Source: an uncultured Pelagibacteraceae bacterium
GTDB taxonomy: Bacteria > Pseudomonadota > Alphaproteobacteria > Pelagibacterales > Pelagibacteraceae
Assembly (NCBI GenBank): GCA_902517495.1
Contig: CABYCO010000001.1
Coordinates: forward strand, 1-64,000
Direction: 5' to 3'
DNA: 64,000 bases
Position numbers and translations under genes: made by a program. Every line of letters begins with the position of its first letter. Within the stretch, counting starts at the first letter, position 1. Shown piece by piece: positions 1 to 64,000 of this stretch. Under the pieces are notes generated by a model, which had not been told where the DNA came from, ran no database searches, and was given only the letters and a program-made list of their open reading frames with translations.

Positions 1-1
1 T

Positions 2-1093
2 GATGAAATTAAAAAAAAAAAGATTGAAAAAAATAAATTTCTCCCAAAAAAGATTTCGAGTGAAGATATATGCATGATATTTTTTACTTCTGGGTCAACT
101 GGAGATCCTAAAGGAGTTTTAATTAATTACAGAGGTTTTTTAAACTCTCTTTTTGAACAAAAAAGAATTATTTACAAGAATAAAAAAAACTTAATTTTCG
201 GAGATTATCATGATACTTCATTTATTATTTCTTTAAATATTCTGCTATTATGTTTTTTTACAAAAAATACTATAGTGCCAGCAATTAATGATGCTGAGAC
301 ATTTTTCCCAATTAACCATATAAAAAAAAATAAAATTAATGTCATAGTTACAGTGCCTTCAACCATAGCAAGGTTAAGAGACTACTTAAAAAAAAAACAA
401 CTAAAAAATTCCTTCGAAATAATTGTGATGTGTGGAGAACCATTTTATTTAGATATTTATGATCTAATGTTAAATAAAATTAATTCTAAAAAAATATACA
501 ATTGTTATGGAAGTACAGAGCTATCTCCTTGGGTTTTTTCACATCTATGTAAAAAGTCAGATATATTTGATTTCAACAAATTTAACTTAATTCCGATAGG
601 TAAGCCATTCAGACATACAAATGCTTTAATAAAAAATAATGAATTACAAATCTCTGGAAAGATGCTTTCAAATGGATATTTAAATAAAAATGAAAATAGA
701 CAAAAATTTTTCAAAATTAATAATACATATTGGTATAAAACAGGTGATATTGCCACGATGCATAATGATTGCTTCATAGTAACCGGTAGAAAAGACAGAA
801 TAATAAAAGTTAAAGGTTACAGGATTGACTTAACTGAAATTGAGAAATTTTTAAGAGATATAAATTCAATTGACAATGCAATTTGTTTTCTAAATCAAAA
901 AAGTGAAAAAATAATAATAGCTATTATAGAGTGTCGAAATAAATTATCAGTTAATAAGATAATTAGTTCTCTACAAGTAAATATACCTAACTACATGATT
1001 CCAAGAAAATTTCATTTCATGAATAAATTTCCGCTAAATAAGAGCGGCAAAATCGATAGAAATACAATTACAAAACTATATAATTACAGTTAG
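2..1093 (+). CDS. AMP-forming adenylation enzyme (5'-truncated by window edge)
   Basis: Stand-alone adenylate-forming enzyme of the ANL superfamily, which activates a carboxylate with ATP. The frame is open from base 2, so the N-terminus lies outside the window; the first internal ATG (74) falls just before the phosphate-binding motif and is not the true start. Core motifs appear in order: TSGSTGDPKG (A3), NCYGSTELSP (A5), YKTGD (A7), GRKDRIIKVKGYRIDLTEIE (A8) and the lysine motif NKSGKIDR (A10). The A8/A10 motifs resemble amino-acid adenylation domains (DltA/NRPS type) more than acyl-CoA synthetases. No carrier protein is visible downstream, so the substrate cannot be named. YajQ follows 13 bases later but is probably unrelated. 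Confidence 0.85.
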   Translation, partial: DEIKKKKIEKNKFLPKKISSEDICMIFFTSGSTGDPKGVLINYRGFLNSLFEQKRIIYKNKKNLIFGDYHDTSFIISLNILLLCFFTKNTIVPAINDAETFFPINHIKKNKINVIVTVPSTIARLRDYLKKKQLKNSFEIIVMCGEPFYLDIYDLMLNKINSKKIYNCYGSTELSPWVFSHLCKKSDIFDFNKFNLIPIGKPFRHTNALIKNNELQISGKMLSNGYLNKNENRQKFFKINNTYWYKTGDIATMHNDCFIVTGRKDRIIKVKGYRIDLTEIEKFLRDINSIDNAICFLNQKSEKIIIAIIECRNKLSVNKIISSLQVNIPNYMIPRKFHFMNKFPLNKSGKIDRNTITKLYNYS

Positions 1094-1106
1094 TTTTAAA
1101 AAAATT

Positions 1107-1592
1107 ATGCCTTCATTTGATGTAATAAGTAAAATCAATTATCAAGAGTTTGATAATGCTCTTGCTAACTGTTTGAGAGAAATAGCTAATAGATATGATT
1201 TTAAAGGACTTAATATTTCAATTGAAAGAAAAGATAAAATAATAACTACACTAGCGCCAGATGCATTAAAGTTAAAACAAGTAAATGAATTGTTGCAAGT
1301 TCATCTTATAAGAAGAAAAGTTGATCCAAGAGTAATAAATGTTAAAAATTCAGAAGGTGCGGCTGGTGGAACCATCAGACAAGTCAGTGAATTAGCTGAG
1401 GGTATTAGCCAAGAAAATGCTAAGAAGATTATTGCTGATGTAAAAAAACTAAAACTTAAAATCCAAATTAAAATTCAAGGCGAAGAATTAAGAGCGCAAG
1501 GAAAAAAAAGAGATGATCTTCAAGAAGCAATATCTGCAATAGAAGCTATAGATATAGGGCTTCCAGTTGAATTTATAAACTTTAGAGATTAA
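1107..1592 (+). CDS. yajQ: YajQ family nucleotide-binding protein
   Basis: A 161-aa protein of the YajQ family (usual length about 163). It begins MPSFDVISKINYQEFDNAL and carries the conserved NRYDFKG segment and an internal DPRVINV stretch. Family members are small cytoplasmic alpha/beta proteins; some bind cyclic di-GMP and act with a transcription factor, while others are described only as nucleotide or RNA binding. No signal peptide. It stands between an adenylation gene and an ABC exporter without clear operon logic. Confidence 0.93.
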   Translation: MPSFDVISKINYQEFDNALANCLREIANRYDFKGLNISIERKDKIITTLAPDALKLKQVNELLQVHLIRRKVDPRVINVKNSEGAAGGTIRQVSELAEGISQENAKKIIADVKKLKLKIQIKIQGEELRAQGKKRDDLQEAISAIEAIDIGLPVEFINFRD

Positions 1593-1659
1593 TTCAATTT
1601 TAAGTTTGTAGGCTAGATATTGTAATTGAGTAAAATATCTCTATATAACCACAAATTAC

Positions 1660-2595
1660 ATGTCTACTAATCAAATATCCATTAACAATCTTTCAAAAGC
1701 TTACGACAACGGATTTGAAGCTTTAAAAAAAATTAACTTTGAAATAAAAAAAGGAGAGATTATAGCTCTACTAGGACCAAATGGTGCAGGTAAGACAACT
1801 TTAATCAGTATTATATGTGGTATTGTTACTCCATCCTCAGGAAAAGTAACTGTTGAAAATTTTGATATCATTGAAGATTATCGAGAGACACGTTCAAGAA
1901 TTGGATTGGTCCCACAAGAATTAACATTAGAATTATTTGAAACTGTTTTTAACAATGTCTCTTATTCAAGAGGGTTAAATGGAAAAAAACCTAACCCAGA
2001 ACATATAGAAAAAATTTTAAAAGATTTGAGTATGTGGGATAAAAAAGACCTTAAATTAAGAGAACTATCTGGTGGGATGAAGAGAAGAGTTTTAATTGCA
2101 AAAGCTTTATCTCATGAACCTTCAATATTATTTTTAGACGAACCAACAGCAGGAGTTGATGTTGAGTTAAGAAGAGATATGTGGAAAGTAGTTGAAGATT
2201 TAAGAAAAACTGGAGTAACGATTATTCTAACCACCCATTATATTGAAGAAGCAGAAGCAATAGCAGATAGGGTAGCAGTTATTAACCAAGGGGAAATAAT
2301 AATTATTGATGAAACAAGAGAATTATTAAAAAAGATGGGTAAGAAAAAGTTAAGTGTAAATCTTCAAAGTGAAATTAGTGAAATTCCTGATAGTTTAGGT
2401 AAATATAATTTAGAAATCGGTAAAGATAATAAAACAGTAGAATACACTTATGATGTCAATTCAGAAAGTACTGGGATAACTAACTTACTTAAAGATTTAA
2501 AAGATGCAGGTTTAAAGCTACAGGATTTAAAAACTGAACAAACTACTTTAGAAAAGATATTTGTTAATTTAGTAAAGGAAAATAATGAAATTTAA
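1660..2595 (+). CDS. ABC-2 type exporter ATP-binding protein
   Basis: Cytoplasmic ATPase of an ABC-2 exporter (YadG-like), 311 aa. Walker A is GPNGAGKTT near residue 39, the signature LSGGMKRR near 137, Walker [13 protein letters not shown] near 155, and the switch histidine lies in TTHY. A C-terminal extension of about 90 residues is typical of drug/polysaccharide-type ABC-2 ATPases. The permease gene overlaps its end by 11 bases, so the two are translationally coupled. Substrate unknown. Confidence 0.93.
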
Positions 2596-3352
2596 TTATT
2601 ATGCATTTAGAGCCATGTATCTTCATGAAATGGATCGTTTTAAAAGAACTTTGTTGCAATCTCTTTTTTCACCAGTGCTTTCAACCTCTTTATACTTTAT
2701 CGTTTTTGGTTCAGTGATAGGGGGTTATGTGGAGAACATTGATGGTATCAGTTATGGATCTTTTATTGTTCCAGGTTTATTAATGCTTACGTTGCTTACC
2801 CAATCAATTAGTAACACTTCATTTGGTATTTTTTTTCCAAAATTTAACGGTACAATGTATGAAATTTTAGCAGCTCCAATTTCTACATTTGAAATTGTCC
2901 TTGCATTCGTTGGAGCAGGTGCGACTAAAACTTTGTTAATAGGTGTAGTAATTTTTATTACTGCTACTTTTTTTGTAGAAGTTCAGGTGATGTATCCATT
3001 GCTAATGATTTTTTTATTAGTTCTAGTGGCTTTTACCTTTGCTTTATTTGGTTTTTTAATTGGCTTGATGAGTTCTAACTTTGAACAAATGTCAATTATT
3101 CCAACATTAGTGATTACGCCGATGGTTTTCTTGGGGGGAAGTTTATATTCTTTAGATATGTTGCCAGAGTTTTGGCAAACCGTTACTTATTTTAATCCAG
3201 TAGTATATTTAATTAATGGTTTAAGATATGCGTTCTATGGAGTTTCTGATTTCAATATTTGGATCAGTATTAGCTCTATGGTATTTTTTTTAATAATTTG
3301 TGTAACAGTTGTGTCCGTTTTACTCAAAAAAGGCTATAAGATTAAATCCTAG
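2585..3352 (+). CDS. ABC-2 type exporter permease
   Basis: A 255-aa integral membrane protein with about six hydrophobic segments (around residues 20-40, 58-78, 100-125, 135-160, 170-190, 225-247), matching the ABC2_membrane family (YadH-like). The conserved segment [17 protein letters not shown] near the end is characteristic. It overlaps the ATPase gene by 11 bases and should form the homodimeric pore of that exporter. Confidence 0.92.
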
Positions 3353-3360
3353 TTACTTGC

Positions 3361-3483
3361 ATGATTGAAATTATTTTAGGTATATTCGTTATTGTTATTG
3401 TATGTTTTTATTTATTTAGACCTACCTCCAAACAAGAAGAGAAAGACTTCAAATCTAAAAATAATTGGCGAGGTGGATTTTAA
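3361..3483 (+). CDS. small single-span membrane protein (40 aa)
   Basis: A 40-codon frame starting 8 bases after the permease stop. It encodes one hydrophobic segment (MIEIILGIFVIVIVCFYLF) followed by a charged tail ending NNWRGGF. Position, spacing and a clean N-out hydrophobic helix suggest a real small membrane protein cotranscribed with the exporter. No Shine-Dalgarno is evident and I recognise no family. It could be a chance frame. Confidence 0.5.
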   Translation: MIEIILGIFVIVIVCFYLFRPTSKQEEKDFKSKNNWRGGF

Positions 3484-3531
3484 ATGAAAAAACTTTTAGG
3501 GATCGTGGTTCTGGGTTATAGGATTTTATAG
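3484..3531 (+). pseudogene. orphan signal-peptide fragment (gene remnant)
   Basis: Directly after the preceding stop codon lies ATG plus 14 codons, MKKLLGIVVLGYRIL, then a stop. The first eleven codons match the start of the MORN-repeat protein at 8887 (MKKLLGIVVLG) almost base for base. The frame then runs into the island's repeated leader module. This looks like the leftover 5' end of a lost secreted-protein gene rather than a functional peptide. Confidence 0.5.
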
Positions 3532-3626
3532 CATACTAGAAATGAAACTAGAAATATTTGAGATAAATCAAATAGATATTTTTAAAGAAAATAGACTCAT
3601 GATTCAGAATTTGATAGTATTATATT
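3521..3626 (+). repeat. island leader module, copy 1
   Basis: Begins with ggattttata, then the paired direct repeat actagaaatga/aactagaaat, then gataaatcaa and an AT-rich stretch reaching the start codon at 3627. The 65 bases before the start codon align without gaps to the 65 bases before the GTG at 8293, with 52 identical by eye. The same upstream half recurs near 5931, 6171, 7960, 8201 and 9804. It may carry the promoter for the downstream secreted gene. Confidence 0.6.
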
Positions 3627-4733
3627 ATGAAAAAAATTTTGGTTATTACATTATTAATTTTTATCTCAAGTACAGTTCTTAACGCAGAAACAATTAAACC
3701 AAAAAAAACACCGCTAAAAAAATTATCCAAACAACTAGGCAATGGAGAAATAATTAAGATTAATTCATATCAAACTTCTGATTATAAAGGCATTATGGAG
3801 GGCTGGTATAAAGAGAGTCCAATAATAGTTGATGCTCTTATTACTTATCCAGAGGGAGAAGGTCCATTTCCTCTTTTGTTAATCGTTCATAGTAGTGGTG
3901 GTGCTGATGAGTTTACTGCAGATTGGTTAGAATTTATGAGAGATCAACAAAAGCCATTACTAGACATGGGTATAGCTACTATGTATTTAGATAATTTTTC
4001 CGCAAGAGGTGCAAAACACACTTACCGTGATCAATCAAAGGCATCTTTATGGTCTACTTATATAGATGTGTTTATGGCATTAGAGTATCTCAGCAAAGAT
4101 CCAAAAATAAATATTAAAAAAGTTGGTGTCTCTGGCTATTCACGTGGAGGAAACCTTTCAATTATGGCTGCTGAAAAAAGATTGAGAGATATATTAGTTA
4201 GCAAAGATCTTTATTTTGCTGCGTCTCAACCAAGATCTGCTGAATGCGGAATTACTGGAATGTTTAGAAATCCAACTCCAGTTAAAGAAACTAAAATTTG
4301 GTATGTACATGGTTTAGCTGAGGATTATACTTTACCAGGTCCGTGTGTAGAAATAATGGAAAAAATGCAAGCTAAAGGTGCTGATATTGAAATAGATCTA
4401 AGAGAGGGATGGTATCATTTATTTACTGGAAATTATGAGCCAGAAATTGAAAAAAGATCACAATATTTTTGGAAGTGTCCTAATTTTTACACAGAGGATG
4501 ATGGAAATCCTAATAAAGAGTTTCTTGATTTAATTTTAAAAAATACAAAAATAAAAAGTTTGGATGAATTTAATGAGTTATCACGCAAAAATCCAAGAAA
4601 AGCTTTTAAAACAATGTTCAAGGGTCTTAAAAAAGAAAAATGTATTGGAAAAGGTGTTACTGAAGGGGGTAACCATGGAAAAACTTTTATGCCAGAGTAT
4701 TTAGCTTTTTGGAGAAAAAATTTACTAAATTAA
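3627..4733 (+). CDS. secreted alpha/beta hydrolase, dienelactone-hydrolase type
   Basis: A 368-aa exported protein with a signal peptide (residues 1-20, ending VLNA). The mature part has an alpha/beta-hydrolase fold: FPLLLIVHSSGG (oxyanion region, about 82-92), nucleophile elbow GYSRGG with Ser at about 172, and a late His in GWYHLFTG as the likely base. It fits the dienelactone hydrolase family (COG0412), though periplasmic members are less usual. The leader module precedes it directly and a second hydrolase follows. Substrate unknown; probably an ester or lactone. Confidence 0.8.
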   Translation: MKKILVITLLIFISSTVLNAETIKPKKTPLKKLSKQLGNGEIIKINSYQTSDYKGIMEGWYKESPIIVDALITYPEGEGPFPLLLIVHSSGGADEFTADWLEFMRDQQKPLLDMGIATMYLDNFSARGAKHTYRDQSKASLWSTYIDVFMALEYLSKDPKINIKKVGVSGYSRGGNLSIMAAEKRLRDILVSKDLYFAASQPRSAECGITGMFRNPTPVKETKIWYVHGLAEDYTLPGPCVEIMEKMQAKGADIEIDLREGWYHLFTGNYEPEIEKRSQYFWKCPNFYTEDDGNPNKEFLDLILKNTKIKSLDEFNELSRKNPRKAFKTMFKGLKKEKCIGKGVTEGGNHGKTFMPEYLAFWRKNLLN

Positions 4734-4853
4734 GCTAATTTAATAAATAGCATACTTAAATGATAAATTAATGAAGAAAATATTAAAAAGTAGAAAAAAA
4801 GAATAGTGTACTTACAAATTTACAGAGTACACCAAAGAAGGTTAGTTTAAAAA

Positions 4854-5888
4854 ATGCAAAAGGTAATCTTTACAATTTTTATCATATTTATCTTTCTTGC
4901 CACAAATACGTTAAAAGCAGAGATAATATGCCTAAAAAAGACTGGTTTAATAAGTGATAAATATAAATATTTAAAAAAAGATCATAAATTCAAAGACCCA
5001 AAAAATACAATAATATTTTTGTTCCATCATGGAGGTAAAGGGGATAGAGCAGCAAAGAAAGGCGATTGTCCTTTTCCAAAAAAATACATCAAAAATGTTA
5101 TGGATTTATCAAATGAAGATTTTGGATATAAAAAAAGTTTTGTCTATTTGGTTAATACAAAATCTTTATGGGGTGATGCTTATAAGAATAAAAAAAGCAA
5201 AACAAAATGGTTACCTTTCCCTGGTGGGAATTATCCTGGAAAAACAAAAACAGAAAAAAAAATAGATTTAACAAATCAGATAATTGATAATTTAATTCAA
5301 AGAGGAATAAACAGTAATAACATAATAATTTCGGGGCATTCTTGTGGTGGCTGGCTAACTTTATTATATGTTGCACAGTATCCAGAAAAAGTCAGAGGTG
5401 GCATTGCATACCACCCAGCTTGTTATGGTGAATTAAGTGCTTATAAAATTTGGACAGAAAAAGGGAAAGATGATTATTTATGGGATTTCAACGATCACGA
5501 ATACAAAGATAAATCAAAAAAAGTAGGTATTTCAAAAACATGTGATACTAAAGATAAATATGCATGGGAATATGCATGTGCGAAAAAATATTTACAAAAA
5601 AGAGCATCAGAAATTAAAATTATAAAAAATACAAAAAAATTAGAGCTAGTAGTAATTCATAATGACGACGACGGCTATGAAGGTAAAACGAGTAAATGGC
5701 TGAAAGATATTAAATCTGTTGAATTTATTGAGACTCCAACTAAAAACCTGGATTACAAAATTAACAAAAAATCGTGTAAGGGAGCAAAGTACAGAACTTG
5801 GTATGGTACAGAGATTGGACACACTATAAATGCATCAAAATGTATGTCAGAATTTTTTCCTAGAATAGTAAAATATTTTAAAAATTAA
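4854..5888 (+). CDS. secreted alpha/beta hydrolase-like protein
   Basis: A 344-aa exported protein with signal peptide MQKVIFTIFIIFIFLATNTLKA. The nucleophile elbow is GHSCGGW with Ser near residue 163. Candidate acid residues are in HNDDDGYEG and the base in GTEIGHTIN near the end. Several cysteines in the mature part suggest periplasmic disulfides. It resembles esterase/peptidase-type hydrolases but I cannot place the family. No close sequence relation to the previous hydrolase is evident beyond the fold. Confidence 0.7.
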   Translation: MQKVIFTIFIIFIFLATNTLKAEIICLKKTGLISDKYKYLKKDHKFKDPKNTIIFLFHHGGKGDRAAKKGDCPFPKKYIKNVMDLSNEDFGYKKSFVYLVNTKSLWGDAYKNKKSKTKWLPFPGGNYPGKTKTEKKIDLTNQIIDNLIQRGINSNNIIISGHSCGGWLTLLYVAQYPEKVRGGIAYHPACYGELSAYKIWTEKGKDDYLWDFNDHEYKDKSKKVGISKTCDTKDKYAWEYACAKKYLQKRASEIKIIKNTKKLELVVIHNDDDGYEGKTSKWLKDIKSVEFIETPTKNLDYKINKKSCKGAKYRTWYGTEIGHTINASKCMSEFFPRIVKYFKN

Positions 5889-5900
5889 GGAACTAAAGAG

Positions 5901-5999
5901 ATGAAAAAACTTTTAAGGATAACTATTATAGGATTTTATAGGATAACTAGAACCACAACTAGAACTTTTGGAGATGTTTCAAGGTTTTGTAGTAAATGA
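5901..5999 (+). pseudogene. remnant: signal-peptide start fused to leader module
   Basis: A 32-codon frame beginning MKKLLRITIIGFYR, whose first codons match the island's recurring MKKLL signal-peptide start. The rest is simply a translation of leader module copy 2. Its stop overlaps the next remnant's ATG. I take it as a decayed 5' gene end. Confidence 0.4.
5931..5975 (+). repeat. island leader module, copy 2 (diverged)
   Basis: Starts ggattttataggata as at 3521 and 9804, and has a diverged paired repeat (actagaaccac/aactagaac). It sits just before a decayed copy of the 75-aa gene. The 323-base gap from 5889 to 6211 holds only this module, gene remnants and copy 3. Confidence 0.5.
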
Positions 6000-6169
6000 A
6001 TGAAGATAATCGGCGTAAACTCTGGGTTTTAATTCAGGAAGCTGGCGATTATTTGGGGGATTGGCGGTTCAAACTAATCCACATTAAGCTGCATTATTCT
6101 ACAGTACTTATGCAGATATTAAAAAGTTATCTTAAAATAAATCGCTTAAAGACTCGTCAATTTAATTAA
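5996..6169 (+). pseudogene. decayed copy of the 75-aa gene at 9868
   Basis: A 57-codon frame beginning MNEDNRRKLWVLIQEAGDYL, clearly homologous to the first 20 residues of the intact gene at 9868. After GDYLG the frame diverges (DWRFKLIHIKL...), consistent with an indel. In another frame the second half still reads YSTYADIKKLS, matching the second remnant at 8024. Whether the frameshifted 57-aa product is made is unknown; decay is the simpler reading. Confidence 0.55.
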
Positions 6170-6170
6170 A

Positions 6171-6210
6171 AAACTAGAAATGAAACTAGAAATATTTTAG
6201 ATAAATTAGT
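6171..6210 (+). repeat. island leader module, copy 3
   Basis: Contains aactagaaatgaaactagaa then atattttagataaatt, ending one base before the start codon at 6212. This is the 3' part of the module found at 3521. It gives the 578-aa protein the same kind of leader as its neighbours. Confidence 0.5.
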
Positions 6211-6211
6211 A

Positions 6212-7948
6212 ATGAAAAAAATTGTAATTTATATTCTTTTAATTTTTTTAAATTTGAACATCGCCAATAGCAATGAAAGATCAGAAAAAGAAATTAAATT
6301 AGGTGTATTTTTAGATGACCTAAATGATATTGGAAGTTTTGAAAAAATTGATTTTTCTCCAATAGGTATGTTTCCAGAAACAGCAACCGGTTTCCATAAA
6401 AAACAAACAATTGCTAACAAAAAATTTATTAAAATATTTATATCTCAAAAAGGATTAATGGAAAAATATACAGATAGAGTCATCTTAGGAATGGCATATT
6501 TTGAATATTTTTATATGCAACAATTAAAAGAAAATAAAAAATCACTTGAAGTATTCCAAGCCAAATATCCCAATGTAAATGCAGCAACTAAAAGAAATGT
6601 AAAAAAATTATATGGGTTAAACAAAGCAAAAAAATCTATGAGAGAAGCATTGGGCCTTTCATTAAATGATAGTCCTGAAGTAGCTATCAAAAGATACTAC
6701 ACATTATATAAACTCTTAAATCAGGCTGAAGTTAAGACTATAAAAATTTCTAAAGAAGATAAAAAATCAATAAAAATACATAACAAAATCTCTAAAAATA
6801 TATCCAAATTAAAATCTCTTATAGAAGATAAAAAAAATGTGAGATTAAATAAAAAAAAATTTAACAAGGAATACAATAAAACTTTTAAATCTCTATCTAA
6901 AGATTTGAAAAAAAATAAAAATAATAAAGATTATGAGCTTTTAACTTCATTTTTGATAGAAATTGAAAAATTAAGAGATAATAATCTTGATGCATTATTG
7001 AGTGGATACAAGATTTCAGAATTTGTACTTCAAAATATAAAAAAAGACAAAATACCAAAAAAATTTGAACAAGATTTATCAAATGCTAATTTTGATGACT
7101 TTCAACAAGAAGAGTTGGAAATATTAGGAAAAATAACTAAGTCGACGAAACTTAATAAAAATGTTAAATCAAATGAAATTCAGCTACATATATTAAATTT
7201 AGAAAATTCTAATATTCCAGTAAGTAGATTTTTAAATGTTTATAAGGACGAGCTTAATGTAAAATTAGATACCATAAACCTTATGGTTGCTTCATCCTCT
7301 GAAATGAAAGATTGGAAACTTAGTGATTGGGCAAATGCTTGGAAAAATCCTATTCCAAAATCAATCGTTGATGAGGCTGGAATTGAAATAACTCTGTCTG
7401 AGGATGAAATTGAGTCAATAAAAGCACAACTAGCTATGAAAAATTTTAAGGAACTACTAGATTTAGAAGAGTTTAACAATTTGATTAAAACAAATTCTGA
7501 TAATTTTTCACAAATTGCAAATGATTTAACTTTAAATACACAGTCATTCGAATTTTCTTTTACTCTTGATGATTTTGCTAGGTCTTTTGGTGATGCATAC
7601 GGTTTCGATATTAATAACTACTCTGACTTAACAGATTTAGCAAACGCGCAACATGGAGCTAACTGGTCTGTAGAAGAATATTCTTCTGTATATCAAGCAA
7701 ATGTCGATGTTATTAATTCTCTAGCAAAAGGTAATTTTGACTATAATTTTGCTAGTCAGTTAGGAGCAAGTCTTCAAGATGTGGCGGATACTATTAGAGT
7801 TGCAGCTAGCGCAGGAATAACTGTAGATCTAGAGGCAACTGCTCAAGGTTTAGGTTATAGTAGTTTTGCAGATGCTGTTGCAGACTACAATGCTCAGCAT
7901 GGAACTAATTATACTGTTGATGAAGCAAAAGAGTCTTTGGGACAATAA
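6212..7948 (+). CDS. large secreted protein of unknown function with C-terminal repeats
   Basis: A 578-aa protein with signal peptide MKKIVIYILLIFLNLNIANS. Residues about 20-450 are very lysine- and asparagine-rich and probably helical. From about residue 450 composition changes: lysine nearly disappears and the tail is acidic with Ala, Gly and aromatic residues. The tail holds two related motifs, NAQHGANWSVEEY and NAQHGTNYTVDEA, each after a YS(D/S)(L/F) segment, suggesting a small repeated domain possibly used for secretion or surface binding. Unlike the region around it, the last 300 bases look less AT-rich. I recognise no family. Confidence 0.75.
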   Translation: MKKIVIYILLIFLNLNIANSNERSEKEIKLGVFLDDLNDIGSFEKIDFSPIGMFPETATGFHKKQTIANKKFIKIFISQKGLMEKYTDRVILGMAYFEYFYMQQLKENKKSLEVFQAKYPNVNAATKRNVKKLYGLNKAKKSMREALGLSLNDSPEVAIKRYYTLYKLLNQAEVKTIKISKEDKKSIKIHNKISKNISKLKSLIEDKKNVRLNKKKFNKEYNKTFKSLSKDLKKNKNNKDYELLTSFLIEIEKLRDNNLDALLSGYKISEFVLQNIKKDKIPKKFEQDLSNANFDDFQQEELEILGKITKSTKLNKNVKSNEIQLHILNLENSNIPVSRFLNVYKDELNVKLDTINLMVASSSEMKDWKLSDWANAWKNPIPKSIVDEAGIEITLSEDEIESIKAQLAMKNFKELLDLEEFNNLIKTNSDNFSQIANDLTLNTQSFEFSFTLDDFARSFGDAYGFDINNYSDLTDLANAQHGANWSVEEYSSVYQANVDVINSLAKGNFDYNFASQLGASLQDVADTIRVAASAGITVDLEATAQGLGYSSFADAVADYNAQHGTNYTVDEAKESLGQ

Positions 7949-7959
7949 ATTATATTAAA

Positions 7960-8010
7960 GGATTTTAAAGGATACTAGAAATGAAACTAGAAATATTAGA
8001 GATAAATCAG
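7960..8010 (+). repeat. island leader module, copy 4
   Basis: Reads ggattttaaaggatactag, followed by the direct repeat actagaaatga/aactagaaat and gataaatca. It precedes the second decayed copy of the 75-aa gene. The 344-base gap 7949-8292 contains this module, that remnant and copy 5. Confidence 0.6.
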
Positions 8011-8023
8011 AGTTTTGGAGATA

Positions 8024-8163
8024 ATGAATAAAGAAAACGCAAGTAAACTGTGGAAAATTATTCAGGAAGCTGGCGATTATTTACGGGATTAGAGGTTCAC
8101 ATTAATCCACATTAGGCTACATTAAACTACAGTGCTTATGCGGATATTAAAAAGTTAGCTTGA
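8024..8163 (+). pseudogene. second decayed copy of the 75-aa gene
   Basis: The first 20 codons (MNKENASKLWKIIQEAGDYL) are nearly base-identical to the start of the intact gene at 9868, then an in-frame TAG stops the frame at 8092. Further on, another frame reads NYSAYADIKKLA before a TGA at 8161. Near identity at the 5' end argues for a fairly recent duplication or conversion with the intact gene. Confidence 0.65.
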
Positions 8164-8200
8164 AATAAATCGCTTAAAGACTCCTCAATTTAACTAAAAA

Positions 8201-8292
8201 ACTTGATACCAAACTTGTAGAAAAAGAGATAAATCAAATAGCCATATTTCAAGCAAATAGACTCATGGTTATGGATTTGGTAGTGTTGAATT
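8201..8292 (+). repeat. island leader module, copy 5
   Basis: Has acttgataccaaacttgtag, a variant of the paired repeat, then gataaatcaaatag and a stretch running to the GTG at 8293. The last 65 bases align gap-free with the leader of the hydrolase at 3627. Confidence 0.6.
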
Positions 8293-8886
8293 GTGAAAAA
8301 GCTTCTAGGAGTATTATTTATATTTTTGTTGTTAATGCCAATTGCAAAATCTGAAGAGATAAGTCTCAAAGGTTTTAAATTAGGAATGACCAAGAAAGAA
8401 TTTAAAAAAAATTGGAAGTCAAAAAGAGTAAAATTGCATCAAGCTTTAACAAGTTTCATTATTCCACACTATACAGTTACTCTTGCAGGTGTGAACGTTG
8501 ATAAACCAATAATTTGGTGGCTAGATAAAAAAGTTGATACAATACAATTTAGATTTTTCTACCAACTTGATGCAGTAAAACCTCTTCCGTGTAGTGATGT
8601 TGAATCTTGTAATAGTGTAATTCAACCAGCAGCTAACTTTGTAAGAGTAGTTGAGGCTATAAAACAAAAATATCCAGGTTTTAAATGTACAGAAACTGAA
8701 CTCATGAACAAAATGGGCGCTACTTTTATGAATAGAAAATGCATATACCACCATGGTGATGGTGTTTCTATTTCAACTATAAGATATCGAAATAATGATT
8801 GGTGGGGAACAATAACAATCTTACCAACTGCTGAGTATAAACAAGGTCAGAGTCAAGATGCAAAAACCTTCAATGATGACTTATAA
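8293..8886 (+). CDS. secreted protein of unknown function (197 aa)
   Basis: Starts with GTG and has signal peptide MKKLLGVLFIFLLLMPIAKS. The mature start ISLKGFKLGMTKKEFKK resembles the short 'GF.LGMt..E' motif common in small periplasmic proteins that begin with a calcium- or ligand-binding-like fold, but I cannot assign a family. Four Cys (PCSDVESC and KCTE...RKC) may form disulfides. The next gene starts at the base after its stop. Confidence 0.72.
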   Translation: MKKLLGVLFIFLLLMPIAKSEEISLKGFKLGMTKKEFKKNWKSKRVKLHQALTSFIIPHYTVTLAGVNVDKPIIWWLDKKVDTIQFRFFYQLDAVKPLPCSDVESCNSVIQPAANFVRVVEAIKQKYPGFKCTETELMNKMGATFMNRKCIYHHGDGVSISTIRYRNNDWWGTITILPTAEYKQGQSQDAKTFNDDL

Positions 8887-9723
8887 ATGAAAAAACTTTT
8901 AGGGATCGTAGTTCTGGGTTTATTGTGGTTGTTTACTAGTGCTGCAACAGTAATCAAAAGTGAATACTTAGGCAGTGATGTTTATAAACTAGAGATGGAT
9001 AATGGTTGTATTTATCAAGGTGAATTATTTACAACATCGCCAAAAATCAAACTTAAAGATTTATTTAAAAAAACTTTTAAGACTTATTCTTATCATGGGT
9101 ATGGAGTTGAAGATTGCACCAGATCCTCAAAAGGTTATTTAATGGATGGAGAGTTTATTAAAGGAGAATTTGTATCAGGATTGTATAAAGATGATACTGG
9201 AATTGAAAAGAATGGAATATATAAAAATGGACGACTTCACGGGAACGGTTACTGGATAAATACAGATGGATCAATATTTGAAGGAAACTTTGTCAACGGA
9301 ATATTAAATGGCGAAGGAAAACAAACTGAGCCTAATGGCAGTTTTTGGGAAGGTAACTTTGAAGATGGCAATATTATTGGAAAAGTAATTTATTACGATA
9401 CGAAAGAAAAAGTAACTTGGAAAGGCAATTATACTAAAGAAGGTTTTGTTGGAGTTGTTAAAAAATATCATGACAATGGTGTAATAGAGACTGGAAGCTG
9501 TGAAAATAGTAGTTGTAATTTTAGTATTACGAAGTCATTAGAGGATATACAAAAAGCTAAAAAGAAAAAAGAAGATAAAAAAAATTTATACAAAAAAATT
9601 TATAACAAATGCATTTTAGAAAATCTTAAGGGTCAAACAGATCAAGAGGCAATTAAAATAATAAAAGAAGTTTGCAAAAACAAAGCTGAAAACCCCTCAA
9701 TGCTTGATAAATTATTAAATTAA
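8887..9723 (+). CDS. secreted MORN-repeat protein
   Basis: A 278-aa protein with signal peptide MKKLLGIVVLGLLWLFTSAA. Residues about 95-195 hold at least four MORN-type repeats (GIYKNGRLHGNGYW, SIFEGNFVNGILNGEGKQ, SFWEGNFEDGNIIGKV, TWKGNYTKEGFVGVVKKY). The C-terminus is a lysine-rich helix. MORN repeats act as scaffolds or membrane-contact surfaces; the bacterial role here is unknown. It directly follows the 197-aa gene (start at the next base), so the two are probably coexpressed. Its first 11 codons are the source-like copy of the fragment at 3484. Confidence 0.82.
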   Translation: MKKLLGIVVLGLLWLFTSAATVIKSEYLGSDVYKLEMDNGCIYQGELFTTSPKIKLKDLFKKTFKTYSYHGYGVEDCTRSSKGYLMDGEFIKGEFVSGLYKDDTGIEKNGIYKNGRLHGNGYWINTDGSIFEGNFVNGILNGEGKQTEPNGSFWEGNFEDGNIIGKVIYYDTKEKVTWKGNYTKEGFVGVVKKYHDNGVIETGSCENSSCNFSITKSLEDIQKAKKKKEDKKNLYKKIYNKCILENLKGQTDQEAIKIIKEVCKNKAENPSMLDKLLN

Positions 9724-9803
9724 AAAATGCTTGAAGCTATAATTATAATCGAAGTTGTAGCAATTATTTGGTATGTGACCAATAAATGATAAAATTATAA
9801 ATA

Positions 9804-9850
9804 GGATTTTATAGGACAACTTGTAGAAAACTTGTAGCAAAAGAGATGAA
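9804..9850 (+). repeat. island leader module, copy 6
   Basis: Reads ggattttataggacaactt followed by gtagaaaacttgtagc, the 'acttgtagaa' version of the paired repeat shared with copy 5. It precedes the intact 75-aa gene. Confidence 0.55.
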
Positions 9851-9867
9851 ACAAAAAATGGGACAGT

Positions 9868-10095
9868 GTGAATAAAGAAAACGCAAGTAAACTGTGGAAA
9901 ATGATACAGGAAGCTGGCGATTATTTGGAAGGACAACTTCCAGATCATCCTAATCATCCTAAAGGCAGAAATCCTTATGCTCATGTAGCAATTTGCGTAA
10001 AGAGTAAATTCAACGCAAGTTACAAAGATATTGAGGATGAAAAATTTGATGAAATAGTAAGTTATATAAATTTCCTTAAAGAAAATCCTAGCTAA
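9868..10095 (+). CDS. 75-aa protein of unknown function, intact member of a locally repeated family
   Basis: Starts with GTG; soluble, no signal peptide, begins MNKENASKLWKMIQEAGDYL. A central proline/histidine stretch (LPDHPNHPKGRNPYAHVAIC) is followed by an acidic C-terminal helix ending FLKENPS. Two decayed copies lie at 5996 and 8024, each behind a leader module, so this looks like the surviving member of an expanded family. I do not recognise the function. It ends one base before the convergent threonine aldolase gene. Confidence 0.7.
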   Translation: MNKENASKLWKMIQEAGDYLEGQLPDHPNHPKGRNPYAHVAICVKSKFNASYKDIEDEKFDEIVSYINFLKENPS

Positions 10096-10096
10096 A

Positions 10097-11143
10097 TTAA
10101 GATTTAATTATATTTAAAAACGATTCTACATCATCTGGATGAGTATTCCAGGCAGCAACTAATCTAACAGCTTTATCTTCCCACTCATCATCGTTAATTT
10201 TGTAACCATTTGAATTAAATTGATAAATTATATTTTTTGGTATTTTAACAAAAACCTCATTTGCATCAGTTGGATAAGCTAATTCAATATTTTTATGTTT
10301 CAGCAAGCCTTGGCTTAGTTTTTTCCCCATGGCATTTGCATGCTTAGCATTTTTTAACCAAACGTCATTTGAGATATAAGCATCTAATTGAGCTGATACA
10401 AAACGCATCTTTGATAGTAAATGTCCTGCTCTTTTCATTAAAAAAGCTATATTTCCAACTAACTCTGGTTTAAAAAAAATAATAGCTTCTGCTGCTAGGC
10501 ATCCATTTTTAGTTGCTCCAAATGACAGTACATCAATTCCAGACTTCCATGTCATTTCTGCTGGAGTACAGTTTAATGAAACTAATGCATTTGCAAATCT
10601 TGCACCATCCATATGAATATTTAAATCATGTTTATGAGTAATCTCTGATATTTTTTTTATTTCATCTAAATTGTATGCAACACCTGTTTCACACAATTGG
10701 GTAATACTTACTGATGAAGGTTGGGTATGATGTACCACGCCTTTTCCTGAGATATTTCTATCTAGTTCTTCAGCTATAATTTTTCCATTATTACCGTCCA
10801 GATTTACTAACTTTGCACCTCCAGTATAAAATTCGGGAGCTCCACATTCATCTACATTTATATGGGAAAGTCTATGGCAATAGATATTTCCAAAAGAAGG
10901 CGTCATAGTTGATAAAGCCAAAGCATTAGCTGCTGTTCCTGAGGCTGTTGGAAAAACTATAACTTCTTTTTCAAATATTTCTGAAAATTTATTTTGTAAA
11001 TTTTTTGACAACTCATCATTACCATATGGAGTTTTGTCCTCATCATTAGCTTTAAGAAGTGCATTTAAGACTTCTGGACATGCGCCTGTGACGTTATCTG
11101 AAGCAAATTTTACTCTTTCTCTTTTTGTTTTTATCTCAGTCAC
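10097..11143 (-). CDS. ltaE: low-specificity L-threonine aldolase
   Basis: PLP-dependent aldolase (348 aa) splitting L-threonine/allo-threonine to glycine and acetaldehyde. Supporting motifs: FPTASGTAANALAL in the N-terminal region, IHMDGARFANALV with the PLP-contacting Asp, and SFGATKNG with the Schiff-base Lys. The gene lies 2 bases after the amidinotransferase gene, and its glycine product is the standard acceptor of such amidinotransferases, so a shared glycine pathway is plausible. Confidence 0.9.
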   Translation of the reverse strand: MTEIKTKRERVKFASDNVTGACPEVLNALLKANDEDKTPYGNDELSKNLQNKFSEIFEKEVIVFPTASGTAANALALSTMTPSFGNIYCHRLSHINVDECGAPEFYTGGAKLVNLDGNNGKIIAEELDRNISGKGVVHHTQPSSVSITQLCETGVAYNLDEIKKISEITHKHDLNIHMDGARFANALVSLNCTPAEMTWKSGIDVLSFGATKNGCLAAEAIIFFKPELVGNIAFLMKRAGHLLSKMRFVSAQLDAYISNDVWLKNAKHANAMGKKLSQGLLKHKNIELAYPTDANEVFVKIPKNIIYQFNSNGYKINDDEWEDKAVRLVAAWNTHPDDVESFLNIIKS

Positions 11144-11145
11144 AA

Positions 11146-12261
11146 TTATTGCTTTGGAAAATAATCTTTTAATTCGCCTTCTCTATAAACATCTGCTGTA
11201 CAACAATGTAATCCACCTCCAAATGCATAAGCATCTCTAAGCTCAACAGGAACAACCTCCATTCCTAATTTATCTAATTGTTCTGCTTGGTATACTTCGC
11301 TTTTTTCTACACATACAGTTTTAGGATCTAAAACTAAAACATTCATTGATAGCCATGTTGAAGAGTAACATAGAGGTGGGGGTTCGTTGTGTGCAGGTTG
11401 AGCACTATCAATAATTTCCCATCCGTTATTTTCAAACAATCTTCTTTGCTCTTTAGGAAGCCTTCTTTGAGGATTGTTAATTATTAAACCCTCCTTGATA
11501 GGTGTAAAAGTTGCATCTATATGAATTGGATAAGGATCACCTGGAAAATTAACAGCATGAACCCTATGATCTTTATAATGTCTTTTTAACCAATCAATTC
11601 CTTTTAAATTTGTTGTAAAACCATGTTGTACTACTAAATCTTTACCAAATCTTAGAACGTCAGCAGCATCAAATAATGGCTCCTCTTCAGTGGTTACAAA
11701 ATATTTATTTTCTGTCCATTCCAGTCTTTTTTGAATTCCTATTTTATCTGATAAGTAATCTTCTCTGTAATCCTCATCTGTTAATCTTGGTTTAGGAGCA
11801 GATTCATGTCTCATATTTGGATCTGAATTATAATATTGTTTTAAAAGTGGTCGGTAACATAGATATTCAAACCATCGGCAACGATAACTCATCGTAGCCT
11901 CTAAAATTTCATTACCGACAGTTAACAAAACATCTCTCGGTGGCATACATCCAAACATCGTCTCCGCTTGCCAATCAGGTGTAGATGTTTTTTGATTAAA
12001 ATCAATTGGGTCTGGTCTATCAACTTTAATCCCTCTTTTTTTTAATATATTTGAGAAATTATCTAAAAGCTGATTTGCTTTATCTACAGTATCTTTAGTT
12101 CTTGGACCAAATTTTCCTCTCATATCGCTGTCTTCTGGAACTTTGGCATCTAATGCTGGCTCAGGGGCAGGTATACAAGTACCATCTGCTTTACCTACTA
12201 TTACATGTTTCAATGGATCCCATTCATTCCAACTATTGACAATTACTTTTTCATTATTCAT
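11146..12261 (-). CDS. glycine amidinotransferase-like enzyme
   Basis: A 371-aa amidinotransferase of the AGAT/inosamine-amidinotransferase family, which moves an amidino group from arginine to an amine acceptor. The catalytic triad is recognisable: Asp in DAADVLRFGKDL, His in YPIHIDATFTPI and Cys in GGGLHCCTADV near residue 353. Family knowledge gives guanidinoacetate or a related guanidino compound as product with ornithine released. The gene sits between an EamA transporter (2 bases upstream) and threonine aldolase (downstream). The acceptor (glycine, an amino sugar or other amine) is not settled by sequence. Confidence 0.85.
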   Translation of the reverse strand: MNNEKVIVNSWNEWDPLKHVIVGKADGTCIPAPEPALDAKVPEDSDMRGKFGPRTKDTVDKANQLLDNFSNILKKRGIKVDRPDPIDFNQKTSTPDWQAETMFGCMPPRDVLLTVGNEILEATMSYRCRWFEYLCYRPLLKQYYNSDPNMRHESAPKPRLTDEDYREDYLSDKIGIQKRLEWTENKYFVTTEEEPLFDAADVLRFGKDLVVQHGFTTNLKGIDWLKRHYKDHRVHAVNFPGDPYPIHIDATFTPIKEGLIINNPQRRLPKEQRRLFENNGWEIIDSAQPAHNEPPPLCYSSTWLSMNVLVLDPKTVCVEKSEVYQAEQLDKLGMEVVPVELRDAYAFGGGLHCCTADVYREGELKDYFPKQ

Positions 12262-12262
12262 T

Positions 12263-13168
12263 TTAGTTTAAACCTATAAATCTTCTATTAGACTGCATAA
12301 TGAGGCTGTAGTAAAAAATTGACATAAATATAAAAAATCCACCAATAATAGTATTCGTAGATGGGACTTCATTAATTCCCATCCATGGTAACCACACCCA
12401 GAATATTCCACCGATTACCTCAGTGAGTGAGAGTAAAGTTAGATCAGCTGCTGGAATATTTTTTGATCCAATTGAATATAATATTAAACCCATACATACT
12501 AGAGTTCCATGAGTAGCAAATAAGGCTTCATTTTTTCCAGTAGATAAAAAATTAGCATCGTTCGACATCAGCATTACAGCAGAAAATATGAAACAGAAAA
12601 ACCCCGCAAAGGCTACAGTAGTAAATTTTGGGGTTTCTTTTCTCCATCTAAGTGAAACAGAAAAAATTGAGAAACCTAATGCAGAAATAAGTCCAAACAC
12701 AAGCCCTGGCAATGAATTTTTACCAGAATTGTCAAAAGCCATTATACATATACCCACTGCTGCAACTACAATCGCAATCCATACTGTTAATGAAATTTTT
12801 TCTTTTAAAAATAAAAATCCTAATAAGGCTGTTATAAATGGCATTGCCGCAAGACAAAGTAAAGTAATAGCTGCTGTGGTATTAGTAATTGACCATATAA
12901 ATGTTATCATTGCGGTACCAAGACCAATACCTCCAATTAGACCCGATATACCCACTTTAAAATAATTTTTATAAAACTCTTTTCCTTCCTCAAGGAACAA
13001 ATACATATTAAGCAAAAGAAAAATAACTATTCCTCTAGTAAATAAATATTGCCAAGGAACTGTTTCTGGCTGATCGATGTGCCTTACAACATATGGACCA
13101 AATGACCAAAAAATACCAGCAATTAATACGATTGGGATGGCTACTTTAGGATTTTTTAAGTTTAGCAT
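12263..13168 (-). CDS. EamA/DMT family transporter
   Basis: A 301-aa membrane protein with about ten hydrophobic segments arranged as two EamA halves (drug/metabolite transporter superfamily). First half ends LLGFLFLKEKISL, a typical EamA signature. It is the first gene of the transporter-amidinotransferase-aldolase run, with 1-2 base spacing, so it may export or import a guanidino compound or amino acid of that pathway. Substrate is inferred only from context. Confidence 0.88.
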   Translation of the reverse strand: MLNLKNPKVAIPIVLIAGIFWSFGPYVVRHIDQPETVPWQYLFTRGIVIFLLLNMYLFLEEGKEFYKNYFKVGISGLIGGIGLGTAMITFIWSITNTTAAITLLCLAAMPFITALLGFLFLKEKISLTVWIAIVVAAVGICIMAFDNSGKNSLPGLVFGLISALGFSIFSVSLRWRKETPKFTTVAFAGFFCFIFSAVMLMSNDANFLSTGKNEALFATHGTLVCMGLILYSIGSKNIPAADLTLLSLTEVIGGIFWVWLPWMGINEVPSTNTIIGGFFIFMSIFYYSLIMQSNRRFIGLN

Positions 13169-13246
13169 GTGCTATTTTTTTATTTAAGAAGTATGAAAAT
13201 ATAAATATAAATTTGTATAATAACAATCAAATAAATACTCAAATTA

Positions 13247-13642
13247 ATGGATATTAATATTTTAAAAATAGCTTCTGATACCAAAAACAATAAACATATT
13301 AATAACTGCACTCATTCGATGAAATATAAAAGTCAAATTTGTGGTGATGAGATTGAAATTTTTTTAATTATTAAAGACAATGTTATAAAAGATTTCTCTT
13401 ATCAGTCTCAATCTTGCATATATTGCAATGCATCTGCAAATTTAGCTACAAAAAATTTTAAGAAAAAAAGTAAAGATAAAATTAAAAATTTTTTAAAATT
13501 GTTGGATAAGTTTAATGATAAAGAAAATATTTCATTTCCAAATGAATGGAAAGAGTTTAAAAAAATCTTTGATAAAAAAAATTATGCGAGAAAAGAATGT
13601 TTAACGCTTCCAATAAAAGCTTTAAAAAAAGTAATACAATAA
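13247..13642 (+). CDS. NifU/IscU-like iron-sulfur scaffold protein
   Basis: A 131-aa protein resembling SUF-type NifU/IscU scaffolds. Three cysteine sites match the family: QICGDEIEIF (first Cys near 28 with Asp two residues later), SCIYCNASANLATK (second, with an extra Cys in CIYC) and ARKECLTLPIKAL (third). The family holds a transient Fe-S cluster for transfer. The gene abuts the HPP gene with no gap rather than a suf cluster, so the target is unclear. Confidence 0.75.
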   Translation: MDINILKIASDTKNNKHINNCTHSMKYKSQICGDEIEIFLIIKDNVIKDFSYQSQSCIYCNASANLATKNFKKKSKDKIKNFLKLLDKFNDKENISFPNEWKEFKKIFDKKNYARKECLTLPIKALKKVIQ

Positions 13643-14104
13643 ATGAACAAAGATAAAATTATAAGATCCCTTTTAGCGTTGATTTTTACAATTATAACAA
13701 TTGGTGTTCTCACTTTATTAACTTATAAAACTAATTTTGGACTTTTTTTAATTGCATCATTTGGATCCTCAATGGTTCTTTTATATGGTTACCCAGAAAG
13801 TCCATTTGCGAAACCTAAAAATATATTATTTGGTCATCTAGTAACTTCAACAATTGGAATTCTATTTTATAATTTTATCCCATTGCCAATTTATATATCA
13901 ATACCTTTAGCGGTAGGTCTTGGTGTTGGATTGATGATTTTACTAGATGTAACCCACCCCCCAGCTGGAGGAAATCCTATTATAGTCATATTGGGCTCAG
14001 TATCGTTTGACTATTTGTTCTCTCCAATATTAACTGGATGTTTGATTATAATAGCCTTTGGAATTATTCTGAATAAATTCGTTGCTAAAAAGAAATACCC
14101 CTAA
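13643..14104 (+). CDS. HPP family membrane protein
   Basis: A 153-aa protein with four hydrophobic segments and the family hallmark THPPAGGNP near residue 110. HPP proteins are small inner-membrane proteins; some cyanobacterial and plant members transport nitrite. Begins at the base after the NifU-like stop, indicating cotranscription. Nitrite transport here would be inference only. Confidence 0.82.
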   Translation: MNKDKIIRSLLALIFTIITIGVLTLLTYKTNFGLFLIASFGSSMVLLYGYPESPFAKPKNILFGHLVTSTIGILFYNFIPLPIYISIPLAVGLGVGLMILLDVTHPPAGGNPIIVILGSVSFDYLFSPILTGCLIIIAFGIILNKFVAKKKYP

Positions 14105-14119
14105 TCAATTACTATTCGT

Positions 14120-14149
14120 TTGATTGATGTTCTAATTTTATGCTACACT
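14120..14149 (+). promoter_or_regulatory. candidate promoter of formate dehydrogenase
   Basis: TTGATT at 14120-14125 and an extended -10 (TGC then TACACT, 14144-14149) are separated by 18 bases, about 55 bases before the fdh start. A good Shine-Dalgarno AGGAGA lies at 14195-14200. Read by eye in AT-rich DNA, so only tentative. Confidence 0.35.
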
Positions 14150-14204
14150 TTCTTAAGAAAATATCTATAGAGAGATTTTAAAAACATAAATATTAGGAGA
14201 AAAA

Positions 14205-15404
14205 ATGAAAGTACTTTGCGTATTATATGATGATCCAAAAGGTGGGATGCCTAAAAGCTACCCATTGTCAGATCTTCCAAAACTAGAAAAATATCCAGAT
14301 GGGATGACACTACCAAGTCCAAAAGGTAGAGATTTTACGCCTGGAGAACTATTAGGATGTGTATCTGGTGAATTAGGATTAAGAAAATTTTTAGAGAGTA
14401 ATGGTCATGAGTTAGTTGTAACAAATAGTAAAGATGGAGATGGATGTGAAGCTGACAAACATATCGTTGATGCTGATATAGTTATTTCTCAACCATTCTT
14501 TCCATATTATTTAACAAAAGAAAGAATTGAAAAAGCAAAAAATTTAAAAATTGCGATCACAGCAGGAATTGGTTCAGACCATGTAGATTTACAGGCAGCA
14601 ATGGATCATAAAATCGATGTTGTAGAAGTAACATTTTGTAATTCAAGATCAGTTGCTGAGCACATAGTAATGATGATTGTTTCAATGGTAAGAGATTATC
14701 ACAACCAACACCGAATTGTTAATGAAGGTGGATGGAATATTGCTGATGCAGTTCAAAGGTCTTACGATGTTGAAGGAATGCACATTGGAACAGTTGCGGC
14801 TGGAAGAATTGGTTTAGATGCATTAAGAAAAATGAAACCATTTGATGTACATCTTCATTATTTTGATAGACATAGATTACCTGAATCAGTTGAAAAAGAG
14901 TTAAATCTTACTTTTCATGAAACTGTAGAGTCTATGGTTAAAGTATGTGATGTTGTTACAATTAACTGTCCTCTTCATCCTGAAACAGAAAATTTATTTG
15001 ATGATGAAATGATATCTAAAATGAAAAAAGGTGCATATATTGTGAATACAGCAAGAGGTAAAATTTGTAATAGAGATGCAATTGCTAAAGCTTTAGAAAG
15101 TGGTCAATTAAGTGGATATGCAGGAGACGTGTGGTTTCCTCAACCAGCTCCAAACGATCATGTATGGAGAACAATGCCAAACCATGGAATGACACCACAT
15201 ACTTCTGGAACTTCACTATCTGCTCAAGCTAGATATGCTGATGGTGTTAGAGAAATACTTGAGTGCTTTTTTGATGGTACTGAAATGAGAGATCAATATT
15301 TAATTGTCAAAGATGGACAGTTAGCAGGAATGGGTGCTCACTCTTACAGTAAAGGAAGCGCTACAGGCGGTTCTGAAGAAGCGGCAAAATATCAAAAAAA
15401 ATAG
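14205..15404 (+). CDS. fdh: NAD-dependent formate dehydrogenase
   Basis: Cytosolic D-2-hydroxyacid-dehydrogenase-type enzyme (399 aa) oxidising formate to CO2 with NAD reduction. It matches the Pseudomonas sp. 101 enzyme motif by motif: TAGIGSDHVDLQAA, FCNSRSVAEHIVMM, the dinucleotide motif GTVAAGRIG, YFDRHRLPESVEKELNL, GDVWFPQPAPNDH, the catalytic His in MTPHTSGTSLSAQARYADG, and the C-terminal AHSYSKGSATGGSEEAAK. In marine methylovores this is the last step of one-carbon oxidation. It stands alone behind a good ribosome-binding site. Confidence 0.96.
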   Translation: MKVLCVLYDDPKGGMPKSYPLSDLPKLEKYPDGMTLPSPKGRDFTPGELLGCVSGELGLRKFLESNGHELVVTNSKDGDGCEADKHIVDADIVISQPFFPYYLTKERIEKAKNLKIAITAGIGSDHVDLQAAMDHKIDVVEVTFCNSRSVAEHIVMMIVSMVRDYHNQHRIVNEGGWNIADAVQRSYDVEGMHIGTVAAGRIGLDALRKMKPFDVHLHYFDRHRLPESVEKELNLTFHETVESMVKVCDVVTINCPLHPETENLFDDEMISKMKKGAYIVNTARGKICNRDAIAKALESGQLSGYAGDVWFPQPAPNDHVWRTMPNHGMTPHTSGTSLSAQARYADGVREILECFFDGTEMRDQYLIVKDGQLAGMGAHSYSKGSATGGSEEAAKYQKK

Positions 15405-15424
15405 AGTTTTAAATACAAAACATT

Positions 15425-15460
15425 AAAGGTAAGCTATCATTAATCTAGATAGCTACCTTT
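15425..15460 (+). promoter_or_regulatory. hairpin directly upstream of msrA
   Basis: AAAGGTAAGCTATC (15425-15438) can pair with GATAGCTACCTTT (15448-15460) with one bulge. The hairpin ends two bases before the msrA ATG, so it would cover the ribosome-binding region. It may be the fdh terminator, a translational control element for msrA, or both; the run of T after it is short. Confidence 0.4.
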
Positions 15461-15461
15461 A

Positions 15462-16040
15462 ATGAAAAAACTTTTATCAATAATTTTCTTTCTAATTTCT
15501 TCAACCAGCTTTGCTAATTCACCAAATTTTGAAAAAGCCTATTTTGCTGGAGGATGCTTTTGGTGTATGGAAGAATCTTTTGAAAATATTCTTGGTGTTT
15601 CAAAAGTTATCTCTGGTTACTCAGGTGGCACTACAGAAAATCCAACTTATAAAGAAGTTACATATGGAAACACAGGCCATTTTGAAGTTATTGAAGTCAT
15701 ATATATTCCAGAAGTAGTTAGCTATGAAAAACTTTTAGAAGAATTCTGGGTAAACATTGATCCCTTTGATGCTGTAGGACAATTTTGTGACAAGGGATAT
15801 AGTTATAGATCAGTGGCATTTTATCAAAATGATAAGCAAAAAAACTTAATAGAAAACAGTATTAAGGAAATAGAGAAAAAATTTAATAAAAAAGTAGTAA
15901 CTTATGTAAGAAAATTTGATAAATTTTATATTGCAGAGGCTGTTCATCAAGATTATTACCAAATAAATTTTCTTAATTACTTAAGATATAAAAAAGGATG
16001 TAGACGCGAAGCAATATTAAATAGTATTTGGGGGTCCTAA
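15462..16040 (+). CDS. msrA: peptide methionine-(S)-sulfoxide reductase, exported form
   Basis: MsrA (192 aa) reduces methionine-S-sulfoxide in oxidised proteins. The catalytic motif GGCFWCMEE has the nucleophilic Cys near residue 32; a resolving Cys lies in KGCRREAIL. Conserved YSGGTTENPTYKEV and HFEVIEVIY are present. An N-terminal signal peptide (MKKLLSIIFFLISSTSFA) indicates periplasmic repair, less usual than cytosolic MsrA. Confidence 0.95.
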   Translation: MKKLLSIIFFLISSTSFANSPNFEKAYFAGGCFWCMEESFENILGVSKVISGYSGGTTENPTYKEVTYGNTGHFEVIEVIYIPEVVSYEKLLEEFWVNIDPFDAVGQFCDKGYSYRSVAFYQNDKQKNLIENSIKEIEKKFNKKVVTYVRKFDKFYIAEAVHQDYYQINFLNYLRYKKGCRREAILNSIWGS

Positions 16041-16041
16041 A

Positions 16042-17049
16042 ATGTCTGTGGTTAGTAAATACGTATCTTTAAAAAATTATATTCCAACTGGCTTACCAAA
16101 AGTGACAGATTTTGAAATAAAGTCAAAAGAAATTTCAATTAATGATGAAAAGAATATTTTAGTGTCAAATTCATGGATATCAGTTGATCCATACATGCGT
16201 GCAAGAATGACTGAGAGAAAAAATTATAAACCACCATTTAAAATCGGTGAAGAAATGGAAGGGTATGCAATTGGTAAAGTAGAACTCTCAAATGATAAAG
16301 ATTTTAGTGTTGGAGATTTAGTATTTAGCAGTCTTGGTATGAGAGATAAATTTGTTTGTAGTTCTGATAAACTAAAGAAACTAAAACCAATTGATATGCC
16401 TATACAGTCGTACTTGGGACCACTTGGAATGACAGGTCATACAGCTTACATTGGACTTTTCAAACATGGAGAATTGAAATCTGGGCAAACTATATTAGTC
16501 TCTTCTGCTGGAGGTAGTGTTGGATCTACGGTTTGCCAAATTGCAAAAAACATTGGTTGTAAAGTTATTGCAAGCACAGGGTCTGATGAAAAAGTTGATT
16601 GGTTAAAAAATGAATTAAAAGTTGATCATGCTTTTAATTATAAGAAAGTAGAAAACCTTGTATTACATTTCAAGGAAATTTGCCCTGATGGTTTTGATTT
16701 ATACTTTGATAATGTTGGTGGAGACTTTTTAGAATCTGCTATTTTTCAAATGAAAACATATGGTCGTATTGTGATTTGTGGAAGAATTTCACAGATGAAT
16801 GCAACTAACCCTGGTTCTGGTTTGAAAAATATGGCTTATGTTTTGGTAAAAAGACTTACTATTAAAGGATTTCTTATTTTTGATCACGATAATGAAAAAG
16901 AACCATTTGAAACTGAGATGTCAAAATGGTTGTCGGATGGTAAAATTAAATTTAAAGAAACCATCTACGAAGGAATAGAGAATGCCCCAAAGTCATTTAT
17001 TGATTTATTAAACGGTAAAAATATTGGCAAAATGCTTGTCAAAATTTAG
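16042..17049 (+). CDS. NADPH-dependent MDR-family reductase (CurA/prostaglandin-reductase type)
   Basis: A 335-aa zinc-free medium-chain dehydrogenase/reductase. Features: substrate-domain motif SVDPYMRARM near the N-terminus, GPLGMTGHTAYIGL, nucleotide-binding SSAGGSVGSTVCQIAK, and the family-specific GFDLYFDNVGG. Such enzymes reduce the double bond of alpha,beta-unsaturated ketones and aldehydes, a detoxification role that fits its position one base after msrA. Confidence 0.9.
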   Translation: MSVVSKYVSLKNYIPTGLPKVTDFEIKSKEISINDEKNILVSNSWISVDPYMRARMTERKNYKPPFKIGEEMEGYAIGKVELSNDKDFSVGDLVFSSLGMRDKFVCSSDKLKKLKPIDMPIQSYLGPLGMTGHTAYIGLFKHGELKSGQTILVSSAGGSVGSTVCQIAKNIGCKVIASTGSDEKVDWLKNELKVDHAFNYKKVENLVLHFKEICPDGFDLYFDNVGGDFLESAIFQMKTYGRIVICGRISQMNATNPGSGLKNMAYVLVKRLTIKGFLIFDHDNEKEPFETEMSKWLSDGKIKFKETIYEGIENAPKSFIDLLNGKNIGKMLVKI

Positions 17050-17082
17050 TTTAGAAAATTTGTGACTTTAAATCTTTAATAA

Positions 17083-17931
17083 ATGATTAAAACATTTCCT
17101 TTACTATTTATATTGCTATGGTCATCTGCATTCATCTCAGGTGATATTATAGTTCAGAATGCATCACCTTTTGCAGCACTTGCCTTTAGATTTGGAATTG
17201 TGACTATAGGTTTCTTCTTATTCGCATTACTTAAAAAAGAGATAATTTTTACAAAATTTAGATATATATTAGAAAGTATAACTACCGGTGTATTGTTTCA
17301 TGGATTATATCTTGGTGGTTGTTGGTACGCTTTTCATGTAGGAGTTCCTGCAAGTGTTGTAGCATTAATTGTTACTCTTCAACCAATATTAACTAATTTA
17401 TTATCAGGACCAATCTATAAAGAGGTAATAGGATGGAGGCAGTGGGTTGGTATTGTGTTTGGCTTTGTAGGCTCTTTGCTAGTACTTGGAGTAGATTTTG
17501 GAGAAGAGTTTCCTAAAGATGGATTAGTAACTTGTTTTATTGCCCTTGCTGCAATCACTACAGGAACCTTGTGGCAAAAAAAACTAAGTGGCAACGTACC
17601 TTTATCAGTTAATAATGGATTTCAAGCTTTTGGGGGCTGTTCTTTTAATTTAATTTTAATATCAATATTTGAAACTCCTTATATAAATTTTACAACAGGA
17701 TTTTTATTAGGAATGACACATCAGATTATTCTAGTGTCGTTTGGAGCCTTTACAATTTTAATGTTTTTAATAAAAGCAGGTTCAGTAAGTAAAACTTCTA
17801 CATTATTTTTTCTTGTCCCTCCTACAACAGCTGTAATGGCTTTCTTCTTTTTAGGAGAAAAATTATCCAATGTTGATATAGCAGGTTTTATACTTGCAAC
17901 AATTGGTGTTTATATTGCTACTAGAAAGTAA
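17083..17931 (+). CDS. EamA/DMT family transporter
   Basis: A 282-aa membrane protein with about ten hydrophobic segments in two EamA halves (PILTNLLSGPIYKEVIGW closes the first; FFFLGEKLSNVDIAGF the second). Substrate unknown. A small GTG-started frame begins at the base after its stop. Confidence 0.88.
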   Translation: MIKTFPLLFILLWSSAFISGDIIVQNASPFAALAFRFGIVTIGFFLFALLKKEIIFTKFRYILESITTGVLFHGLYLGGCWYAFHVGVPASVVALIVTLQPILTNLLSGPIYKEVIGWRQWVGIVFGFVGSLLVLGVDFGEEFPKDGLVTCFIALAAITTGTLWQKKLSGNVPLSVNNGFQAFGGCSFNLILISIFETPYINFTTGFLLGMTHQIILVSFGAFTILMFLIKAGSVSKTSTLFFLVPPTTAVMAFFFLGEKLSNVDIAGFILATIGVYIATRK

Positions 17932-18111
17932 GTGAATATTTTAAATTTTATAAAAAAATTTTATCGGCCTTTTTTTTTAACTTATCTTTTTTTTTCAATT
18001 GGTATAAGTTTTTATCCTTCCTTTGAATTTTACTCTTTTAAAGGACAATTATTGATATTAGCTGTATCTATATTTAATGGAATACTAGGAGTTTATATTA
18101 AGAAATTATAA
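17932..18111 (+). CDS. small membrane protein (59 aa)
   Basis: A 59-codon frame starting GTG immediately after the EamA stop (TAAGTG). Product has two hydrophobic stretches (FFLTYLFFSIGISFY and LLILAVSIFNGILGVYI) with a basic N-terminus. Its stop overlaps the stop of the convergent oxidase gene by 6 bases, matching how other genes here end. No family recognised. Confidence 0.55.
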   Translation: MNILNFIKKFYRPFFLTYLFFSIGISFYPSFEFYSFKGQLLILAVSIFNGILGVYIKKL

Positions 18112-19209
18112 AACGTAAGGTTCAGGTCTAGCATTACTTTTCAAAACTCTTTCTACATCAAAAACACTTATATCTATTGATTGATAGTTACCTGTTGTAA
18201 TCAATTCAGTTAGAGCCCTTCCAATACCTGGTGCCTGCATCAAACCTCTTCCAGTAAAACCAGAGGCTAAATAAACATTGTCATATTTTGGATGTTTGCC
18301 AACAACTGCGTTGTTATCAAGTTTATTACAATCATAAAATCCTGCCCAACCACCGGTTAATTTTAGTTCTTCAAAAGCTGGAACTCTTTTTGCCAGAGCA
18401 GGCCAAACTAATTCCTCAAAATCATTCCATGCTGGTTCTAAATCTTTCGCATCAAATACAGATATAGGTGAACCTGCTAAGAATTCTTTACCCTCTGGTC
18501 TCCAATATACGCCTGTTGTTAAATCTCCAGTTAATGGCATATCAGGAAAATGCTTTGGACATTTTACTCTGAATACAGTGTGCTTTTGTGGTTCTACTGG
18601 AATATCTGATAACAATTCTTTAGTCCAGCAACCTGCTGCTGAAATAATAGTTTTTGCATTTATCTCAGACAAATTTTTAATGTCACCTTTTAAAAATTCT
18701 GCACCTAACTCAATTGCTTTACTTTTTAAAGCACTATGAAACATAAATGGATCAATCCAACCTTCACTTTTATTATCAGTATATGTTGCTGTTTCTATAC
18801 CTTCGTTATTAATGTATGGAAATATTTTATTTAATTCTGAACCTTTAATATTTTTTGTGCCTGCATCACATTCTCTATGATTTTCTAATGCTCGGTATTG
18901 CTCTTCTGCATGTTCTGGTCCAAACATTAAAAGGTATCCATTAGGAACCATGCTTGCTGTTGGATTTGGATTTTTTTTTGTTTTTAATAATTCTGGTATT
19001 TTAAAAATGAATTCTCTAGCAAATTTACCTAAAAGTATGTTCTCTTTTTGAAAAAATTGTCTTCTAAATCCACCTAAAGATAAAGGAAATGAGGCAGTCT
19101 TATATGTAGGGTCTCTCTCTATTACTTTAACTTTTCTGCCTTCCATTGATAAAAAGTAGGCAGTTGCAGCACCTATTATACCTCCACCAACTATGACAAC
19201 ATCATCCAT
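18106..19209 (-). CDS. FAD-dependent DAO-family amino acid/amine oxidoreductase
   Basis: A 367-aa flavoprotein of the D-amino-acid oxidase family. The FAD motif VVIGGG-type VVIVGGGIIGAATAYFLS is at the N-terminus; GGFRRQFFQ near 46-54 and the C-terminal YLASGFTGRGLMQAPGIGRA complete the fold. Members include sarcosine, glycine and dimethylglycine oxidases/dehydrogenases; sarcosine- or glycine-type substrates are plausible but unproven. Lies 15 bases before the sugar-dehydrogenase gene on the same strand. Confidence 0.88.
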   Translation of the reverse strand: MDDVVIVGGGIIGAATAYFLSMEGRKVKVIERDPTYKTASFPLSLGGFRRQFFQKENILLGKFAREFIFKIPELLKTKKNPNPTASMVPNGYLLMFGPEHAEEQYRALENHRECDAGTKNIKGSELNKIFPYINNEGIETATYTDNKSEGWIDPFMFHSALKSKAIELGAEFLKGDIKNLSEINAKTIISAAGCWTKELLSDIPVEPQKHTVFRVKCPKHFPDMPLTGDLTTGVYWRPEGKEFLAGSPISVFDAKDLEPAWNDFEELVWPALAKRVPAFEELKLTGGWAGFYDCNKLDNNAVVGKHPKYDNVYLASGFTGRGLMQAPGIGRALTELITTGNYQSIDISVFDVERVLKSNARPEPYVL

Positions 19210-19224
19210 AAACTTAAATATATA

Positions 19225-20289
19225 CTATTTTCTTTGCATTAACCATAAAGCATCTTGACTTAAAAAATAAATTTTTCCATTCGTCGGATGAACCTGAATA
19301 TCTCTTATTCTTCCAATTTTATTTTTAAAAATAACCTCTTCTTTAACATTTGATAAGTCATCAAATATCAATTTTCTTAAGGATTTGTCTTTTAACGAAG
19401 TGATCAAGGCATGACTATTCCAATCATTAAATTCTTTACCTTTATAAATAGTTATTGCGCTAGTTGCTATTGAGGGCACCCAATATTGAATAGCTTTTGT
19501 AAATCCAGGTTGCCATTTTGGGCCAATTGGAATTCCAGAATAATTGGTTCCTCCCCATCCTAAAATTTTCCATCCATAATTTTCACCTTTTTTAACTTCT
19601 CCAAACCAATCTCCACCTTTTGCACCGTGATTACTCATGTAAACTTTTCCATCAAATTCAGAAAGTGCCATCCCTTGAGGATTTCTAATTCCAATTTGAT
19701 AAATCTCTGGCAACCAATCTACCATTCCCTCAAATTTTGGATTATCTTTTGGTATACTTCCATCTAAATGAACTCTTATAATACTACCTGGATGCTTTGA
19801 AGCGTCTTGTGCAATCATACCTTGTCCTCTCTCACCCGCAGAAGCAAATAAAAAATTATCTTTGATAACTAATCTTGATCCAAAATGATAACCAGAGTCT
19901 ATTGGGGGATTTGCTTGAAAAATATTTTTAAAGTTTAATTGTTTTTTATTAAATTCTGCTCTTGCAATAGAGGTGCTAGTTTTATATCCACCTCTATCTT
20001 CAGTATATGAAATCCAAATATAATTGTCTTTATGAATGATATCTAATAAGCCACCTTGGCCATGGACAACAAAATTAAGTTGATGACTAATTTCTTTAAT
20101 TTCCTTAGATAGAATATTTACAATTTTTATTTTTCCACTTTTTTCTGTAACAATTATTTCTCTATCATTAATAAAAGAAGACCCCCAAGGTGCGTTTAGT
20201 TTAACTAATTTTTCTAATTTGAAGTTTTGTGAATACGATTTTGAGCTAAATACTAAAAGAAGAATTAAAACGTATATTATTTTTTTCAC
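19225..20289 (-). CDS. periplasmic PQQ-type glucose/sorbosone dehydrogenase-like protein
   Basis: A beta-propeller of the GSDH family (YliI/soluble aldose dehydrogenase). I start it at the GTG 20289, giving 354 aa with a proper signal peptide (MKKIIYVLILLLVFSSKSYS); a longer frame from 20325 would put 12 odd residues before it inside the upstream SDR gene. Motifs: LNAPWGSSFI, VVHGQGGLLDI, FHFGSRL-type SGYHFGSRLVI, GIRNPQGMAL, GGDWFGEVKKGENYGW and a C-terminal GRIRDIQVHPTNGKIYFLS. Family members oxidise sugars with PQQ; whether this one binds PQQ, and from where, is unknown. Confidence 0.88.
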   Translation of the reverse strand: MKKIIYVLILLLVFSSKSYSQNFKLEKLVKLNAPWGSSFINDREIIVTEKSGKIKIVNILSKEIKEISHQLNFVVHGQGGLLDIIHKDNYIWISYTEDRGGYKTSTSIARAEFNKKQLNFKNIFQANPPIDSGYHFGSRLVIKDNFLFASAGERGQGMIAQDASKHPGSIIRVHLDGSIPKDNPKFEGMVDWLPEIYQIGIRNPQGMALSEFDGKVYMSNHGAKGGDWFGEVKKGENYGWKILGWGGTNYSGIPIGPKWQPGFTKAIQYWVPSIATSAITIYKGKEFNDWNSHALITSLKDKSLRKLIFDDLSNVKEEVIFKNKIGRIRDIQVHPTNGKIYFLSQDALWLMQRK

Positions 20290-20290
20290 T

Positions 20291-21001
20291 TTATGAAAGT
20301 TTTGATCTTCCACCATCAACTGCAATTATTTGACCCGTTACCCAAGAACTTTCCTCGGTAAGTAAAAATTTTGCTAAAGCTGCTCCATCTTTACCCTCAC
20401 CTAGTCTTTTAAGTGGGTGGGCTTTAGCTATTCCTTGAGCGATTGCTGTATTTTTTAACATTGGTTGAGCTATCTTAGAATTAGTTAAACTTAGAGCAAC
20501 ACTGTTAACTCTTATGTTTGGAGCAAATTCAGCTGCTAATGACACAGTGAGTCCCTCAATGGCCGCTTTGGTTGATGCTATTATTGAGTGATTTGTAAAC
20601 CCTCTTTGAGCTGCAACTGTTGAAAATAAAACAATTGAACCATTATTTTGTTTTAGGTTATCTTGATATCCTTTGATTAAGTCTACTGCAGAATAAAAAT
20701 TAAGTTTCATACATTTATTAAAATCATTCTCAGTTGCCATCTTCAAAGGCTTTAAGTCAATTGATCCAACACAGTAAGCTAAACCTTTAATGTCTGAAAT
20801 ATCTGATTTTATCTTATCTACAAATCCATCATCTAACACATCTGTAACGGTATATTGAGAATTTAACTTTTCAGATAATTTTTCTAGTTGGCTCTCATCT
20901 CTGCCAACTAAATGAACTTTGTTACCAGAAAAGTTCAATTGCTCTGCTAAATTAGATCCGATAGAACCTGTCGCACCGACAATTAGATATTTTTCTGACA
21001 T
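20291..21001 (-). CDS. SDR-family protein with Tyr of active site replaced
   Basis: A 236-aa short-chain dehydrogenase/reductase: nucleotide motif GATGSIGSN near residue 9, Ser at about 127 (LFSTVA), Lys at 145 and C-terminal WVTGQIIAVDGGRS. The usual YxxxK reads IASTK here: Ile stands where the catalytic Tyr should be. The gene is divergent from the photolyase gene with a 10-base gap. It may bind NAD(P) without ordinary redox catalysis, or use another residue. Confidence 0.88.
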   Translation of the reverse strand: MSEKYLIVGATGSIGSNLAEQLNFSGNKVHLVGRDESQLEKLSEKLNSQYTVTDVLDDGFVDKIKSDISDIKGLAYCVGSIDLKPLKMATENDFNKCMKLNFYSAVDLIKGYQDNLKQNNGSIVLFSTVAAQRGFTNHSIIASTKAAIEGLTVSLAAEFAPNIRVNSVALSLTNSKIAQPMLKNTAIAQGIAKAHPLKRLGEGKDGAALAKFLLTEESSWVTGQIIAVDGGRSKLS

Positions 21002-21011
21002 ATAATAATTA

Positions 21012-22508
21012 ATGAAATTATTTTTTATACTTGGAAATCAGTTATTTCCATTAAAAAATCTTGACCGCTTCAAAAAAGACCACCTATTTTTTATGTCAGA
21101 AGACTACCAATTATGTACATATGAAAGACATCATAAATTAAAAATTCTACTATTCTTATCTTCAATGAGATCTTATGCAGATAAATTGAAGGAAAATAAA
21201 TTTAAGTTAAATTATTCAAAAATTGATTCTACTGATTTTAAAAAAGATTATACGACGAAATTAGAAAAATTATTAAAGATGAATAAGATAAAAGAAGTAA
21301 CTAGTTTCGAAATAGAGGATAAATTTTTTGAAACAAAAATAAATAATTTTTTAAAAAAACAAGATATTCAATGGAATATAATTAGATCTCCAATGTTTTT
21401 AGATAGTCGAGAAGATTTTAAAAAATATTTAACTAAAACAAAAAGACCCTTTATGGCTAAGTATTATAAAGAAAAGCGTGAAAGATTAAATATTTTGTTA
21501 AACAAAGATGGTACACCAGAAGGAGGTAAGTGGAGTTTTGACGAAGACAATAGAAAAAAATTACCAAAAAATACTTTAATACCCAAATTTCCTACAATTA
21601 AAGAGACTATCCACACAAAAAAATTAAAACCAATTATTGATAATTTATTTACCAAACACCCTGGGGATACAAAAAAATTTTGGTTTGCAACTGAATATAA
21701 AGATGTTTTAAAATTATTAGATTTCTTCATTAAAGATAAGTTAAACCTATTTGGTGATTACGAAGATGCAGTCGATCAAAAAAATAATATTTTATTTCAC
21801 AGCGCTCTAAGTCCTTATTTAAATCTAGGATTAATAACGCCAGATATAATCATTCAAAAAATAATGACTTATCATCACAGTAAAGGTGTGAGACTAAATT
21901 CTTTAGAAGGTTATATAAGACAAATAATTGGTTGGAGAGAGTTTATGAGGGGAATATATCAAAATTTTAGTAAAGAAATGGAAAGTGGAAATTTCTTTAA
22001 ACATACTCGAAAAATGAAAGACACATTTTATGATGGTAACACTGGTTTGGATCCTTTAGATCATGCAATTAAAAATGCTGACAAATTTGGTTGGTCGCAC
22101 CACATTGAAAGATTAATGATATTATCAAACATTATGAATTTATGCGAAGTTGAACCAAAATCAGTTTATAAATGGTTCATGGAGATGTTTGTGGACTCAT
22201 CTGATTGGGTTATGGTCCCAAATGTTTATGGCATGGGTTTATTTAGCGATGGTGGAATTTTTGCAACTAAACCTTATATCTGTGGATCAAGTTATTTTTT
22301 GAAAATGATGGATTTTAAGAGAGGTGATTGGTGTAATGTTATGGATGGTCTTTACTGGCGTTTCATAGATAGAAATAGAAAGTTTTTTTTAAAAAATCCA
22401 AGACTCTCTATGATGGTAAGAATTTTTGATAAAATGAAAGAAGATAGAAAAAAATTAATATTATCAGAGGCTAACAAATTTATTAAATATAATACTTATG
22501 GGAATTAA
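21012..22508 (+). CDS. phrB: FeS bacterial cryptochrome/(6-4) photolyase
   Basis: A 498-aa member of the FeS-BCP group (PhrB/CryB type), light-driven repair of (6-4) photoproducts or a blue-light sensor. N-terminal Rossmann-like region begins MKLFFILGNQLF; the C-terminal helical domain has GWREFMRGIY (flavin region), GWSHHIERLMILSNIMNLCE with the His/His and first cluster Cys, then VPNVYGMGLFSDGG, PYICGSSYFLKM and GDWCNVMDGLYW, giving the four Cys for a 4Fe-4S cluster. It heads an overlapping set with the DCC and DUF2256 proteins. Confidence 0.93.
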   Translation: MKLFFILGNQLFPLKNLDRFKKDHLFFMSEDYQLCTYERHHKLKILLFLSSMRSYADKLKENKFKLNYSKIDSTDFKKDYTTKLEKLLKMNKIKEVTSFEIEDKFFETKINNFLKKQDIQWNIIRSPMFLDSREDFKKYLTKTKRPFMAKYYKEKRERLNILLNKDGTPEGGKWSFDEDNRKKLPKNTLIPKFPTIKETIHTKKLKPIIDNLFTKHPGDTKKFWFATEYKDVLKLLDFFIKDKLNLFGDYEDAVDQKNNILFHSALSPYLNLGLITPDIIIQKIMTYHHSKGVRLNSLEGYIRQIIGWREFMRGIYQNFSKEMESGNFFKHTRKMKDTFYDGNTGLDPLDHAIKNADKFGWSHHIERLMILSNIMNLCEVEPKSVYKWFMEMFVDSSDWVMVPNVYGMGLFSDGGIFATKPYICGSSYFLKMMDFKRGDWCNVMDGLYWRFIDRNRKFFLKNPRLSMMVRIFDKMKEDRKKLILSEANKFIKYNTYGN

Positions 22509-22869
22509 AGTTTATTTTAACGATTCTTGCAATATTTGTAGAATGGAAATTAATCACTATAAAAAAATTGCAAATAGTGATTTGGAGTGGATAGATATTA
22601 CAAATAATGATGAGGCTATAAAAATAACATCTAAGTCACAAAAAGAGTTGCTCAGAAGATTGCATGTAATAAATGATGGTGAAGTTATTGGAGGAGCCAA
22701 AGCGTTTATTATAATTTGGTCAAAAATTCCAAAATATAAAATCCTATCTAAAATTTTTTCAATTAAACCATTATTTATTATTTTTCATTATGTGTATGAA
22801 ATTGCTGCATTTTTCTTATTTTTAAAAAACAGAAAACAATTAAATGAAAAAACAAAACTTACCAACTAA
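22498..22869 (+). CDS. DCC family (DUF393) thiol-disulfide oxidoreductase-like protein
   Basis: A 123-aa protein with motif YFNDSCNICRMEI near the N-terminus, a variant of the DxxCxxC motif that names the family, followed by a thioredoxin-like HYKKIA and a hydrophobic C-terminal stretch. Overlaps the photolyase by 11 bases. The family commonly lies next to this photolyase type; its role is unknown. Confidence 0.85.
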   Translation: MGIKVYFNDSCNICRMEINHYKKIANSDLEWIDITNNDEAIKITSKSQKELLRRLHVINDGEVIGGAKAFIIIWSKIPKYKILSKIFSIKPLFIIFHYVYEIAAFFLFLKNRKQLNEKTKLTN

Positions 22870-22972
22870 AGTATGCAAAGTATGTAATAAGCCTTTTGCA
22901 TGGAGAAAAAAGTGGAAACTTAACTGGGATAAAGTTAAATATTGTTCAAAAAGGTGTGCCTCGAGTAATTAA
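22844..22972 (+). CDS. DUF2256 zinc-ribbon-like protein (42 aa)
   Basis: A 42-codon gene overlapping the DCC gene by 26 bases. MKKQNLPTKVCKVCNKPFAW begins the product and YCSKRC follows near the end: two Cys pairs (CxxC...CxxxC) and the RKKW motif are the DUF2256 signature. This tiny family is repeatedly found beside FeS-type photolyases, which supports it as real. Function unknown; zinc binding likely. Confidence 0.82.
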   Translation: MKKQNLPTKVCKVCNKPFAWRKKWKLNWDKVKYCSKRCASSN

Positions 22973-23266
22973 TTACTGCGTCTTGCTTTTTCTAGGATCC
23001 TTAAGAGATTTTAAAATTTTTGATAATCCAGTAATCTTTAAACTATAGTAAATTACATAAATTAAAGTTAATCCTAAAGCCATTGTAGATAGAAACACAA
23101 AAATGGCTGTTAAAATTTTTTCTTGGAACCAATTCTCTACTCCTGAATTAGAATAGTAAAGAATATTCCAAAACGCGACGAAAATTAGCTCATATACGAT
23201 TATAATTTTGAACATACTGTTGATATAGTTCTCAATATAATTAATACTATTCAATTCTTGTCGCAT
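22973..23266 (-). CDS. small membrane protein of unknown function (97 aa)
   Basis: Two hydrophobic segments (residues about 18-38 and 50-74) with a basic C-terminal tail (LKDPRKSKTQ). Its stop abuts the DUF2256 stop. Located inside the photolyase/lipid cluster but I recognise no family. Confidence 0.65.
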   Translation of the reverse strand: MRQELNSINYIENYINSMFKIIIVYELIFVAFWNILYYSNSGVENWFQEKILTAIFVFLSTMALGLTLIYVIYYSLKITGLSKILKSLKDPRKSKTQ

Positions 23267-23304
23267 GTCGACAGAAATTTATGTAATAAAACAATGAAAA
23301 ATTG

Positions 23305-24060
23305 ATGAAAAAAGTAATTTGGATAACTGGCGGAAGCAGTGGGATAGGAAAAGCAGTTGCATTAAAGTTTGCAAATAAAGGATGGCAGGTAATCATATCA
23401 TCAAGACGTGAAGAAGTTTTAAAAGATATTTCAGATAATAATGAAAATATTGATTATTTGAAATTAGATATCGTTGATTATGAAGCATGTAATTCAGTTT
23501 TTAAAACTATTGTGGAGAAATATAATAAGGTTGATATTTGTTTTTTTTCTACTGCAATTTATGAGCCTGAAAAAGAGAAGGATTTTGATCTTCAAAATAT
23601 AATTGATGTTACGAATGTAAATTATATTGGAACCGTAAATTGTATTAAAGCTGTCGAAAAATATTACAAAGAAAAAAGGCAAGGAGTAATATCTATTGTA
23701 TCTTCTACTGCAGGATACAGAGGATTGCCAAATTCAACTGCCTATGGGCCGGCAAAAGCTGCTCTAATTAATTTAGCAGAAAGTTTATATCTTGATTTTC
23801 AAAGATATGATGTTCGCGTTTGTCTGGTCAGTCCTGGGTTTATCAAAACAAGACTAACAGATAAAAACACTTTTAAAATGCCATTTTTAAAAACTACACA
23901 ATATGCAGCTGATCAGATTTATGATGGATTATTAAATAAAAATGCATTTGAAATAGCTTTTCCAAGAAGTTTATTTTTAATACTAAAATTTTTTAAGATT
24001 TTGCCAAATGGGATCTACTTATATTTGATAAGAAAAATGACGAAGCTTCAAAAAAAATAA
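23305..24060 (+). CDS. short-chain dehydrogenase/reductase
   Basis: A 251-aa SDR starting at ATG 23305 (a TTG directly before it would add one residue). Motifs: TGGSSGIGKA near residue 8, SSTAG with the catalytic Ser, and YGPAK with Tyr and Lys; LVSPGFIKTRLT follows. Intact active site, in contrast to the SDR at 20291. The C-terminus LYLIRKMTKLQKK is basic, as in membrane-associated DltE/YqjQ-like SDRs. Part of the photolyase/CFA neighbourhood. Confidence 0.9.
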   Translation: MKKVIWITGGSSGIGKAVALKFANKGWQVIISSRREEVLKDISDNNENIDYLKLDIVDYEACNSVFKTIVEKYNKVDICFFSTAIYEPEKEKDFDLQNIIDVTNVNYIGTVNCIKAVEKYYKEKRQGVISIVSSTAGYRGLPNSTAYGPAKAALINLAESLYLDFQRYDVRVCLVSPGFIKTRLTDKNTFKMPFLKTTQYAADQIYDGLLNKNAFEIAFPRSLFLILKFFKILPNGIYLYLIRKMTKLQKK

Positions 24061-24062
24061 AT

Positions 24063-24599
24063 TTAATCTTTAACAAACATTACAGTTAATTCGGCAACTT
24101 TAATACCAAACTTAGTCATTGTTGCTCTATTAATTGCTACTCTTTCATCTTGCATAAAGATCCAATCATCAAAAGTTATTTTCATTTCTCTTCCTTTGAC
24201 AGGAACTAACAGTACATATTCAAACTTAAATGCAGGACCATAAGAAAAACCTTTTGCAGTTCCAACTACATCTCCAGCAGTACCTTCATAGTTATGTTCA
24301 TCGATTTTATTGATTGTCCATTGCCTATTTTGGATTTCTCCATCGTTCCAAACAAATTTTTCGTCAAGTATTAATTGTTTTCCATCCCACTTTCCATCTA
24401 GATCTGCAGAAAATTGTCTTGTCACTTTACCTGATCTATTTTGTAAAATTCCCCATGCTTTTACATTTCCAGATAAATACTCTTCTATTATTAATCTAGG
24501 CTTTTGGTTTTTGAAATCTTCTGGTTTCATTGCTTGGTTTGATGAACAACTTGTAATCAATACTGAGAATATTATCAATAATAAATATTTTATTTTCAT
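24063..24599 (-). CDS. DUF3833 family lipoprotein
   Basis: A 178-aa lipoprotein: signal MKIKYLLLIIFSVLITSCSS with lipobox Cys near 18. Mature part matches DUF3833 (GNVKAWGILQNRSGKVTRQF near 45-65, DGKWDG, QRQW-type QNRQWTI). The family almost always accompanies the CFA-synthase-like/DUF1365 genes, as here. Function unknown; an outer-membrane or lipid-handling role is inferred. Confidence 0.87.
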   Translation of the reverse strand: MKIKYLLLIIFSVLITSCSSNQAMKPEDFKNQKPRLIIEEYLSGNVKAWGILQNRSGKVTRQFSADLDGKWDGKQLILDEKFVWNDGEIQNRQWTINKIDEHNYEGTAGDVVGTAKGFSYGPAFKFEYVLLVPVKGREMKITFDDWIFMQDERVAINRATMTKFGIKVAELTVMFVKD

Positions 24600-24607
24600 A
24601 GTATTAT

Positions 24608-25780
24608 TTATTTTTGAAGAGCAAATTGGATTAAGTCTATATTTTTAGATTTAAAACCTGCTTCACAGTACGATAAATAAAAATTCCACATTCTTTTGAA
24701 AGTATTGTCAAAGCCTTGTGATGAAATTTGTTCCCATTTTTCTAAGAACTCTTCTCTCCAAATATTTAGTGTATTTGAGTAATGATCACCATAAGAATTG
24801 CAATTCACAAACTTAAGTCCAGATTGGTTTGCTAGATTTACTAACTCATTTTTACTAGGTAAAAAACCACCAGGAAAAATATATTTTTGGATAAAATCAG
24901 TTTTACTTTTATATCTATCGTAGATGGAGTCATCTATAGTAATTGATTGTATAGCTGCTGTTCCTCCATCAACTAAGTTTTCTTTAATAGTATTAAAATA
25001 GTTTTTTAAATAACTCTGCCCTACTGCTTCTATCATTTCTATAGAAGCTATTGAATTATAATTATTTTTAACATCTCTAAAATCTAACATTTGTATATTT
25101 ATTTTTTCATTCAAACCTTCATTGTAAATTCTTTCTTTTGAATATTCGTATTGTTTTTTGGAGATTGTTATACAATCTAACTTTACGTTGTAATTTTTTC
25201 CAATATATTCTGCAAATCCTCCCCATCCACAACCAATCTCAAGCATCTTATCGCCTGATTTAGGCTTAACAAGATTTGATAGTTTTTTATATTTATTTAT
25301 CTGGGCTTTTTCCAAATCATTATCATCGTCAAAAATTGCACTTGAATAAGTTAAGGTTTTATCAAGCCATAATGAGAAAAATTCATTCCCTAAATCGTAA
25401 TGCTTTCTAATATTTTCTTTACTCCTAGATTTATTATTCTTAATAAACAAACGTTTGATTTTATTAAATATTGAAAGATCGAAAGAGCCAGAAAATTTAT
25501 GAACTATTTTTATATTTTTTGCCGCTAGCTCTATAAGATTAGTTAAATTATTTGTTTCAAAATAATTATCCATATATGCTTCTGCTAGACCTACACTTCC
25601 ATTTTTAATAATTTTAAAAGTTAACCCTGGTTTATTTATTTTGAGATCAGCATTTAATCTTTCATTACTATTTCCGAAGGTATATTCTTTTCCATCATGG
25701 TTAGTTATTTTTAAATTTCCATGCTTAATAAATTTTAGTGAGTTAAAGACAATTTTGTCTGATAATTTATTCAAATTCAC
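24608..25780 (-). CDS. cfa: cyclopropane-fatty-acid-synthase-family methyltransferase
   Basis: A 390-aa SAM-dependent enzyme. C-terminal half has the family motifs RKHYDLGNEFFSLWLD, MTYSSA-like LTYSSAIF, the SAM loop MLEIGCGWGGFAEY and SIEMIEAVGQ (active-site region), FIQKYIFPGGFLPS. It methylates double bonds of membrane phospholipid acyl chains. In Rhodobacter-type photo-oxidative-stress clusters a related enzyme is tied to furan or methylated fatty acids, so the product need not be a cyclopropane. Overlaps the DUF1365 gene by 14 bases. Confidence 0.92.
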   Translation of the reverse strand: MNLNKLSDKIVFNSLKFIKHGNLKITNHDGKEYTFGNSNERLNADLKINKPGLTFKIIKNGSVGLAEAYMDNYFETNNLTNLIELAAKNIKIVHKFSGSFDLSIFNKIKRLFIKNNKSRSKENIRKHYDLGNEFFSLWLDKTLTYSSAIFDDDNDLEKAQINKYKKLSNLVKPKSGDKMLEIGCGWGGFAEYIGKNYNVKLDCITISKKQYEYSKERIYNEGLNEKINIQMLDFRDVKNNYNSIASIEMIEAVGQSYLKNYFNTIKENLVDGGTAAIQSITIDDSIYDRYKSKTDFIQKYIFPGGFLPSKNELVNLANQSGLKFVNCNSYGDHYSNTLNIWREEFLEKWEQISSQGFDNTFKRMWNFYLSYCEAGFKSKNIDLIQFALQK

Positions 25781-26543
25781 TTTTTTCTACCGAACTATTA
25801 TTTTTAATATTTATTTTTTTTTTAATAAACTTTATTCCTTTTAACCATAGTTTAAATGCCTCATAGTGGATTGCGACAATAACTTTAAATGTCATCAATG
25901 GGTGAAAAATATAGGAAACGAATAGATTTTTATTACTAAATTCTTTTGCGGTACCATCTTGAGATGCGTATAAAAGTTTACCATCATTATCAGATTGGTC
26001 AATTATAACTGATATTTTGTCTGAGGGCTTATTTACTCTAAATTTGTAATTACACTCCATATCTATGAAGGGTGATACATGAAATTTTTTTACACAACTA
26101 TTTCTTAAAGTTTCATTATCTTCAGCTTTGAAAATGTATGTATGTTGTTCACCAAAAGTATTTTTAACCTCATAAAATATAGAGATTATTTTATCGTACT
26201 TATCATATATAAAAAAAACACTTAGAGGATTAAATACGTAACCTAGGATTCTAGGATAACAGAATAATTTGATTTTAATCTCTTTATTGTCGACACCAAT
26301 ATTTTCTAGTTTTTTTTTTACCCAGTTTTTTAACGAGGTACCATCTCTGTCTCCATGGTCTTTGTCAAAAAAACTAATGATATTGAATTTATTGTATGAA
26401 AATAACTTAATTTTATTATCAATTTCATTTAGATCATCTAAGTCTATCAATAATGAAAAAACCCTATATTTAAAATAATGATTTTTAGGTTTAAATCGTC
26501 TGTGTATTACTTTTCCTACGTATATTTTAGAGCTTTTAAGCAT
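25767..26543 (-). CDS. DUF1365 family protein
   Basis: A 258-aa protein of DUF1365, recognised by KIYVGKVIHRRFKPKNHYFK at the N-terminus, FCYPRILGYVFNPLSVFF and KKFHVSPFIDMECNYKFR. No signal peptide; a mildly hydrophobic stretch lies near 220. Placed between the FAD oxidoreductase and the CFA synthase with overlaps of 8 and 14 bases, the order seen in many proteobacteria. Biochemical role not established to my knowledge. Confidence 0.9.
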   Translation of the reverse strand: MLKSSKIYVGKVIHRRFKPKNHYFKYRVFSLLIDLDDLNEIDNKIKLFSYNKFNIISFFDKDHGDRDGTSLKNWVKKKLENIGVDNKEIKIKLFCYPRILGYVFNPLSVFFIYDKYDKIISIFYEVKNTFGEQHTYIFKAEDNETLRNSCVKKFHVSPFIDMECNYKFRVNKPSDKISVIIDQSDNDGKLLYASQDGTAKEFSNKNLFVSYIFHPLMTFKVIVAIHYEAFKLWLKGIKFIKKKINIKNNSSVEKSEFE

Positions 26544-27561
26544 TTATATACTTAATCATATCTATTGATGATTTTATACCATCTTCATGAAATCCATATC
26601 CAAAATAACTACCACAAAATAAAATATTATTTTTATTTTGAATTAGGTGAAGATCTTTCTGGCTATTGATTGCATTTTGATCAAAGTAAGGGTGTGTAAA
26701 TATAACTTTTCGGATTATTTTATCTTCGGGTATCTCTAAATAAGGATTTAATGTTAAAAAAATATTTTTATTTATATTCAAATTTTGTAATAGGTTTAAC
26801 CAATAAGTAATTGAATTTTTTTCACTATTCTCAGACTCGATCGAGGAATTCCATGAACACCAAGCACTTTTATTAATATTGTAATTTTTATAATATTCAC
26901 CACTGATTTTACCCAGAATTTTATTTACATATGTTCTACTTCTTTTGGAAACTGTGAACCATTGCGGTCGATCTTTTAATTTGAATAACCCATGATTTTG
27001 AAAAAATTTAAAAAAAAATTTTAATGGCATTTGTTTTGCCTCGTAAGGGGGCATTGACCATATAGCTGATACCATAGGAATAATATGGAATTTGATAAAA
27101 TAATCTGACAATTTTAAATTGTCTAAATAACTGCCTAATGTAATATTTTCTTTAAGTGGATCTTGGTTTTCACTTTGTTTATAAAAACTAATTATAGTAA
27201 AAAACATCTTCAAAAATTTTATATTTAACAAGTTTGATTTATTACTAAAAATTCCAGAAAGACCTTTTCCACAATATTCTATATTTGAGTTTCTTACAGA
27301 CACTGAGAACGACATATTGCTTTCTTCTATAGCAATATCATTTTCTTGAAAAAAATTTATTAAATTTGGATAGGTTTTTTTATTAAATACAATAAAGCCT
27401 ATATCAACAGGGACTATATTATCTCCAACATTAATATCAATAGTATGCGAATGACCTCCAAAATGGTCTTCTTTCTCAAATAGATCTACCTTATATTTTT
27501 TAGATAAACTATACGCTGCACTTAGACCTGATATACCAGATCCTATAATAGCAAATTTCAT
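26536..27561 (-). CDS. FAD/NAD(P)-dependent oxidoreductase (COG2907 type)
   Basis: A 341-aa flavoprotein of the amine-oxidase-like group. FAD motif AIIGSGISGLSAAYSLS at the N-terminus, DLFEKEDHFGGHSHTI, and C-terminal NILFCGSYFGYGFHEDGIKS with the flavin-contacting region. Somewhat short relative to typical members of over 400 aa, with the middle compressed. Overlaps the DUF1365 gene by 8 bases, forming the FAD-DUF1365-CFA trio. Confidence 0.88.
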   Translation of the reverse strand: MKFAIIGSGISGLSAAYSLSKKYKVDLFEKEDHFGGHSHTIDINVGDNIVPVDIGFIVFNKKTYPNLINFFQENDIAIEESNMSFSVSVRNSNIEYCGKGLSGIFSNKSNLLNIKFLKMFFTIISFYKQSENQDPLKENITLGSYLDNLKLSDYFIKFHIIPMVSAIWSMPPYEAKQMPLKFFFKFFQNHGLFKLKDRPQWFTVSKRSRTYVNKILGKISGEYYKNYNINKSAWCSWNSSIESENSEKNSITYWLNLLQNLNINKNIFLTLNPYLEIPEDKIIRKVIFTHPYFDQNAINSQKDLHLIQNKNNILFCGSYFGYGFHEDGIKSSIDMIKYINA

Positions 27562-28439
27562 TATTGAGGATTATATTTATTTTCTTTTGTAAAGGATGAG
27601 ACAAATTGTAGAAAAACTGCAAGAATTATAATGCTTCCTCCTATTAAAACGTAGAATGAAGGGTTTTCATTTACAAATAGCCAAGCCCAAAGAGGACCAA
27701 GTATTGCCTCTGTAAGCATTATTATGCCGACCATAGCTGATAGAGTTTTTCTCGCACCAATTGTTATTAAGATAAAGCCAAGTCCTATTTGAAATGTCCC
27801 AGACAAAAATGCCAAAAACATATCATTTAAAGGTATAGAAATTTTTGTTGATGCTAAAAAACCTATTATCATTGCAACTATTCCTGCAACCAATTGAAGG
27901 GGTACCATATCCACATGGGGATATTTTCTTACAATTAAAATTAGAGTTGCAAAGGTAATTGGCATAACAAAGGCAACAATATTTCCAGACATTTGTCCAC
28001 TTGAAAGAGTATTTCCTAGCATTAAAATTAATCCAGAAATTGCTAAAATAATAGAAGCTAAAGTAATTTTTGAAATTTTTTCTTTTAAAAAAAAATATCC
28101 AAATATCGCTAAAAAAATTGTTTGTGTTTGTATTATGAAATTTGTATTTGCAACAGTAGTATTATACATAGCAAAAACATAACTACTAAATCCAATACCC
28201 AATATAATTCCGCCAATTAAGCCAGGAATTCCTGATACATAAATTTTTTTAAATACCTCTCCTTTGTAAGTTACAATTAAAAAAATAGTTACAACAATTA
28301 TAAAAAAAACCTGTCTCCAAAATAAGATTTGCCATAAAGTTGATCCTTCAAATGATTTAACAATCAACCCACCAAAACTTAGACAAAATGCGCCAAAAAA
28401 GATTAATAATGGACCTGGTATCTTTGAAATGAAATTCAT
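27561..28439 (-). CDS. EamA/DMT family transporter
   Basis: A 292-aa protein with ten hydrophobic segments in two EamA halves (FGYFFLKEKISKITLASI ends the first). Overlaps pxpC by 4 bases upstream and the FAD gene by 1 base downstream, so it may belong to the PxpBC transcript; a role in 5-oxoproline or glutamate movement is only a guess. Confidence 0.87.
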   Translation of the reverse strand: MNFISKIPGPLLIFFGAFCLSFGGLIVKSFEGSTLWQILFWRQVFFIIVVTIFLIVTYKGEVFKKIYVSGIPGLIGGIILGIGFSSYVFAMYNTTVANTNFIIQTQTIFLAIFGYFFLKEKISKITLASIILAISGLILMLGNTLSSGQMSGNIVAFVMPITFATLILIVRKYPHVDMVPLQLVAGIVAMIIGFLASTKISIPLNDMFLAFLSGTFQIGLGFILITIGARKTLSAMVGIIMLTEAILGPLWAWLFVNENPSFYVLIGGSIIILAVFLQFVSSFTKENKYNPQ

Positions 28440-29395
28440 TTAATATTGGAAATCAAATTTTGAGTTTCCATCTCATACAACTTAAAAATAGTTTCTGCAT
28501 CTTTTAAATTAATTTCTTTAAATTTTATTTTTGTTCCTGGAGGTATTTGTACTAGTTTGTCATAATCAGCACTTATTACAACTCCAATCTTAGGATAACC
28601 CCCTATGGTTCCATGATCAGAGAGCATAATTATTGGATCCCCGTCTGCAGTAATTTGGATAACACCCTTCACTAAACCTTCTGACTTTATATTTGTATTT
28701 TTAATATTATTAATCTTAGGTCCTTTAAGTCTTATTCCCATACGGTCACTTAATTTGGTTACATTAAATTCATTACTAAAAAATGAAACTATTGCATCCT
28801 TTGAAAAATAATCAAAATGGGGTCCTTTTATTATTCTAATATTTTCAATTTTAGAATTTAGGTATTCTATTTTATTTTTTGGCAGGATTTTTTTTATATT
28901 TTTTAATTGAATTATTTGTCCTATCTCAAGTTTTTCCCCACTATTTGCACCAATTTTAGCCTTAGTATTTGTAGAACAACTATTTAAATAATAATCTACT
29001 TCAAATGTGCCTCCAATAGATAAATAACCATATACTGATCGATTGGTAGACAGTACATCTAAGCAATCATTATTTTCTAAAACAATATTTTCGTAACAAC
29101 CAAATTCCAAATTTTTGTTTTTTCTTATAATTTTAAAATTAACATCTCCAGTAACATTGATGGAGATATTTTCTCCTATATATTTCAATTTTGGACCTTG
29201 ATATGCAAATTCTAGGACCGGATTATTTATTCCATTATTTGAAATGGTATTTGCTAATAAAAAATTCCTATTATCCATTGCTCCACTAAAAGGTATACCT
29301 ATATGATAAAAATTATTTCTACCACTGTCTTGAAATGTAGAATTGATACCTGGTCGTAATACCTCAAAATAGTTTTTATTCATATTTTTTTTCAT
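28436..29395 (-). CDS. pxpC: 5-oxoprolinase subunit PxpC
   Basis: A 319-aa protein of the biotin-dependent-carboxyltransferase-like family (KipA/PxpC). Motifs: FEVLRPGINSTFQDSGRN, GIPFSGAMDNRNFLLAN, SDRMGIRLKGP and QITADGDPIIMLSDHGTIGG. With PxpA and PxpB it opens 5-oxoproline to glutamate using ATP. The start at 29395 overlaps pxpB by 20 bases; a second ATG at 29383 is equally possible. Confidence 0.93.
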   Translation of the reverse strand: MKKNMNKNYFEVLRPGINSTFQDSGRNNFYHIGIPFSGAMDNRNFLLANTISNNGINNPVLEFAYQGPKLKYIGENISINVTGDVNFKIIRKNKNLEFGCYENIVLENNDCLDVLSTNRSVYGYLSIGGTFEVDYYLNSCSTNTKAKIGANSGEKLEIGQIIQLKNIKKILPKNKIEYLNSKIENIRIIKGPHFDYFSKDAIVSFFSNEFNVTKLSDRMGIRLKGPKINNIKNTNIKSEGLVKGVIQITADGDPIIMLSDHGTIGGYPKIGVVISADYDKLVQIPPGTKIKFKEINLKDAETIFKLYEMETQNLISNIK

Positions 29396-30050
29396 ACTCT
29401 AGTTTAGAAATTGGGTAAAATGATATTGTATCACCTGGATTGATTAGATTAGGATCAGTATTTTTTTTATTATCAAAAATATCAACTGGTGTCTTGCCAA
29501 TTATATTCCAACCACCTGGACTTTCAAAAGTATAAATATTACAAAATTGCTCTGTTATACCTATGGAATTTTTTGGGACCTTAACTCTTGGTGTTTCTAA
29601 ACGCTTTGCAAAAAGAGATTTATCCATATCTCCTAAGAATGGCATTCCCGCAATAAAACCTGTCATATAACAATAATAATTTTTAGAAAAGAATGTTTCA
29701 TAAATTTTTGCCTCATTTATCTTTAATAATTTTTGTAAACGTTTTATATCTAGTGCAAACTCCTCTGCGCAACAAACTGGGATTTTAATAAGATTATTTT
29801 TTGAATTATTATTTTTTTTTAGCTCTAAATTTTCAACTTGTTTTTTTAATTTAGCAAAACTCGTAAGTTTTAAATCGAAACTAATTACTAGTTTATTATA
29901 ACTAGGTGTAATATTTGTAATACCTAAAAAATTACTATCTCTTAAATTGTTAAAATAATTTATAACATTTCTGTTAATTTCTTTATTTACCTCAGTACCA
30001 AAGTCACAGTACAATGCTGCGTCACCAAGATTTGATATATTTTTAATCAT
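29376..30050 (-). CDS. pxpB: 5-oxoprolinase subunit PxpB
   Basis: A 224-aa KipI/PxpB protein (usual length 210-240). Signatures: DAALYCDFG near residue 10, IPVCCAEEFALDIKRL, FIAGMPFLGDMDKSLFAKR with TPRVKVPKNSIGI, and ESPGGWNIIGKTPVDIFD. Divergent from pxpA with about 27 bases between start codons, so the two halves of the enzyme share one short control region. Confidence 0.93.
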   Translation of the reverse strand: MIKNISNLGDAALYCDFGTEVNKEINRNVINYFNNLRDSNFLGITNITPSYNKLVISFDLKLTSFAKLKKQVENLELKKNNNSKNNLIKIPVCCAEEFALDIKRLQKLLKINEAKIYETFFSKNYYCYMTGFIAGMPFLGDMDKSLFAKRLETPRVKVPKNSIGITEQFCNIYTFESPGGWNIIGKTPVDIFDNKKNTDPNLINPGDTISFYPISKLEYEKKYE

Positions 30051-30077
30051 GTCATGTTATACTTTAAGCTTTATAGT

Positions 30078-30851
30078 ATGGAAATTAATTTAAATTGTGA
30101 TTTAGGTGAAAAATCAAAGCATCATTCAAATGAGAATGACCCCGATTTACTCAAAATAGTAAACTCTGCAAATGTGGCTTGTGGGTACCACGCTGGAGAT
30201 GAGGAAACTATGAGAGAAGTTGTAGAGATTTCAAAGCAAAATAATGTAAGTATTGGTGCACATCCATCATTCAATGATCCAGAGAACTTCGGAAGAAAAC
30301 GGATTAATCTTGCTGCTAATGAGATTTCTAAGCTTTTAATAGATCAATATGAAATTTTGCAAAATATTGCCATTAAATTAGATGAAAAGGTTTCTCATAT
30401 TAAACCACATGGAGCCTTGAATAATATGGCTTGTGAGGACCTTGAACTGGCAACAATTTTGGCAAAAACTATTTATAGTATTGATAAAGATATAATTTAT
30501 TTAGTACCAACAGGTTCAAAAATGGAAATTGCAGCTAAAAAATTAAATATGAAAATTGCATGTGAAATTTTTGCAGATAGAAATTATGAAGACGATGGAA
30601 CACTTGTATCAAGAAGTAAGGATCATGCCCTAATAACCGACCCTGAGCGAGCTAAAGAACACGTATTCAATATGGTAAAAAACCAAACCCTTAATTGTCA
30701 CAGTGGAAAACAAATACCTTGTGAAATCGATTCAATTTGCATACATGGAGATAACACAAGTTCTCTCTCGACTGCAAAACAGGTAAAAGAAAACTTGATA
30801 AAAAATAATTTAGAATTAAAGCCTCTAAATAAAATGAAAAAATTTATATAA
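30078..30851 (+). CDS. pxpA: 5-oxoprolinase subunit PxpA (LamB/YcsF family)
   Basis: I place the start at the ATG 30078 (MEINLNCDLGE, the conserved family start); eight further residues upstream from 30054 would run into the pxpB side. 257 aa. Metal/substrate motifs: NCDLGE, ANVACGYHAGDEETM, SIGAHPSFNDPENFGR, VSHIKPHGALNN and CIHGD. Works with PxpBC on 5-oxoproline, giving glutamate. Confidence 0.94.
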   Translation: MEINLNCDLGEKSKHHSNENDPDLLKIVNSANVACGYHAGDEETMREVVEISKQNNVSIGAHPSFNDPENFGRKRINLAANEISKLLIDQYEILQNIAIKLDEKVSHIKPHGALNNMACEDLELATILAKTIYSIDKDIIYLVPTGSKMEIAAKKLNMKIACEIFADRNYEDDGTLVSRSKDHALITDPERAKEHVFNMVKNQTLNCHSGKQIPCEIDSICIHGDNTSSLSTAKQVKENLIKNNLELKPLNKMKKFI

Positions 30852-30853
30852 TT

Positions 30854-31333
30854 ATGATTAAAAAAATATTTACTCTTTTCATATTCTTTTTTTTAACTGT
30901 TGAAACTTTTGCTGCTGGAACAAGTTCATCAGGTAAAAAACCGAGCTATAAAAATGCTGTTAAAATAATTGAAGCAGCTAAGAAATATGAATCCAAAAAT
31001 AAAATGGATAAAGCATTAAAAAGATACGAAAAAGCTCAAAAAATTTTATTAAAACTCGATAAAGAAAAGCCCTTACAAGCTGATACACTAAACTACCTGG
31101 GTTTTACAACTAGAAAACTTGGGGACTTTGAAGCAGGAGAAAAATATTATTTGTTAGGTTTGCAAGTCGATCCAAAGCATGTTGGTATAAATGAATACTT
31201 AGGTGAATTATATGTTGTAACCAACAGAATTGATTTAGCAAAAGAAAGATTGGAAATTTTGAAAAGCTGTAATTGTGAGGAGTATCAAGAGTTAAAAGAA
31301 ATTATTGAAGGAACAAAAAAATCAAAATACTAA
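30854..31333 (+). CDS. secreted TPR-repeat protein
   Basis: A 159-aa exported protein with signal MIKKIFTLFIFFFLTVETFA. The mature part has about three tetratricopeptide-like helical pairs (KMDKALKRYEKAQKILL; ADTLNYLGFTTRKLGDFEAG; HVGINEYLGELYVV). Two Cys near the end (SCNC). Starts two bases after pxpA's stop. Likely a periplasmic scaffold; its stop overlaps that of the convergent TRAP gene by 4 bases. Confidence 0.82.
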   Translation: MIKKIFTLFIFFFLTVETFAAGTSSSGKKPSYKNAVKIIEAAKKYESKNKMDKALKRYEKAQKILLKLDKEKPLQADTLNYLGFTTRKLGDFEAGEKYYLLGLQVDPKHVGINEYLGELYVVTNRIDLAKERLEILKSCNCEEYQELKEIIEGTKKSKY

Positions 31334-32640
31334 TTGATATTTTGAATCATTTGTTCGGGCATCCATAAAGCGATTTGTGGGAACAGTACAATCAATAGGA
31401 CTGCAAAAATCATCAATAAAAATAATGGGAAGGCACTTTTTGCTATGAACCCCATATCTTTGTTTGCCATTCCTTGAAGAACAAATAAATTAAAACCAAC
31501 AGGTGGTGTAATTTGAGCCATTTCTACAACAATAACTAAAAATATTCCAAACCAAATCATATCAAAGCCTGCTTGCCTTATCATTGGTTCAATTATTGCC
31601 ATTGTAAGAACAACTGCAGAAATTCCATCAAGAAACATCCCAAGAATTATGTAAAAAATCATTAATACAAATATTAATACATACGGTGATAACTCCATAT
31701 TCTGTATCCACAATGCTAGATTTCTGGGCAAACCAGTAAATCCCATAGCAAGCGACAAGAAAGTTGCCCCAGCTAAAATAAATGCAATCATACATGAAGT
31801 CTTAGTTGCTCCAAGCAATGAGTCTTTAAATGTTTTTAAGGTTAAACTCTTTTGAAAATAAGAGAGAATTAAAGCTCCAACAACACCTAAAGATGCGGCC
31901 TCAGTTGCTGTTGCTATTCCAGTATATATTGAACCTATTACTCCAAGTATTAATAAAATAACTGGAATTAATTGTTTAGATTTACCTAGTTTATTTAAAA
32001 ATGAAAAATTTTCATAATTAGTTGGCATTTTATTTTTATTTAATAAAGACCAAACAATTACATAGCCCATAAAAATCAGAGCAATCATTATCCCTGGAAT
32101 TATTCCAGCTATAAAAAGTTTTGCAATTGACTCTTGAACAGTCACACCATAAATGATCAAAATTATTGAGGGTGGAATTAAAAGACCTAAAGTTCCTGAA
32201 CCTGCCAAACTTCCAAGCAAAATTTTTTCAGGATATTTTCTTTTTCTTAGTTCTGGAATTGACATTTTTCCAACTGTAGCAACTGTTGCCGCAGATGATC
32301 CTGAGATAGCAGCAAACAAGGCACAACCAACAACATTCACGTGGATTAGACCTCCTGGTAACTTCTGAAGCCAGGGTGCCAACCCCTCAAATAAATTTTC
32401 TGATAATTTAGTTCTAAAAAGAATTTCACCCATCCACACAAATAACGGTAATGCTGTTAGTGTCCACGATGACGAAGCTCCCCATATAGTTGTAGCCATC
32501 GCATCACCCACTGGTCTAGAGGTAAACAAAATCATACCTATTGAAGATACGCCAACCATACTGATGGCTACCCATATCCCAGATCCTAAAAAAAACAGTA
32601 AAACACTAATAAAAAAAAATGCTAATAAAATTTCAATCAT
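31330..32640 (-). CDS. dctM: TRAP transporter large permease DctM
   Basis: A 436-aa membrane protein of the DctM family with about twelve hydrophobic segments. Conserved GSSAATVATVGKMSIPEL, GLLIPPSIILIIYG and ITPPVGFNLFVLQG are diagnostic. It forms the ion-coupled channel of a tripartite periplasmic transporter with the DctQ and DctP genes upstream; it overlaps dctQ by 8 bases. Confidence 0.95.
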   Translation of the reverse strand: MIEILLAFFFISVLLFFLGSGIWVAISMVGVSSIGMILFTSRPVGDAMATTIWGASSSWTLTALPLFVWMGEILFRTKLSENLFEGLAPWLQKLPGGLIHVNVVGCALFAAISGSSAATVATVGKMSIPELRKRKYPEKILLGSLAGSGTLGLLIPPSIILIIYGVTVQESIAKLFIAGIIPGIMIALIFMGYVIVWSLLNKNKMPTNYENFSFLNKLGKSKQLIPVILLILGVIGSIYTGIATATEAASLGVVGALILSYFQKSLTLKTFKDSLLGATKTSCMIAFILAGATFLSLAMGFTGLPRNLALWIQNMELSPYVLIFVLMIFYIILGMFLDGISAVVLTMAIIEPMIRQAGFDMIWFGIFLVIVVEMAQITPPVGFNLFVLQGMANKDMGFIAKSAFPLFLLMIFAVLLIVLFPQIALWMPEQMIQNIN

Positions 32641-33121
32641 ACTTGTTAACTATTCTTAAAATTAATTGATGAAAGACACATATAAAAAATAATAATGAAC
32701 CAATTGCTACACTTGATTGAGGTATCCAAATTAAAATTTCATCAGCACCTTCACTTCTTTCTTGAAACTCATAAGATATCTTTAACATTTTAAGAAAATA
32801 AAATGCCATATATCCTGAAAAAATAGATGCAATGATTAAACTCCAAATTTCTAGAAATTTTTTTTTTAAATCGGTGGCTTTTTCTAAAAATAATGTGATC
32901 CTAATATGGCCTCCATTTACAAATGTGTATGAAAGTGCAAAAAACGAGGAAGCCGCCATGCAGTAACCAGAATACTCAGCTAAACCTCTTATGTAAAAAC
33001 CGAACATTCTTGAGGCAATTCCAGTTAAAATAAAAACTGCTATCAATATTAAAAAAAACGCAGCGATATGTCCTGAGAAATTATAAAGATTATTTAGAGA
33101 TTTATTAATTTTTTGTAACAT
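32633..33121 (-). CDS. dctQ: TRAP transporter small permease DctQ
   Basis: A 162-aa protein with four hydrophobic segments, as expected for DctQ; GLAEYSGYCMAASSFFALSY and NGGHIRITLFLE are family motifs. It bridges the large permease. Lies behind the dctP terminator-like hairpin. Confidence 0.93.
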   Translation of the reverse strand: MLQKINKSLNNLYNFSGHIAAFFLILIAVFILTGIASRMFGFYIRGLAEYSGYCMAASSFFALSYTFVNGGHIRITLFLEKATDLKKKFLEIWSLIIASIFSGYMAFYFLKMLKISYEFQERSEGADEILIWIPQSSVAIGSLLFFICVFHQLILRIVNKYD

Positions 33122-33153
33122 AAAAAAGGCCGTTTTTTTTAAACGGCCTTTTT
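33122..33153 (-). terminator. hairpin between dctP and dctQ
   Basis: A perfect 13-bp stem (aaaaaggccgttt, 33123-33135, with aaacggccttttt, 33141-33153) around a 5-base loop, with a T run on both strands. Placed 14 bases after the dctP stop and just before dctQ on that strand. It should reduce read-through so that the binding protein is made in excess over the permeases, and may also protect the dctP 3' end. Confidence 0.8.
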
Positions 33154-33166
33154 GATTATAATTATT

Positions 33167-34138
33167 TTATTTGTAAGCAGCAAGTACGCTAGCTCCTGTT
33201 TTGCCAGCCTTTTTCTTCCATTCCTTTGCCATTTTTTTTCCAACTTTTTGGAAATGTTTTTCTAAATCAGCGTTTACTTTGCCTACAGTCATACCCGCAG
33301 CAGCTAAAGCTTTTTTATCCTCAATATTTCCAACTCTAGAAAGCATCCAACCTTTTTCTTCTGCAGCAGTTGCTTCTTTCATTATTAGTTTTTGAGTGTC
33401 TGCATCTAGTTTGTTCCAAGATCCTCTATGCGCAACTACCATATTTTTTGGGAACCAAGCAGCTATATCATAGAAATATTTTACTCCGTTCTCCCAAATT
33501 TTACTATTTTTTCCAGTAGTTGGTGAAGTAATCATGCTCTCAACTGCCCCAGTTGAAAATGCTTGACTTATTTCTGCAGCTTCAATTTTTGTTGGAGCCA
33601 TACCAGTAAGTTCAGCAATTCTAATTGTTGCTGAATTATAAGCTCTAAATTTTAAACCTTGTAAATCTGAAACACTATTAATCTCGTTTTTACTATACAA
33701 ACCTTGTGCGGGCCATGGCACAGCATACAAAAATACCAATCCTTTTTGGCTTAAGCTTTCTATGATTGCTGGTTTCGATGCTTGGTAAAGTTTCATAGCA
33801 TCATCATAAGATGTTGCTAAGAATGGTTGTGAGTCAATCTCAAGAATAGGATCTACTTTTCCAAGAGCCGACATAAATCTCTCTCCCATTTGAGCTTGAC
33901 CAGTTCTAACAGCTCTAAAGATTTCTCCACCTTTAAATAATGATCCACCAGGATGAGTTACAATTGTTAATTTACCTCCACTTTTTTCTGAAACGTTTTT
34001 AGCAAATTCTGCAGCATTAGCTGAATGAAAATTGCTTGCACCATAAGCTAAAGCCATATCCCACTTCTCAGCAGCATTTACGTTAGCGGTTAACAAAACA
34101 GAAAATAAAATAGAAATTAAAGTTTTTAAATTTTTCAT
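33167..34138 (-). CDS. dctP: TRAP transporter substrate-binding protein DctP
   Basis: A 323-aa periplasmic receptor with signal peptide MKNLKTLISILFSVLLTANVNA. Family motifs: FAKNVSEKSGGKLTI, GEIFRAVRTGQAQMG, GLKFRAYNSATIRI and GMAPTKIEAAEISQAFSTG, the last containing the ligand-binding region near 178. The conserved Arg in FRAYNS points to a carboxylate ligand. Preceded by the strongest Shine-Dalgarno in the window (AGGAGG at 34143-34148), consistent with high expression. Substrate unknown. Confidence 0.94.
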   Translation of the reverse strand: MKNLKTLISILFSVLLTANVNAAEKWDMALAYGASNFHSANAAEFAKNVSEKSGGKLTIVTHPGGSLFKGGEIFRAVRTGQAQMGERFMSALGKVDPILEIDSQPFLATSYDDAMKLYQASKPAIIESLSQKGLVFLYAVPWPAQGLYSKNEINSVSDLQGLKFRAYNSATIRIAELTGMAPTKIEAAEISQAFSTGAVESMITSPTTGKNSKIWENGVKYFYDIAAWFPKNMVVAHRGSWNKLDADTQKLIMKEATAAEEKGWMLSRVGNIEDKKALAAAGMTVGKVNADLEKHFQKVGKKMAKEWKKKAGKTGASVLAAYK

Positions 34139-34142
34139 TAAT

Positions 34143-34148
34143 CCTCCT
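34143..34148 (-). promoter_or_regulatory. strong ribosome-binding site of dctP
   Basis: AGGAGG on the minus strand 4 bases before the dctP ATG. Most genes here have weak or no Shine-Dalgarno, so this perfect site stands out and fits an abundant binding protein. Confidence 0.75.
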
Positions 34149-34251
34149 TATTTTTAAAAAAACACATCTGATTATGTATTATTTATTAAATCAATAAAAA
34201 TTTCATGTGTTTTATTGAAAATTTTTAAATAATTACTATTATATAATCATC

Positions 34252-34866
34252 TTGATAGAAGAATCCCTTATTTTACTACAAATTATCTTTATAGATATAA
34301 TCTTAGCTGCTGATAATGCTATTATAATTGGTTTAATTGCAGCTAATTTTGTACCTAAAAATAGAAAAAAAATAATTTTTTGGGGAGTAGTTGGTGCTCT
34401 AGTTTTTAAAGTTCTATTTGCGGTATTTGCAACATATTTATTCAAATTCTACTTTATAAAAATTTTGGGAGGGATACTTTTAATTTGGATAGTCAATGAT
34501 TTGAGAAAAGATCTTTTTCAAATTCAGAAAAAATCAAAATCACCCGCAAAAAAATCATTAGAACCTTCATTTGCAAAAGGTATGTATAAAGTGCTCTTTG
34601 CAGATATCACAATTAGTTTTGATAACGTTATAGGTGTTGTTGGTGCTTCCAAGGGTAACTTTGGGTTTATGATTTTTGGTTTGTTGTTATCAGTAGTCCT
34701 GACTGGAGCAATGGCCACTTACTTGGCTAATTATATACAGAAACATTTATGGGTTGTGTATATTGGTCTAGCATTTATTCTTTTAGTTGCAATACAACTT
34801 ATTATTGGTGGACTTGTGGATTTAGAAATTTTAAATATTAACGAAGGATTTAAAAAGTATTTTTAG
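34252..34866 (+). CDS. TerC family membrane protein
   Basis: A 204-aa protein starting TTG with about seven hydrophobic segments. The two acidic motifs of the family are present: IFIDIILAADNAIIIGLIA and FADITISFDNVIGVVGA, giving paired Asp residues in membrane helices. TerC-type proteins (YjbE/MeeF group) are linked to metal, notably manganese, export. Its stop overlaps panB's by 4 bases. Confidence 0.9.
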   Translation: MIEESLILLQIIFIDIILAADNAIIIGLIAANFVPKNRKKIIFWGVVGALVFKVLFAVFATYLFKFYFIKILGGILLIWIVNDLRKDLFQIQKKSKSPAKKSLEPSFAKGMYKVLFADITISFDNVIGVVGASKGNFGFMIFGLLLSVVLTGAMATYLANYIQKHLWVVYIGLAFILLVAIQLIIGGLVDLEILNINEGFKKYF

Positions 34867-35642
34867 TAGGAATATTTAGCTGAGGGGTATGACCCACTTT
34901 TAACATCTAATTTAAACTTTTTAACTGTATTTCTTACACTACTTTTCAAATTAGTATATTTTTTAACAAATTTGATTTTCGTATTTGTTAAACCCAATAA
35001 ATCATCTGTAACTAAAATCTGACCATCACAAAAATTTGATGAACCTATCCCTATTGTTGGAATATTAATTGATTTTGTAATTTCTTTTGAAACTTTTTTT
35101 TCAATACATTCTAAAACAATTGCAAACACTCCAGCATCTTCTAAGGACTTAGAATCTTTTAACAAGTTTTTTTTTTCTAAATCTGTTTTACCTTTGTATC
35201 TAAATTTACCTCTTACGGTTTGTGGTGTTATACCTATATGACCCATTACAGGAATTTTAAATTGAGTTAAATATTTTATAATTTCTATAATTTTTCTGCC
35301 ACCTTCTAATTTTATTCCATCACATTTTGTTTCTTTCATTACTTTTTTACAATTTTTAAGTGCTTGTGATTTACTTTTGTATGAATTGAAAGGCATGTCT
35401 ACAATCATTAGACTTTTTTTAACCCCTTTTCTTACACTCTTGGAGTGCTCAATCATCATTGATAAATTTACTTTTCTTGTAGTGTCAAAATTATACAAAA
35501 CTGAACCCAACGAATCTCCCACCAGTATTAAATCTGTGTAGTTATCAATCTCTTCGGCTATATTTTTTGAATAAGCAGTTAAACAAACAATCTTTGACTT
35601 ATTTTTTTTTTTAAGAACAAGCCTACTTATTTTTGTAAGCAT
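34863..35642 (-). CDS. panB: 3-methyl-2-oxobutanoate hydroxymethyltransferase
   Basis: PanB (259 aa) makes ketopantoate from alpha-ketoisovalerate and methylene-THF, the first committed step to pantothenate. Motifs: VCLTAYSKNIAEEID, LVGDSLGSVLYNFDTT, DMPFNSYKSK, GHIGITPQTV, FAIVLECI and PTIGIGSSNFCDGQILV. Many members bind Mg at the Asp residues seen. panC is not adjacent in this window. Confidence 0.94.
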   Translation of the reverse strand: MLTKISRLVLKKKNKSKIVCLTAYSKNIAEEIDNYTDLILVGDSLGSVLYNFDTTRKVNLSMMIEHSKSVRKGVKKSLMIVDMPFNSYKSKSQALKNCKKVMKETKCDGIKLEGGRKIIEIIKYLTQFKIPVMGHIGITPQTVRGKFRYKGKTDLEKKNLLKDSKSLEDAGVFAIVLECIEKKVSKEITKSINIPTIGIGSSNFCDGQILVTDDLLGLTNTKIKFVKKYTNLKSSVRNTVKKFKLDVKSGSYPSAKYSY

Positions 35643-35652
35643 AAATACCTGC

Positions 35653-36072
35653 TTACCAAGTACCTATATTTTCCATAGATTTCCAAGGTTCTATGGGATC
35701 TAAGTTACCTTCTTGAAGAATTTCAACTGATATCTTATCTGGAGATCTAACAAAAGCCATATGACCATCTCTAGGAGGTCTGTTAATTGTGTAACCCATA
35801 TCTTTTAATCTCTGACAAGTCTCATAAATATTATCAACTCTGTAAGCTAAATGTCCAAAATTTCTTGATCCTTCACCTAAATTGTCTCCATCCCAGTTAT
35901 ATGTTAATTCAATTTCTGCTTTTTCATCATTTGGAGCTGCAAGAAAAACTAGTGTGTATCTTCCTTTTTCATTTTCCATTCTTTTTGTTTCTTTTAATCC
36001 TAAGCCATCACAAAAAAATTTAAGCGAGTCTTCAATATTTGAGACCCTAATCATTGTATGTAAATATTTCAT
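35653..36072 (-). CDS. gloA: glyoxalase/VOC-family protein (lactoylglutathione-lyase type)
   Basis: A 139-aa vicinal-oxygen-chelate protein. It begins MKYLHTMIRVSNIEDSLKFF with metal His, then ELTYNWDGDNLGEGSRNFGH and a late Glu (ISVEILQEG), the usual metal ligands. Glyoxalase I detoxifies methylglyoxal; the match to the standard GloA motif RVSNIEDSLKFF supports that. Confidence 0.85.
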   Translation of the reverse strand: MKYLHTMIRVSNIEDSLKFFCDGLGLKETKRMENEKGRYTLVFLAAPNDEKAEIELTYNWDGDNLGEGSRNFGHLAYRVDNIYETCQRLKDMGYTINRPPRDGHMAFVRSPDKISVEILQEGNLDPIEPWKSMENIGTW

Positions 36073-36094
36073 ATAGTTTACTTATATAGTCTTA

Positions 36095-37657
36095 TTATTC
36101 CAATTCAATAGTGCTTGGTGGCTTTGAGGTAATATCATAAACAACTCTATTAATGCCTCTAATATTATTTACAATTTGATTAGATATTGACTGCATAAAA
36201 GATTTATTAAATTGAAAGAAATCTGCTGTCATTCCATCTTCTGAGGTAATTGCCCTTAATAAACAAAGATATTCATAAGTTCTATTATCTCCCATAACAC
36301 CAACAGTCTTAACTGGAAGTAAAGCAGCATAGGCCTGCCAAATCTTATCATATAGATTATTATCTTTTAAAGATTTTATAAAGTAATTATCTGCCTCTTT
36401 TAAAATTTTAATTTTTTCTTTGGTGATTATACCAGGCATTCTTATTGCAAGACCTGGTCCTGGAAATGGGTGTCTAGATATAATCTCATGACTTAATCCA
36501 AGTTCTAATCCTAGTTTTCTAACCTCATCTTTAAAAAGATATTTCAATGGTTCAACTAATTTCAGTTTCATTTTTTTTGGCAAACCACCTACATTATGAT
36601 GTGATTTAATTTTTGATGTTTGGCTTCCTGTAACAGATTTACTTTCAATTAAATCAGGATACAAAGTTCCTTGGGCTAAGAATTTTACATTTTTAATTTT
36701 ATTTGAATATTTTTCAAAAATTTTAATAAAAAGATTTCCTATTATTTTTCTTTTTTTTTCTGGATCAGAAATATTTTTTAATTTAGATAAAAATAAATTT
36801 TCTGCATTTACATAGATTAGATTAATTTTAAATCTCTTCTTAAATGTATTTACAACTTGCTTTTCTTCATCTTTCCTAAGTAGACCAGTATTAACAAATA
36901 TACATGTTAATTTTTTCCCTATGGCATTTGACAGTAATTTAGCAACTACACTGCTATCAACACCTCCGGATAGTGCACAAATAACCTTTGAATTTCCTAC
37001 GCTATTTCTTACTTCATTTATTAATTTTTTTTTCTGGTCTCTTGAAGACCAATTTTTAGTTAATTTACATATAGAAAATATAAAATTTTTAAGTATTAAC
37101 TTTCCTTTGATTGTATGACTTACCTCTGGGTGAAATTGAATACCAAACATTTTTTTTTCTACATTTTCAATAATACACATTTTCGAGTTTATACTTTGTG
37201 CAATTATTTTAAAATTTTTTGGTAATTTTGTTACTTGATCTGCATGGCTCATCCATACATTATTTTTTCCCTTAGAAAAAAAATCTTTAGTTAACTTACT
37301 TTTTCTTGTTTCTTTTACTTCAGCAAGTCCAAATTCTCTATATTTAGAGCTTCTTACACTTCCTCCCATTGCTTTTGAAATAATTTGATGACCAAAACAT
37401 ATACCTAGTACAGGCACTCCTAGTTTAAGAATTTTATCATTAAATTTTACTTTTTTACTCTCATAGACATTTAAAGGACCACCAGATAAAACTATTCCTT
37501 TAATATTTTTTTCAAACTTTGTGAATTTTTCTATTTTTTTGTGACTTACTATCTCACAATAAATACCCAGTTCTCTGATTTTTCTTGCAATTAACTGTGT
37601 AAATTGGGAACCAAAGTCTACAATTAGTATTTTATTGAGAGTGCCCTCAAGACGCAT
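36095..37657 (-). CDS. guaA: GMP synthase (glutamine-hydrolysing)
   Basis: 520-aa bifunctional enzyme converting XMP to GMP. I start at ATG 37657 ([20 protein letters not shown]); a TTG four codons upstream is the longer alternative. N-terminal GATase: [11 protein letters not shown]-type LGICFGHQI with the nucleophilic Cys, and [11 protein letters not shown]-pyrophosphatase: [16 protein letters not shown]-terminal dimer domain ends [17 protein letters not shown]. Overlaps the TPR gene by 11 bases; guaB lies just upstream of that, so the guanine branch is clustered. Confidence 0.96.
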
Positions 37658-38075
37658 CTTTTCTTTCAAAATCTTTTAAACGACTTTCAATTGAAGCAAT
37701 TTTTTCACACATATCTACACAAATTTTCTTAAAATCTTTACTTAATTCATCTGCTTTTGAAAAATTTGATCTTTCTAATTCCATATCAATTAAAAGGAAC
37801 ATAGCCTCTTCATTCTTAGGATCTAAAAGTAAAGTAGTTTTTATATTCTTTTCTTCTTGTCTTTTATCTTCTTCAATTTTAAAAATTTTAGCTAAATAAA
37901 GATAAGATGCTGAGTCTTTTGGGTTATAAACTATGTTTCTATGAAATAAAAACTTTGAATCTCCATATTTTTCCTTATCGAATAAATCCTTAGCCTCTTT
38001 AAAAAAATTATTTTCATTCGCCTTAGCAAAAAGGCTAAATAAAATAAATGTAAAAATTAAAATTAAGTATTTCAT
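37647..38075 (-). CDS. small exported TPR-like protein
   Basis: A 142-aa protein with signal peptide [19 protein letters not shown] and helical TPR-like repeats ([52 protein letters not shown]). Wedged between guaB and guaA with 2-base spacing on one side and an 11-base overlap on the other. Function unknown. Confidence 0.75.
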
Positions 38076-38077
38076 AG

Positions 38078-39142
38078 TTATTTTTTAACAACATCTATAT
38101 TATGTACCATACTTTCATAAAAACCTGCTTTAGTAATTTTTACAAATTTTGGTTTTTTTCTTAATTCAATTACTTTCTTAGCTCCCATATAGCCCATTGA
38201 AGATTTTAATCCTCCAACTAGGTTGTAGATTATTTTATCAACTTTACCTTTATATTTAATATATCCCTCTACACCTTCCGCTACATATTTTGATGTATCT
38301 TTTTGTTTAGTTTGAAAGTATCTGTCAGCCGAACCTTTGTTCATTGCGCCTATTGAACCCATACCCCTAAAATATTTATAAAATTTACCGTTTTTCTTTA
38401 TCTTTTTTCCAGGTGCTTCATCTGTGCCTGCAAATAATGAACCTATCATAACTGCATCTGCACCAGCTGCTAATGCTTTAGCAATATCACCAGAAAATTT
38501 TATTCCTCCATCAGCAATTAGTCTTGTTTTGCTTTTCCCAATTCCTTTTTTAACATTTAGTATCGCGCTAAGTTGTGGAACTCCTATTCCTGCTACAAGT
38601 CTTGTTGTGCAAATAGATCCTGGGCCTATTCCTACTTTTATAATATCGACACCTAACCCAATCAAAAATTTTGCAGCTTGTGTTGTAGCTATATTTCCAG
38701 CACAAATTGCTGTTTTCTTAGGACGTATTTTTTTTATTTTTTTAATTATATCTCCTACTTTTTTGGTATGTCCGTGTGCTGTATCAATTACTATTATATC
38801 CAAGTTCTCTTTTAATATTTTTTCTGCTCTCTTTAATTCTTTTTCGCTTGCACCAACTGCTGCACCTACTAACATTTTTTTGGATTTTACTTTTCTAATT
38901 TCTTTTATCTGTTCTTCAATATTTAAGTTTCTGTGAATTATTCCTAATCCCCCAGCTCTCCCCATTGCAATTCCCATTGTAGACTCTGTAACAGTATCCA
39001 TTGCAGATGATAAAAGTGGAATTTTTATCTTTAGACTTTCTGTTAAATTTGTAGAGGTACTTACTTCACTGGGTAGAATAGCTGAGTAATTTGGCGCTAA
39101 AGTAACATCATCAAATGTTAAAGCTTCTTTAATAGTTTCCAT
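38078..39142 (-). CDS. guaB: IMP dehydrogenase lacking CBS domains
   Basis: A 354-aa IMPDH (usual bacterial length about 480-490) oxidising IMP to XMP. The barrel is complete: TFDDVTLAPNYS, LLSSAMDTVTE, GGLGIIHRN, GPGSICTTRLVAG with catalytic Cys near 178, IADGGIKFSGDIAKALAAGA, YRGMGSIGAM, and a YFQ flap region. The roughly 120-residue CBS pair normally inserted after about residue 86 is absent; the chain runs straight from EIRKVK to SKKMLVGAAVG. Loss should remove adenine/guanine nucleotide allostery. Confidence 0.95.
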   Translation of the reverse strand: METIKEALTFDDVTLAPNYSAILPSEVSTSTNLTESLKIKIPLLSSAMDTVTESTMGIAMGRAGGLGIIHRNLNIEEQIKEIRKVKSKKMLVGAAVGASEKELKRAEKILKENLDIIVIDTAHGHTKKVGDIIKKIKKIRPKKTAICAGNIATTQAAKFLIGLGVDIIKVGIGPGSICTTRLVAGIGVPQLSAILNVKKGIGKSKTRLIADGGIKFSGDIAKALAAGADAVMIGSLFAGTDEAPGKKIKKNGKFYKYFRGMGSIGAMNKGSADRYFQTKQKDTSKYVAEGVEGYIKYKGKVDKIIYNLVGGLKSSMGYMGAKKVIELRKKPKFVKITKAGFYESMVHNIDVVKK

Positions 39143-39181
39143 GTCCTTATATAAATGATTCTTTAAAAAATAAAAGGATAA

Positions 39182-39793
39182 CTATCTCAAATTTCTACAA
39201 ATTATAAAATTTTCTTTAGAGTCTTTTCTGCTTGATGGAGGCTTGAAAATATCAATATCTTTAAAAGATTTTTTGCCTAATGCGACAATCTCGTTAAAAG
39301 ATGATCCCATAAAAAGTTTAGATATAAAATTTCCTTTTTTATTAAGTAATTCAGTCGCAAAATTCATTGCTTCAATACATAATTCTCCTGTAACTAATGA
39401 ATCTACACTTTTATTTCCTGTAGTGTTAACTGCCATATCAGAGACTATAAGATCTACTTTCTTCCCAAAATAATTTTTGATATTTTTTTTTTGCTGATCT
39501 TCAGTAAAATCTCCTTTTATATGTACTAAATTCTTAATTGGCTCAATATCCTTTAAATCAATTGAGATTATTTTAGAGTTACTGAAATTTCTTGATATGT
39601 ACTGGGACCAGCTACCTGGAGCTGCACCAAGATCTATAACTAAAATATTATTTTTTATTATTTTGAATTTGTCGTTTATTTCTTGTAATTTGTATACAGC
39701 CCTTGACCTATAACCCTCTAATTTTGATTTTTTGACGTAAATATCTCTTTTTTGTTTAATAACCCAATTCTTCGAAAATTTATTTTTTTTCAA
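39182..39793 (-). CDS. rlmE: 23S rRNA 2'-O-ribose methyltransferase RlmE
   Basis: FtsJ/RrmJ-type enzyme (203 aa) methylating U2552 of 23S rRNA. SAM loop DLGAAPGSWSQY, Lys in RSRAVYKLQEI, Asp in IVSDMAVN and Lys in GNFISKLFMG provide the K-D-K-E set. One base after the glycosyltransferase-like gene. Confidence 0.94.
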   Translation of the reverse strand: MKKNKFSKNWVIKQKRDIYVKKSKLEGYRSRAVYKLQEINDKFKIIKNNILVIDLGAAPGSWSQYISRNFSNSKIISIDLKDIEPIKNLVHIKGDFTEDQQKKNIKNYFGKKVDLIVSDMAVNTTGNKSVDSLVTGELCIEAMNFATELLNKKGNFISKLFMGSSFNEIVALGKKSFKDIDIFKPPSSRKDSKENFIICRNLR

Positions 39794-40693
39794 CTAATTC
39801 TCAAATCTTAAGGATTTTTCAATTATATCTCCGTCCAATGTTTTAATTTTGGATATATAATTTTTATTATTTCTTATATTGTCATTATTTTTTCCCGCTA
39901 AATGAATAATTCCTATTTCATGGTTTGGTAAATATGGTTCAACAAAGGTATTATGTTTTTTGTCAAATTTAATTGCCTCTATAAGTGTCCAGTTACAATA
40001 AGCAGGTAGAATTTCTACATCTAAATTATCTGAATATATTGTAATATTCATTGCTATTTGCTCTGAACCCCAAATTTTTCCAGAAGACAATGCTTTTTTT
40101 AAATTTTTTTGCCAGATCTCCCAATGAGGAGCGCTTTCTTCCAAGCAAAATAATCCAATATTCAAATGGGGTTTAAGTGCAACTTCTCTTGAAACTTTTT
40201 CTGAGAAACCAGATGACTTAGCATGTTTGTAATTTTGTGATTTTATTCTTGCAAAACTTCCCCATACCCAATCTGCTCTTAAAACTCTTCCATAGGATCT
40301 ATCTGCTGATGTTGCTATTGCTAACTTTTTATTCTCAGAGCCCTGTAAGTAAAGATCGATTGCATACCAAGAGTTTACCCATGCATCAGCATCTATCCAT
40401 AAATATTTTTTATATCCTGGAAAATAATTTGGCAAGAATGCTCTAGATACCTGACTTTTCAACCACTCTCTTCCTTTTATCTTCAAATTTGGAACTTCTA
40501 TATCCCACTCCGCTTTTTTGATTTGAAATACTTTTTTTTCTAATATTTTAATTTGTTCATCAGTTAATCCCGCATCCATGATGCAAATATCTACTGTTTT
40601 GCTTTGTTCAAATCTAACAATCGAATCTATTAATTCATTAAGAAGATTGAAATAATTTGAATCTGCTAATGAGATTATTGTATTTTCCCTCAT
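39794..40693 (-). CDS. glycosyltransferase-like protein with DxD motif
   Basis: A 299-aa soluble protein resembling nucleotide-sugar glycosyltransferases (GT8-like or GT-A fold). YLWIDADAWVNSW near residue 97 gives the metal-binding DxD; PHLNIGLFCLEE, KIWGSEQIAMNI and GIIHLAGKNN match the pattern of the acceptor half. Family not certain and acceptor unknown. It is coupled to pssA by one base. Confidence 0.6.
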   Translation of the reverse strand: MRENTIISLADSNYFNLLNELIDSIVRFEQSKTVDICIMDAGLTDEQIKILEKKVFQIKKAEWDIEVPNLKIKGREWLKSQVSRAFLPNYFPGYKKYLWIDADAWVNSWYAIDLYLQGSENKKLAIATSADRSYGRVLRADWVWGSFARIKSQNYKHAKSSGFSEKVSREVALKPHLNIGLFCLEESAPHWEIWQKNLKKALSSGKIWGSEQIAMNITIYSDNLDVEILPAYCNWTLIEAIKFDKKHNTFVEPYLPNHEIGIIHLAGKNNDNIRNNKNYISKIKTLDGDIIEKSLRFEN

Positions 40694-41509
40694 TTATAAC
40701 ACATCTTCATGATGATCTGTGTCATCTGCGGTAGCTTTCGCATTCTTTTTAGTCATAAGATAATGCATTGAACTTATTGGTACCATTAACAAATAAATTA
40801 CACCTGAAATAATAATAGCATTAAATGTATAAACAAGAATTAAGCCAAAATATAAAATTATTCCAAATAACAAAAATATTGATGTACTTCTTGGGACAGC
40901 TATCCTTTTAAAAGAATAAGTTGGTATTTTACTTATTAACAATATTGAAACAATTATAAACATAACGGGTACGATAATTTGATAATTTAAGTTTAAAAAC
41001 TGAAATTCACTAATACTTAATATCAAAGGCATTAAAACAAGAACTCCACCTGCTGGAGATGGAATACCTTCAAAAAAATTATCTTTCCAAGAACTCTCTT
41101 CGTTTGATGAAACATTAAACCTTGCAAGTCTAAGCGCTACACAAACAACATAAATTAACGAAATTAACCAACCTACTCTTCCAGTTTCAGATAAAGCCCA
41201 AAAATACATTATAAAAGCTGGAGCAACACCAAAACTTATAACATCAGTAAGAGAGTCTAGTTCTTTTCCAACTTTAGAAGTTCCTTTAATTAACCTTGCA
41301 ATTCTGCCGTCTAACCCATCAATAATTGCAGCTACTATAACTGCGATAATTGATAATTCAAATTTACCATCAAAAGCAAACTTTATTGAAGTCAATCCGA
41401 TACATACACCAACAAGTGTTAAAATATTTGGTAGAATGACTCTTGTTTTTTTATTAGAAACTAATTTAATATTTTTATTTTGAGGTTCCATAAAATCATT
41501 TTTTTGCAA
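40694..41509 (-). CDS. pssA: CDP-diacylglycerol--serine O-phosphatidyltransferase
   Basis: A 271-aa inner-membrane enzyme making phosphatidylserine. The CDP-alcohol phosphotransferase motif reads DGLDGRIARLIKG followed by LDSLTDVISFG. About seven hydrophobic segments. It overlaps psd by 14 bases, forming the phosphatidylethanolamine pathway pair. Confidence 0.94.
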   Translation of the reverse strand: MQKNDFMEPQNKNIKLVSNKKTRVILPNILTLVGVCIGLTSIKFAFDGKFELSIIAVIVAAIIDGLDGRIARLIKGTSKVGKELDSLTDVISFGVAPAFIMYFWALSETGRVGWLISLIYVVCVALRLARFNVSSNEESSWKDNFFEGIPSPAGGVLVLMPLILSISEFQFLNLNYQIIVPVMFIIVSILLISKIPTYSFKRIAVPRSTSIFLLFGIILYFGLILVYTFNAIIISGVIYLLMVPISSMHYLMTKKNAKATADDTDHHEDVL

Positions 41510-42140
41510 TTAAAGTTTCGCCAGCTATAGTTTTTTGATCAACCTTTACCAAAGGTGTGTAATTTTCGAAATACATATCAGCCCTACTTCCAAATCTAAT
41601 CATTCCTATTCTTGAACCTTGTTCTACAAGCTCATCTTTAGAAACCTCTGTTACAATCCGTCTTGCAACAAGTCCTGCTATTTGGACAACAATTATATCT
41701 TCTCCATTAGAATTTTTTATTTTATAATAATTTCTCTCATTATCTTCACTTGCCTTATCTAAAGATGCATTAAAAAACTTTCCTGGTTTATAAAGTATCT
41801 CAGATATTGCTCCCGAACATGGAGACCTATTTACATGACAGTCAAAGACATCCATAAAAATACTTATTTTTTTCATTTGTTTATTTTCTAAACCTAATTC
41901 TTTTGGACCATTAGTATCCATTACTTGTAGTACAACTCCATCAGCTGGACTCGTAAGATAATTCTCGTCACCGATAGAAATTCTTTCAGGGTCTCTAAAA
42001 AAATAATAGCACCAAATGGTTAATATCAACCCTATAAAACCCAGAAATCCATTTAAGAAATAAAGAATTATAGTTGCGATTGCGAAAATAATAATAAATT
42101 TGTATCCTTCGTTATGTATTTTTGGAAATATTTTACTCAT
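41496..42140 (-). CDS. psd: phosphatidylserine decarboxylase
   Basis: A 214-aa pyruvoyl enzyme of the small Psd type, converting phosphatidylserine to phosphatidylethanolamine. Conserved SPADGVVLQV, FMDVFDCHVNRSPCSG and IGMIRFGSRADMYF, the last with the Gly-Ser self-cleavage site near 186-187. Two hydrophobic segments at the N-terminus anchor it. Confidence 0.94.
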   Translation of the reverse strand: MSKIFPKIHNEGYKFIIIFAIATIILYFLNGFLGFIGLILTIWCYYFFRDPERISIGDENYLTSPADGVVLQVMDTNGPKELGLENKQMKKISIFMDVFDCHVNRSPCSGAISEILYKPGKFFNASLDKASEDNERNYYKIKNSNGEDIIVVQIAGLVARRIVTEVSKDELVEQGSRIGMIRFGSRADMYFENYTPLVKVDQKTIAGETLIAKK

Positions 42141-42218
42141 GACAATCCTATAATTGATAATTTTGGATTAATATGTATACAAAAAGAATAAATTCAACTA
42201 TTAAGATATATCGAAAAA

Positions 42219-43433
42219 ATGAGTAAAATTAAGGTTAAAAACCCCATTGTAGAATTAGATGGTGATGAAATGACCCGAGTTATATGGGACTTCATAAAAA
42301 ATAAGCTCGTTTTAACTTACCTTGATCTCAAAATTGAGTACTACGATTTAGGAATGGAAAGTAGAGATAAAACTGAAGATAAAATAACAATTGAATGTGC
42401 GAATGCAATTAAAAGAAATGGCGTCGGCATTAAATGTGCAACCATCACACCCGATGAAGCTAGAGTAAGAGAATTTAATCTAAAAAAAATGTGGAGATCT
42501 CCAAATGGTACAATAAGAAATATTATTGGAGGAACTGTTTTTAGAGAGCCAATAATTTGTAAAAATATTCCAAAACTTGTGCCCTCATGGACAGATCCAT
42601 TGATCATAGGTAGACATGCTTTTGGTGATCAATACAGAGCAACAGATTTTACAGTGCCCGGTAAAGGTAAGTTAGAAATAAAATGGACTGCTGAAGATGG
42701 TTCTGATGAGAGAAAATATGAAGTCTTCAATTTCCCAGGTCCTGGAATTGCATTATCAATGTATAATTTGGATAAATCAATAGAAGATTTTGCAAGATCT
42801 TGCTTTAACTATGGATTAATTAAAAAATGGCCAGTTTATCTTTCTACTAAAAATACAATTTTAAAAAGATACGATGGAAGATTTAAGGATATTTTTGAAG
42901 AAGTTTTTGAAAAGGAATTTAAAGATAGATTTGATCAAAATAAAATTACTTATGAGCATAGATTGATAGATGACATGGTAGCATGTGCAATGAAATGGCA
43001 TGGTAAATATATTTGGGCTTGCAAAAATTATGATGGAGATGTGCAATCAGATACCGTTGCTCAAGGATATGGATCTTTGGGTTTGATGACAAGTGTTTTG
43101 CTTGCTCCAGATGGCAAAACAATGGAGGCTGAAGCTGCACATGGAACAGTAACAAGACACTTTAGAATGCATCAACAAGGTAAAGAAACTTCAACAAATC
43201 CAATTGCATCTATTTTTGCATGGACAAGAGGGTTGGCTCATAGAGGAAAATTAGATGGAAATGAAGAATTAATAAAGTTTGCAGAAACACTTGAAAAAGT
43301 ATGTGTTGACTGTGTTGAAGAAGGCTCAATGACTAAGGACTTAGCTATTTTGATAGGACCTTCGACAAAGTATTTAACAACTAATCAATTTTTAGATACT
43401 TTAGATGGTAAGTTGAGACGAAAACTAAATTAA
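42219..43433 (+). CDS. icd: NADP-dependent isocitrate dehydrogenase
   Basis: A 404-aa enzyme of the eukaryote-like homodimeric class, giving 2-oxoglutarate from isocitrate. Motifs: [63 protein letters not shown] and [12 protein letters not shown]. The 3' end overlaps alaS by 9 bases on the opposite strand. Confidence 0.97.
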
Positions 43434-46088
43434 AGTCTTAATTTTTTCAAAAGCCTCATCAATTTTATCTTTAAATTGGCCCCCTGCTTGTGCAAAATCT
43501 TTTCTACCACCACCACCTTTTCCACCAATAATTTCTGATCCTGTTTTAGCAAATGTGACCGCATCATACTTATCAATAAGATCATCTGTTATGCCAACTG
43601 CAAGACCTACTTTGTCATCTAGACTTGCAAAAACTACAATAATTCCTGTTTTAAGCTCTTTTTTCCCTGCATCAACCAATTTTCTTAGCTCTTTAGGTGG
43701 GAGATCATGAACTTTTTGAAATCTCACACTTACATTATTTATTTTAATATCTTGAATTATATTTTTTGAATTATTTTCTAAAATTGAATTATATTTTAAT
43801 TGCTCTAGTTGTTTTGATAATTCTTTGATTAAAATCTTATTATCTTCATTATCAAGATTTGGTTTGCCATCTAATTTAATTATCTGTTTTGATAAGTTAT
43901 TAATCATTTCTTCATCTTTTTGTGCGGATAAGTCAGTTAATTTCTCTTTATTTTGTAAAAAACTATTTAATTGATTTTCTCTGAGAGCTTCTACTCTTCT
44001 AACACCTGCTGCAATTGATGATTGACTAATAATTTTGAATCTCCCAATGTCACCAGTGTTTCGTACATGCGTACCTCCACATAATTCAGTGGAAAAATAC
44101 TTTTCTTTCTCATCTCCCATAGATAATACTCTAACTTCTTCTCCATATTTCTCTCCAAAGAGTGCCAGAGCTCCATTATTTACTGCTTCTTTAGGAGTCA
44201 TAATCCTTGTTTTAACTTCTGATTTTTTTTGAACCATAGAATTAACGTGATTTTCAATTTTTTCTATTTCCTGGTCTGAAATTGGTTTCATATGGCTAAA
44301 ATCAAATCTTAGTCTGTCTGGTGCTACTAATGATCCTTTTTGTGTAACATGAGTACCTAATACTCTTCTTAAAGACTCATGCAAAAGGTGTGTTGCTGAG
44401 TGATAAGCTCTTATATTATTACGTCTATCAATATCAATTTTCATCTCAACATTGTCTTTGATTTTTATACTTCCTGATTTAACTTTGCCGTAATGTACAA
44501 ATAGATCACCTAATTTTTTTTGGACATCTGTTATCTCGAACTTAAAGTTTCCAGATATTATCTCACCAGTATCTCCTACCTGTCCCCCAGACTCTCCATA
44601 AAAAGGGGTTTGATTTAAAATAATAATTCCTTCATCATTTTCATTCAGTACATTTACTTCTTTATTGTCTTTTAATAATGATAAAATGATACCTTCTGCT
44701 TGATCTGTCTCATAGCCTAGAAATTCTGAAGGACCTAATCTATCTTTTATCGTAAACCAGATATTATCTACAGCACTATCACCAGAGCCTTTCCAATTTT
44801 TCTTAGCAAGTTCTTTACTTTCTTTCATTAAACTTTGAAATTTATCGTTATCTATTGTTAATGATTTATTTTTTAAGATGTCTTGTGTCAGGTCTAATGG
44901 AAAACCGTAAGTATCATAGAGTTTAAAGGCTACTTCTCCAGGTAATATCTTATCTATTTTAGTTATTTCCTCATTTAATATTTTAATACCTCTGTCTAAA
45001 AGAATTAAAAATTTTTCTTCTTCCATTCTTAGTGTTTCTTTTATTAAAGACTCAGCTCTTTCTATTTCTGAGTAATTACCTTTCATTTCATCTTTTAAAG
45101 TTTTAAATATATTATAAAAAATTGGCTCTTTAGAACCAAGTAGGTGTGAATGCCTCATTCCTCTTCTCATAATTCTTCTTAGGACATAACCTCTTCCTTC
45201 ATTTGATGGTAAAACTCCTTCGGCAATTAAAAATGAACTTGCTCGTAAGTGATCTGCTATTACTCTAAAACTTGCTAAATTATCGTTATTAGGCTCAACT
45301 TTTAAAATTTCTGCAGCAGAGTTTATTATTTTTTTAAAATGATCTGTTTCGTAGTTGTCGTGAGTTCCTTGAAGTAATGCAGCAATTCTCTCTAAACCCA
45401 TTCCAGTATCAACTGATGGTTTTGGCAGATTAATTCGTTTATCTTTTGAAATTTGCTCATACTGCATAAAGACTAAATTCCAAATTTCTATAAATCTATC
45501 CCCATCCTCATTTTTTGTTCCTGGTAATCCACCTTCTAAGTGGTCTCCATGATCATAAAATATTTCTGAACAAGGACCACAAGGTCCTGTTTCGCCCATA
45601 GACCAAAAATTATCAGATGTTGCTATCTTTATGATTTTATCTTCACTTAACCCAGCAATTTTTTTCCAGTAGTTAAAGGCTTCATCATCGTCATGGTAGA
45701 CTGTTACATAAAGTCTGTTCTTATCTAAACCAAATTCTTTTGTTATTAAATTCCACGCAAGTTCAATAGCTCTTTCTTTAAAATAATCGCCAAAAGAAAA
45801 GTTTCCCAACATTTCAAAAAATGTATGGTGTCTTGGAGTATAGCCAACATTTTCAAGATCGTTATGCTTACCACCTGCTCTTACACATTTTTGAGATGTT
45901 GTAGCCCTTTGATAGTCTCTCTTTTCCAGTCCGGTAAACACATTTTTAAATTGTACCATTCCTGAATTGGCAAACATCAATGTTGGGTCATTGTTCGGAA
46001 CTAAATTGCTAGACTCAACTATTTTATGATTATTTTTTTCAAAATAATCCAAAAATGCTGATCTAATTTCATTTAATGTTTTAGCCAT
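43425..46088 (-). CDS. alaS: alanyl-tRNA synthetase
   Basis: Full-length AlaS (887 aa). N-terminal class II synthetase domain ([31 protein letters not shown]), editing domain with [13 protein letters not shown] and CGGTH (zinc site), and a C-terminal [13 protein letters not shown] tail. Attaches alanine to tRNA-Ala and clears mischarged Ser/Gly. Confidence 0.97.
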
Positions 46089-46137
46089 ATTTACCCAAAA
46101 TACAGCATTTTTATATGATGTCTACACTTCTGAAGGG

Positions 46138-46168
46138 AAAAAAGGCGCCCAATAGAGCGCCTTTTTTT
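46138..46168 (-). terminator. recA terminator
   Basis: Stem AAAAAAGGCGC (46138-46148) with GCGCCTTTTTT (46157-46167), 8-base loop and T runs on both strands. Positioned 20 bases after the recA stop, it probably terminates recA; it lies upstream of alaS on the same strand. Confidence 0.85.
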
Positions 46169-46187
46169 AATAACTAAAAGTTATCTG

Positions 46188-47333
46188 CTAATTCTTTTTA
46201 GTAGGAACTTCTTCCTCTTTCTTCTGCGCTTCAAGCTTTTCTTCACTTAAAGGGTTGCCCTCAATCTTCTTTGAAATAACACCAGCTTTTTCTCTAATAG
46301 CCATTTCAATTTCAGCAGCAGCTTTTGGATTTTGCTCAAGGTAAAGTTTAGCATTCTCTCTACCTTGACCAATTTTTTCACCTTTGTAAGCGTACCATGC
46401 TCCAGATTTTTCAACAATCTCAGCTTTGGCACCAAGGTCGATTAGTTCCCCTACTTTACTAATTCCTTTTCCATACATTAAGTCAAACTCAACAACTTTA
46501 AATGGTGGTGCAACTTTGTTTTTAACAACTTTTACTCTCGTTGTATTTCCAACAATTTGCTCTTTGTCTTTTATTGCTCCAATTCTTCTAATATCCATTC
46601 TTACTGAAGAATAAAATTTTAAAGAATTACCTCCAGAAGTTGTTTCTGGACTTCCAAACATTACACCAATTTTCATTCTAATTTGGTTAATAAATATAAC
46701 CATTGTATTAGTTCTTGAAATTGATCCTGTTAATTTTCTAAGTGCTTGAGACATCAGTCTTGCTTGAAGACCAACATGGTGATCTCCCATATCTCCTTCA
46801 ATTTCTGCTCTTGGAGTTAATGCTGCAACTGAGTCGACTACTAAAACTGACATCGAGCCAGATTTGATTAAAGTATCAGTTATTTCTAATGCTTGTTCAC
46901 CAGTATCTGGTTGTGAAATAAGCAACTCCTCAGTATTAACACCTAATTTCTTAGCATAAACTGGGTCCAGTGCATGCTCTGCATCAACAAATCCACAAAT
47001 TCCACCTGCTTTTTGTGCTTCAGCAACAACTTGTAATGCTAATGTAGTTTTACCAGATGACTCTGGTCCATAAATTTCAACAATTCTGCCTTTTGGCAAT
47101 CCACCTATTCCAAGTGCCAAATCTAAACTCAGAGATCCAGTAGAAATAGACTCAATATCCATTGCTTTTTGTTCTCCAAGCTTCATCACAGAGCCTTTTC
47201 CAAAACTATCTGTTATCTGGCTAATAGCTGCATCTAGTGCTTTATTTTTTTCTTTATCTTCCAATTCTTTATCTTTTGTGGATTTCACCACTTTTAAGTT
47301 ATTTTTAGTCATTTTTTGCCTCGTTTTTTTCAT
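46188..47333 (-). CDS. recA: recombinase A
   Basis: RecA (381 aa), homologous recombination and SOS coprotease. Walker [45 protein letters not shown] and [19 protein letters not shown] are intact. It has an extra basic N-terminal extension of about 30 residues relative to E. coli. A candidate SOS box lies upstream. Confidence 0.97.
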
Positions 47334-47362
47334 TTATTAACATTCGAATCATGAAGATAAAT

Positions 47363-47377
47363 GTACACATTTTGTTC
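47363..47377 (-). promoter_or_regulatory. candidate LexA/SOS box of recA
   Basis: On the minus strand the sequence reads GAAC-N7-GTAC, one base from the alphaproteobacterial SOS consensus GAAC-N7-GAAC. It lies 30 bases upstream of the recA start. A second, perfect box stands before umuD. Confidence 0.55.
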
Positions 47378-47402
47378 TCATTGGCAATATTTTTTTAAAA
47401 TT

Positions 47403-47418
47403 AGGGCTAGAAGTCCCT
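47403..47418 (-). terminator. weak hairpin after tolC-type gene
   Basis: On the minus strand AGGGACTTCTAGCCCT can fold, followed by AATTTT. It is short and bulged, so a real terminator is uncertain. Confidence 0.3.
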
Positions 47419-47420
47419 AT

Positions 47421-48719
47421 TTATCTAAGTTTTAAGTACTCGCTATTAAGTAAGCCAACTGACTTTATTAATCTGTATTGGGCTAAAAGATAATTTCTCT
47501 CAGCCTCAGCAAGATTTATTTTAGCATTTATTAGATTTGATCTTGATTGCAGAACATCAAACGTAGATCTGTTCAACCCACTCTCATATTCAAAGCTAAT
47601 TCCCTCGTTTGCAATTTCAGCAGCTTTAACTTGTGACTGTACAGCTCTTAAAAAACTCTTTGATGACTCTAATGTCGACCAAGCTGCCGTTACTGACTGT
47701 GTATTATTTCTATATGCATTTTCAAGTAACAATTTTTTCATACCTTTCACTTGGAGATTTTTATTAACATTAGATCTATTTTTTCCACCAAACTGAAAAG
47801 GCCAACTTACAGTTGCTTGAAGAACGTCTTTTTCTCTTTCATCGTAAGTTGCACTCAAATCGTCTACATAAGTTCTCTCTAATGACAGTTTTGCTGTTGG
47901 AGAAAGATCTGAACGAGCAATCTTCACATCTAACTCTGATTGTCCATATTCAATATCTGCAATAATTAATTCAGGGCTTTTTTGTTCAGAGGTTTTTTTT
48001 GCTTCTACTAAACTTGATGGAATAGAAACATCTGCATTATATATTTTTTTCAATTTTTCATTACTATTAATTGGGCCAATAATATTTTCATATGCTAGCT
48101 TGCTCGTAATAATACTATTTTGTGCTCCAATGTATCCAGCTTGTGCTCCAGCTAAAGATGATTGCGATTGAGCTAAATCAGTTGCTGTTATTTGAGCTCT
48201 TGAAAGTCTTGCATTATCTATTTCAAATTGTCTTTGAAGTAGATTTACATTTTCTTCATTTATGCTTAGTTTCTCATAAGCTAAAATTAAACCTGTATAA
48301 GCTTCAATAGCTTTTAAAAATACCTCTTGCTCTTTTTTAATTAGTTTTGCTTCAGAAAGGTTAAGTCCTAATTTACTTTTTTCGTATGTAGAGTCCCTAC
48401 CCTTGCCATCTAAAAGTGTTTGCTCTAACTTTACAGAGGTTGTCATAGGATTTGTATTTGTTATAGAGGCATCAGTACCATTTTGATTTGTAAGTTTATT
48501 GATATCTTCAAAACTTTTTGTGCCTGATAGAGTTAAAGTTGGAAAAAAATCACTTTTAGAAATATTTAAGACTTCCTTTTGAACTTCTAAATTTTTTCTC
48601 TCAGCTTTAAGCTCTAAATTGTTCTGATAGGTCTTTTTCAATGCATCACTCAAAGTTGCTGCATTTACTGGCAGTACAAAAGTTATTAAGCAGAAAGTTA
48701 TTAAAGAGATTTTTTTCAT
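47421..48719 (-). CDS. tolC: TolC family outer-membrane efflux protein
   Basis: A 432-aa outer-membrane factor with signal peptide (MKKISLITFCLITFVLPVNA). Two repeated coiled-coil halves as in TolC: LELKAERKNLEVQKEVL in the first; YESGLNRSTFDVLQSRSNL and NLAEAERNYLLAQYRL in the second. It would serve as exit duct for type I secretion or RND pumps; no inner-membrane partner is next to it. Confidence 0.9.
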   Translation of the reverse strand: MKKISLITFCLITFVLPVNAATLSDALKKTYQNNLELKAERKNLEVQKEVLNISKSDFFPTLTLSGTKSFEDINKLTNQNGTDASITNTNPMTTSVKLEQTLLDGKGRDSTYEKSKLGLNLSEAKLIKKEQEVFLKAIEAYTGLILAYEKLSINEENVNLLQRQFEIDNARLSRAQITATDLAQSQSSLAGAQAGYIGAQNSIITSKLAYENIIGPINSNEKLKKIYNADVSIPSSLVEAKKTSEQKSPELIIADIEYGQSELDVKIARSDLSPTAKLSLERTYVDDLSATYDEREKDVLQATVSWPFQFGGKNRSNVNKNLQVKGMKKLLLENAYRNNTQSVTAAWSTLESSKSFLRAVQSQVKAAEIANEGISFEYESGLNRSTFDVLQSRSNLINAKINLAEAERNYLLAQYRLIKSVGLLNSEYLKLR

Positions 48720-49642
48720 TAATTATATTTTATTGATTTAATTTGATGATTTCTATTTAAATTTAATACAATTGAAGAATATTTGGGAGCAAATTTAAAC
48801 ATATTTTGTGTGACCCTTTGGTAAGTCTGCATAAATGACAATACCTCGTTTTTACTCATAACCTTATTATTTGCTTTGTTTTTTGAGTTTAACTTTAGTA
48901 GCGCCTCCTGTTTAAGTCTCCAGCTCTGCAATAATTTAAAATTACCTGCTTTTAAAAATAGCAAACAGTCTAATTTAGAAAATAATTTTTTGTATTTGGT
49001 TTGCAACTGAGCATTTACATATTTTCTCCATCTTAAATTTTTATCTTCTGTTCTTTCAAGTGAATTAATTGATTTTTTTAAGGTTGTATTTTTTTCTGCT
49101 CTAGCTCCAACACACCATCCCTCAAAGATTATAACATCTGGTACCTTTTTAACTATATACCAAGACTTTCTTTTTAATCTATCATCTATTGCCTTATTAA
49201 ATTTAGGAAGTCTTTGGTGATTAAATCTCTTGCTCTTTGTTTTTTTTAAAAGATCAAAGATAAAATTTATATCGTGAGTGCCTGGAACACCTCTAGTCAT
49301 TAATAAAGGATGGATTTTTTTAGATAATTTTATTCTATCTTTTTGAGTTTTGTACAAGTCATCAATAGATATTTTAAAAACATTTAATTTAAAATATTTT
49401 GTTAAAATGATTTTTAAAATAGAGCTAATCGTTGTTTTTCCAGTACCTTGACCTCCTGCTAAGCCTATTAAATAAGGTTTAGATTTTTTTGTTCTACCAT
49501 TGATCCAAAAACTAATTGGAATTAGAAAAGATTTTATCATCTTTTGTTTATTTTTAAATTTTTCTTTAGATGTTTCTTGAGATTTTATGAATTTAAAACA
49601 ATCTTTACTAACTTTTCTGTAACACTCAGTAATTGATTGCAT
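48719..49642 (-). CDS. P-loop kinase resembling plant-type D-glycerate 3-kinase
   Basis: A 307-aa kinase with Walker A GLAGGQGTGKTT near residue 60, ISIDDLYKT and GVPGTHDI, the pattern of the D-glycerate 3-kinase (GLYK) clade related to the PRK/uridine kinase family. That enzyme makes 3-phosphoglycerate from glycerate, closing glycine/serine-glyoxylate carbon back into central metabolism. Starts one base after tolC's end region but on the same strand. Substrate identity is inferred from family. Confidence 0.78.
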   Translation of the reverse strand: MQSITECYRKVSKDCFKFIKSQETSKEKFKNKQKMIKSFLIPISFWINGRTKKSKPYLIGLAGGQGTGKTTISSILKIILTKYFKLNVFKISIDDLYKTQKDRIKLSKKIHPLLMTRGVPGTHDINFIFDLLKKTKSKRFNHQRLPKFNKAIDDRLKRKSWYIVKKVPDVIIFEGWCVGARAEKNTTLKKSINSLERTEDKNLRWRKYVNAQLQTKYKKLFSKLDCLLFLKAGNFKLLQSWRLKQEALLKLNSKNKANNKVMSKNEVLSFMQTYQRVTQNMFKFAPKYSSIVLNLNRNHQIKSIKYN

Positions 49643-49649
49643 AAAAAAT

Positions 49650-50018
49650 TTATTGTTTTTGATCTAAAGGATGATTTTTGCCATCGTTCACTGGCACATC
49701 TTCAATTTCAAATGGCTCCACACCCTCTATACAAGCAATATTTACACCAAATATTTTTGGATTGCTTCTAGGTCTATTATGAGTATGAATTCCACAAATT
49801 GAGCAAAAGTAATGTTTGGCAGTATTAGTATAAAACTGATAAAGTGATAACTTATCTTCTCCTTTTGTAAGTTTAAAATCATCAGGACCAAGTACTCCTA
49901 TAATATAACCTTTTTTTTTGCATATTGAACAATTACAGCGCATAATTTTTTCAATACCACCCAAAGGCATCTTAACCTCTGCTTCTATTGCACCACAATG
50001 ACAGGATAATTTTTTCAT
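49650..50018 (-). CDS. GFA/CENP-V family zinc protein
   Basis: A 122-aa protein with zinc motifs CHCGAIEAEV, MRCNCSICKKKG and YFCSICGIHTHNRPRSNP, matching the glutathione-dependent formaldehyde-activating (Gfa) family. True Gfa binds S-hydroxymethylglutathione; many paralogues have unknown substrates. A second, more distant paralogue is adjacent. Confidence 0.87.
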   Translation of the reverse strand: MKKLSCHCGAIEAEVKMPLGGIEKIMRCNCSICKKKGYIIGVLGPDDFKLTKGEDKLSLYQFYTNTAKHYFCSICGIHTHNRPRSNPKIFGVNIACIEGVEPFEIEDVPVNDGKNHPLDQKQ

Positions 50019-50037
50019 AGTTTAATCTCCTAAAAAA

Positions 50038-50520
50038 TTATTTATTGTTATTTTTTAAATACTCACCGTATCTTTTTAAACTTTCCTCTGGCCATGTTTT
50101 TTTTGGATCATACATTTTTTCAAAACAAATTACATCATCTGTAAGGTTTAACCATGGATCTTTATCTTTTGTAAATATGTGGACCTGGGGAGGAAAATTT
50201 TCTGAATTATTTAAAGTTTTAGTCCTAACTGTTAGTCTACCAACAGCAGATGCATAATCTGTGTAAATATAAGCACCACATTTGTTACAAAAAAATGCTC
50301 TGGAAGTAGCTCCACTACCTGCTTTAAGTTCAGTTGATGAAACTTCGCCTTCTATGATTAAAGTATTATCCAAAACACTTGAATTAATAACATAAGATGA
50401 TCCAGTTATAATTTTACAATCTTTGCAATGACAAGCTTGGGTGAATAAAGGTTTTTCTGTGATTGTATATTTAACTTGCCCGCATATACATCCGCCGGTT
50501 AAGTTTTTATTTTTTTCCAT
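50038..50520 (-). CDS. GFA/CENP-V family zinc protein
   Basis: A 160-aa paralogue with GGCICGQVKYTI, QACHCKDCKIITGSSY and FFCNKCGAYIYTDYA. Tandem with the previous gene. Possible roles in formaldehyde-thiol chemistry connect it loosely to formate dehydrogenase, but no direct evidence. Confidence 0.87.
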   Translation of the reverse strand: MEKNKNLTGGCICGQVKYTITEKPLFTQACHCKDCKIITGSSYVINSSVLDNTLIIEGEVSSTELKAGSGATSRAFFCNKCGAYIYTDYASAVGRLTVRTKTLNNSENFPPQVHIFTKDKDPWLNLTDDVICFEKMYDPKKTWPEESLKRYGEYLKNNNK

Positions 50521-50554
50521 TTTTAATATTTAATCTATTTGTGGTTAAAGTTAT

Positions 50555-50575
50555 CCACATGTATACAATATGTGG
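50555..50575. promoter_or_regulatory. palindrome in the GFA-umuD divergent region
   Basis: CCACAT (50555-50560) and ATGTGG (50570-50575) form a perfect 6-bp inverted repeat around a 9-base centre. It lies about 35 bases upstream of the GFA start and may be an operator for it. Sequence alone cannot confirm. Confidence 0.35.
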
Positions 50576-50667
50576 TTTCGATGTTCACGTTTTGATTCAC
50601 TTTTGATTCAGTTACAGACTCAAAATACAACCTGATTGACACTATTGAATAACTTAGATATTAATTA

Positions 50668-50682
50668 GAACAAAATAAGAAC
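50668..50682 (+). promoter_or_regulatory. LexA/SOS box of umuDC
   Basis: Perfect GAAC-N7-GAAC, the alphaproteobacterial SOS box, ending 4 bases before the umuD ATG. Its position so close to the start codon implies the repressor would block the transcript at or near the start. Confidence 0.75.
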
Positions 50683-50686
50683 ATTT

Positions 50687-51082
50687 ATGAAGCTAACCAT
50701 ACCTTACTATTTACATAAAGCTGGCGCAGGTTTTCCATCCCCTGCTACGGATTATATTGAGGAAGATATCGATTTAAATGTTCATTTAATCAAAAATGTT
50801 CCAGCAACCTTCATCATAAGAGTTCAAGGAAAATCAATGGTAGATGTTGGGATTAACGATGGCGATCTATTAGTTGTTGATAAAAGTTTAACACCAAAAA
50901 ACTTCTCAACAGTTATTGCAAATGTTCATGATGAACTAGTTGTTAAAAGTTTAGTTCAAGAAAGAGATAAAAAATTTTTAACATCAGGTTCTAAAGAATT
51001 TACAGATCGAATTTTAATTAACGAAGAAGAAGATGTATTTATTTGGGGAGTTGTAACTTATGTCATCCATTCAGTATACTAA
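50687..51082 (+). CDS. umuD: UmuD-like autoproteolytic subunit
   Basis: A 131-aa LexA-like serine protease subunit of polymerase V. Ser near 50 (GKSMVDVG) and Lys near 87 (ELVVKSL) keep the 37-residue spacing of E. coli UmuD (S60/K97). The processing site is AGAGFPSP: cleavage probably after Ala14 at Ala-Gly, instead of E. coli's Cys-Gly. Overlaps umuC by 23 bases. Confidence 0.93.
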
Positions 51083-52337
51083 AAAAATAGCACTTATTGA
51101 TTGTAATTCTTTTTATGTTTCTTGTGAAAGATTATTCAATCCTAAAATAAGAAAAAAACCTGTTGTAGTTTTATCTAACAATGATGGTTGTATAATTTCA
51201 AGATCAACTGAAGCAAAAGCTTTAGGTATTAAAATGGGAGAGCCTTACTTTAAAGCAAAAGATATTATCATTAAAAACAAAGTTGAAGTTTTTTCATCTA
51301 ATTATTCCTTATATGGAGATTTATCTAGAAGAGTAATGCGAACACTAAAAAGATTTAACTCTGCTATAGAAGTTTATTCTATTGATGAAGCATTTTTAGA
51401 CTTATCGAATTTTGCAGATAGTGAAGTTGAAAAAGTCGGAAAAGAAATTAGAGAAACAGTTTTAAAATGGACAGGTATTCCAACTAGTATTGGAATTGCT
51501 AAAACAAAAACTTTAAGTAAAGTTGCAAACCATATTGCAAAGAAAAAAGAATCAGGTGTAACAAGTTTAATAGGAATTGAAAATATTGATCCTATATTAG
51601 AAAAAGTTGAAATTAATGATGTATGGGGTGTAGGAAGGCAATTGACAAAGTTCTATCATAAAAATGGAATTTATAATGCTAAGCAACTAAAAAATAAATC
51701 AAATACATGGGTAAAGAAAAATTCAAATGTTTTGGGTTCAAGAACTGCAATGGAGCTTAGAGGAATTCCTTGTATTGATATTGAGACAACTCAATCAAAA
51801 AGAAAAAGTTGTGTGGTATCCCGTTCTTTTGGTCAAAGGATTGAAAAATACCAAGAATTAAAAGAAGCAGTTGCAAATTATTGCTTGAATGCATCAGAAA
51901 AAATAAGATCTGAGTCTTTGATTGCAAAATCAATTACTGTTTTTGTTAGAACAAGTCCTTTCCAAAGTAGATTTGGGTACTATTCAAACTCAAAAACGAT
52001 AGATTTTGCAATTTCTACGAACAATAGTATTGAAATAGTTAAAACTGCCTTGGTTGCTTTAGACTCTATCTTTAAAAACGGTTATCGTTATCAGAAAGCG
52101 GGCGTAATGCTTACTGGTTTATCCAATGAAGATCGTAGTAAGAACCTATTTTATTCTGAAAAAGACGAGAAAATTAAGGGTTTAATGAAGTCTATTGATA
52201 ATACTAACTATCGGTACGGAAGATCTACGTTAAGTCTTGCTAGTGCTGGTGTTCAAAAAAGATGGAACATGAGAAGAGAGCATTCATCTAAAATAGATAC
52301 AGCTGATTTCTACTTGCTACCAACAATCAGAACTTAA
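51060..52337 (+). CDS. umuC: DNA polymerase V catalytic subunit UmuC
   Basis: A 425-aa Y-family translesion polymerase. Catalytic palm motifs: [16 protein letters not shown] and [24 protein letters not shown] and [12 protein letters not shown] follow (helix-hairpin region). Intact length. Controlled with umuD by the SOS box; recA is in the same window. Confidence 0.95.
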
Positions 52338-53761
52338 TTTAAAGGTGCTAAAACAATTTTAATATTTTCAGTTTTATCAGAATATTCTTCAAACATTCCT
52401 GATCCTTTAAATGTAGCGTTGTTATTTTTTAAAATAACTAAAACAGAAGTAGTCTCTTGATCAGTATCAAGATCAAGATCCCCCTGAATTCTGATTTCAT
52501 CATCGTAATACTGTAAAATTTTTATTTTTTTACGATATTTGTCAGAAATAATATTGCTTGATCCAATTTTTTCAAATTGAAATTTGCCATTTTTAAAAAT
52601 AATTACATCTGAAACTATACGTTCATTCCTAGTTACTTTGTTTGTAACATTATTAGTATTAACCCAGTACCAATTGAGTTTATATTTTCCCTCAAGTTTT
52701 ATTTTGCTTTTTGGTAAAGTTAATTTTGCTTTTTTTTTAGAAATTTCTTTTTTATTACTCCAATGTATATCTTTATAAAAAGCAACTGCCATAGGTGGCT
52801 CAAAGTCTGAAAATTTCTTTATACTTTCACCACCTTTTCTCCAAGAGTAAATACCCCATTGAAAGTTAAATCTTTGCTGGCTTTTTTTACCATCTCTCTT
52901 GGCTACATCTTGATTAATTGGAGCAGTTACACATTTTATACAACTAAAGATTTCTCGATTGTCATGCTTTAAAGTTAATTCACCAAGTTTATTCTGAGCC
53001 CACAAAATATCTATTTCAAATTCAATCCATTTATTATGGAAATTTCCTTTTCTAGAAATTATTAATGCATTTTCTTTACTATGAGAATCTAAATTATCAG
53101 TAAAAATTACTGATCTAAAATAGAAAGCTAAATCACCATGTTGTATCGCATTTGGATTTAAAGTATCACCTTTTGAAGCAATTACATTTCCTTTTTTATC
53201 AACAGTGTTAACTATGCCTAAATCAGAACTTGGAACTATAACAAATTTATAAGGTACGTCTTCATCACCATACCCGTGGAGTTGGCCAAAATGCATAATA
53301 TCATCATAAACACCAAGATGATCGACAGTTGGATTATCGGATATAAAAACACTAAATTTTATTTTTGTTCTATGCCCATATTTTGCTGCCATGTTATTGT
53401 CATTTGGAAAATTTAATTCACTTCTTTTAAGTTTGATTGCCAGACTTTTTTCTCTACAATCCCAACTGTTATCAGCACATCCCTTAGTTAATTGAAATCT
53501 TTGCACATTCCCTTTTACTCCAGGAAAATTTGATACTAAAATTGCCCCATCATTGGCGGCTATATTCTTTCTATGAAGTTTTTCACCTTTATGTTTAATA
53601 ATTTTGCTTTTAAATTTTAAGTTTTTATCAATCTCTAATATTTGAGGTATTTTATTCTTTAATTCATAATCATATTCACTGCTAATATAATTGTTTTCAC
53701 TAGCTGTTAATATCGAAGGAACTATAAAAAGTAAAAATAATAGTTTTTTCATTTTATACAA
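52334..53761 (-). CDS. secreted polysaccharide-lyase-like protein, jelly-roll type
   Basis: A 475-aa exported protein with signal [17 protein letters not shown]. Residues about 60-340 share features with the other two jelly-roll paralogues in the operon ([17 protein letters not shown], and [13 protein letters not shown] near 300), resembling heparin-lyase-I-type polysaccharide lyases (PF14099-like). An added C-terminal domain of about 110 residues reads like a lipocalin/beta-barrel. Start overlaps the preceding alginate-lyase-like gene by 13 bases. Catalytic residues not assigned. Confidence 0.6.
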
Positions 53762-54882
53762 TTAGCATTAAATCCAATTAGATTGTCTATGCCATACTTT
53801 GGTCTTTTGGCTAAATAAGTAATATCTTTTTCATGTTTTATTCCAGTTACCATTTCCATTAAGGTATCAATAGCTAAAGCCTCTTGATGTGTGTGCTTTC
53901 TAGCATTATGTTTTTTATATTGATTATTTTTTTGCTTACCATCGTATTTTCTTGAGGAGAAACTTTCATAATCAGTGATCCCTAAATTTAATACTTCTGC
54001 TGCTTTAGTAATTCTATTGATAACTGAGTCTGGAACTTTAGCCCCCCAATTTTTAGCTAAATAGATGTATCCTAAAGCTGAATTTAAACCATAAGAGTGA
54101 TACCATAAGGCTCGAAACCCTCTAAAAGAATTATTATTGATATAGCCATCATCATAAAACACCTCCTCTATATTTTTAAATCTAAAATTGAATTCTTTTG
54201 CTGCTAGTTTTTTATTGTTTGTCCAATGAGCATAAGCTAAGTTTGGAATTCCTCCGTTTCCCATCGCATAAAATCCTTTTTCTTTCTCTAAAAATTCTTC
54301 AGGCTTAATAAATTTTTTATGCATTTTTTTAATATACTTGTTAACAATTTTAATTTCTTTATCACTTAAGTAATCTTTAAGATAAATTGCTATCAGCAAA
54401 TAATTTGTAAAAGCATCCCTTGCAAATTCATATGCATGATACCAGCAAGGTGCCTCGGGATTTCCATCTTTCCAACATTTTGGTTTCTTTTTTAACTCTT
54501 CTTTACCGATTGTATCTAGTAAAACATTTGCTTTAGCAATTTTAATCAATATTCCTTTAGCGGCATCAATGTCAGTTATATCATTATCGCCAATTGCATT
54601 ATGGGTAGCAACAGCAAACGAGCTCATTGGACCAGTTAGATTTAGGTGATTTACACTTCTAGAATTACCAAGCGCCCATTCACTCATCCAATCTAAACGT
54701 ATTAAGCTTTCAATTCTAGCTTTTTTATATTTAGATTTAAAAGTCTCACTACCCACATAAGAGCATGATTTAATCTTATCTGTATAAAAATGTTTTGGAA
54801 AAGATATATCTTTAGATTTAACTTTTGCTTCAGCAGATAAACATAAAAATATGCCAAATAAAGTTAAATAAATTTTTTTCAT
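53749..54882 (-). CDS. secreted alginate-lyase-superfamily protein
   Basis: A 377-aa exported protein with signal MKKIYLTLFGIFLCLSAEA and helical architecture (alpha/alpha barrel). The mid-section NNSFRGFRALWYHSYGLNSA near 255-270 resembles the substrate-binding region of the alginate lyase family (PF05426), and GNGGIPNLAYAHW precedes it. Asn, His and Tyr are available for beta-elimination; substrate is presumed to be an acidic polysaccharide. Confidence 0.65.
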   Translation of the reverse strand: MKKIYLTLFGIFLCLSAEAKVKSKDISFPKHFYTDKIKSCSYVGSETFKSKYKKARIESLIRLDWMSEWALGNSRSVNHLNLTGPMSSFAVATHNAIGDNDITDIDAAKGILIKIAKANVLLDTIGKEELKKKPKCWKDGNPEAPCWYHAYEFARDAFTNYLLIAIYLKDYLSDKEIKIVNKYIKKMHKKFIKPEEFLEKEKGFYAMGNGGIPNLAYAHWTNNKKLAAKEFNFRFKNIEEVFYDDGYINNNSFRGFRALWYHSYGLNSALGYIYLAKNWGAKVPDSVINRITKAAEVLNLGITDYESFSSRKYDGKQKNNQYKKHNARKHTHQEALAIDTLMEMVTGIKHEKDITYLAKRPKYGIDNLIGFNANCIK

Positions 54883-54891
54883 TTATATATT

Positions 54892-56073
54892 TTAAAATTT
54901 TCCAACTTTACTTTCATAGTGGACATAGCATGCATTATTCTCTTGGTCAGAAAAATTAGTGAATTTTTCCATACACTTAGTTAAACCCTCTTTAGCTGCA
55001 CCAGCTTTACTGAATCCTATATACTTTAAAAGATATTTATCGTCATTTTTATTTTTAATAATCGCTAAAAAGTTACCTTTCATTTCCTCAAATTTTATTT
55101 CTTCAGGAACAACTTTAGAAGTAATTCTCTTTATTTTTTTTGCCCCCTCAGGCATATATTCTGAATCACGGATTTTATATTTATATTTTGATCTTGCTAT
55201 TTTATCTTTAGATTTGTAATCACATTTTTCTTTATCCATAATTTTTTCACAATTTTTACTTATTACATACTCTTTGATAGATAGAGTTGATGGTTCAATT
55301 AAGTCCGGGTTATAAGCTGTACTCCAATATCTATACAGACCAATTTTAAAAGCTATACCCCCAGTTTTGTCTAAAATCATGTTCGGTCCATAAAATTCGA
55401 TTACTTTTTCATCGTTTAACCACATTATAAATTCTCCATCATCTTTTTTAGATGGTTTTATTTTAAACAGTGCAGTGCTGTATTCTTTTTTAAATGCAGT
55501 TAAACTTCCTAAATCAAATTTATACAACTTTTGTTTAAATCTATTTGCTACAGGGTCAATATCTGTCCAGTAAACTTCCTCTATTTGTTTATAATAAAAT
55601 TGCATTCTATTGGGAAGATCGTCCTCATCGGTGGTGTACATAATTTGCATTGAGGGATAAATTATTTCACCGCCTTTTTTTGTTCCAACCACTTGCCAAA
55701 TATTAGCACTATGATTTTGACCAGCATTTAATTTAAAAGTATATTTTAAGTAAACTTCCTTACCAAGTTTGTGATAATTTTTCTTTTTAGTAACAAATTC
55801 CCACCTTTGTGCCTGGTCATCTGAAAGACCCCAGTCTTCAGGATGTCCTTTCATACTATAATCAAGGGTAATTTCTACAGCTTCCTCATCTTCATTGTAA
55901 TTAAGTATTTTTTTATGTTTTATCAAAGAGTCATATGCAAGACTCATTTTTTTCTTTGCTTCTTCACCAAGAATATCTTTTTTAAATTTTTTCAAAGCAT
56001 CAACTTTTTCTGCAAAGGCGTTTGTGTTTAAGATAAATATTAAAGAAAATATAATTATTAAGAATTTTTTCAT
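54892..56073 (-). CDS. secreted polysaccharide-lyase-like protein, jelly-roll type
   Basis: A 393-aa exported protein (signal to about residue 21). The core contains WEFVTKKKNYHKLGKEVYLK, SANIWQVVGTKKGG, MWLNDEKVIEFYGPN and GLYRYWSTAYNPD, each with a counterpart in the paralogue at 57097. A CEKIMDKEKCDYKS segment also corresponds. A C-terminal extension of about 90 residues is unique. Class assignment (PF14099-like) rests on pattern, not alignment. Confidence 0.6.
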   Translation of the reverse strand: MKKFLIIIFSLIFILNTNAFAEKVDALKKFKKDILGEEAKKKMSLAYDSLIKHKKILNYNEDEEAVEITLDYSMKGHPEDWGLSDDQAQRWEFVTKKKNYHKLGKEVYLKYTFKLNAGQNHSANIWQVVGTKKGGEIIYPSMQIMYTTDEDDLPNRMQFYYKQIEEVYWTDIDPVANRFKQKLYKFDLGSLTAFKKEYSTALFKIKPSKKDDGEFIMWLNDEKVIEFYGPNMILDKTGGIAFKIGLYRYWSTAYNPDLIEPSTLSIKEYVISKNCEKIMDKEKCDYKSKDKIARSKYKYKIRDSEYMPEGAKKIKRITSKVVPEEIKFEEMKGNFLAIIKNKNDDKYLLKYIGFSKAGAAKEGLTKCMEKFTNFSDQENNACYVHYESKVGKF

Positions 56074-56082
56074 TTGTATATT

Positions 56083-57093
56083 TTAGTTAAGTTTTAAATT
56101 TTTTGTTGAACCATCTTTATAAGTAAACTCTACCTCTTTTTTTGAAATGGATTTTATTGATGTAAAACCATCAAATTCAGTAATAAATTCGTTTAATTTT
56201 TTTCTATTTTTCTTCGACATTTTTTTACCTGGAGCGTTTATGCCAACATCAATAATTAGTTCAGCTCCATTTAAAAAAGCATTTACATATGCTTTTACTG
56301 GTGGGCCACAGGTCATAGCTTCAGTTAACCAAATAGGTTTGTCAATTTCAACACTTTTTAATAATGCAGCAAATTCATCAACCCAAAGCTGTTTGTCACA
56401 CTTTCCATCTGGACCGCTTATATGGTGAATGTTTGCAATATCGAAGTGATCCTTAATTTTTGGCAAAGCTGATTTCCAATATTTTTTATTTTCTGGAAAC
56501 ATTCCTGCAGCTCCCGCCATAACAATAACTGCATCTGTCTGCTGTTCTTTAATTACTTTTGAGGAAAAATTAAAGATTTCAACAAAATCTTCCTCACTTC
56601 CTTTAAAAAACATATCAAACTCAGGTTCATTCATCACATCCCAATATATAATTGGTTTTGTTAATCCAGGCATGTCATTTGAACCATCTCCATCATATCG
56701 ATCCACCAATTTTATAAGAAAAGTTTTATAATCTTCCATTGAACAAGGTTTGCTCAAATATTTTGTAAAATGTTTTCCAAATGGACTTCTGGCCTTTTTT
56801 CTTTTACAAGATTTTTGATCCCAATTTGAATGAGGCCATATGGTTGCTAAAATTGTTTGGTTGTGATCTTGAGCGTATACAACGTATTTATCTACATCTT
56901 CCCAAAAAAATTTGCCTTTTTCACTTTCTATATGATTCCAAACAAAGGGTCCTGGATGAGGTCTAACCCATTGACCATCTTTGCCACGCATTTTTTTATC
57001 TCTCATCTCGGTTAATTCACCAAATCTAGATTGAGAATTTGCAAAATTAGTCAAAAATAAGAGTGATAATAAAATCGTTAATAATTTTTTCAT
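56083..57093 (-). CDS. secreted glycoside hydrolase (clan GH-A type)
   Basis: A 336-aa exported enzyme (signal MKKLLTILLSLLFLTNFANS). TIM-barrel-like features: IESEKGKFFWEDVDKYV, TIWPHSNWD, IIYWDVMNEPEFDMFF with the acid/base Glu near 157, NIHHISGPDG, and PIWLTEAMTCG with the nucleophile Glu near 258. This fits retaining clan-A hydrolases (GH5/GH39/GH10-like). Substrate unknown. Confidence 0.75.
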   Translation of the reverse strand: MKKLLTILLSLLFLTNFANSQSRFGELTEMRDKKMRGKDGQWVRPHPGPFVWNHIESEKGKFFWEDVDKYVVYAQDHNQTILATIWPHSNWDQKSCKRKKARSPFGKHFTKYLSKPCSMEDYKTFLIKLVDRYDGDGSNDMPGLTKPIIYWDVMNEPEFDMFFKGSEEDFVEIFNFSSKVIKEQQTDAVIVMAGAAGMFPENKKYWKSALPKIKDHFDIANIHHISGPDGKCDKQLWVDEFAALLKSVEIDKPIWLTEAMTCGPPVKAYVNAFLNGAELIIDVGINAPGKKMSKKNRKKLNEFITEFDGFTSIKSISKKEVEFTYKDGSTKNLKLN

Positions 57094-57096
57094 TAA

Positions 57097-58059
57097 TTAA
57101 TTTATTTTGATTTCTGGTAAAGGCTTTTTCCATTTGATTGATTTAGTAATTTTTTTACCATACGTATTACTTCTATGACTATATTTTCTATATCTAACAT
57201 ATGAAATTGATTCTTTATTTTCTGATTTGTATAAGCATTTATCTTGATCTAAAATTTCCTCGCATTTATCACTAAATCCGAATTCTTTTACTGTTAAAGA
57301 TTGTGTCGGAGTTTCATTTAAAAGCGCATCTTTAAGCCATCGATAGAAACCCCATTTAAAAGTATATCCGTCTCCTATAGTAAAATTAGGACCATAAACC
57401 TCAAAAACTTTCTTATTATCAATCCAACCTATTAATTCTCCATTATCTTCTTTTGATGCTAAAATTTTAAAACTAATTGTTCTGTAATTTTTAAATTGAT
57501 CTACTGTTCCTAAAGGAAATTTGTATGAAACCTTGTCGAAATTAGAGTTTTCTGGGTCACCTTTTAAATAGAAAACTTCTTTAGTGAAGTTCAGCTGATG
57601 AACAACTTCATTTCCTCTATATTGTAATTTCATCCAGGGTAAAAGTCTCGAAGATCCTTTGTTGGCTATAACTTGAAAGAAACTCCCTCCTACTGCAGGA
57701 TGTATAGGAAATTCATTTAATTTAAAAGTATATTTGATGTATGTTGGCTTTTTAAATTTTCTTGGTTTTTTTTTATTTGCTATCTCCCATCTTTGATTTC
57801 TCTCACCAGTTCTTTCCCAATCGTTTTTATGACCTTTAAATTTCGTATCTAAAGTAATTTTTATTGCTTTACCATCTTCATCTTGATGTATAGATAGTGT
57901 TTTTTTCTTTGATATAGATCTATTTTCCTTTGATAGCTCTTTTTTTGCTTTTCCAATCAGAATTTCTTTTTTTAAAAACTTATATGGATTTTCAGAAGCC
58001 TGGGAATATGTTGAGACTAAAACAAGAGATAATAAAATTAAAAAGAGTTTTTTTGTCAT
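57097..58059 (-). CDS. secreted polysaccharide-lyase-like protein, jelly-roll type
   Basis: A 320-aa exported protein (signal MTKKLFLILLSLVLVSTYSQA), the shortest of three jelly-roll paralogues. Features: RWEIANKKKPRKFKKPTYIK, SFFQVIANKGSSRLLPWMK, IGWIDNKKVFEVYGPNFTIG and FKWGFYRWLKDALLNE. It lacks the C-terminal extensions of the other two. Heparin-lyase-I-like (PF14099) fold is the best guess. Confidence 0.62.
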   Translation of the reverse strand: MTKKLFLILLSLVLVSTYSQASENPYKFLKKEILIGKAKKELSKENRSISKKKTLSIHQDEDGKAIKITLDTKFKGHKNDWERTGERNQRWEIANKKKPRKFKKPTYIKYTFKLNEFPIHPAVGGSFFQVIANKGSSRLLPWMKLQYRGNEVVHQLNFTKEVFYLKGDPENSNFDKVSYKFPLGTVDQFKNYRTISFKILASKEDNGELIGWIDNKKVFEVYGPNFTIGDGYTFKWGFYRWLKDALLNETPTQSLTVKEFGFSDKCEEILDQDKCLYKSENKESISYVRYRKYSHRSNTYGKKITKSIKWKKPLPEIKIN

Positions 58060-59213
58060 GCTTTAAATAATTTATCTGATAAGTTTTGAAGTTCATCTCC
58101 CCAGAAAACTTCTTTCTGAATTCTTTTAAAATCTATATCAAAAACAGTAGACATGGCAGATGCATAAACAGATCTAGCATCAATTGTTGAATTTAAATCT
58201 CTTCCTTCAAATAATTCTTTTCTCTTTAGTCCTGGCCAATCAGAATAAACTTGGGATTGCTTTAGTAAACCACCTGCCATAAATATTGCTGAACCATAGC
58301 CATGTTCAGTGCCTCGTCCTCCATTTTGTTTAATAGTTCTTCCAAATTCCGTTAAGGTTAAAACCAAAGTATTTTCTATCTCTGATCCTAGGGCTTTCTC
58401 TAAACTTTTAAAAATTGAATCCATTTCAATCAAACTATCTGAATGTGAACCATTCACTCCACCCTGTGCAGCATGAGTATCAAAACCATCAACTTCAAAA
58501 ACAGCAACTCTTGGACCATTTACTTTTTTTAATTCTAAACCTGCTTTATGGGCTAAAGATGAATTCTTTCTAGACATAGAAGTGCCTCCATTATTCATCA
58601 TAGATCGGTTAGCAATTATTTCCATCATATTAGCTAGCTCATGTTCAGATTTATCTGCATAAATTGATTTCAGAAGTTGTAAAAATTCTGTTCGAGGTAA
58701 TCTTTTTTTTGATGGATAAAAATTATCATTACTAGGAATACCTCTAAGAAGTAAAGGCATTGGTAGTGCCAATGCAAGACCATCACCCTTTAAATCTGCT
58801 AACTTCATTCCTCTTCCTAACCAACCAGTTTTTATAGAGTAAGGTATATGACCTCCTGTCTCCATTAAGTTTTGTCCATCAAAATGGGATCTCTTAGTAT
58901 ATGGAATATTTGTTGCATGAACTATTGCTCCTAGATTATTTTGCCACAAATTATGAAAATTTTTTAATTTCGGATGAAGAGCAAAATCTGAATTTAATTT
59001 AATTATTTGATCTAGAATTAAATCTTTTCTTTTCTTTTCAAAATTCTTGTCACCAATTATTGGAACAGCACATAAACCATCCATTCCACCTCTTAACATT
59101 ATAACAACAAGATTTTTTTTCTTGTCTGTATTTGCTAAAACAGGAAAATTAAATCCAGCTAAAAATAATGTAGTAGCTGAACCTTTTAAAAAATTTCTTC
59201 TTGATATTTTCAT
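58056..59213 (-). CDS. DUF1501 family Tat-exported protein
   Basis: A 385-aa protein with a twin-arginine signal (MKISRRNFLKGSATTLFLAG). DUF1501 motifs: VVIMLRGGMDGLCAVP, HFDGQNLMETGG, FEVDGFDTHAAQGGVNGSH and TLTEFGRTIKQNGGRGTEHG. The fold is alkaline-phosphatase/sulfatase-like; function unknown. Overlaps the DUF1800 gene by 4 bases, the usual pairing. Confidence 0.92.
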   Translation of the reverse strand: MKISRRNFLKGSATTLFLAGFNFPVLANTDKKKNLVVIMLRGGMDGLCAVPIIGDKNFEKKRKDLILDQIIKLNSDFALHPKLKNFHNLWQNNLGAIVHATNIPYTKRSHFDGQNLMETGGHIPYSIKTGWLGRGMKLADLKGDGLALALPMPLLLRGIPSNDNFYPSKKRLPRTEFLQLLKSIYADKSEHELANMMEIIANRSMMNNGGTSMSRKNSSLAHKAGLELKKVNGPRVAVFEVDGFDTHAAQGGVNGSHSDSLIEMDSIFKSLEKALGSEIENTLVLTLTEFGRTIKQNGGRGTEHGYGSAIFMAGGLLKQSQVYSDWPGLKRKELFEGRDLNSTIDARSVYASAMSTVFDIDFKRIQKEVFWGDELQNLSDKLFKA

Positions 59214-60637
59214 GATTTAAGTGTCTCCGGTAAATTAAATAATATTACATGTTTATGAACAAGTTCTTTGTGCTGGTTTAATATCTGAAGAATTTCATTT
59301 GGATTATCGTAATTTTTTTGAACCATTTCTTCATAAAATTCAGGTGTCTGTGATTTACTTGACTTTTTATAGAAAGCTTCTTTTGCGTAAACTAATCTTC
59401 TAATTAACAATTCGGGGGACATCCAATCGTCAGAAATGTCTGACCATCCATTAGGTTGTTTTGCTAAATATGGATGATGACCTAATTCTCTAAGCAAGTG
59501 CTCTAATGATCTTTGACCATTTGTTGGTTTTTGGCCTAAGGAGTATAAATCCATCAATTTAGGTGTTGGTATTAAATTTACATCAGACATTTTACTCATT
59601 TGTAAAAGCCAATTCTCGGGATTTTGAAATTTATAATTTTTATCAGAATAATTGAAAGCAACTTCAATAGCTGCTTTATGAACTTCTGGTAAAAAACCAT
59701 CTGATTTTTCCCAAGCTTTAATAATTGGTTCCATCATCTGTTTTGTAGGATTGTCAGTTATAAGATACCTACAAAGTTTCATTGCAATAAACTTTCTACA
59801 AGATGGATGATTTACAAGATCAGTAATTACAGCCGATAAACTTTTTCTACCTCTTTTATATTTTTTTCCTAAGACTATTTTAGTACCTGGTTCATGAGCA
59901 TCAGGGTTGAAATGGACATCACCTGTCTCCAGTCTTTTCTTCCCCCACTTGGGTCTCCATCCACTCATTATATATGCCATTTGAATTATATCTTCTTGTG
60001 TATATCCACAATCTGGAGACACAGTGTGAAGTTCTAGAAGCTCCCTTGCATGATTTTCATTTACACCTTTTTTTTTTCCTTTTTCTCTAGCCCACTGGGC
60101 TTCTTGACTTTTGGGTCCAATATTTTGATCATTATCTAGGTGGTGTATCATTGACCACCCAACTGTAGCCTCCTGTACCATTTTTTCAAAATTTTGATTC
60201 ATGTTAGCTCTAATAATTTCTCGTTGATATGCTCCAGTTGTATATTGCGCTAAAAAATCTTTTTCACTAATCGCAAAATGATTTCCCCAAAAGTACCAAA
60301 GCTTAGCTAAAACAGGAGTTTCACTTTTTATAGCCTCTGAATGTCGTATACAAAGTTCAAGGTTCCACCAAAATTTTTGCCCAGTTGTATGCCTTAACTT
60401 ATTTTTTTCTCTTTTGTAGCCATCTTTATCATTTTTAAATTTTTTTCTTAAAACTTTTCTATCTCCATAAACATAATCCCTATAATATTTTCTAAGTTCT
60501 TTTTCTGGTAAAATTTTTCCCTTCCAAGAAAATTCAGGAATGTCATTCAATTGATTTGTTGCCCATTTTAATGGGTCAGAGGGTGTTTTATCTTCTGGTC
60601 CAAGTCCAAATGCTACTTTACGATAAAAATTTTTCAT
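59210..60637 (-). CDS. DUF1800 family protein
   Basis: A 475-aa protein matching DUF1800: KVAFGLGPEDKTP at the N-terminus, WFWGNHF-type LWYFWGNHFAISEKDF, NENHARELLELHTVSPDCGYTQED and FIAMKLCRYLITDNP. No signal peptide is seen. It always accompanies DUF1501; biochemistry unknown, but the pair is often linked to exported or surface material. Confidence 0.92.
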   Translation of the reverse strand: MKNFYRKVAFGLGPEDKTPSDPLKWATNQLNDIPEFSWKGKILPEKELRKYYRDYVYGDRKVLRKKFKNDKDGYKREKNKLRHTTGQKFWWNLELCIRHSEAIKSETPVLAKLWYFWGNHFAISEKDFLAQYTTGAYQREIIRANMNQNFEKMVQEATVGWSMIHHLDNDQNIGPKSQEAQWAREKGKKKGVNENHARELLELHTVSPDCGYTQEDIIQMAYIMSGWRPKWGKKRLETGDVHFNPDAHEPGTKIVLGKKYKRGRKSLSAVITDLVNHPSCRKFIAMKLCRYLITDNPTKQMMEPIIKAWEKSDGFLPEVHKAAIEVAFNYSDKNYKFQNPENWLLQMSKMSDVNLIPTPKLMDLYSLGQKPTNGQRSLEHLLRELGHHPYLAKQPNGWSDISDDWMSPELLIRRLVYAKEAFYKKSSKSQTPEFYEEMVQKNYDNPNEILQILNQHKELVHKHVILFNLPETLKS

Positions 60638-60655
60638 AAACTATTTTAAAATATA

Positions 60656-61525
60656 CTATTTCAAAGTGTCAATATCTGAAATGTTTGTTAATGAATTATT
60701 AAATTCAGTCATATTTTCTCTTCCTGAGATTTTTAAAATAATTAAACCAAAAATAATTATTAAGGCCAAAGGTATAGCTGTAATTATACTTATATATTCA
60801 GCAATTATTATTAAATATATTGCATAAAATGCTATCGATCTAAATATTACAGCTGACTTAAACACAGCGATTATTGCTAAAGAATGCTTTATCAAATTTA
60901 AAAAGCTCATTTTTGAGGGGCCAAAGTATCTTGATCCTCTTATTGAAGGAGATTTAATTAAATTATTTTCTGTTTTTGCTAATGAACCAGAAAAACTACT
61001 CCAAGTTGCTTTCTCTTCAATTAATTTTTTAACAGTTTGTTTTGAGAGACAAGTGAAGTTTCCAAATTTAATAAATTTTCCAGTAAAGGTAAAAGTAATA
61101 ATTTTATGTAAAAAGTAACAAATTTTAAAAATAAAACTTTCAGTTCTTTTTACTCTCTCCCCAACTATTGTGCTGTTTGGATTATCTTTAATTTTTTCAA
61201 CAAAATTTCTTATTTCTTCTGGTCTATCTTCTCCATCTCCATCCATAGGAATAACAAAGTCAAATTCCTCGTTTTCTGTAATATGTTTTAGTCCTGCAGC
61301 AATACATCTTGCGTGACCCTTATTATTTCTCATATTTATTAATTTTAATGATTTAATATTATTTAAATTTTTAGTTTCTAAATTTTTTTCCTCTGTTGAA
61401 GCATCATTCACTATTATTACTGAAAATGAAGCATTAAAGTCAGAGATATTAATATCAATTTCTTCAATTAATTTTGATACAGATTTAAAATCATTAAAAA
61501 CTGGAATTAGTATAGTTATATTCAT
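60656..61525 (-). CDS. family 2 glycosyltransferase with membrane domain
   Basis: A 289-aa GT2 of the dolichol-phosphate-mannose-synthase/ArnC type: TILIPVFNDFKSVSKLI, IIVNDASTE, NKGHARCIAAGL, FVIPMDGDGEDRPEEI (metal DxD). Two to three hydrophobic segments (about 210-270) anchor it. The usual job is moving a sugar onto a polyprenyl phosphate for use outside. Its ATG overlaps the stop of the 41-aa gene (TAATG). Confidence 0.9.
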   Translation of the reverse strand: MNITILIPVFNDFKSVSKLIEEIDINISDFNASFSVIIVNDASTEEKNLETKNLNNIKSLKLINMRNNKGHARCIAAGLKHITENEEFDFVIPMDGDGEDRPEEIRNFVEKIKDNPNSTIVGERVKRTESFIFKICYFLHKIITFTFTGKFIKFGNFTCLSKQTVKKLIEEKATWSSFSGSLAKTENNLIKSPSIRGSRYFGPSKMSFLNLIKHSLAIIAVFKSAVIFRSIAFYAIYLIIIAEYISIITAIPLALIIIFGLIILKISGRENMTEFNNSLTNISDIDTLK

Positions 61526-61650
61526 TAACTTACTGAGCCTATTAGTCTAAAAAGAGATGCAAAAAAACCGTATCCTGAAAGTTCAATTAAAATCACAATC
61601 CCAATGATAAATAAAAGCCTCTTGTTTTTTTGATTTAATTGAAATTTCAT
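61525..61650 (-). CDS. small membrane protein linking two glycosyltransferases (41 aa)
   Basis: A 41-codon gene beginning MKFQLNQKNKRLLFIIGIVI with one transmembrane helix. Its ATG overlaps the stop of the GT39 gene (ATGA), and its stop overlaps the ATG of the GT2 gene (TAATG). Coupling at both ends argues strongly that it is translated. No known family; a membrane-anchored subunit or small sugar-carrier partner is conceivable. Confidence 0.75.
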   Translation of the reverse strand: MKFQLNQKNKRLLFIIGIVILIELSGYGFFASLFRLIGSVS

Positions 61651-62960
61651 TTATATTTTAGACATTTCATATCTTTGTTGCACAACTGAACTTCACTAGA
61701 GTTATAAATCCATTTTGGTCTTTCTTGAAGGTGGTAAGATATATTTCCTGCAATCCATTCATTACCCTTAATATATTCCATTTTTCCAAGATCCTTACCT
61801 TCGGTTTCATAAAAAACTTTAGCCTGCTGAGCTAACTTTTTACCTTCAAAATCAGTTCTTTTATCAGTTTGAGTAATTGAAATATAAGAATACAAAAATG
61901 GAGATAACAAGAATAATATTAAAAAGATTGAAGAAAAAGCTCTCATTTTTTCAAAATTAATTTGCGATTTTAGAATATAAACAAATAACAAGCCAAAGCT
62001 TATATAAAATGGCGTCATCCACATAGTTCTTATTTTTATGCCCATAGTAAATGATGTTAGAAAAATAAATAAAATAGGAATTAAATTTATTGATATCAAA
62101 AACAAAAACTTATCATCATCTAAATTAATATTTATTTTAAATTTTTTAACTAAAACAAAAACCATTAATAAAAATGGTAATAATAATCCAATTTGCTTAC
62201 CTAAAAACATCGTAGGATGCTTTATATGATTAAAAATACTTGCTTCTTCTGAACCAGTTCTGAGAAGTCCATAAGTAATGGTTATATAATCATTTTCTGT
62301 TAACCAAATAATGTGTGGTAATAAAATTATAATAAAGGGGATAAAAGAAACTAGACACTTAAAATTTAGTCTTTTTGTATAAATCATGTAAATTAAAAGC
62401 ACATCTATTGCTAAACCTAAATAAATAAATAAATATTTTGATAGGAAACCAAGTCCAGCGAATAGACCAAGTAATAACCAATCTAATATTTTATTATTCT
62501 TAATACCTCTCCATAAAAAAAAGACAGAAAGAGACCAAAAAGGAACTAAACAAACATTTACATTAAATTCAGGTGAAGTGAAATTATAGAAATATATTCC
62601 TTCTAATAACAAAACAGATAGTAAACAATAAATTTTATTATCAAAAAAATCTTCAGCTAATTTAAAAACTACAATGAATGAAACTACGATGCAGATTTGA
62701 CTTAATAAATAATAAGCCCAGTCTTGAGGTCCAAAGATTAGATAAAATATTTCAGGTAGAAATGCACTCATTGGGGGATGCTTATTAAATCCCCATTCTA
62801 GGTTGCTACCCCATGCTAATGCCTCTATAGTATCAAGTGGTAAATTATGATTTGTGAAACTTGGAACCAGTGTCCAGATTAATAAGTGTGTTGTAACAAA
62901 AATATAAAATAAATTATTAATATTCTTTTTGTAAATGGCCATTTTTATTAATTTATACAA
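61647..62960 (-). CDS. family 39-type glycosyltransferase (PMT-like)
   Basis: A 437-aa integral membrane protein with about ten hydrophobic segments, of the ArnT/PMT (GT39/GT83) group. EALAWGSNLEWGFNKHPPMS near the N-terminus carries the conserved acidic-His-Pro region; LAEDFFDNKIYCLLSVL and FAGLGFLSKYLFIYLGL follow. It uses polyprenyl-phosphate sugars, presumably made by the GT2, and acts outside the inner membrane. First gene of the ten-gene run. Confidence 0.85.
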   Translation of the reverse strand: MYKLIKMAIYKKNINNLFYIFVTTHLLIWTLVPSFTNHNLPLDTIEALAWGSNLEWGFNKHPPMSAFLPEIFYLIFGPQDWAYYLLSQICIVVSFIVVFKLAEDFFDNKIYCLLSVLLLEGIYFYNFTSPEFNVNVCLVPFWSLSVFFLWRGIKNNKILDWLLLGLFAGLGFLSKYLFIYLGLAIDVLLIYMIYTKRLNFKCLVSFIPFIIILLPHIIWLTENDYITITYGLLRTGSEEASIFNHIKHPTMFLGKQIGLLLPFLLMVFVLVKKFKININLDDDKFLFLISINLIPILFIFLTSFTMGIKIRTMWMTPFYISFGLLFVYILKSQINFEKMRAFSSIFLILFLLSPFLYSYISITQTDKRTDFEGKKLAQQAKVFYETEGKDLGKMEYIKGNEWIAGNISYHLQERPKWIYNSSEVQLCNKDMKCLKYK

Positions 62961-62971
62961 TTAATGCATTC

Positions 62972-62999
62972 TTGACACTGATTAAATGATGAATATATT
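62972..62999 (+). promoter_or_regulatory. sigma-70-type promoter of dksA
   Basis: Perfect -35 TTGACA (62972-62977), 16-base spacer and -10 TATATT (62994-62999). Transcription should begin near 63006, after the ATGs at 62986 and 62989, which therefore would not be the translation start. Confidence 0.65.
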
Positions 63000-63021
63000 C
63001 TCGAAATTCATAAATTTGAGT

Positions 63022-63438
63022 ATGGTAAAAATCTCTAAAAAATATATCCCAAAAGAAACAGAAAAGTATATGTGCGCTAAGCATCTTGCTTTTTTTAAAC
63101 AAAAACTGACAGATTGGAAAAAAGATCTAAAAAGAACAAACAATGAAGCAATATTTAATGCTTCAATGGATGATAATAGCGCTTCTGCAGATATTGTTGA
63201 CCAAGCAAGCTCTTATACAGAAAAAAATGTTGAGATGAGAGCAATCAATAGACAGATAAAATTAATTTCTAAAATTGATGGAGCTTTAAAAAAAATTCAA
63301 GATGGAACTTATGGTTTCTGTGAGGAAACCGCTGAACCTATCGGTCTTAAAAGATTAATGGCAAGACCAGTTGCTACTTTATGTATAGCTGCTCAGGAAA
63401 AGCATGAAAAGGAAGAAAAAGTTTACGCTGATATTTAA
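63022..63438 (+). CDS. dksA: DksA/TraR-family RNA polymerase regulator
   Basis: A 138-aa DksA-type protein when started at ATG 63022 (MVKISKKYIPKETEKYMCAK), which the upstream promoter and family length favour over 62986. Coiled-coil region (residues about 20-95) has the acidic tip ASMDDNSASADIVDQAS. The zinc-finger region (GFCEETAEPIGLKRLMARP then TLCIAAQEKHE) has only two of the four usual cysteines, as is common in alphaproteobacterial versions. It binds RNA polymerase with ppGpp to tune rRNA and amino-acid promoters. Confidence 0.92.
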   Translation: MVKISKKYIPKETEKYMCAKHLAFFKQKLTDWKKDLKRTNNEAIFNASMDDNSASADIVDQASSYTEKNVEMRAINRQIKLISKIDGALKKIQDGTYGFCEETAEPIGLKRLMARPVATLCIAAQEKHEKEEKVYADI

Positions 63439-64000
63439 GGGTAATCTATCTCATTGTCTTTATTTAGAACTTTAAATCCTTTTATAACTGCAGGTCGTTT
63501 AGCAATATCTAAATACCATCTTGACAATCCTTTAAAATTTTCTAATCCAATATCATGTCTTTTATGCCTTGCAATCCAGGACCATGTAGCTATATCTGCA
63601 ATTGAATACTCTTTACCTGCTAAATAATCGCTTGCAGAAAGTCTTGCTTCTAAATCTTCATAAAGTTTTCTAGTAATCTTAAAATATCTTTCTTCTCCCC
63701 ATTCACTTTTTCCTTGATGATAATAATGAAACTGATGATGTTGTCCTATCATCGGACCAATCAAACCCATTTGAGCCATTAACCATTGATTTATCTCTAG
63801 CCTATTCTCTTCAGGATAAAATTTTTTACTTTTTTCACCTAGATACATCAGTATTGCTCCAGACTCGAAGATTGATTTATTATTTTCGTGATCAGTTATT
63901 ACTGGAATTTTATTAAATGGACTAATTTTTTTGAATTTTGGTGTATGTTGTTCACCCTCAGATAAATTTATCCTTGTAACTTTATAATCAAATTTTATCT
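63435..64000 (-). CDS. glutathione S-transferase family protein (5'-truncated by window edge)
   Basis: The frame stays open to the window end, so its start is outside. Upstream of the internal ATG at 63848 it still reads SPFNKIPVITDHENN and IFESGAILMYLGEK, the glutathione-binding thioredoxin half; the C-terminal helical half has WGEERYFKITRKLYEDLEAR and LAGKEYSIADIATWSWI. This is a YghU/YfcG-like GST (Nu type). Its stop overlaps dksA's by 4 bases. Confidence 0.9.
   Translation of the reverse strand, partial: IKFDYKVTRINLSEGEQHTPKFKKISPFNKIPVITDHENNKSIFESGAILMYLGEKSKKFYPEENRLEINQWLMAQMGLIGPMIGQHHQFHYYHQGKSEWGEERYFKITRKLYEDLEARLSASDYLAGKEYSIADIATWSWIARHKRHDIGLENFKGLSRWYLDIAKRPAVIKGFKVLNKDNEIDYP

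Follow-up and report, generated by a model that had tools for sequence, protein, structure and literature searches.

A glycosyltransferase-flanked genomic slot with interchangeable lyase-like cassettes in SAR11 bacteria

A run of ten tightly packed genes in a SAR11 genome is made up of three parts: a fixed glycosyltransferase flank, an autonomous DUF1800-DUF1501 pair, and five interchangeable cassettes. The run lies in the window, the whole stretch of 64,000 nucleotides that was analyzed (contig CABYCO010000001.1). Comparison with related genomes indicates that the interval between the GT2/PMT_2 pair and umuC is almost certainly a genomic slot with interchangeable cassettes, and we lean toward reading the run as a composite in which this slot has been loaded with single-gene cassettes, mostly of the polyuronate-lyase type. 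SAR11 bacteria are usually pictured as living on small dissolved molecules, so that exported polymer-cutting enzymes are unexpected in them. No description of the slot or its lyase cassettes was found in the accessible literature on SAR11 islands, Pelagibacterales lyases, DUF1800/DUF1501, or glucuronan lyase.

The gene run and its glycosyltransferase flank

As the initial annotation had claimed, all ten ORFs lie on the minus strand and are separated by gaps of at most 18 bases or overlap. All ten genes are found again in relatives, on the same strand and with similar packing, so the ORF run is not a product of chance. A promoter scan of the window (70 sites versus 62.9, sd 7.7, in shuffled sequences) was uninformative on transcripts. 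The outer flank on the glycosyltransferase side is a conserved DksA gene (62986..63438, plus strand; Pfam), which adjoins PMT in relatives as well. The far side of the slot is marked by a convergent umuC-type polymerase gene (51060..52337, plus strand; Pfam IMS), present in 136 of the 149 genomes of the genus.

The fixed flank consists of a PMT_2-type membrane glycosyltransferase of the GT-C type (PMT, 61647..62960, minus strand; PF13231, E 4.8e-32) and an ArnC-like polyprenyl-phosphate glycosyltransferase (GT2, 60656..61525, minus strand; Glycos_transf_2, E 1.3e-13). A 41-aa membrane protein in the PMT/GT2 interval (61525..61650, minus strand) is conserved in close relatives, being 90 to 100% identical in those of loci L007-L052 that reach it. 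GT2 was found in 40/40 fetched stretches and PMT in 39/40, the exception (L068) stopping just beyond GT2, and both genes sit beside umuC even where the interval holds nothing. ArnC/ArnT and GtrB/GtrS are pairs for lipid-linked sugar transfer, and the window likewise joins a polyprenyl-phosphate-type GT2 to a GT-C membrane transferase. The best solved relative of GT2 is ArnC (9hwj, E 1.5e-12); however, its match to the NCBIfam ArnC model (E 1.1e-16, 60.8 bits) stays under the equivalog cut-off of 529. For PMT, the sole match among solved structures was unconvincing (0.095). Polymerase, flippase, and polysaccharide synthase families had no Pfam match among the ten genes.

Next to the flank are genes for a DUF1800 protein (59210..60637, minus strand; PF08811, E 2.7e-72) and a DUF1501 protein (58056..59213, minus strand; PF07394, E 1.7e-23), which overlap by 4 bases and both score above the Pfam cut-offs; DUF1800 is present in 44 of the 149 genomes of the genus. 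Signal peptides and export were called by eye from the N termini, and the DUF1800 protein appears to have no signal peptide. Tat export had been proposed for the DUF1501 protein; a twin-arginine motif is present in its sequence, but the TAT_signal model reached only 19.1 bits against a cut-off of 22.7. That the two families occur together, as had also been noted, was borne out in 20/20 fetched alphaproteobacterial stretches, where the genes are adjacent and in the same order; none of these stretches contained lyase or GT-pair matches. The 20 stretches, mostly those with the strongest matches, were drawn from 70 DUF1501-bearing genomes besides G000. Judged by sequence comparison, DUF1800-DUF1501 is an autonomous pair. 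Solved relatives were returned neither by a single-sequence search with DUF1501 nor by a profile search with DUF1800.

Variable cargo of the slot and its seams

The five cassettes of the window lie on the minus strand, and all five products have a signal peptide by eye. Cassettes F1 (PLc, 57097..58059; PF14099, E 7.2e-10) and F7 (PLb, 54892..56073; PF14099, E 8.5e-11) encode polysaccharide-lyase-like jelly-roll proteins, and F13 (PLa, 52334..53761; PF14099, E 3e-5, below cut-off) encodes a jelly-roll with a C-terminal domain. F4 (GH10l, 56083..57093; PF00331, E 0.0085, below cut-off) may encode a clan-A glycoside hydrolase, and F3 (PL5l, 53749..54882; PF05426, E 0.0027, below cut-off) encodes a PL5/alginate-lyase-like protein. 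The TTG starts listed for PLa and PMT are probably artefacts. From the sequence, PMT probably starts at the ATG at 62942, and PLa, the last lyase gene, at the ATG at 53752, which gives a 4-base overlap with its neighbor.

In the clade of the window, 41 complete arrays (48 minus 7 open-ended ones) hold 25 distinct cargos, with the empty state (six arrays) counted as one, and the cargo order of the window occurs in a single array, the window itself. Lyases are seen without DUF1800-DUF1501, and DUF1800-DUF1501 is seen without lyases. In other clades, the slot is empty with the GT pair kept at loci L072, L074, L090, and L092; seven stretches taken as repeats because their contigs are equally long (L056-L059, L067, L075, L093) as well as L001-L006, L053, and L054 were left out of that comparison. 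Over 736 pairs of arrays, there is a weak correlation between distance in cargo and distance in core genes (r 0.20, Mantel p 0.002).

The 134 cargo genes of the 41 arrays comprise 96 jelly-roll or PL5-like genes, 15 GH10l genes, and 23 others. Seven of 10 further cargo representatives scored above cut-off, six with PF14099 and one with PF05426. Within 25 kb 3' of umuC, where ~2% would be expected by length alone, lie 82 of the 142 PF14099 matches and 37 of the 48 PL5-like matches. The remaining 60 PF14099 matches are outside the slot, and 20 stretches around such matches were examined; eight PF14099-bearing genomes have no umuC match, so that their matches cannot be placed in the slot. Among the non-lyase cargo of the same slot are urease-like genes, a gene resembling that for PEP carboxylase, and one for a transporter, so that a link to glycans is not forced. 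Names given by eye were urease genes, PEP carboxylase, AmtB, a DMT transporter, GMP reductase, a sulfatase, and a TRAP protein.

Cassettes are packed with little or no spacer. Where downstream neighbors differ, identity falls to 0.20 to 0.52 by 24 to 36 bases past the stop in the six testable families. Where upstream neighbors differ, identity is 0.52 to 0.73 over most of nt 6 to 60 and then recovers (F1, F2, F5, and F10). The gene bodies of F1, F5, and F10 are equally similar with the same or different upstream neighbors; in F2 the body differs too between neighbor groups. The signal-peptide effect is small in F3 and F9 and almost nil or nil in F4 and F6. In several families, the cassette seam very probably falls within the signal peptide.

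Several families have diverged less than their surroundings. Synonymous difference in F3 is 0.044, compared with 0.38 in flanking genes, and is below half of the core value in 115/116 pairs; the corresponding counts are 45/45 for F6, 20/21 for F9, 10/10 for F10, 6/6 for F11, 10/10 for F12, 6/6 for F13, and 24/45 for F2. There was no clear drop in F1 (16/119), F4 (11/118), F5 (3/34), and F7 (4/15), and these four may therefore be long-standing residents that some lineages have lost. The comparison was restricted to matches with at least 70% identity, at least 80% cover, and lengths that are multiples of three, and to pairs with at least three core genes. F3 alone (1146 bases) was found at other sites with gene-length DNA identity of 97.6 to 97.8% in three members of the genus (L119-L121). 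Values of dN/dS are 0.065 to 0.11 for F1, F4, F5, and F7, in keeping with purifying selection, and higher (0.22 to 0.31) for F2, F3, F8, F9, and F10, where divergence is low.

These patterns would fit a model in which the GT-pair/umuC slot of SAR11 lineages takes up cassettes of one gene each, most of them encoding exported enzymes of the polyuronate-lyase type, and in which the slot of the window's clade also houses DUF1800-DUF1501 as an independent pair. The cassettes would spread via recombination between cells. The joins may often fall in an AT-rich ATGAAAAA... signal-peptide block, so that the mature enzyme would come to lie behind start and export codons already in place. A few short peptide patterns each for PL5l, GH10l, and F6 found no relatives in viral contigs, and relatives of PLc were not found in phage records nor those of PL5l in plasmid records. 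Integron cassette arrays share single-ORF cassettes, variable combinations, and empty sites with the slot; however, most slot junctions examined (at most four examples of each type) span -4 to +9 bases, which is too short for attC, and an integron array was rejected for them.

Lyase-like proteins

The jelly-roll proteins resemble solved lyases in profile and in fold. Against the PF14099 cut-off of 29.9 bits, PLb (42.6) and PLc (39.5) score above and PLa (24.4) below, and a profile of 24 jelly-rolls matched glucuronan lyase 2zzj with E 1.4e-13. The AlphaFold model of PLc (pLDDT 88), the only jelly-roll that was modeled well, adopts a jelly-roll lyase fold and matches PL7, PL20, and PL13 lyases at Z 15 to 17, among them 2zzj (Z 16.4, rmsd 3.8, 216 aligned) and the PL7C lyase 8bjo (Z 16.9, rmsd 2.9, 194 aligned). 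Together with the PL5 result below, these matches uphold the initial lyase-like calls. Foldseek also returned 2zzj (E 3.2e-9) and, in its viral library, a giant-virus alginate lyase as best match (1.2e-7). The best TM-scores were moderate (0.48/0.62 for 2zzj), and the matches included many non-lyase jelly-rolls, mostly ranked under lyases, so the fold alone is no proof of function. PLa has the R-x-E, QxH, and Y positions (alignment A3), and PLb has a C-terminal module of ~55 aa in common with the C27 and C50 proteins. The slot proteins share the fold, the R-x-E and Y positions, and PF14099 (PLb and PLc) with PL20/PL7/PL13 lyases such as 2zzj and heparin lyase I; they differ in that PLc is only 7 to 16% identical to solved lyases, the host is SAR11, and many families occur per population.

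A profile of 11 PL5-like relatives matched the solved PL5 lyase 7fhz with E 4.3e-13. PL5l shares an RGxRAxxYH-type segment and a signal peptide with PL5 lyases (AlgL, PF05426), but its 17.6 bits do not reach the PF05426 cut-off of 22.2, and alginate synthesis families are absent from the ten genes. Slot relatives L065 (124.3 bits), L094 C50 (39.9), and F11 (29.4) pass that cut-off; L060 C34 has no PF05426 match. At the position of the N-H pair of AlgL, PL5l has G-G. GH10l scored 15.8 bits against the GH10 family PF00331 (cut-off 22.1), and its E156 (in NEP) and E258 (in TEA) are invariant in 12 sequences. Its profile found nothing better than E 0.35 in the PDB, its model was poor (pLDDT 54), and a class-wide search of 289 genomes matched G000 and one other alphaproteobacterium, the latter in a 728-aa ORF. 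Most jelly-roll and PL5-like members are more likely than not true lyases.

Possible roles of the cassettes

The cassette products may be periplasmic or surface enzymes that cleave uronic-acid-containing glycans by beta-elimination. A strain-specific set of them could trim or clear surface glycans, whether made by the cell itself or adhering to it, a role that we weakly favor over feeding and hold to be possible rather than probable. Scavenging, which had been raised initially as an alternative, is somewhat doubtful. Here the exported lyases would depolymerize polyuronates from algae or bacteria (resembling glucuronan, heparin, or alginate), small products would be taken up, and the variable lyase set would track local polymers. 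The families do resemble degradative lyases, a GH-A-like protein lies beside them, and nutrient genes (urease-like and transporter-like, named by eye) occupy the same slot. However, GH88/105 (unsaturated uronyl hydrolase) and KduI, which mark the breakdown of uronate oligomers by the known route, were each found in 0/149 genomes (controls gave matches in 3/14 and 6/14 genomes, respectively), which slightly favors surface-glycan trimming and weakens scavenging. TonB receptors were found in 10/149 genomes, none of them G000 (79% complete). Pfam matches to SusCD or a TonB importer, as in a polysaccharide utilization locus, are absent among the ten genes, as are oligosaccharide transporter families.

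The slot could also be an ordinary additive flexible island that collects any useful gene, its lyase richness having no common purpose. Such islands have been reported from SAR11 and comparable bacteria in the accessible parts of PMC7318151 and PMC10872708, and the slot resembles those of the latter in its variable cargo, its fixed site between core genes, and the differences between close relatives. Unrelated cargo in other clades points the same way, as do those 23/134 cargo genes in the window's clade that are neither lyase-like nor GH10l. We nevertheless consider this explanation unlikely: 96/134 cargo genes in the clade belong to two lyase-type folds, PF14099 matches are strongly concentrated in the slot, and the joins leave signal peptides in frame. 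As far as PMC10872708 is accessible, the slot further differs from such islands in its mostly single-ORF, lyase-type cargo packed within a few bases, in joins inside signal-peptide codons in several families, and in that the window has no tRNA and no recombinase was noticed.

Some or most jelly-rolls might instead be noncatalytic lectins or surface decoys, e.g., against phage. Lectin-like domains have the same fold, the QxH histidine is absent from F1, F7, F2, most F5, and window-clade F6 proteins, and variability at the strain level may resemble that of phage-driven surface loci. Yet glucuronan lyase itself reads Q-F-I at the QxH position in the alignment of 24 jelly-rolls, where R is kept in 22/24 and Y in 24/24, and jelly-rolls co-occur with PL5-like proteins in many arrays, all of which makes a lectin role for most of them quite improbable.

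Least credible, and largely refuted as an obligate unit, is a single coupled operon in which GT2/PMT makes a glycan, DUF1800/DUF1501 modifies it, and the lyases cut it, a self-contained build-and-remodel system as first proposed: relatives do not carry the ten genes as one set, given 25 cargos in 41 arrays, a GT pair without cargo, and lyases and the DUF pair each without the other. In its favor are the tight one-strand packing and the presence of PF14099 in 29/44 genomes with DUF1800 versus 42/105 of those without (Fisher p 0.004, phylogeny ignored); for DUF1800 and PL5-like proteins, however, p is 1.0. Chitin synthase operons elsewhere carry DUF1800/DUF1501, according to the accessible part of PMC5122149, and share with the window the twin-arginine motif and a GT2 enzyme alongside. 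The window GT2 is, however, ArnC-like and apparently a positional neighbor only, and a chitin synthase match is absent. DUF1501 is absent from the accessible main text of PMC5615132.

Returning to the composite reading, we tentatively suggest that SAR11 populations pool mature secreted-enzyme cassettes, exchanged at this fixed slot without an integrase and each placed behind the start and signal-peptide codons already there, and thereby hold lineage-specific uronate-polymer lyases. PF14099 proteins in 71/149 genomes and PL5-like proteins in 46/149 genomes of one genus suggest a widespread ability to cleave acidic polysaccharides or to edit the glycans of the surface. The gene-precise joins provide a natural record of secreted-enzyme swapping in a streamlined genome. 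If the lyases act on glycans that the cells themselves make, the slot would join the O-chain cluster as a second surface locus that changes rapidly, and if the pool exists, an exceptionally abundant group of ocean bacteria would process acidic glycans strain-specifically, through a shared set of cassettes.

A variable slot between glycosyltransferase genes and umuC

The ten genes at 52334-62960 (minus strand) were confirmed to be tightly packed in the sequence of a SAR11 genome of 1.05 Mb in 46 contigs that is 79% complete. The initial annotation had read them as one self-contained system for building and remodelling a glycan, or as a scavenging locus. A search with the DUF1800 protein retrieved 47 loci from named genomes. 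SAR11 accounts for 46, in which the protein is 85-97% identical, and on this basis the window's genome is assigned to SAR11. Mapping of the ten genes on these loci shows a constant block of DksA, PMT (a PMT_2 membrane glycosyltransferase), the 41-aa protein, GT2 (ArnC-like), DUF1800, and DUF1501; a second constant block runs from umuC and a umuD-like gene through to recA, and the content between the blocks varies. Five loci have an additional gene that separates GT2 from DUF1800, and in six loci (L014, L020, L027, L047, L048, and L052) the coding matches to DUF1501 and to umuC, which leave out the stop codons, have ends 6 bases apart. The variable genes cluster into 14 families (F1, F2, and so on) with at least 4 members each. 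Of 48 loci of the window's clade, 41 have both ends; these 41 complete arrays hold 25 distinct cargos of 0 to 8 genes each, the empty state counted. The window's own order, F1-F4-F7-F3-F13, was found once in the 41 arrays, so its whole gene order is not conserved in relatives. When two families co-occur their order is mostly maintained, with the exceptions of F4/F1 (4 versus 4), F3/F1 (6 versus 4), F5/F1 (3 versus 4), and F3/F2 (10 versus 3).

In a wider sample of 40 stretches, 38 were picked by umuC (present in 136 of the 149 genus genomes searched) and two, L093 and L094, by DUF1800; seven of the stretches duplicate genomes already in the DUF1800 set. GT2 is present in all 40 and PMT in 39, L068 ending just past GT2. 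Nothing lies between GT2 and umuC in L072, L074, L090, and L092, where the match ends are 5-36 bases apart, while other slots hold PL5-like proteins alone, a PEP-carboxylase-like gene, urease-like operons, transporters, or jelly-rolls (several named by eye), with or without DUF1800-DUF1501. Since GT2 and PMT are constant with varied or no cargo, they are the fixed flank of the slot, and their tie to the lyase-like genes is one of position, with nothing further seen. The contents named by eye include urease-like genes beside umuC in other SAR11 lineages (L068, L070, L088, L128, L129, L130, L137, and L138) and an ~895-aa PEP-carboxylase-like protein that ten genomes carry between GT2 and umuC (L064, L077-L081, L083, L084, L086, and L087). 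An F8-F14-F9 block with two opposite-strand genes, unlike other cassettes, occurs at L025:14078-15252 (minus strand) and in L008, L009, L010, L051, and L055. In other clades (L061, L062, L063, and L085) the 41-aa membrane protein matches on the opposite strand, adjoining DksA. An Rfam SAR11_0636 sRNA (RF01827, 112 bits) adjoins the umuD-like gene at 50543-50632 (minus strand).

DUF1501 profile matches were found in 71 of 241 alphaproteobacterial genomes, the window's included. In all 20 surroundings fetched, DUF1800 is followed by DUF1501, and at the thresholds applied no jelly-roll, PL5-like, GT2, or PMT match turned up in any of them, which makes the pair an autonomous unit. It is tandemly duplicated in two genomes (L125, about 8863-14022; L134, about 6849-12019). 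DUF1501 conserves an RGGMDG, DTH, EFGRT, GTEHGYG pattern, which we take to resemble the metal site of the alkaline-phosphatase superfamily. Because no signal peptide was seen by eye in DUF1800, this protein may be carried out together with Tat-exported DUF1501. DUF1800 occurs in 44 of the 149 genus genomes, and the jelly-roll family PF14099 in 29 of these 44 versus 42 of the 105 others (P = 0.004, shared descent uncorrected); no association with PL5-like genes was found across the 149 (P = 1.0, likewise uncorrected). Directly before the DUF1800 start, an 11-of-12 sigma-70-like match lies at 60643-60672 (minus strand), the region's total of such sites being no higher than in shuffles.

Putative lyases and other cassette products

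The window's cargo consists of the jelly-rolls PLc (F1, 57097-58059), PLb (F7, 54892-56073), and PLa (F13, 52334-53761), the GH10-like protein GH10l (F4, 56083-57093), and the alginate-lyase-like PL5l (F3, 53749-54882). The lyase-like calls made initially for the jelly-rolls hold at the PF14099 cut-off for two of the three, the third falling below it when taken alone, as PL5l and GH10l each do for their own families. Among ten further cargo representatives tested against Pfam, F2, F5, F6, F10, F12, and F20 pass the PF14099 cut-off and F11 that of PF05426; other kinds are F8 (choice-of-anchor), F9 (amidohydrolase), and F19 (beta-lactamase-like, 27.1 versus 27 bits). By our own tally, the 134 cargo genes in the 41 arrays comprise 96 jelly-roll or PL5-like genes, 15 GH10l, and 23 others.

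A profile of 24 jelly-rolls matches glucuronan lyase 2zzj (1.4e-13) and heparin lyase I (5e-5), and a PL5-like profile matches PL5 lyases (4.3e-13) and alginate lyases. The predicted PLc model (pLDDT 88) has 2zzj as its top Foldseek match (3.2e-9, TM 0.48/0.62) and resembles PL7, PL20, and PL13 lyases (Z 15-17), which bears out the expected likeness to carbohydrate-active folds. The jelly-roll alignment has an arginine in 22 and a tyrosine in all of the 24 sequences. At the QxH position, some families have H as the second residue after Q and others have I, V, or K; as glucuronan lyase itself reads Q-F-I there, loss of this H need not imply loss of activity in the putative lyases. The GH10-like protein retains two glutamates, one in an NEP and the other in a TEA context, and profile and structure model leave it a candidate GH10 without confirming the family. 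The sole relative found outside the genus among 289 class genomes sampled lies in a 728-aa ORF of another alphaproteobacterium (L117:178-2364, minus strand).

Accessory domains also move between enzymes, since an ~55-residue C-terminal module with CYVHY near its end is common to PLb (54892-56073), the jelly-roll C27 (L064:16481-17722), and the PL5-like C50 (L094:14950-16251), and L019 has a copy of PLa's C-terminal domain, at 57% identity, behind an F6 piece. One protein bearing the module has a weak DUF4189 match. The PL5-like, split F6-like, and F13-tail pieces at L019:16837-19171 point to a cassette that is chimeric or in decay.

Probable cassette movement and joins

Synonymous difference in the cassettes was compared with that of flanking genes in the same genome pairs. 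For F3 it is 0.044 versus 0.38, and below half the flanking value in 115 of 116 pairs; F6, F9, F10, F11, F12, and F13 are similarly low. F2 follows them in 24 of 45 pairs; F1, F4, F5, and F7 mostly show no such drop. In three genus members (L119-L121), F3 is 97.6-97.8% identical in DNA over 1146 bases, a span that takes in the gene, one or two preceding bases, and about ten following ones. These stretches have no other match above 250 bases to window positions 50501-63000; two of the three genomes have a umuC at 83% identity, and the third gave no umuC match.

Junctions between cassettes are mostly overlaps or few-base gaps. In six families compared across different downstream neighbours, identity falls past the stop codon: it is 0.27-0.76 over the initial 12 bases, and by bases 24-36 it stands at 0.20-0.52. 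With a different upstream neighbour, the signal-peptide codons of F1, F2, F5, and F10, approximately the first 60 bases, show low identity; the low stretch is shorter in F3, F9 and F4 change little, and F6 is unchanged. As the bodies of F1, F5, and F10 are equally similar in both neighbour groups, the drop is not explained by how closely the bodies are related; the F2 body differs too. The simplest reading is that joins often fall within an AT-rich signal-peptide block of the ATGAAAAA type, and that export fusions persist only if they are in frame.

PF14099 has 142 matches in 71 of the 149 genomes. Of these matches, 82 from 44 genomes fall in the 25 kb 3' of umuC, a stretch that by our arithmetic is about 2% of such a genome. 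Among the other 60, the 20 stretches examined show singles or pairs wedged, at several sites, amid genes conserved across several stretches. PL5-like genes occur in 46 of the 149 genomes, with 37 of 48 matches in the slot. Variable islands are known in SAR11 and similar bacteria (PMC7318151 and PMC10872708); the accessible portions of the literature searched on SAR11 islands, lyases, and DUF1800/DUF1501 yielded no description of lyase cassettes or signal-peptide joins.

Possible roles of the putative lyases

The dN/dS ratios of F1, F4, F5, and F7 (0.065-0.11) indicate purifying selection, so these proteins serve some function. In other bacteria, AlgL-like PL5 enzymes remove polymer that is caught in the periplasm, and by analogy the trimming or clearing of the cell's own glycans by the putative lyases is a fitting model, which we weakly prefer. 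Two markers of the established pathway that handles unsaturated uronate oligomers inside the cell, GH88/105 and KduI, were each found in 0 of the 149 genomes, and TonB receptors in 10. Feeding may instead proceed through exolytic enzymes. As for own-glycan trimming, the Pelagibacterales O-chain locus is described as highly variable in PMC11898729, and strain-specific trimming enzymes would therefore make sense.
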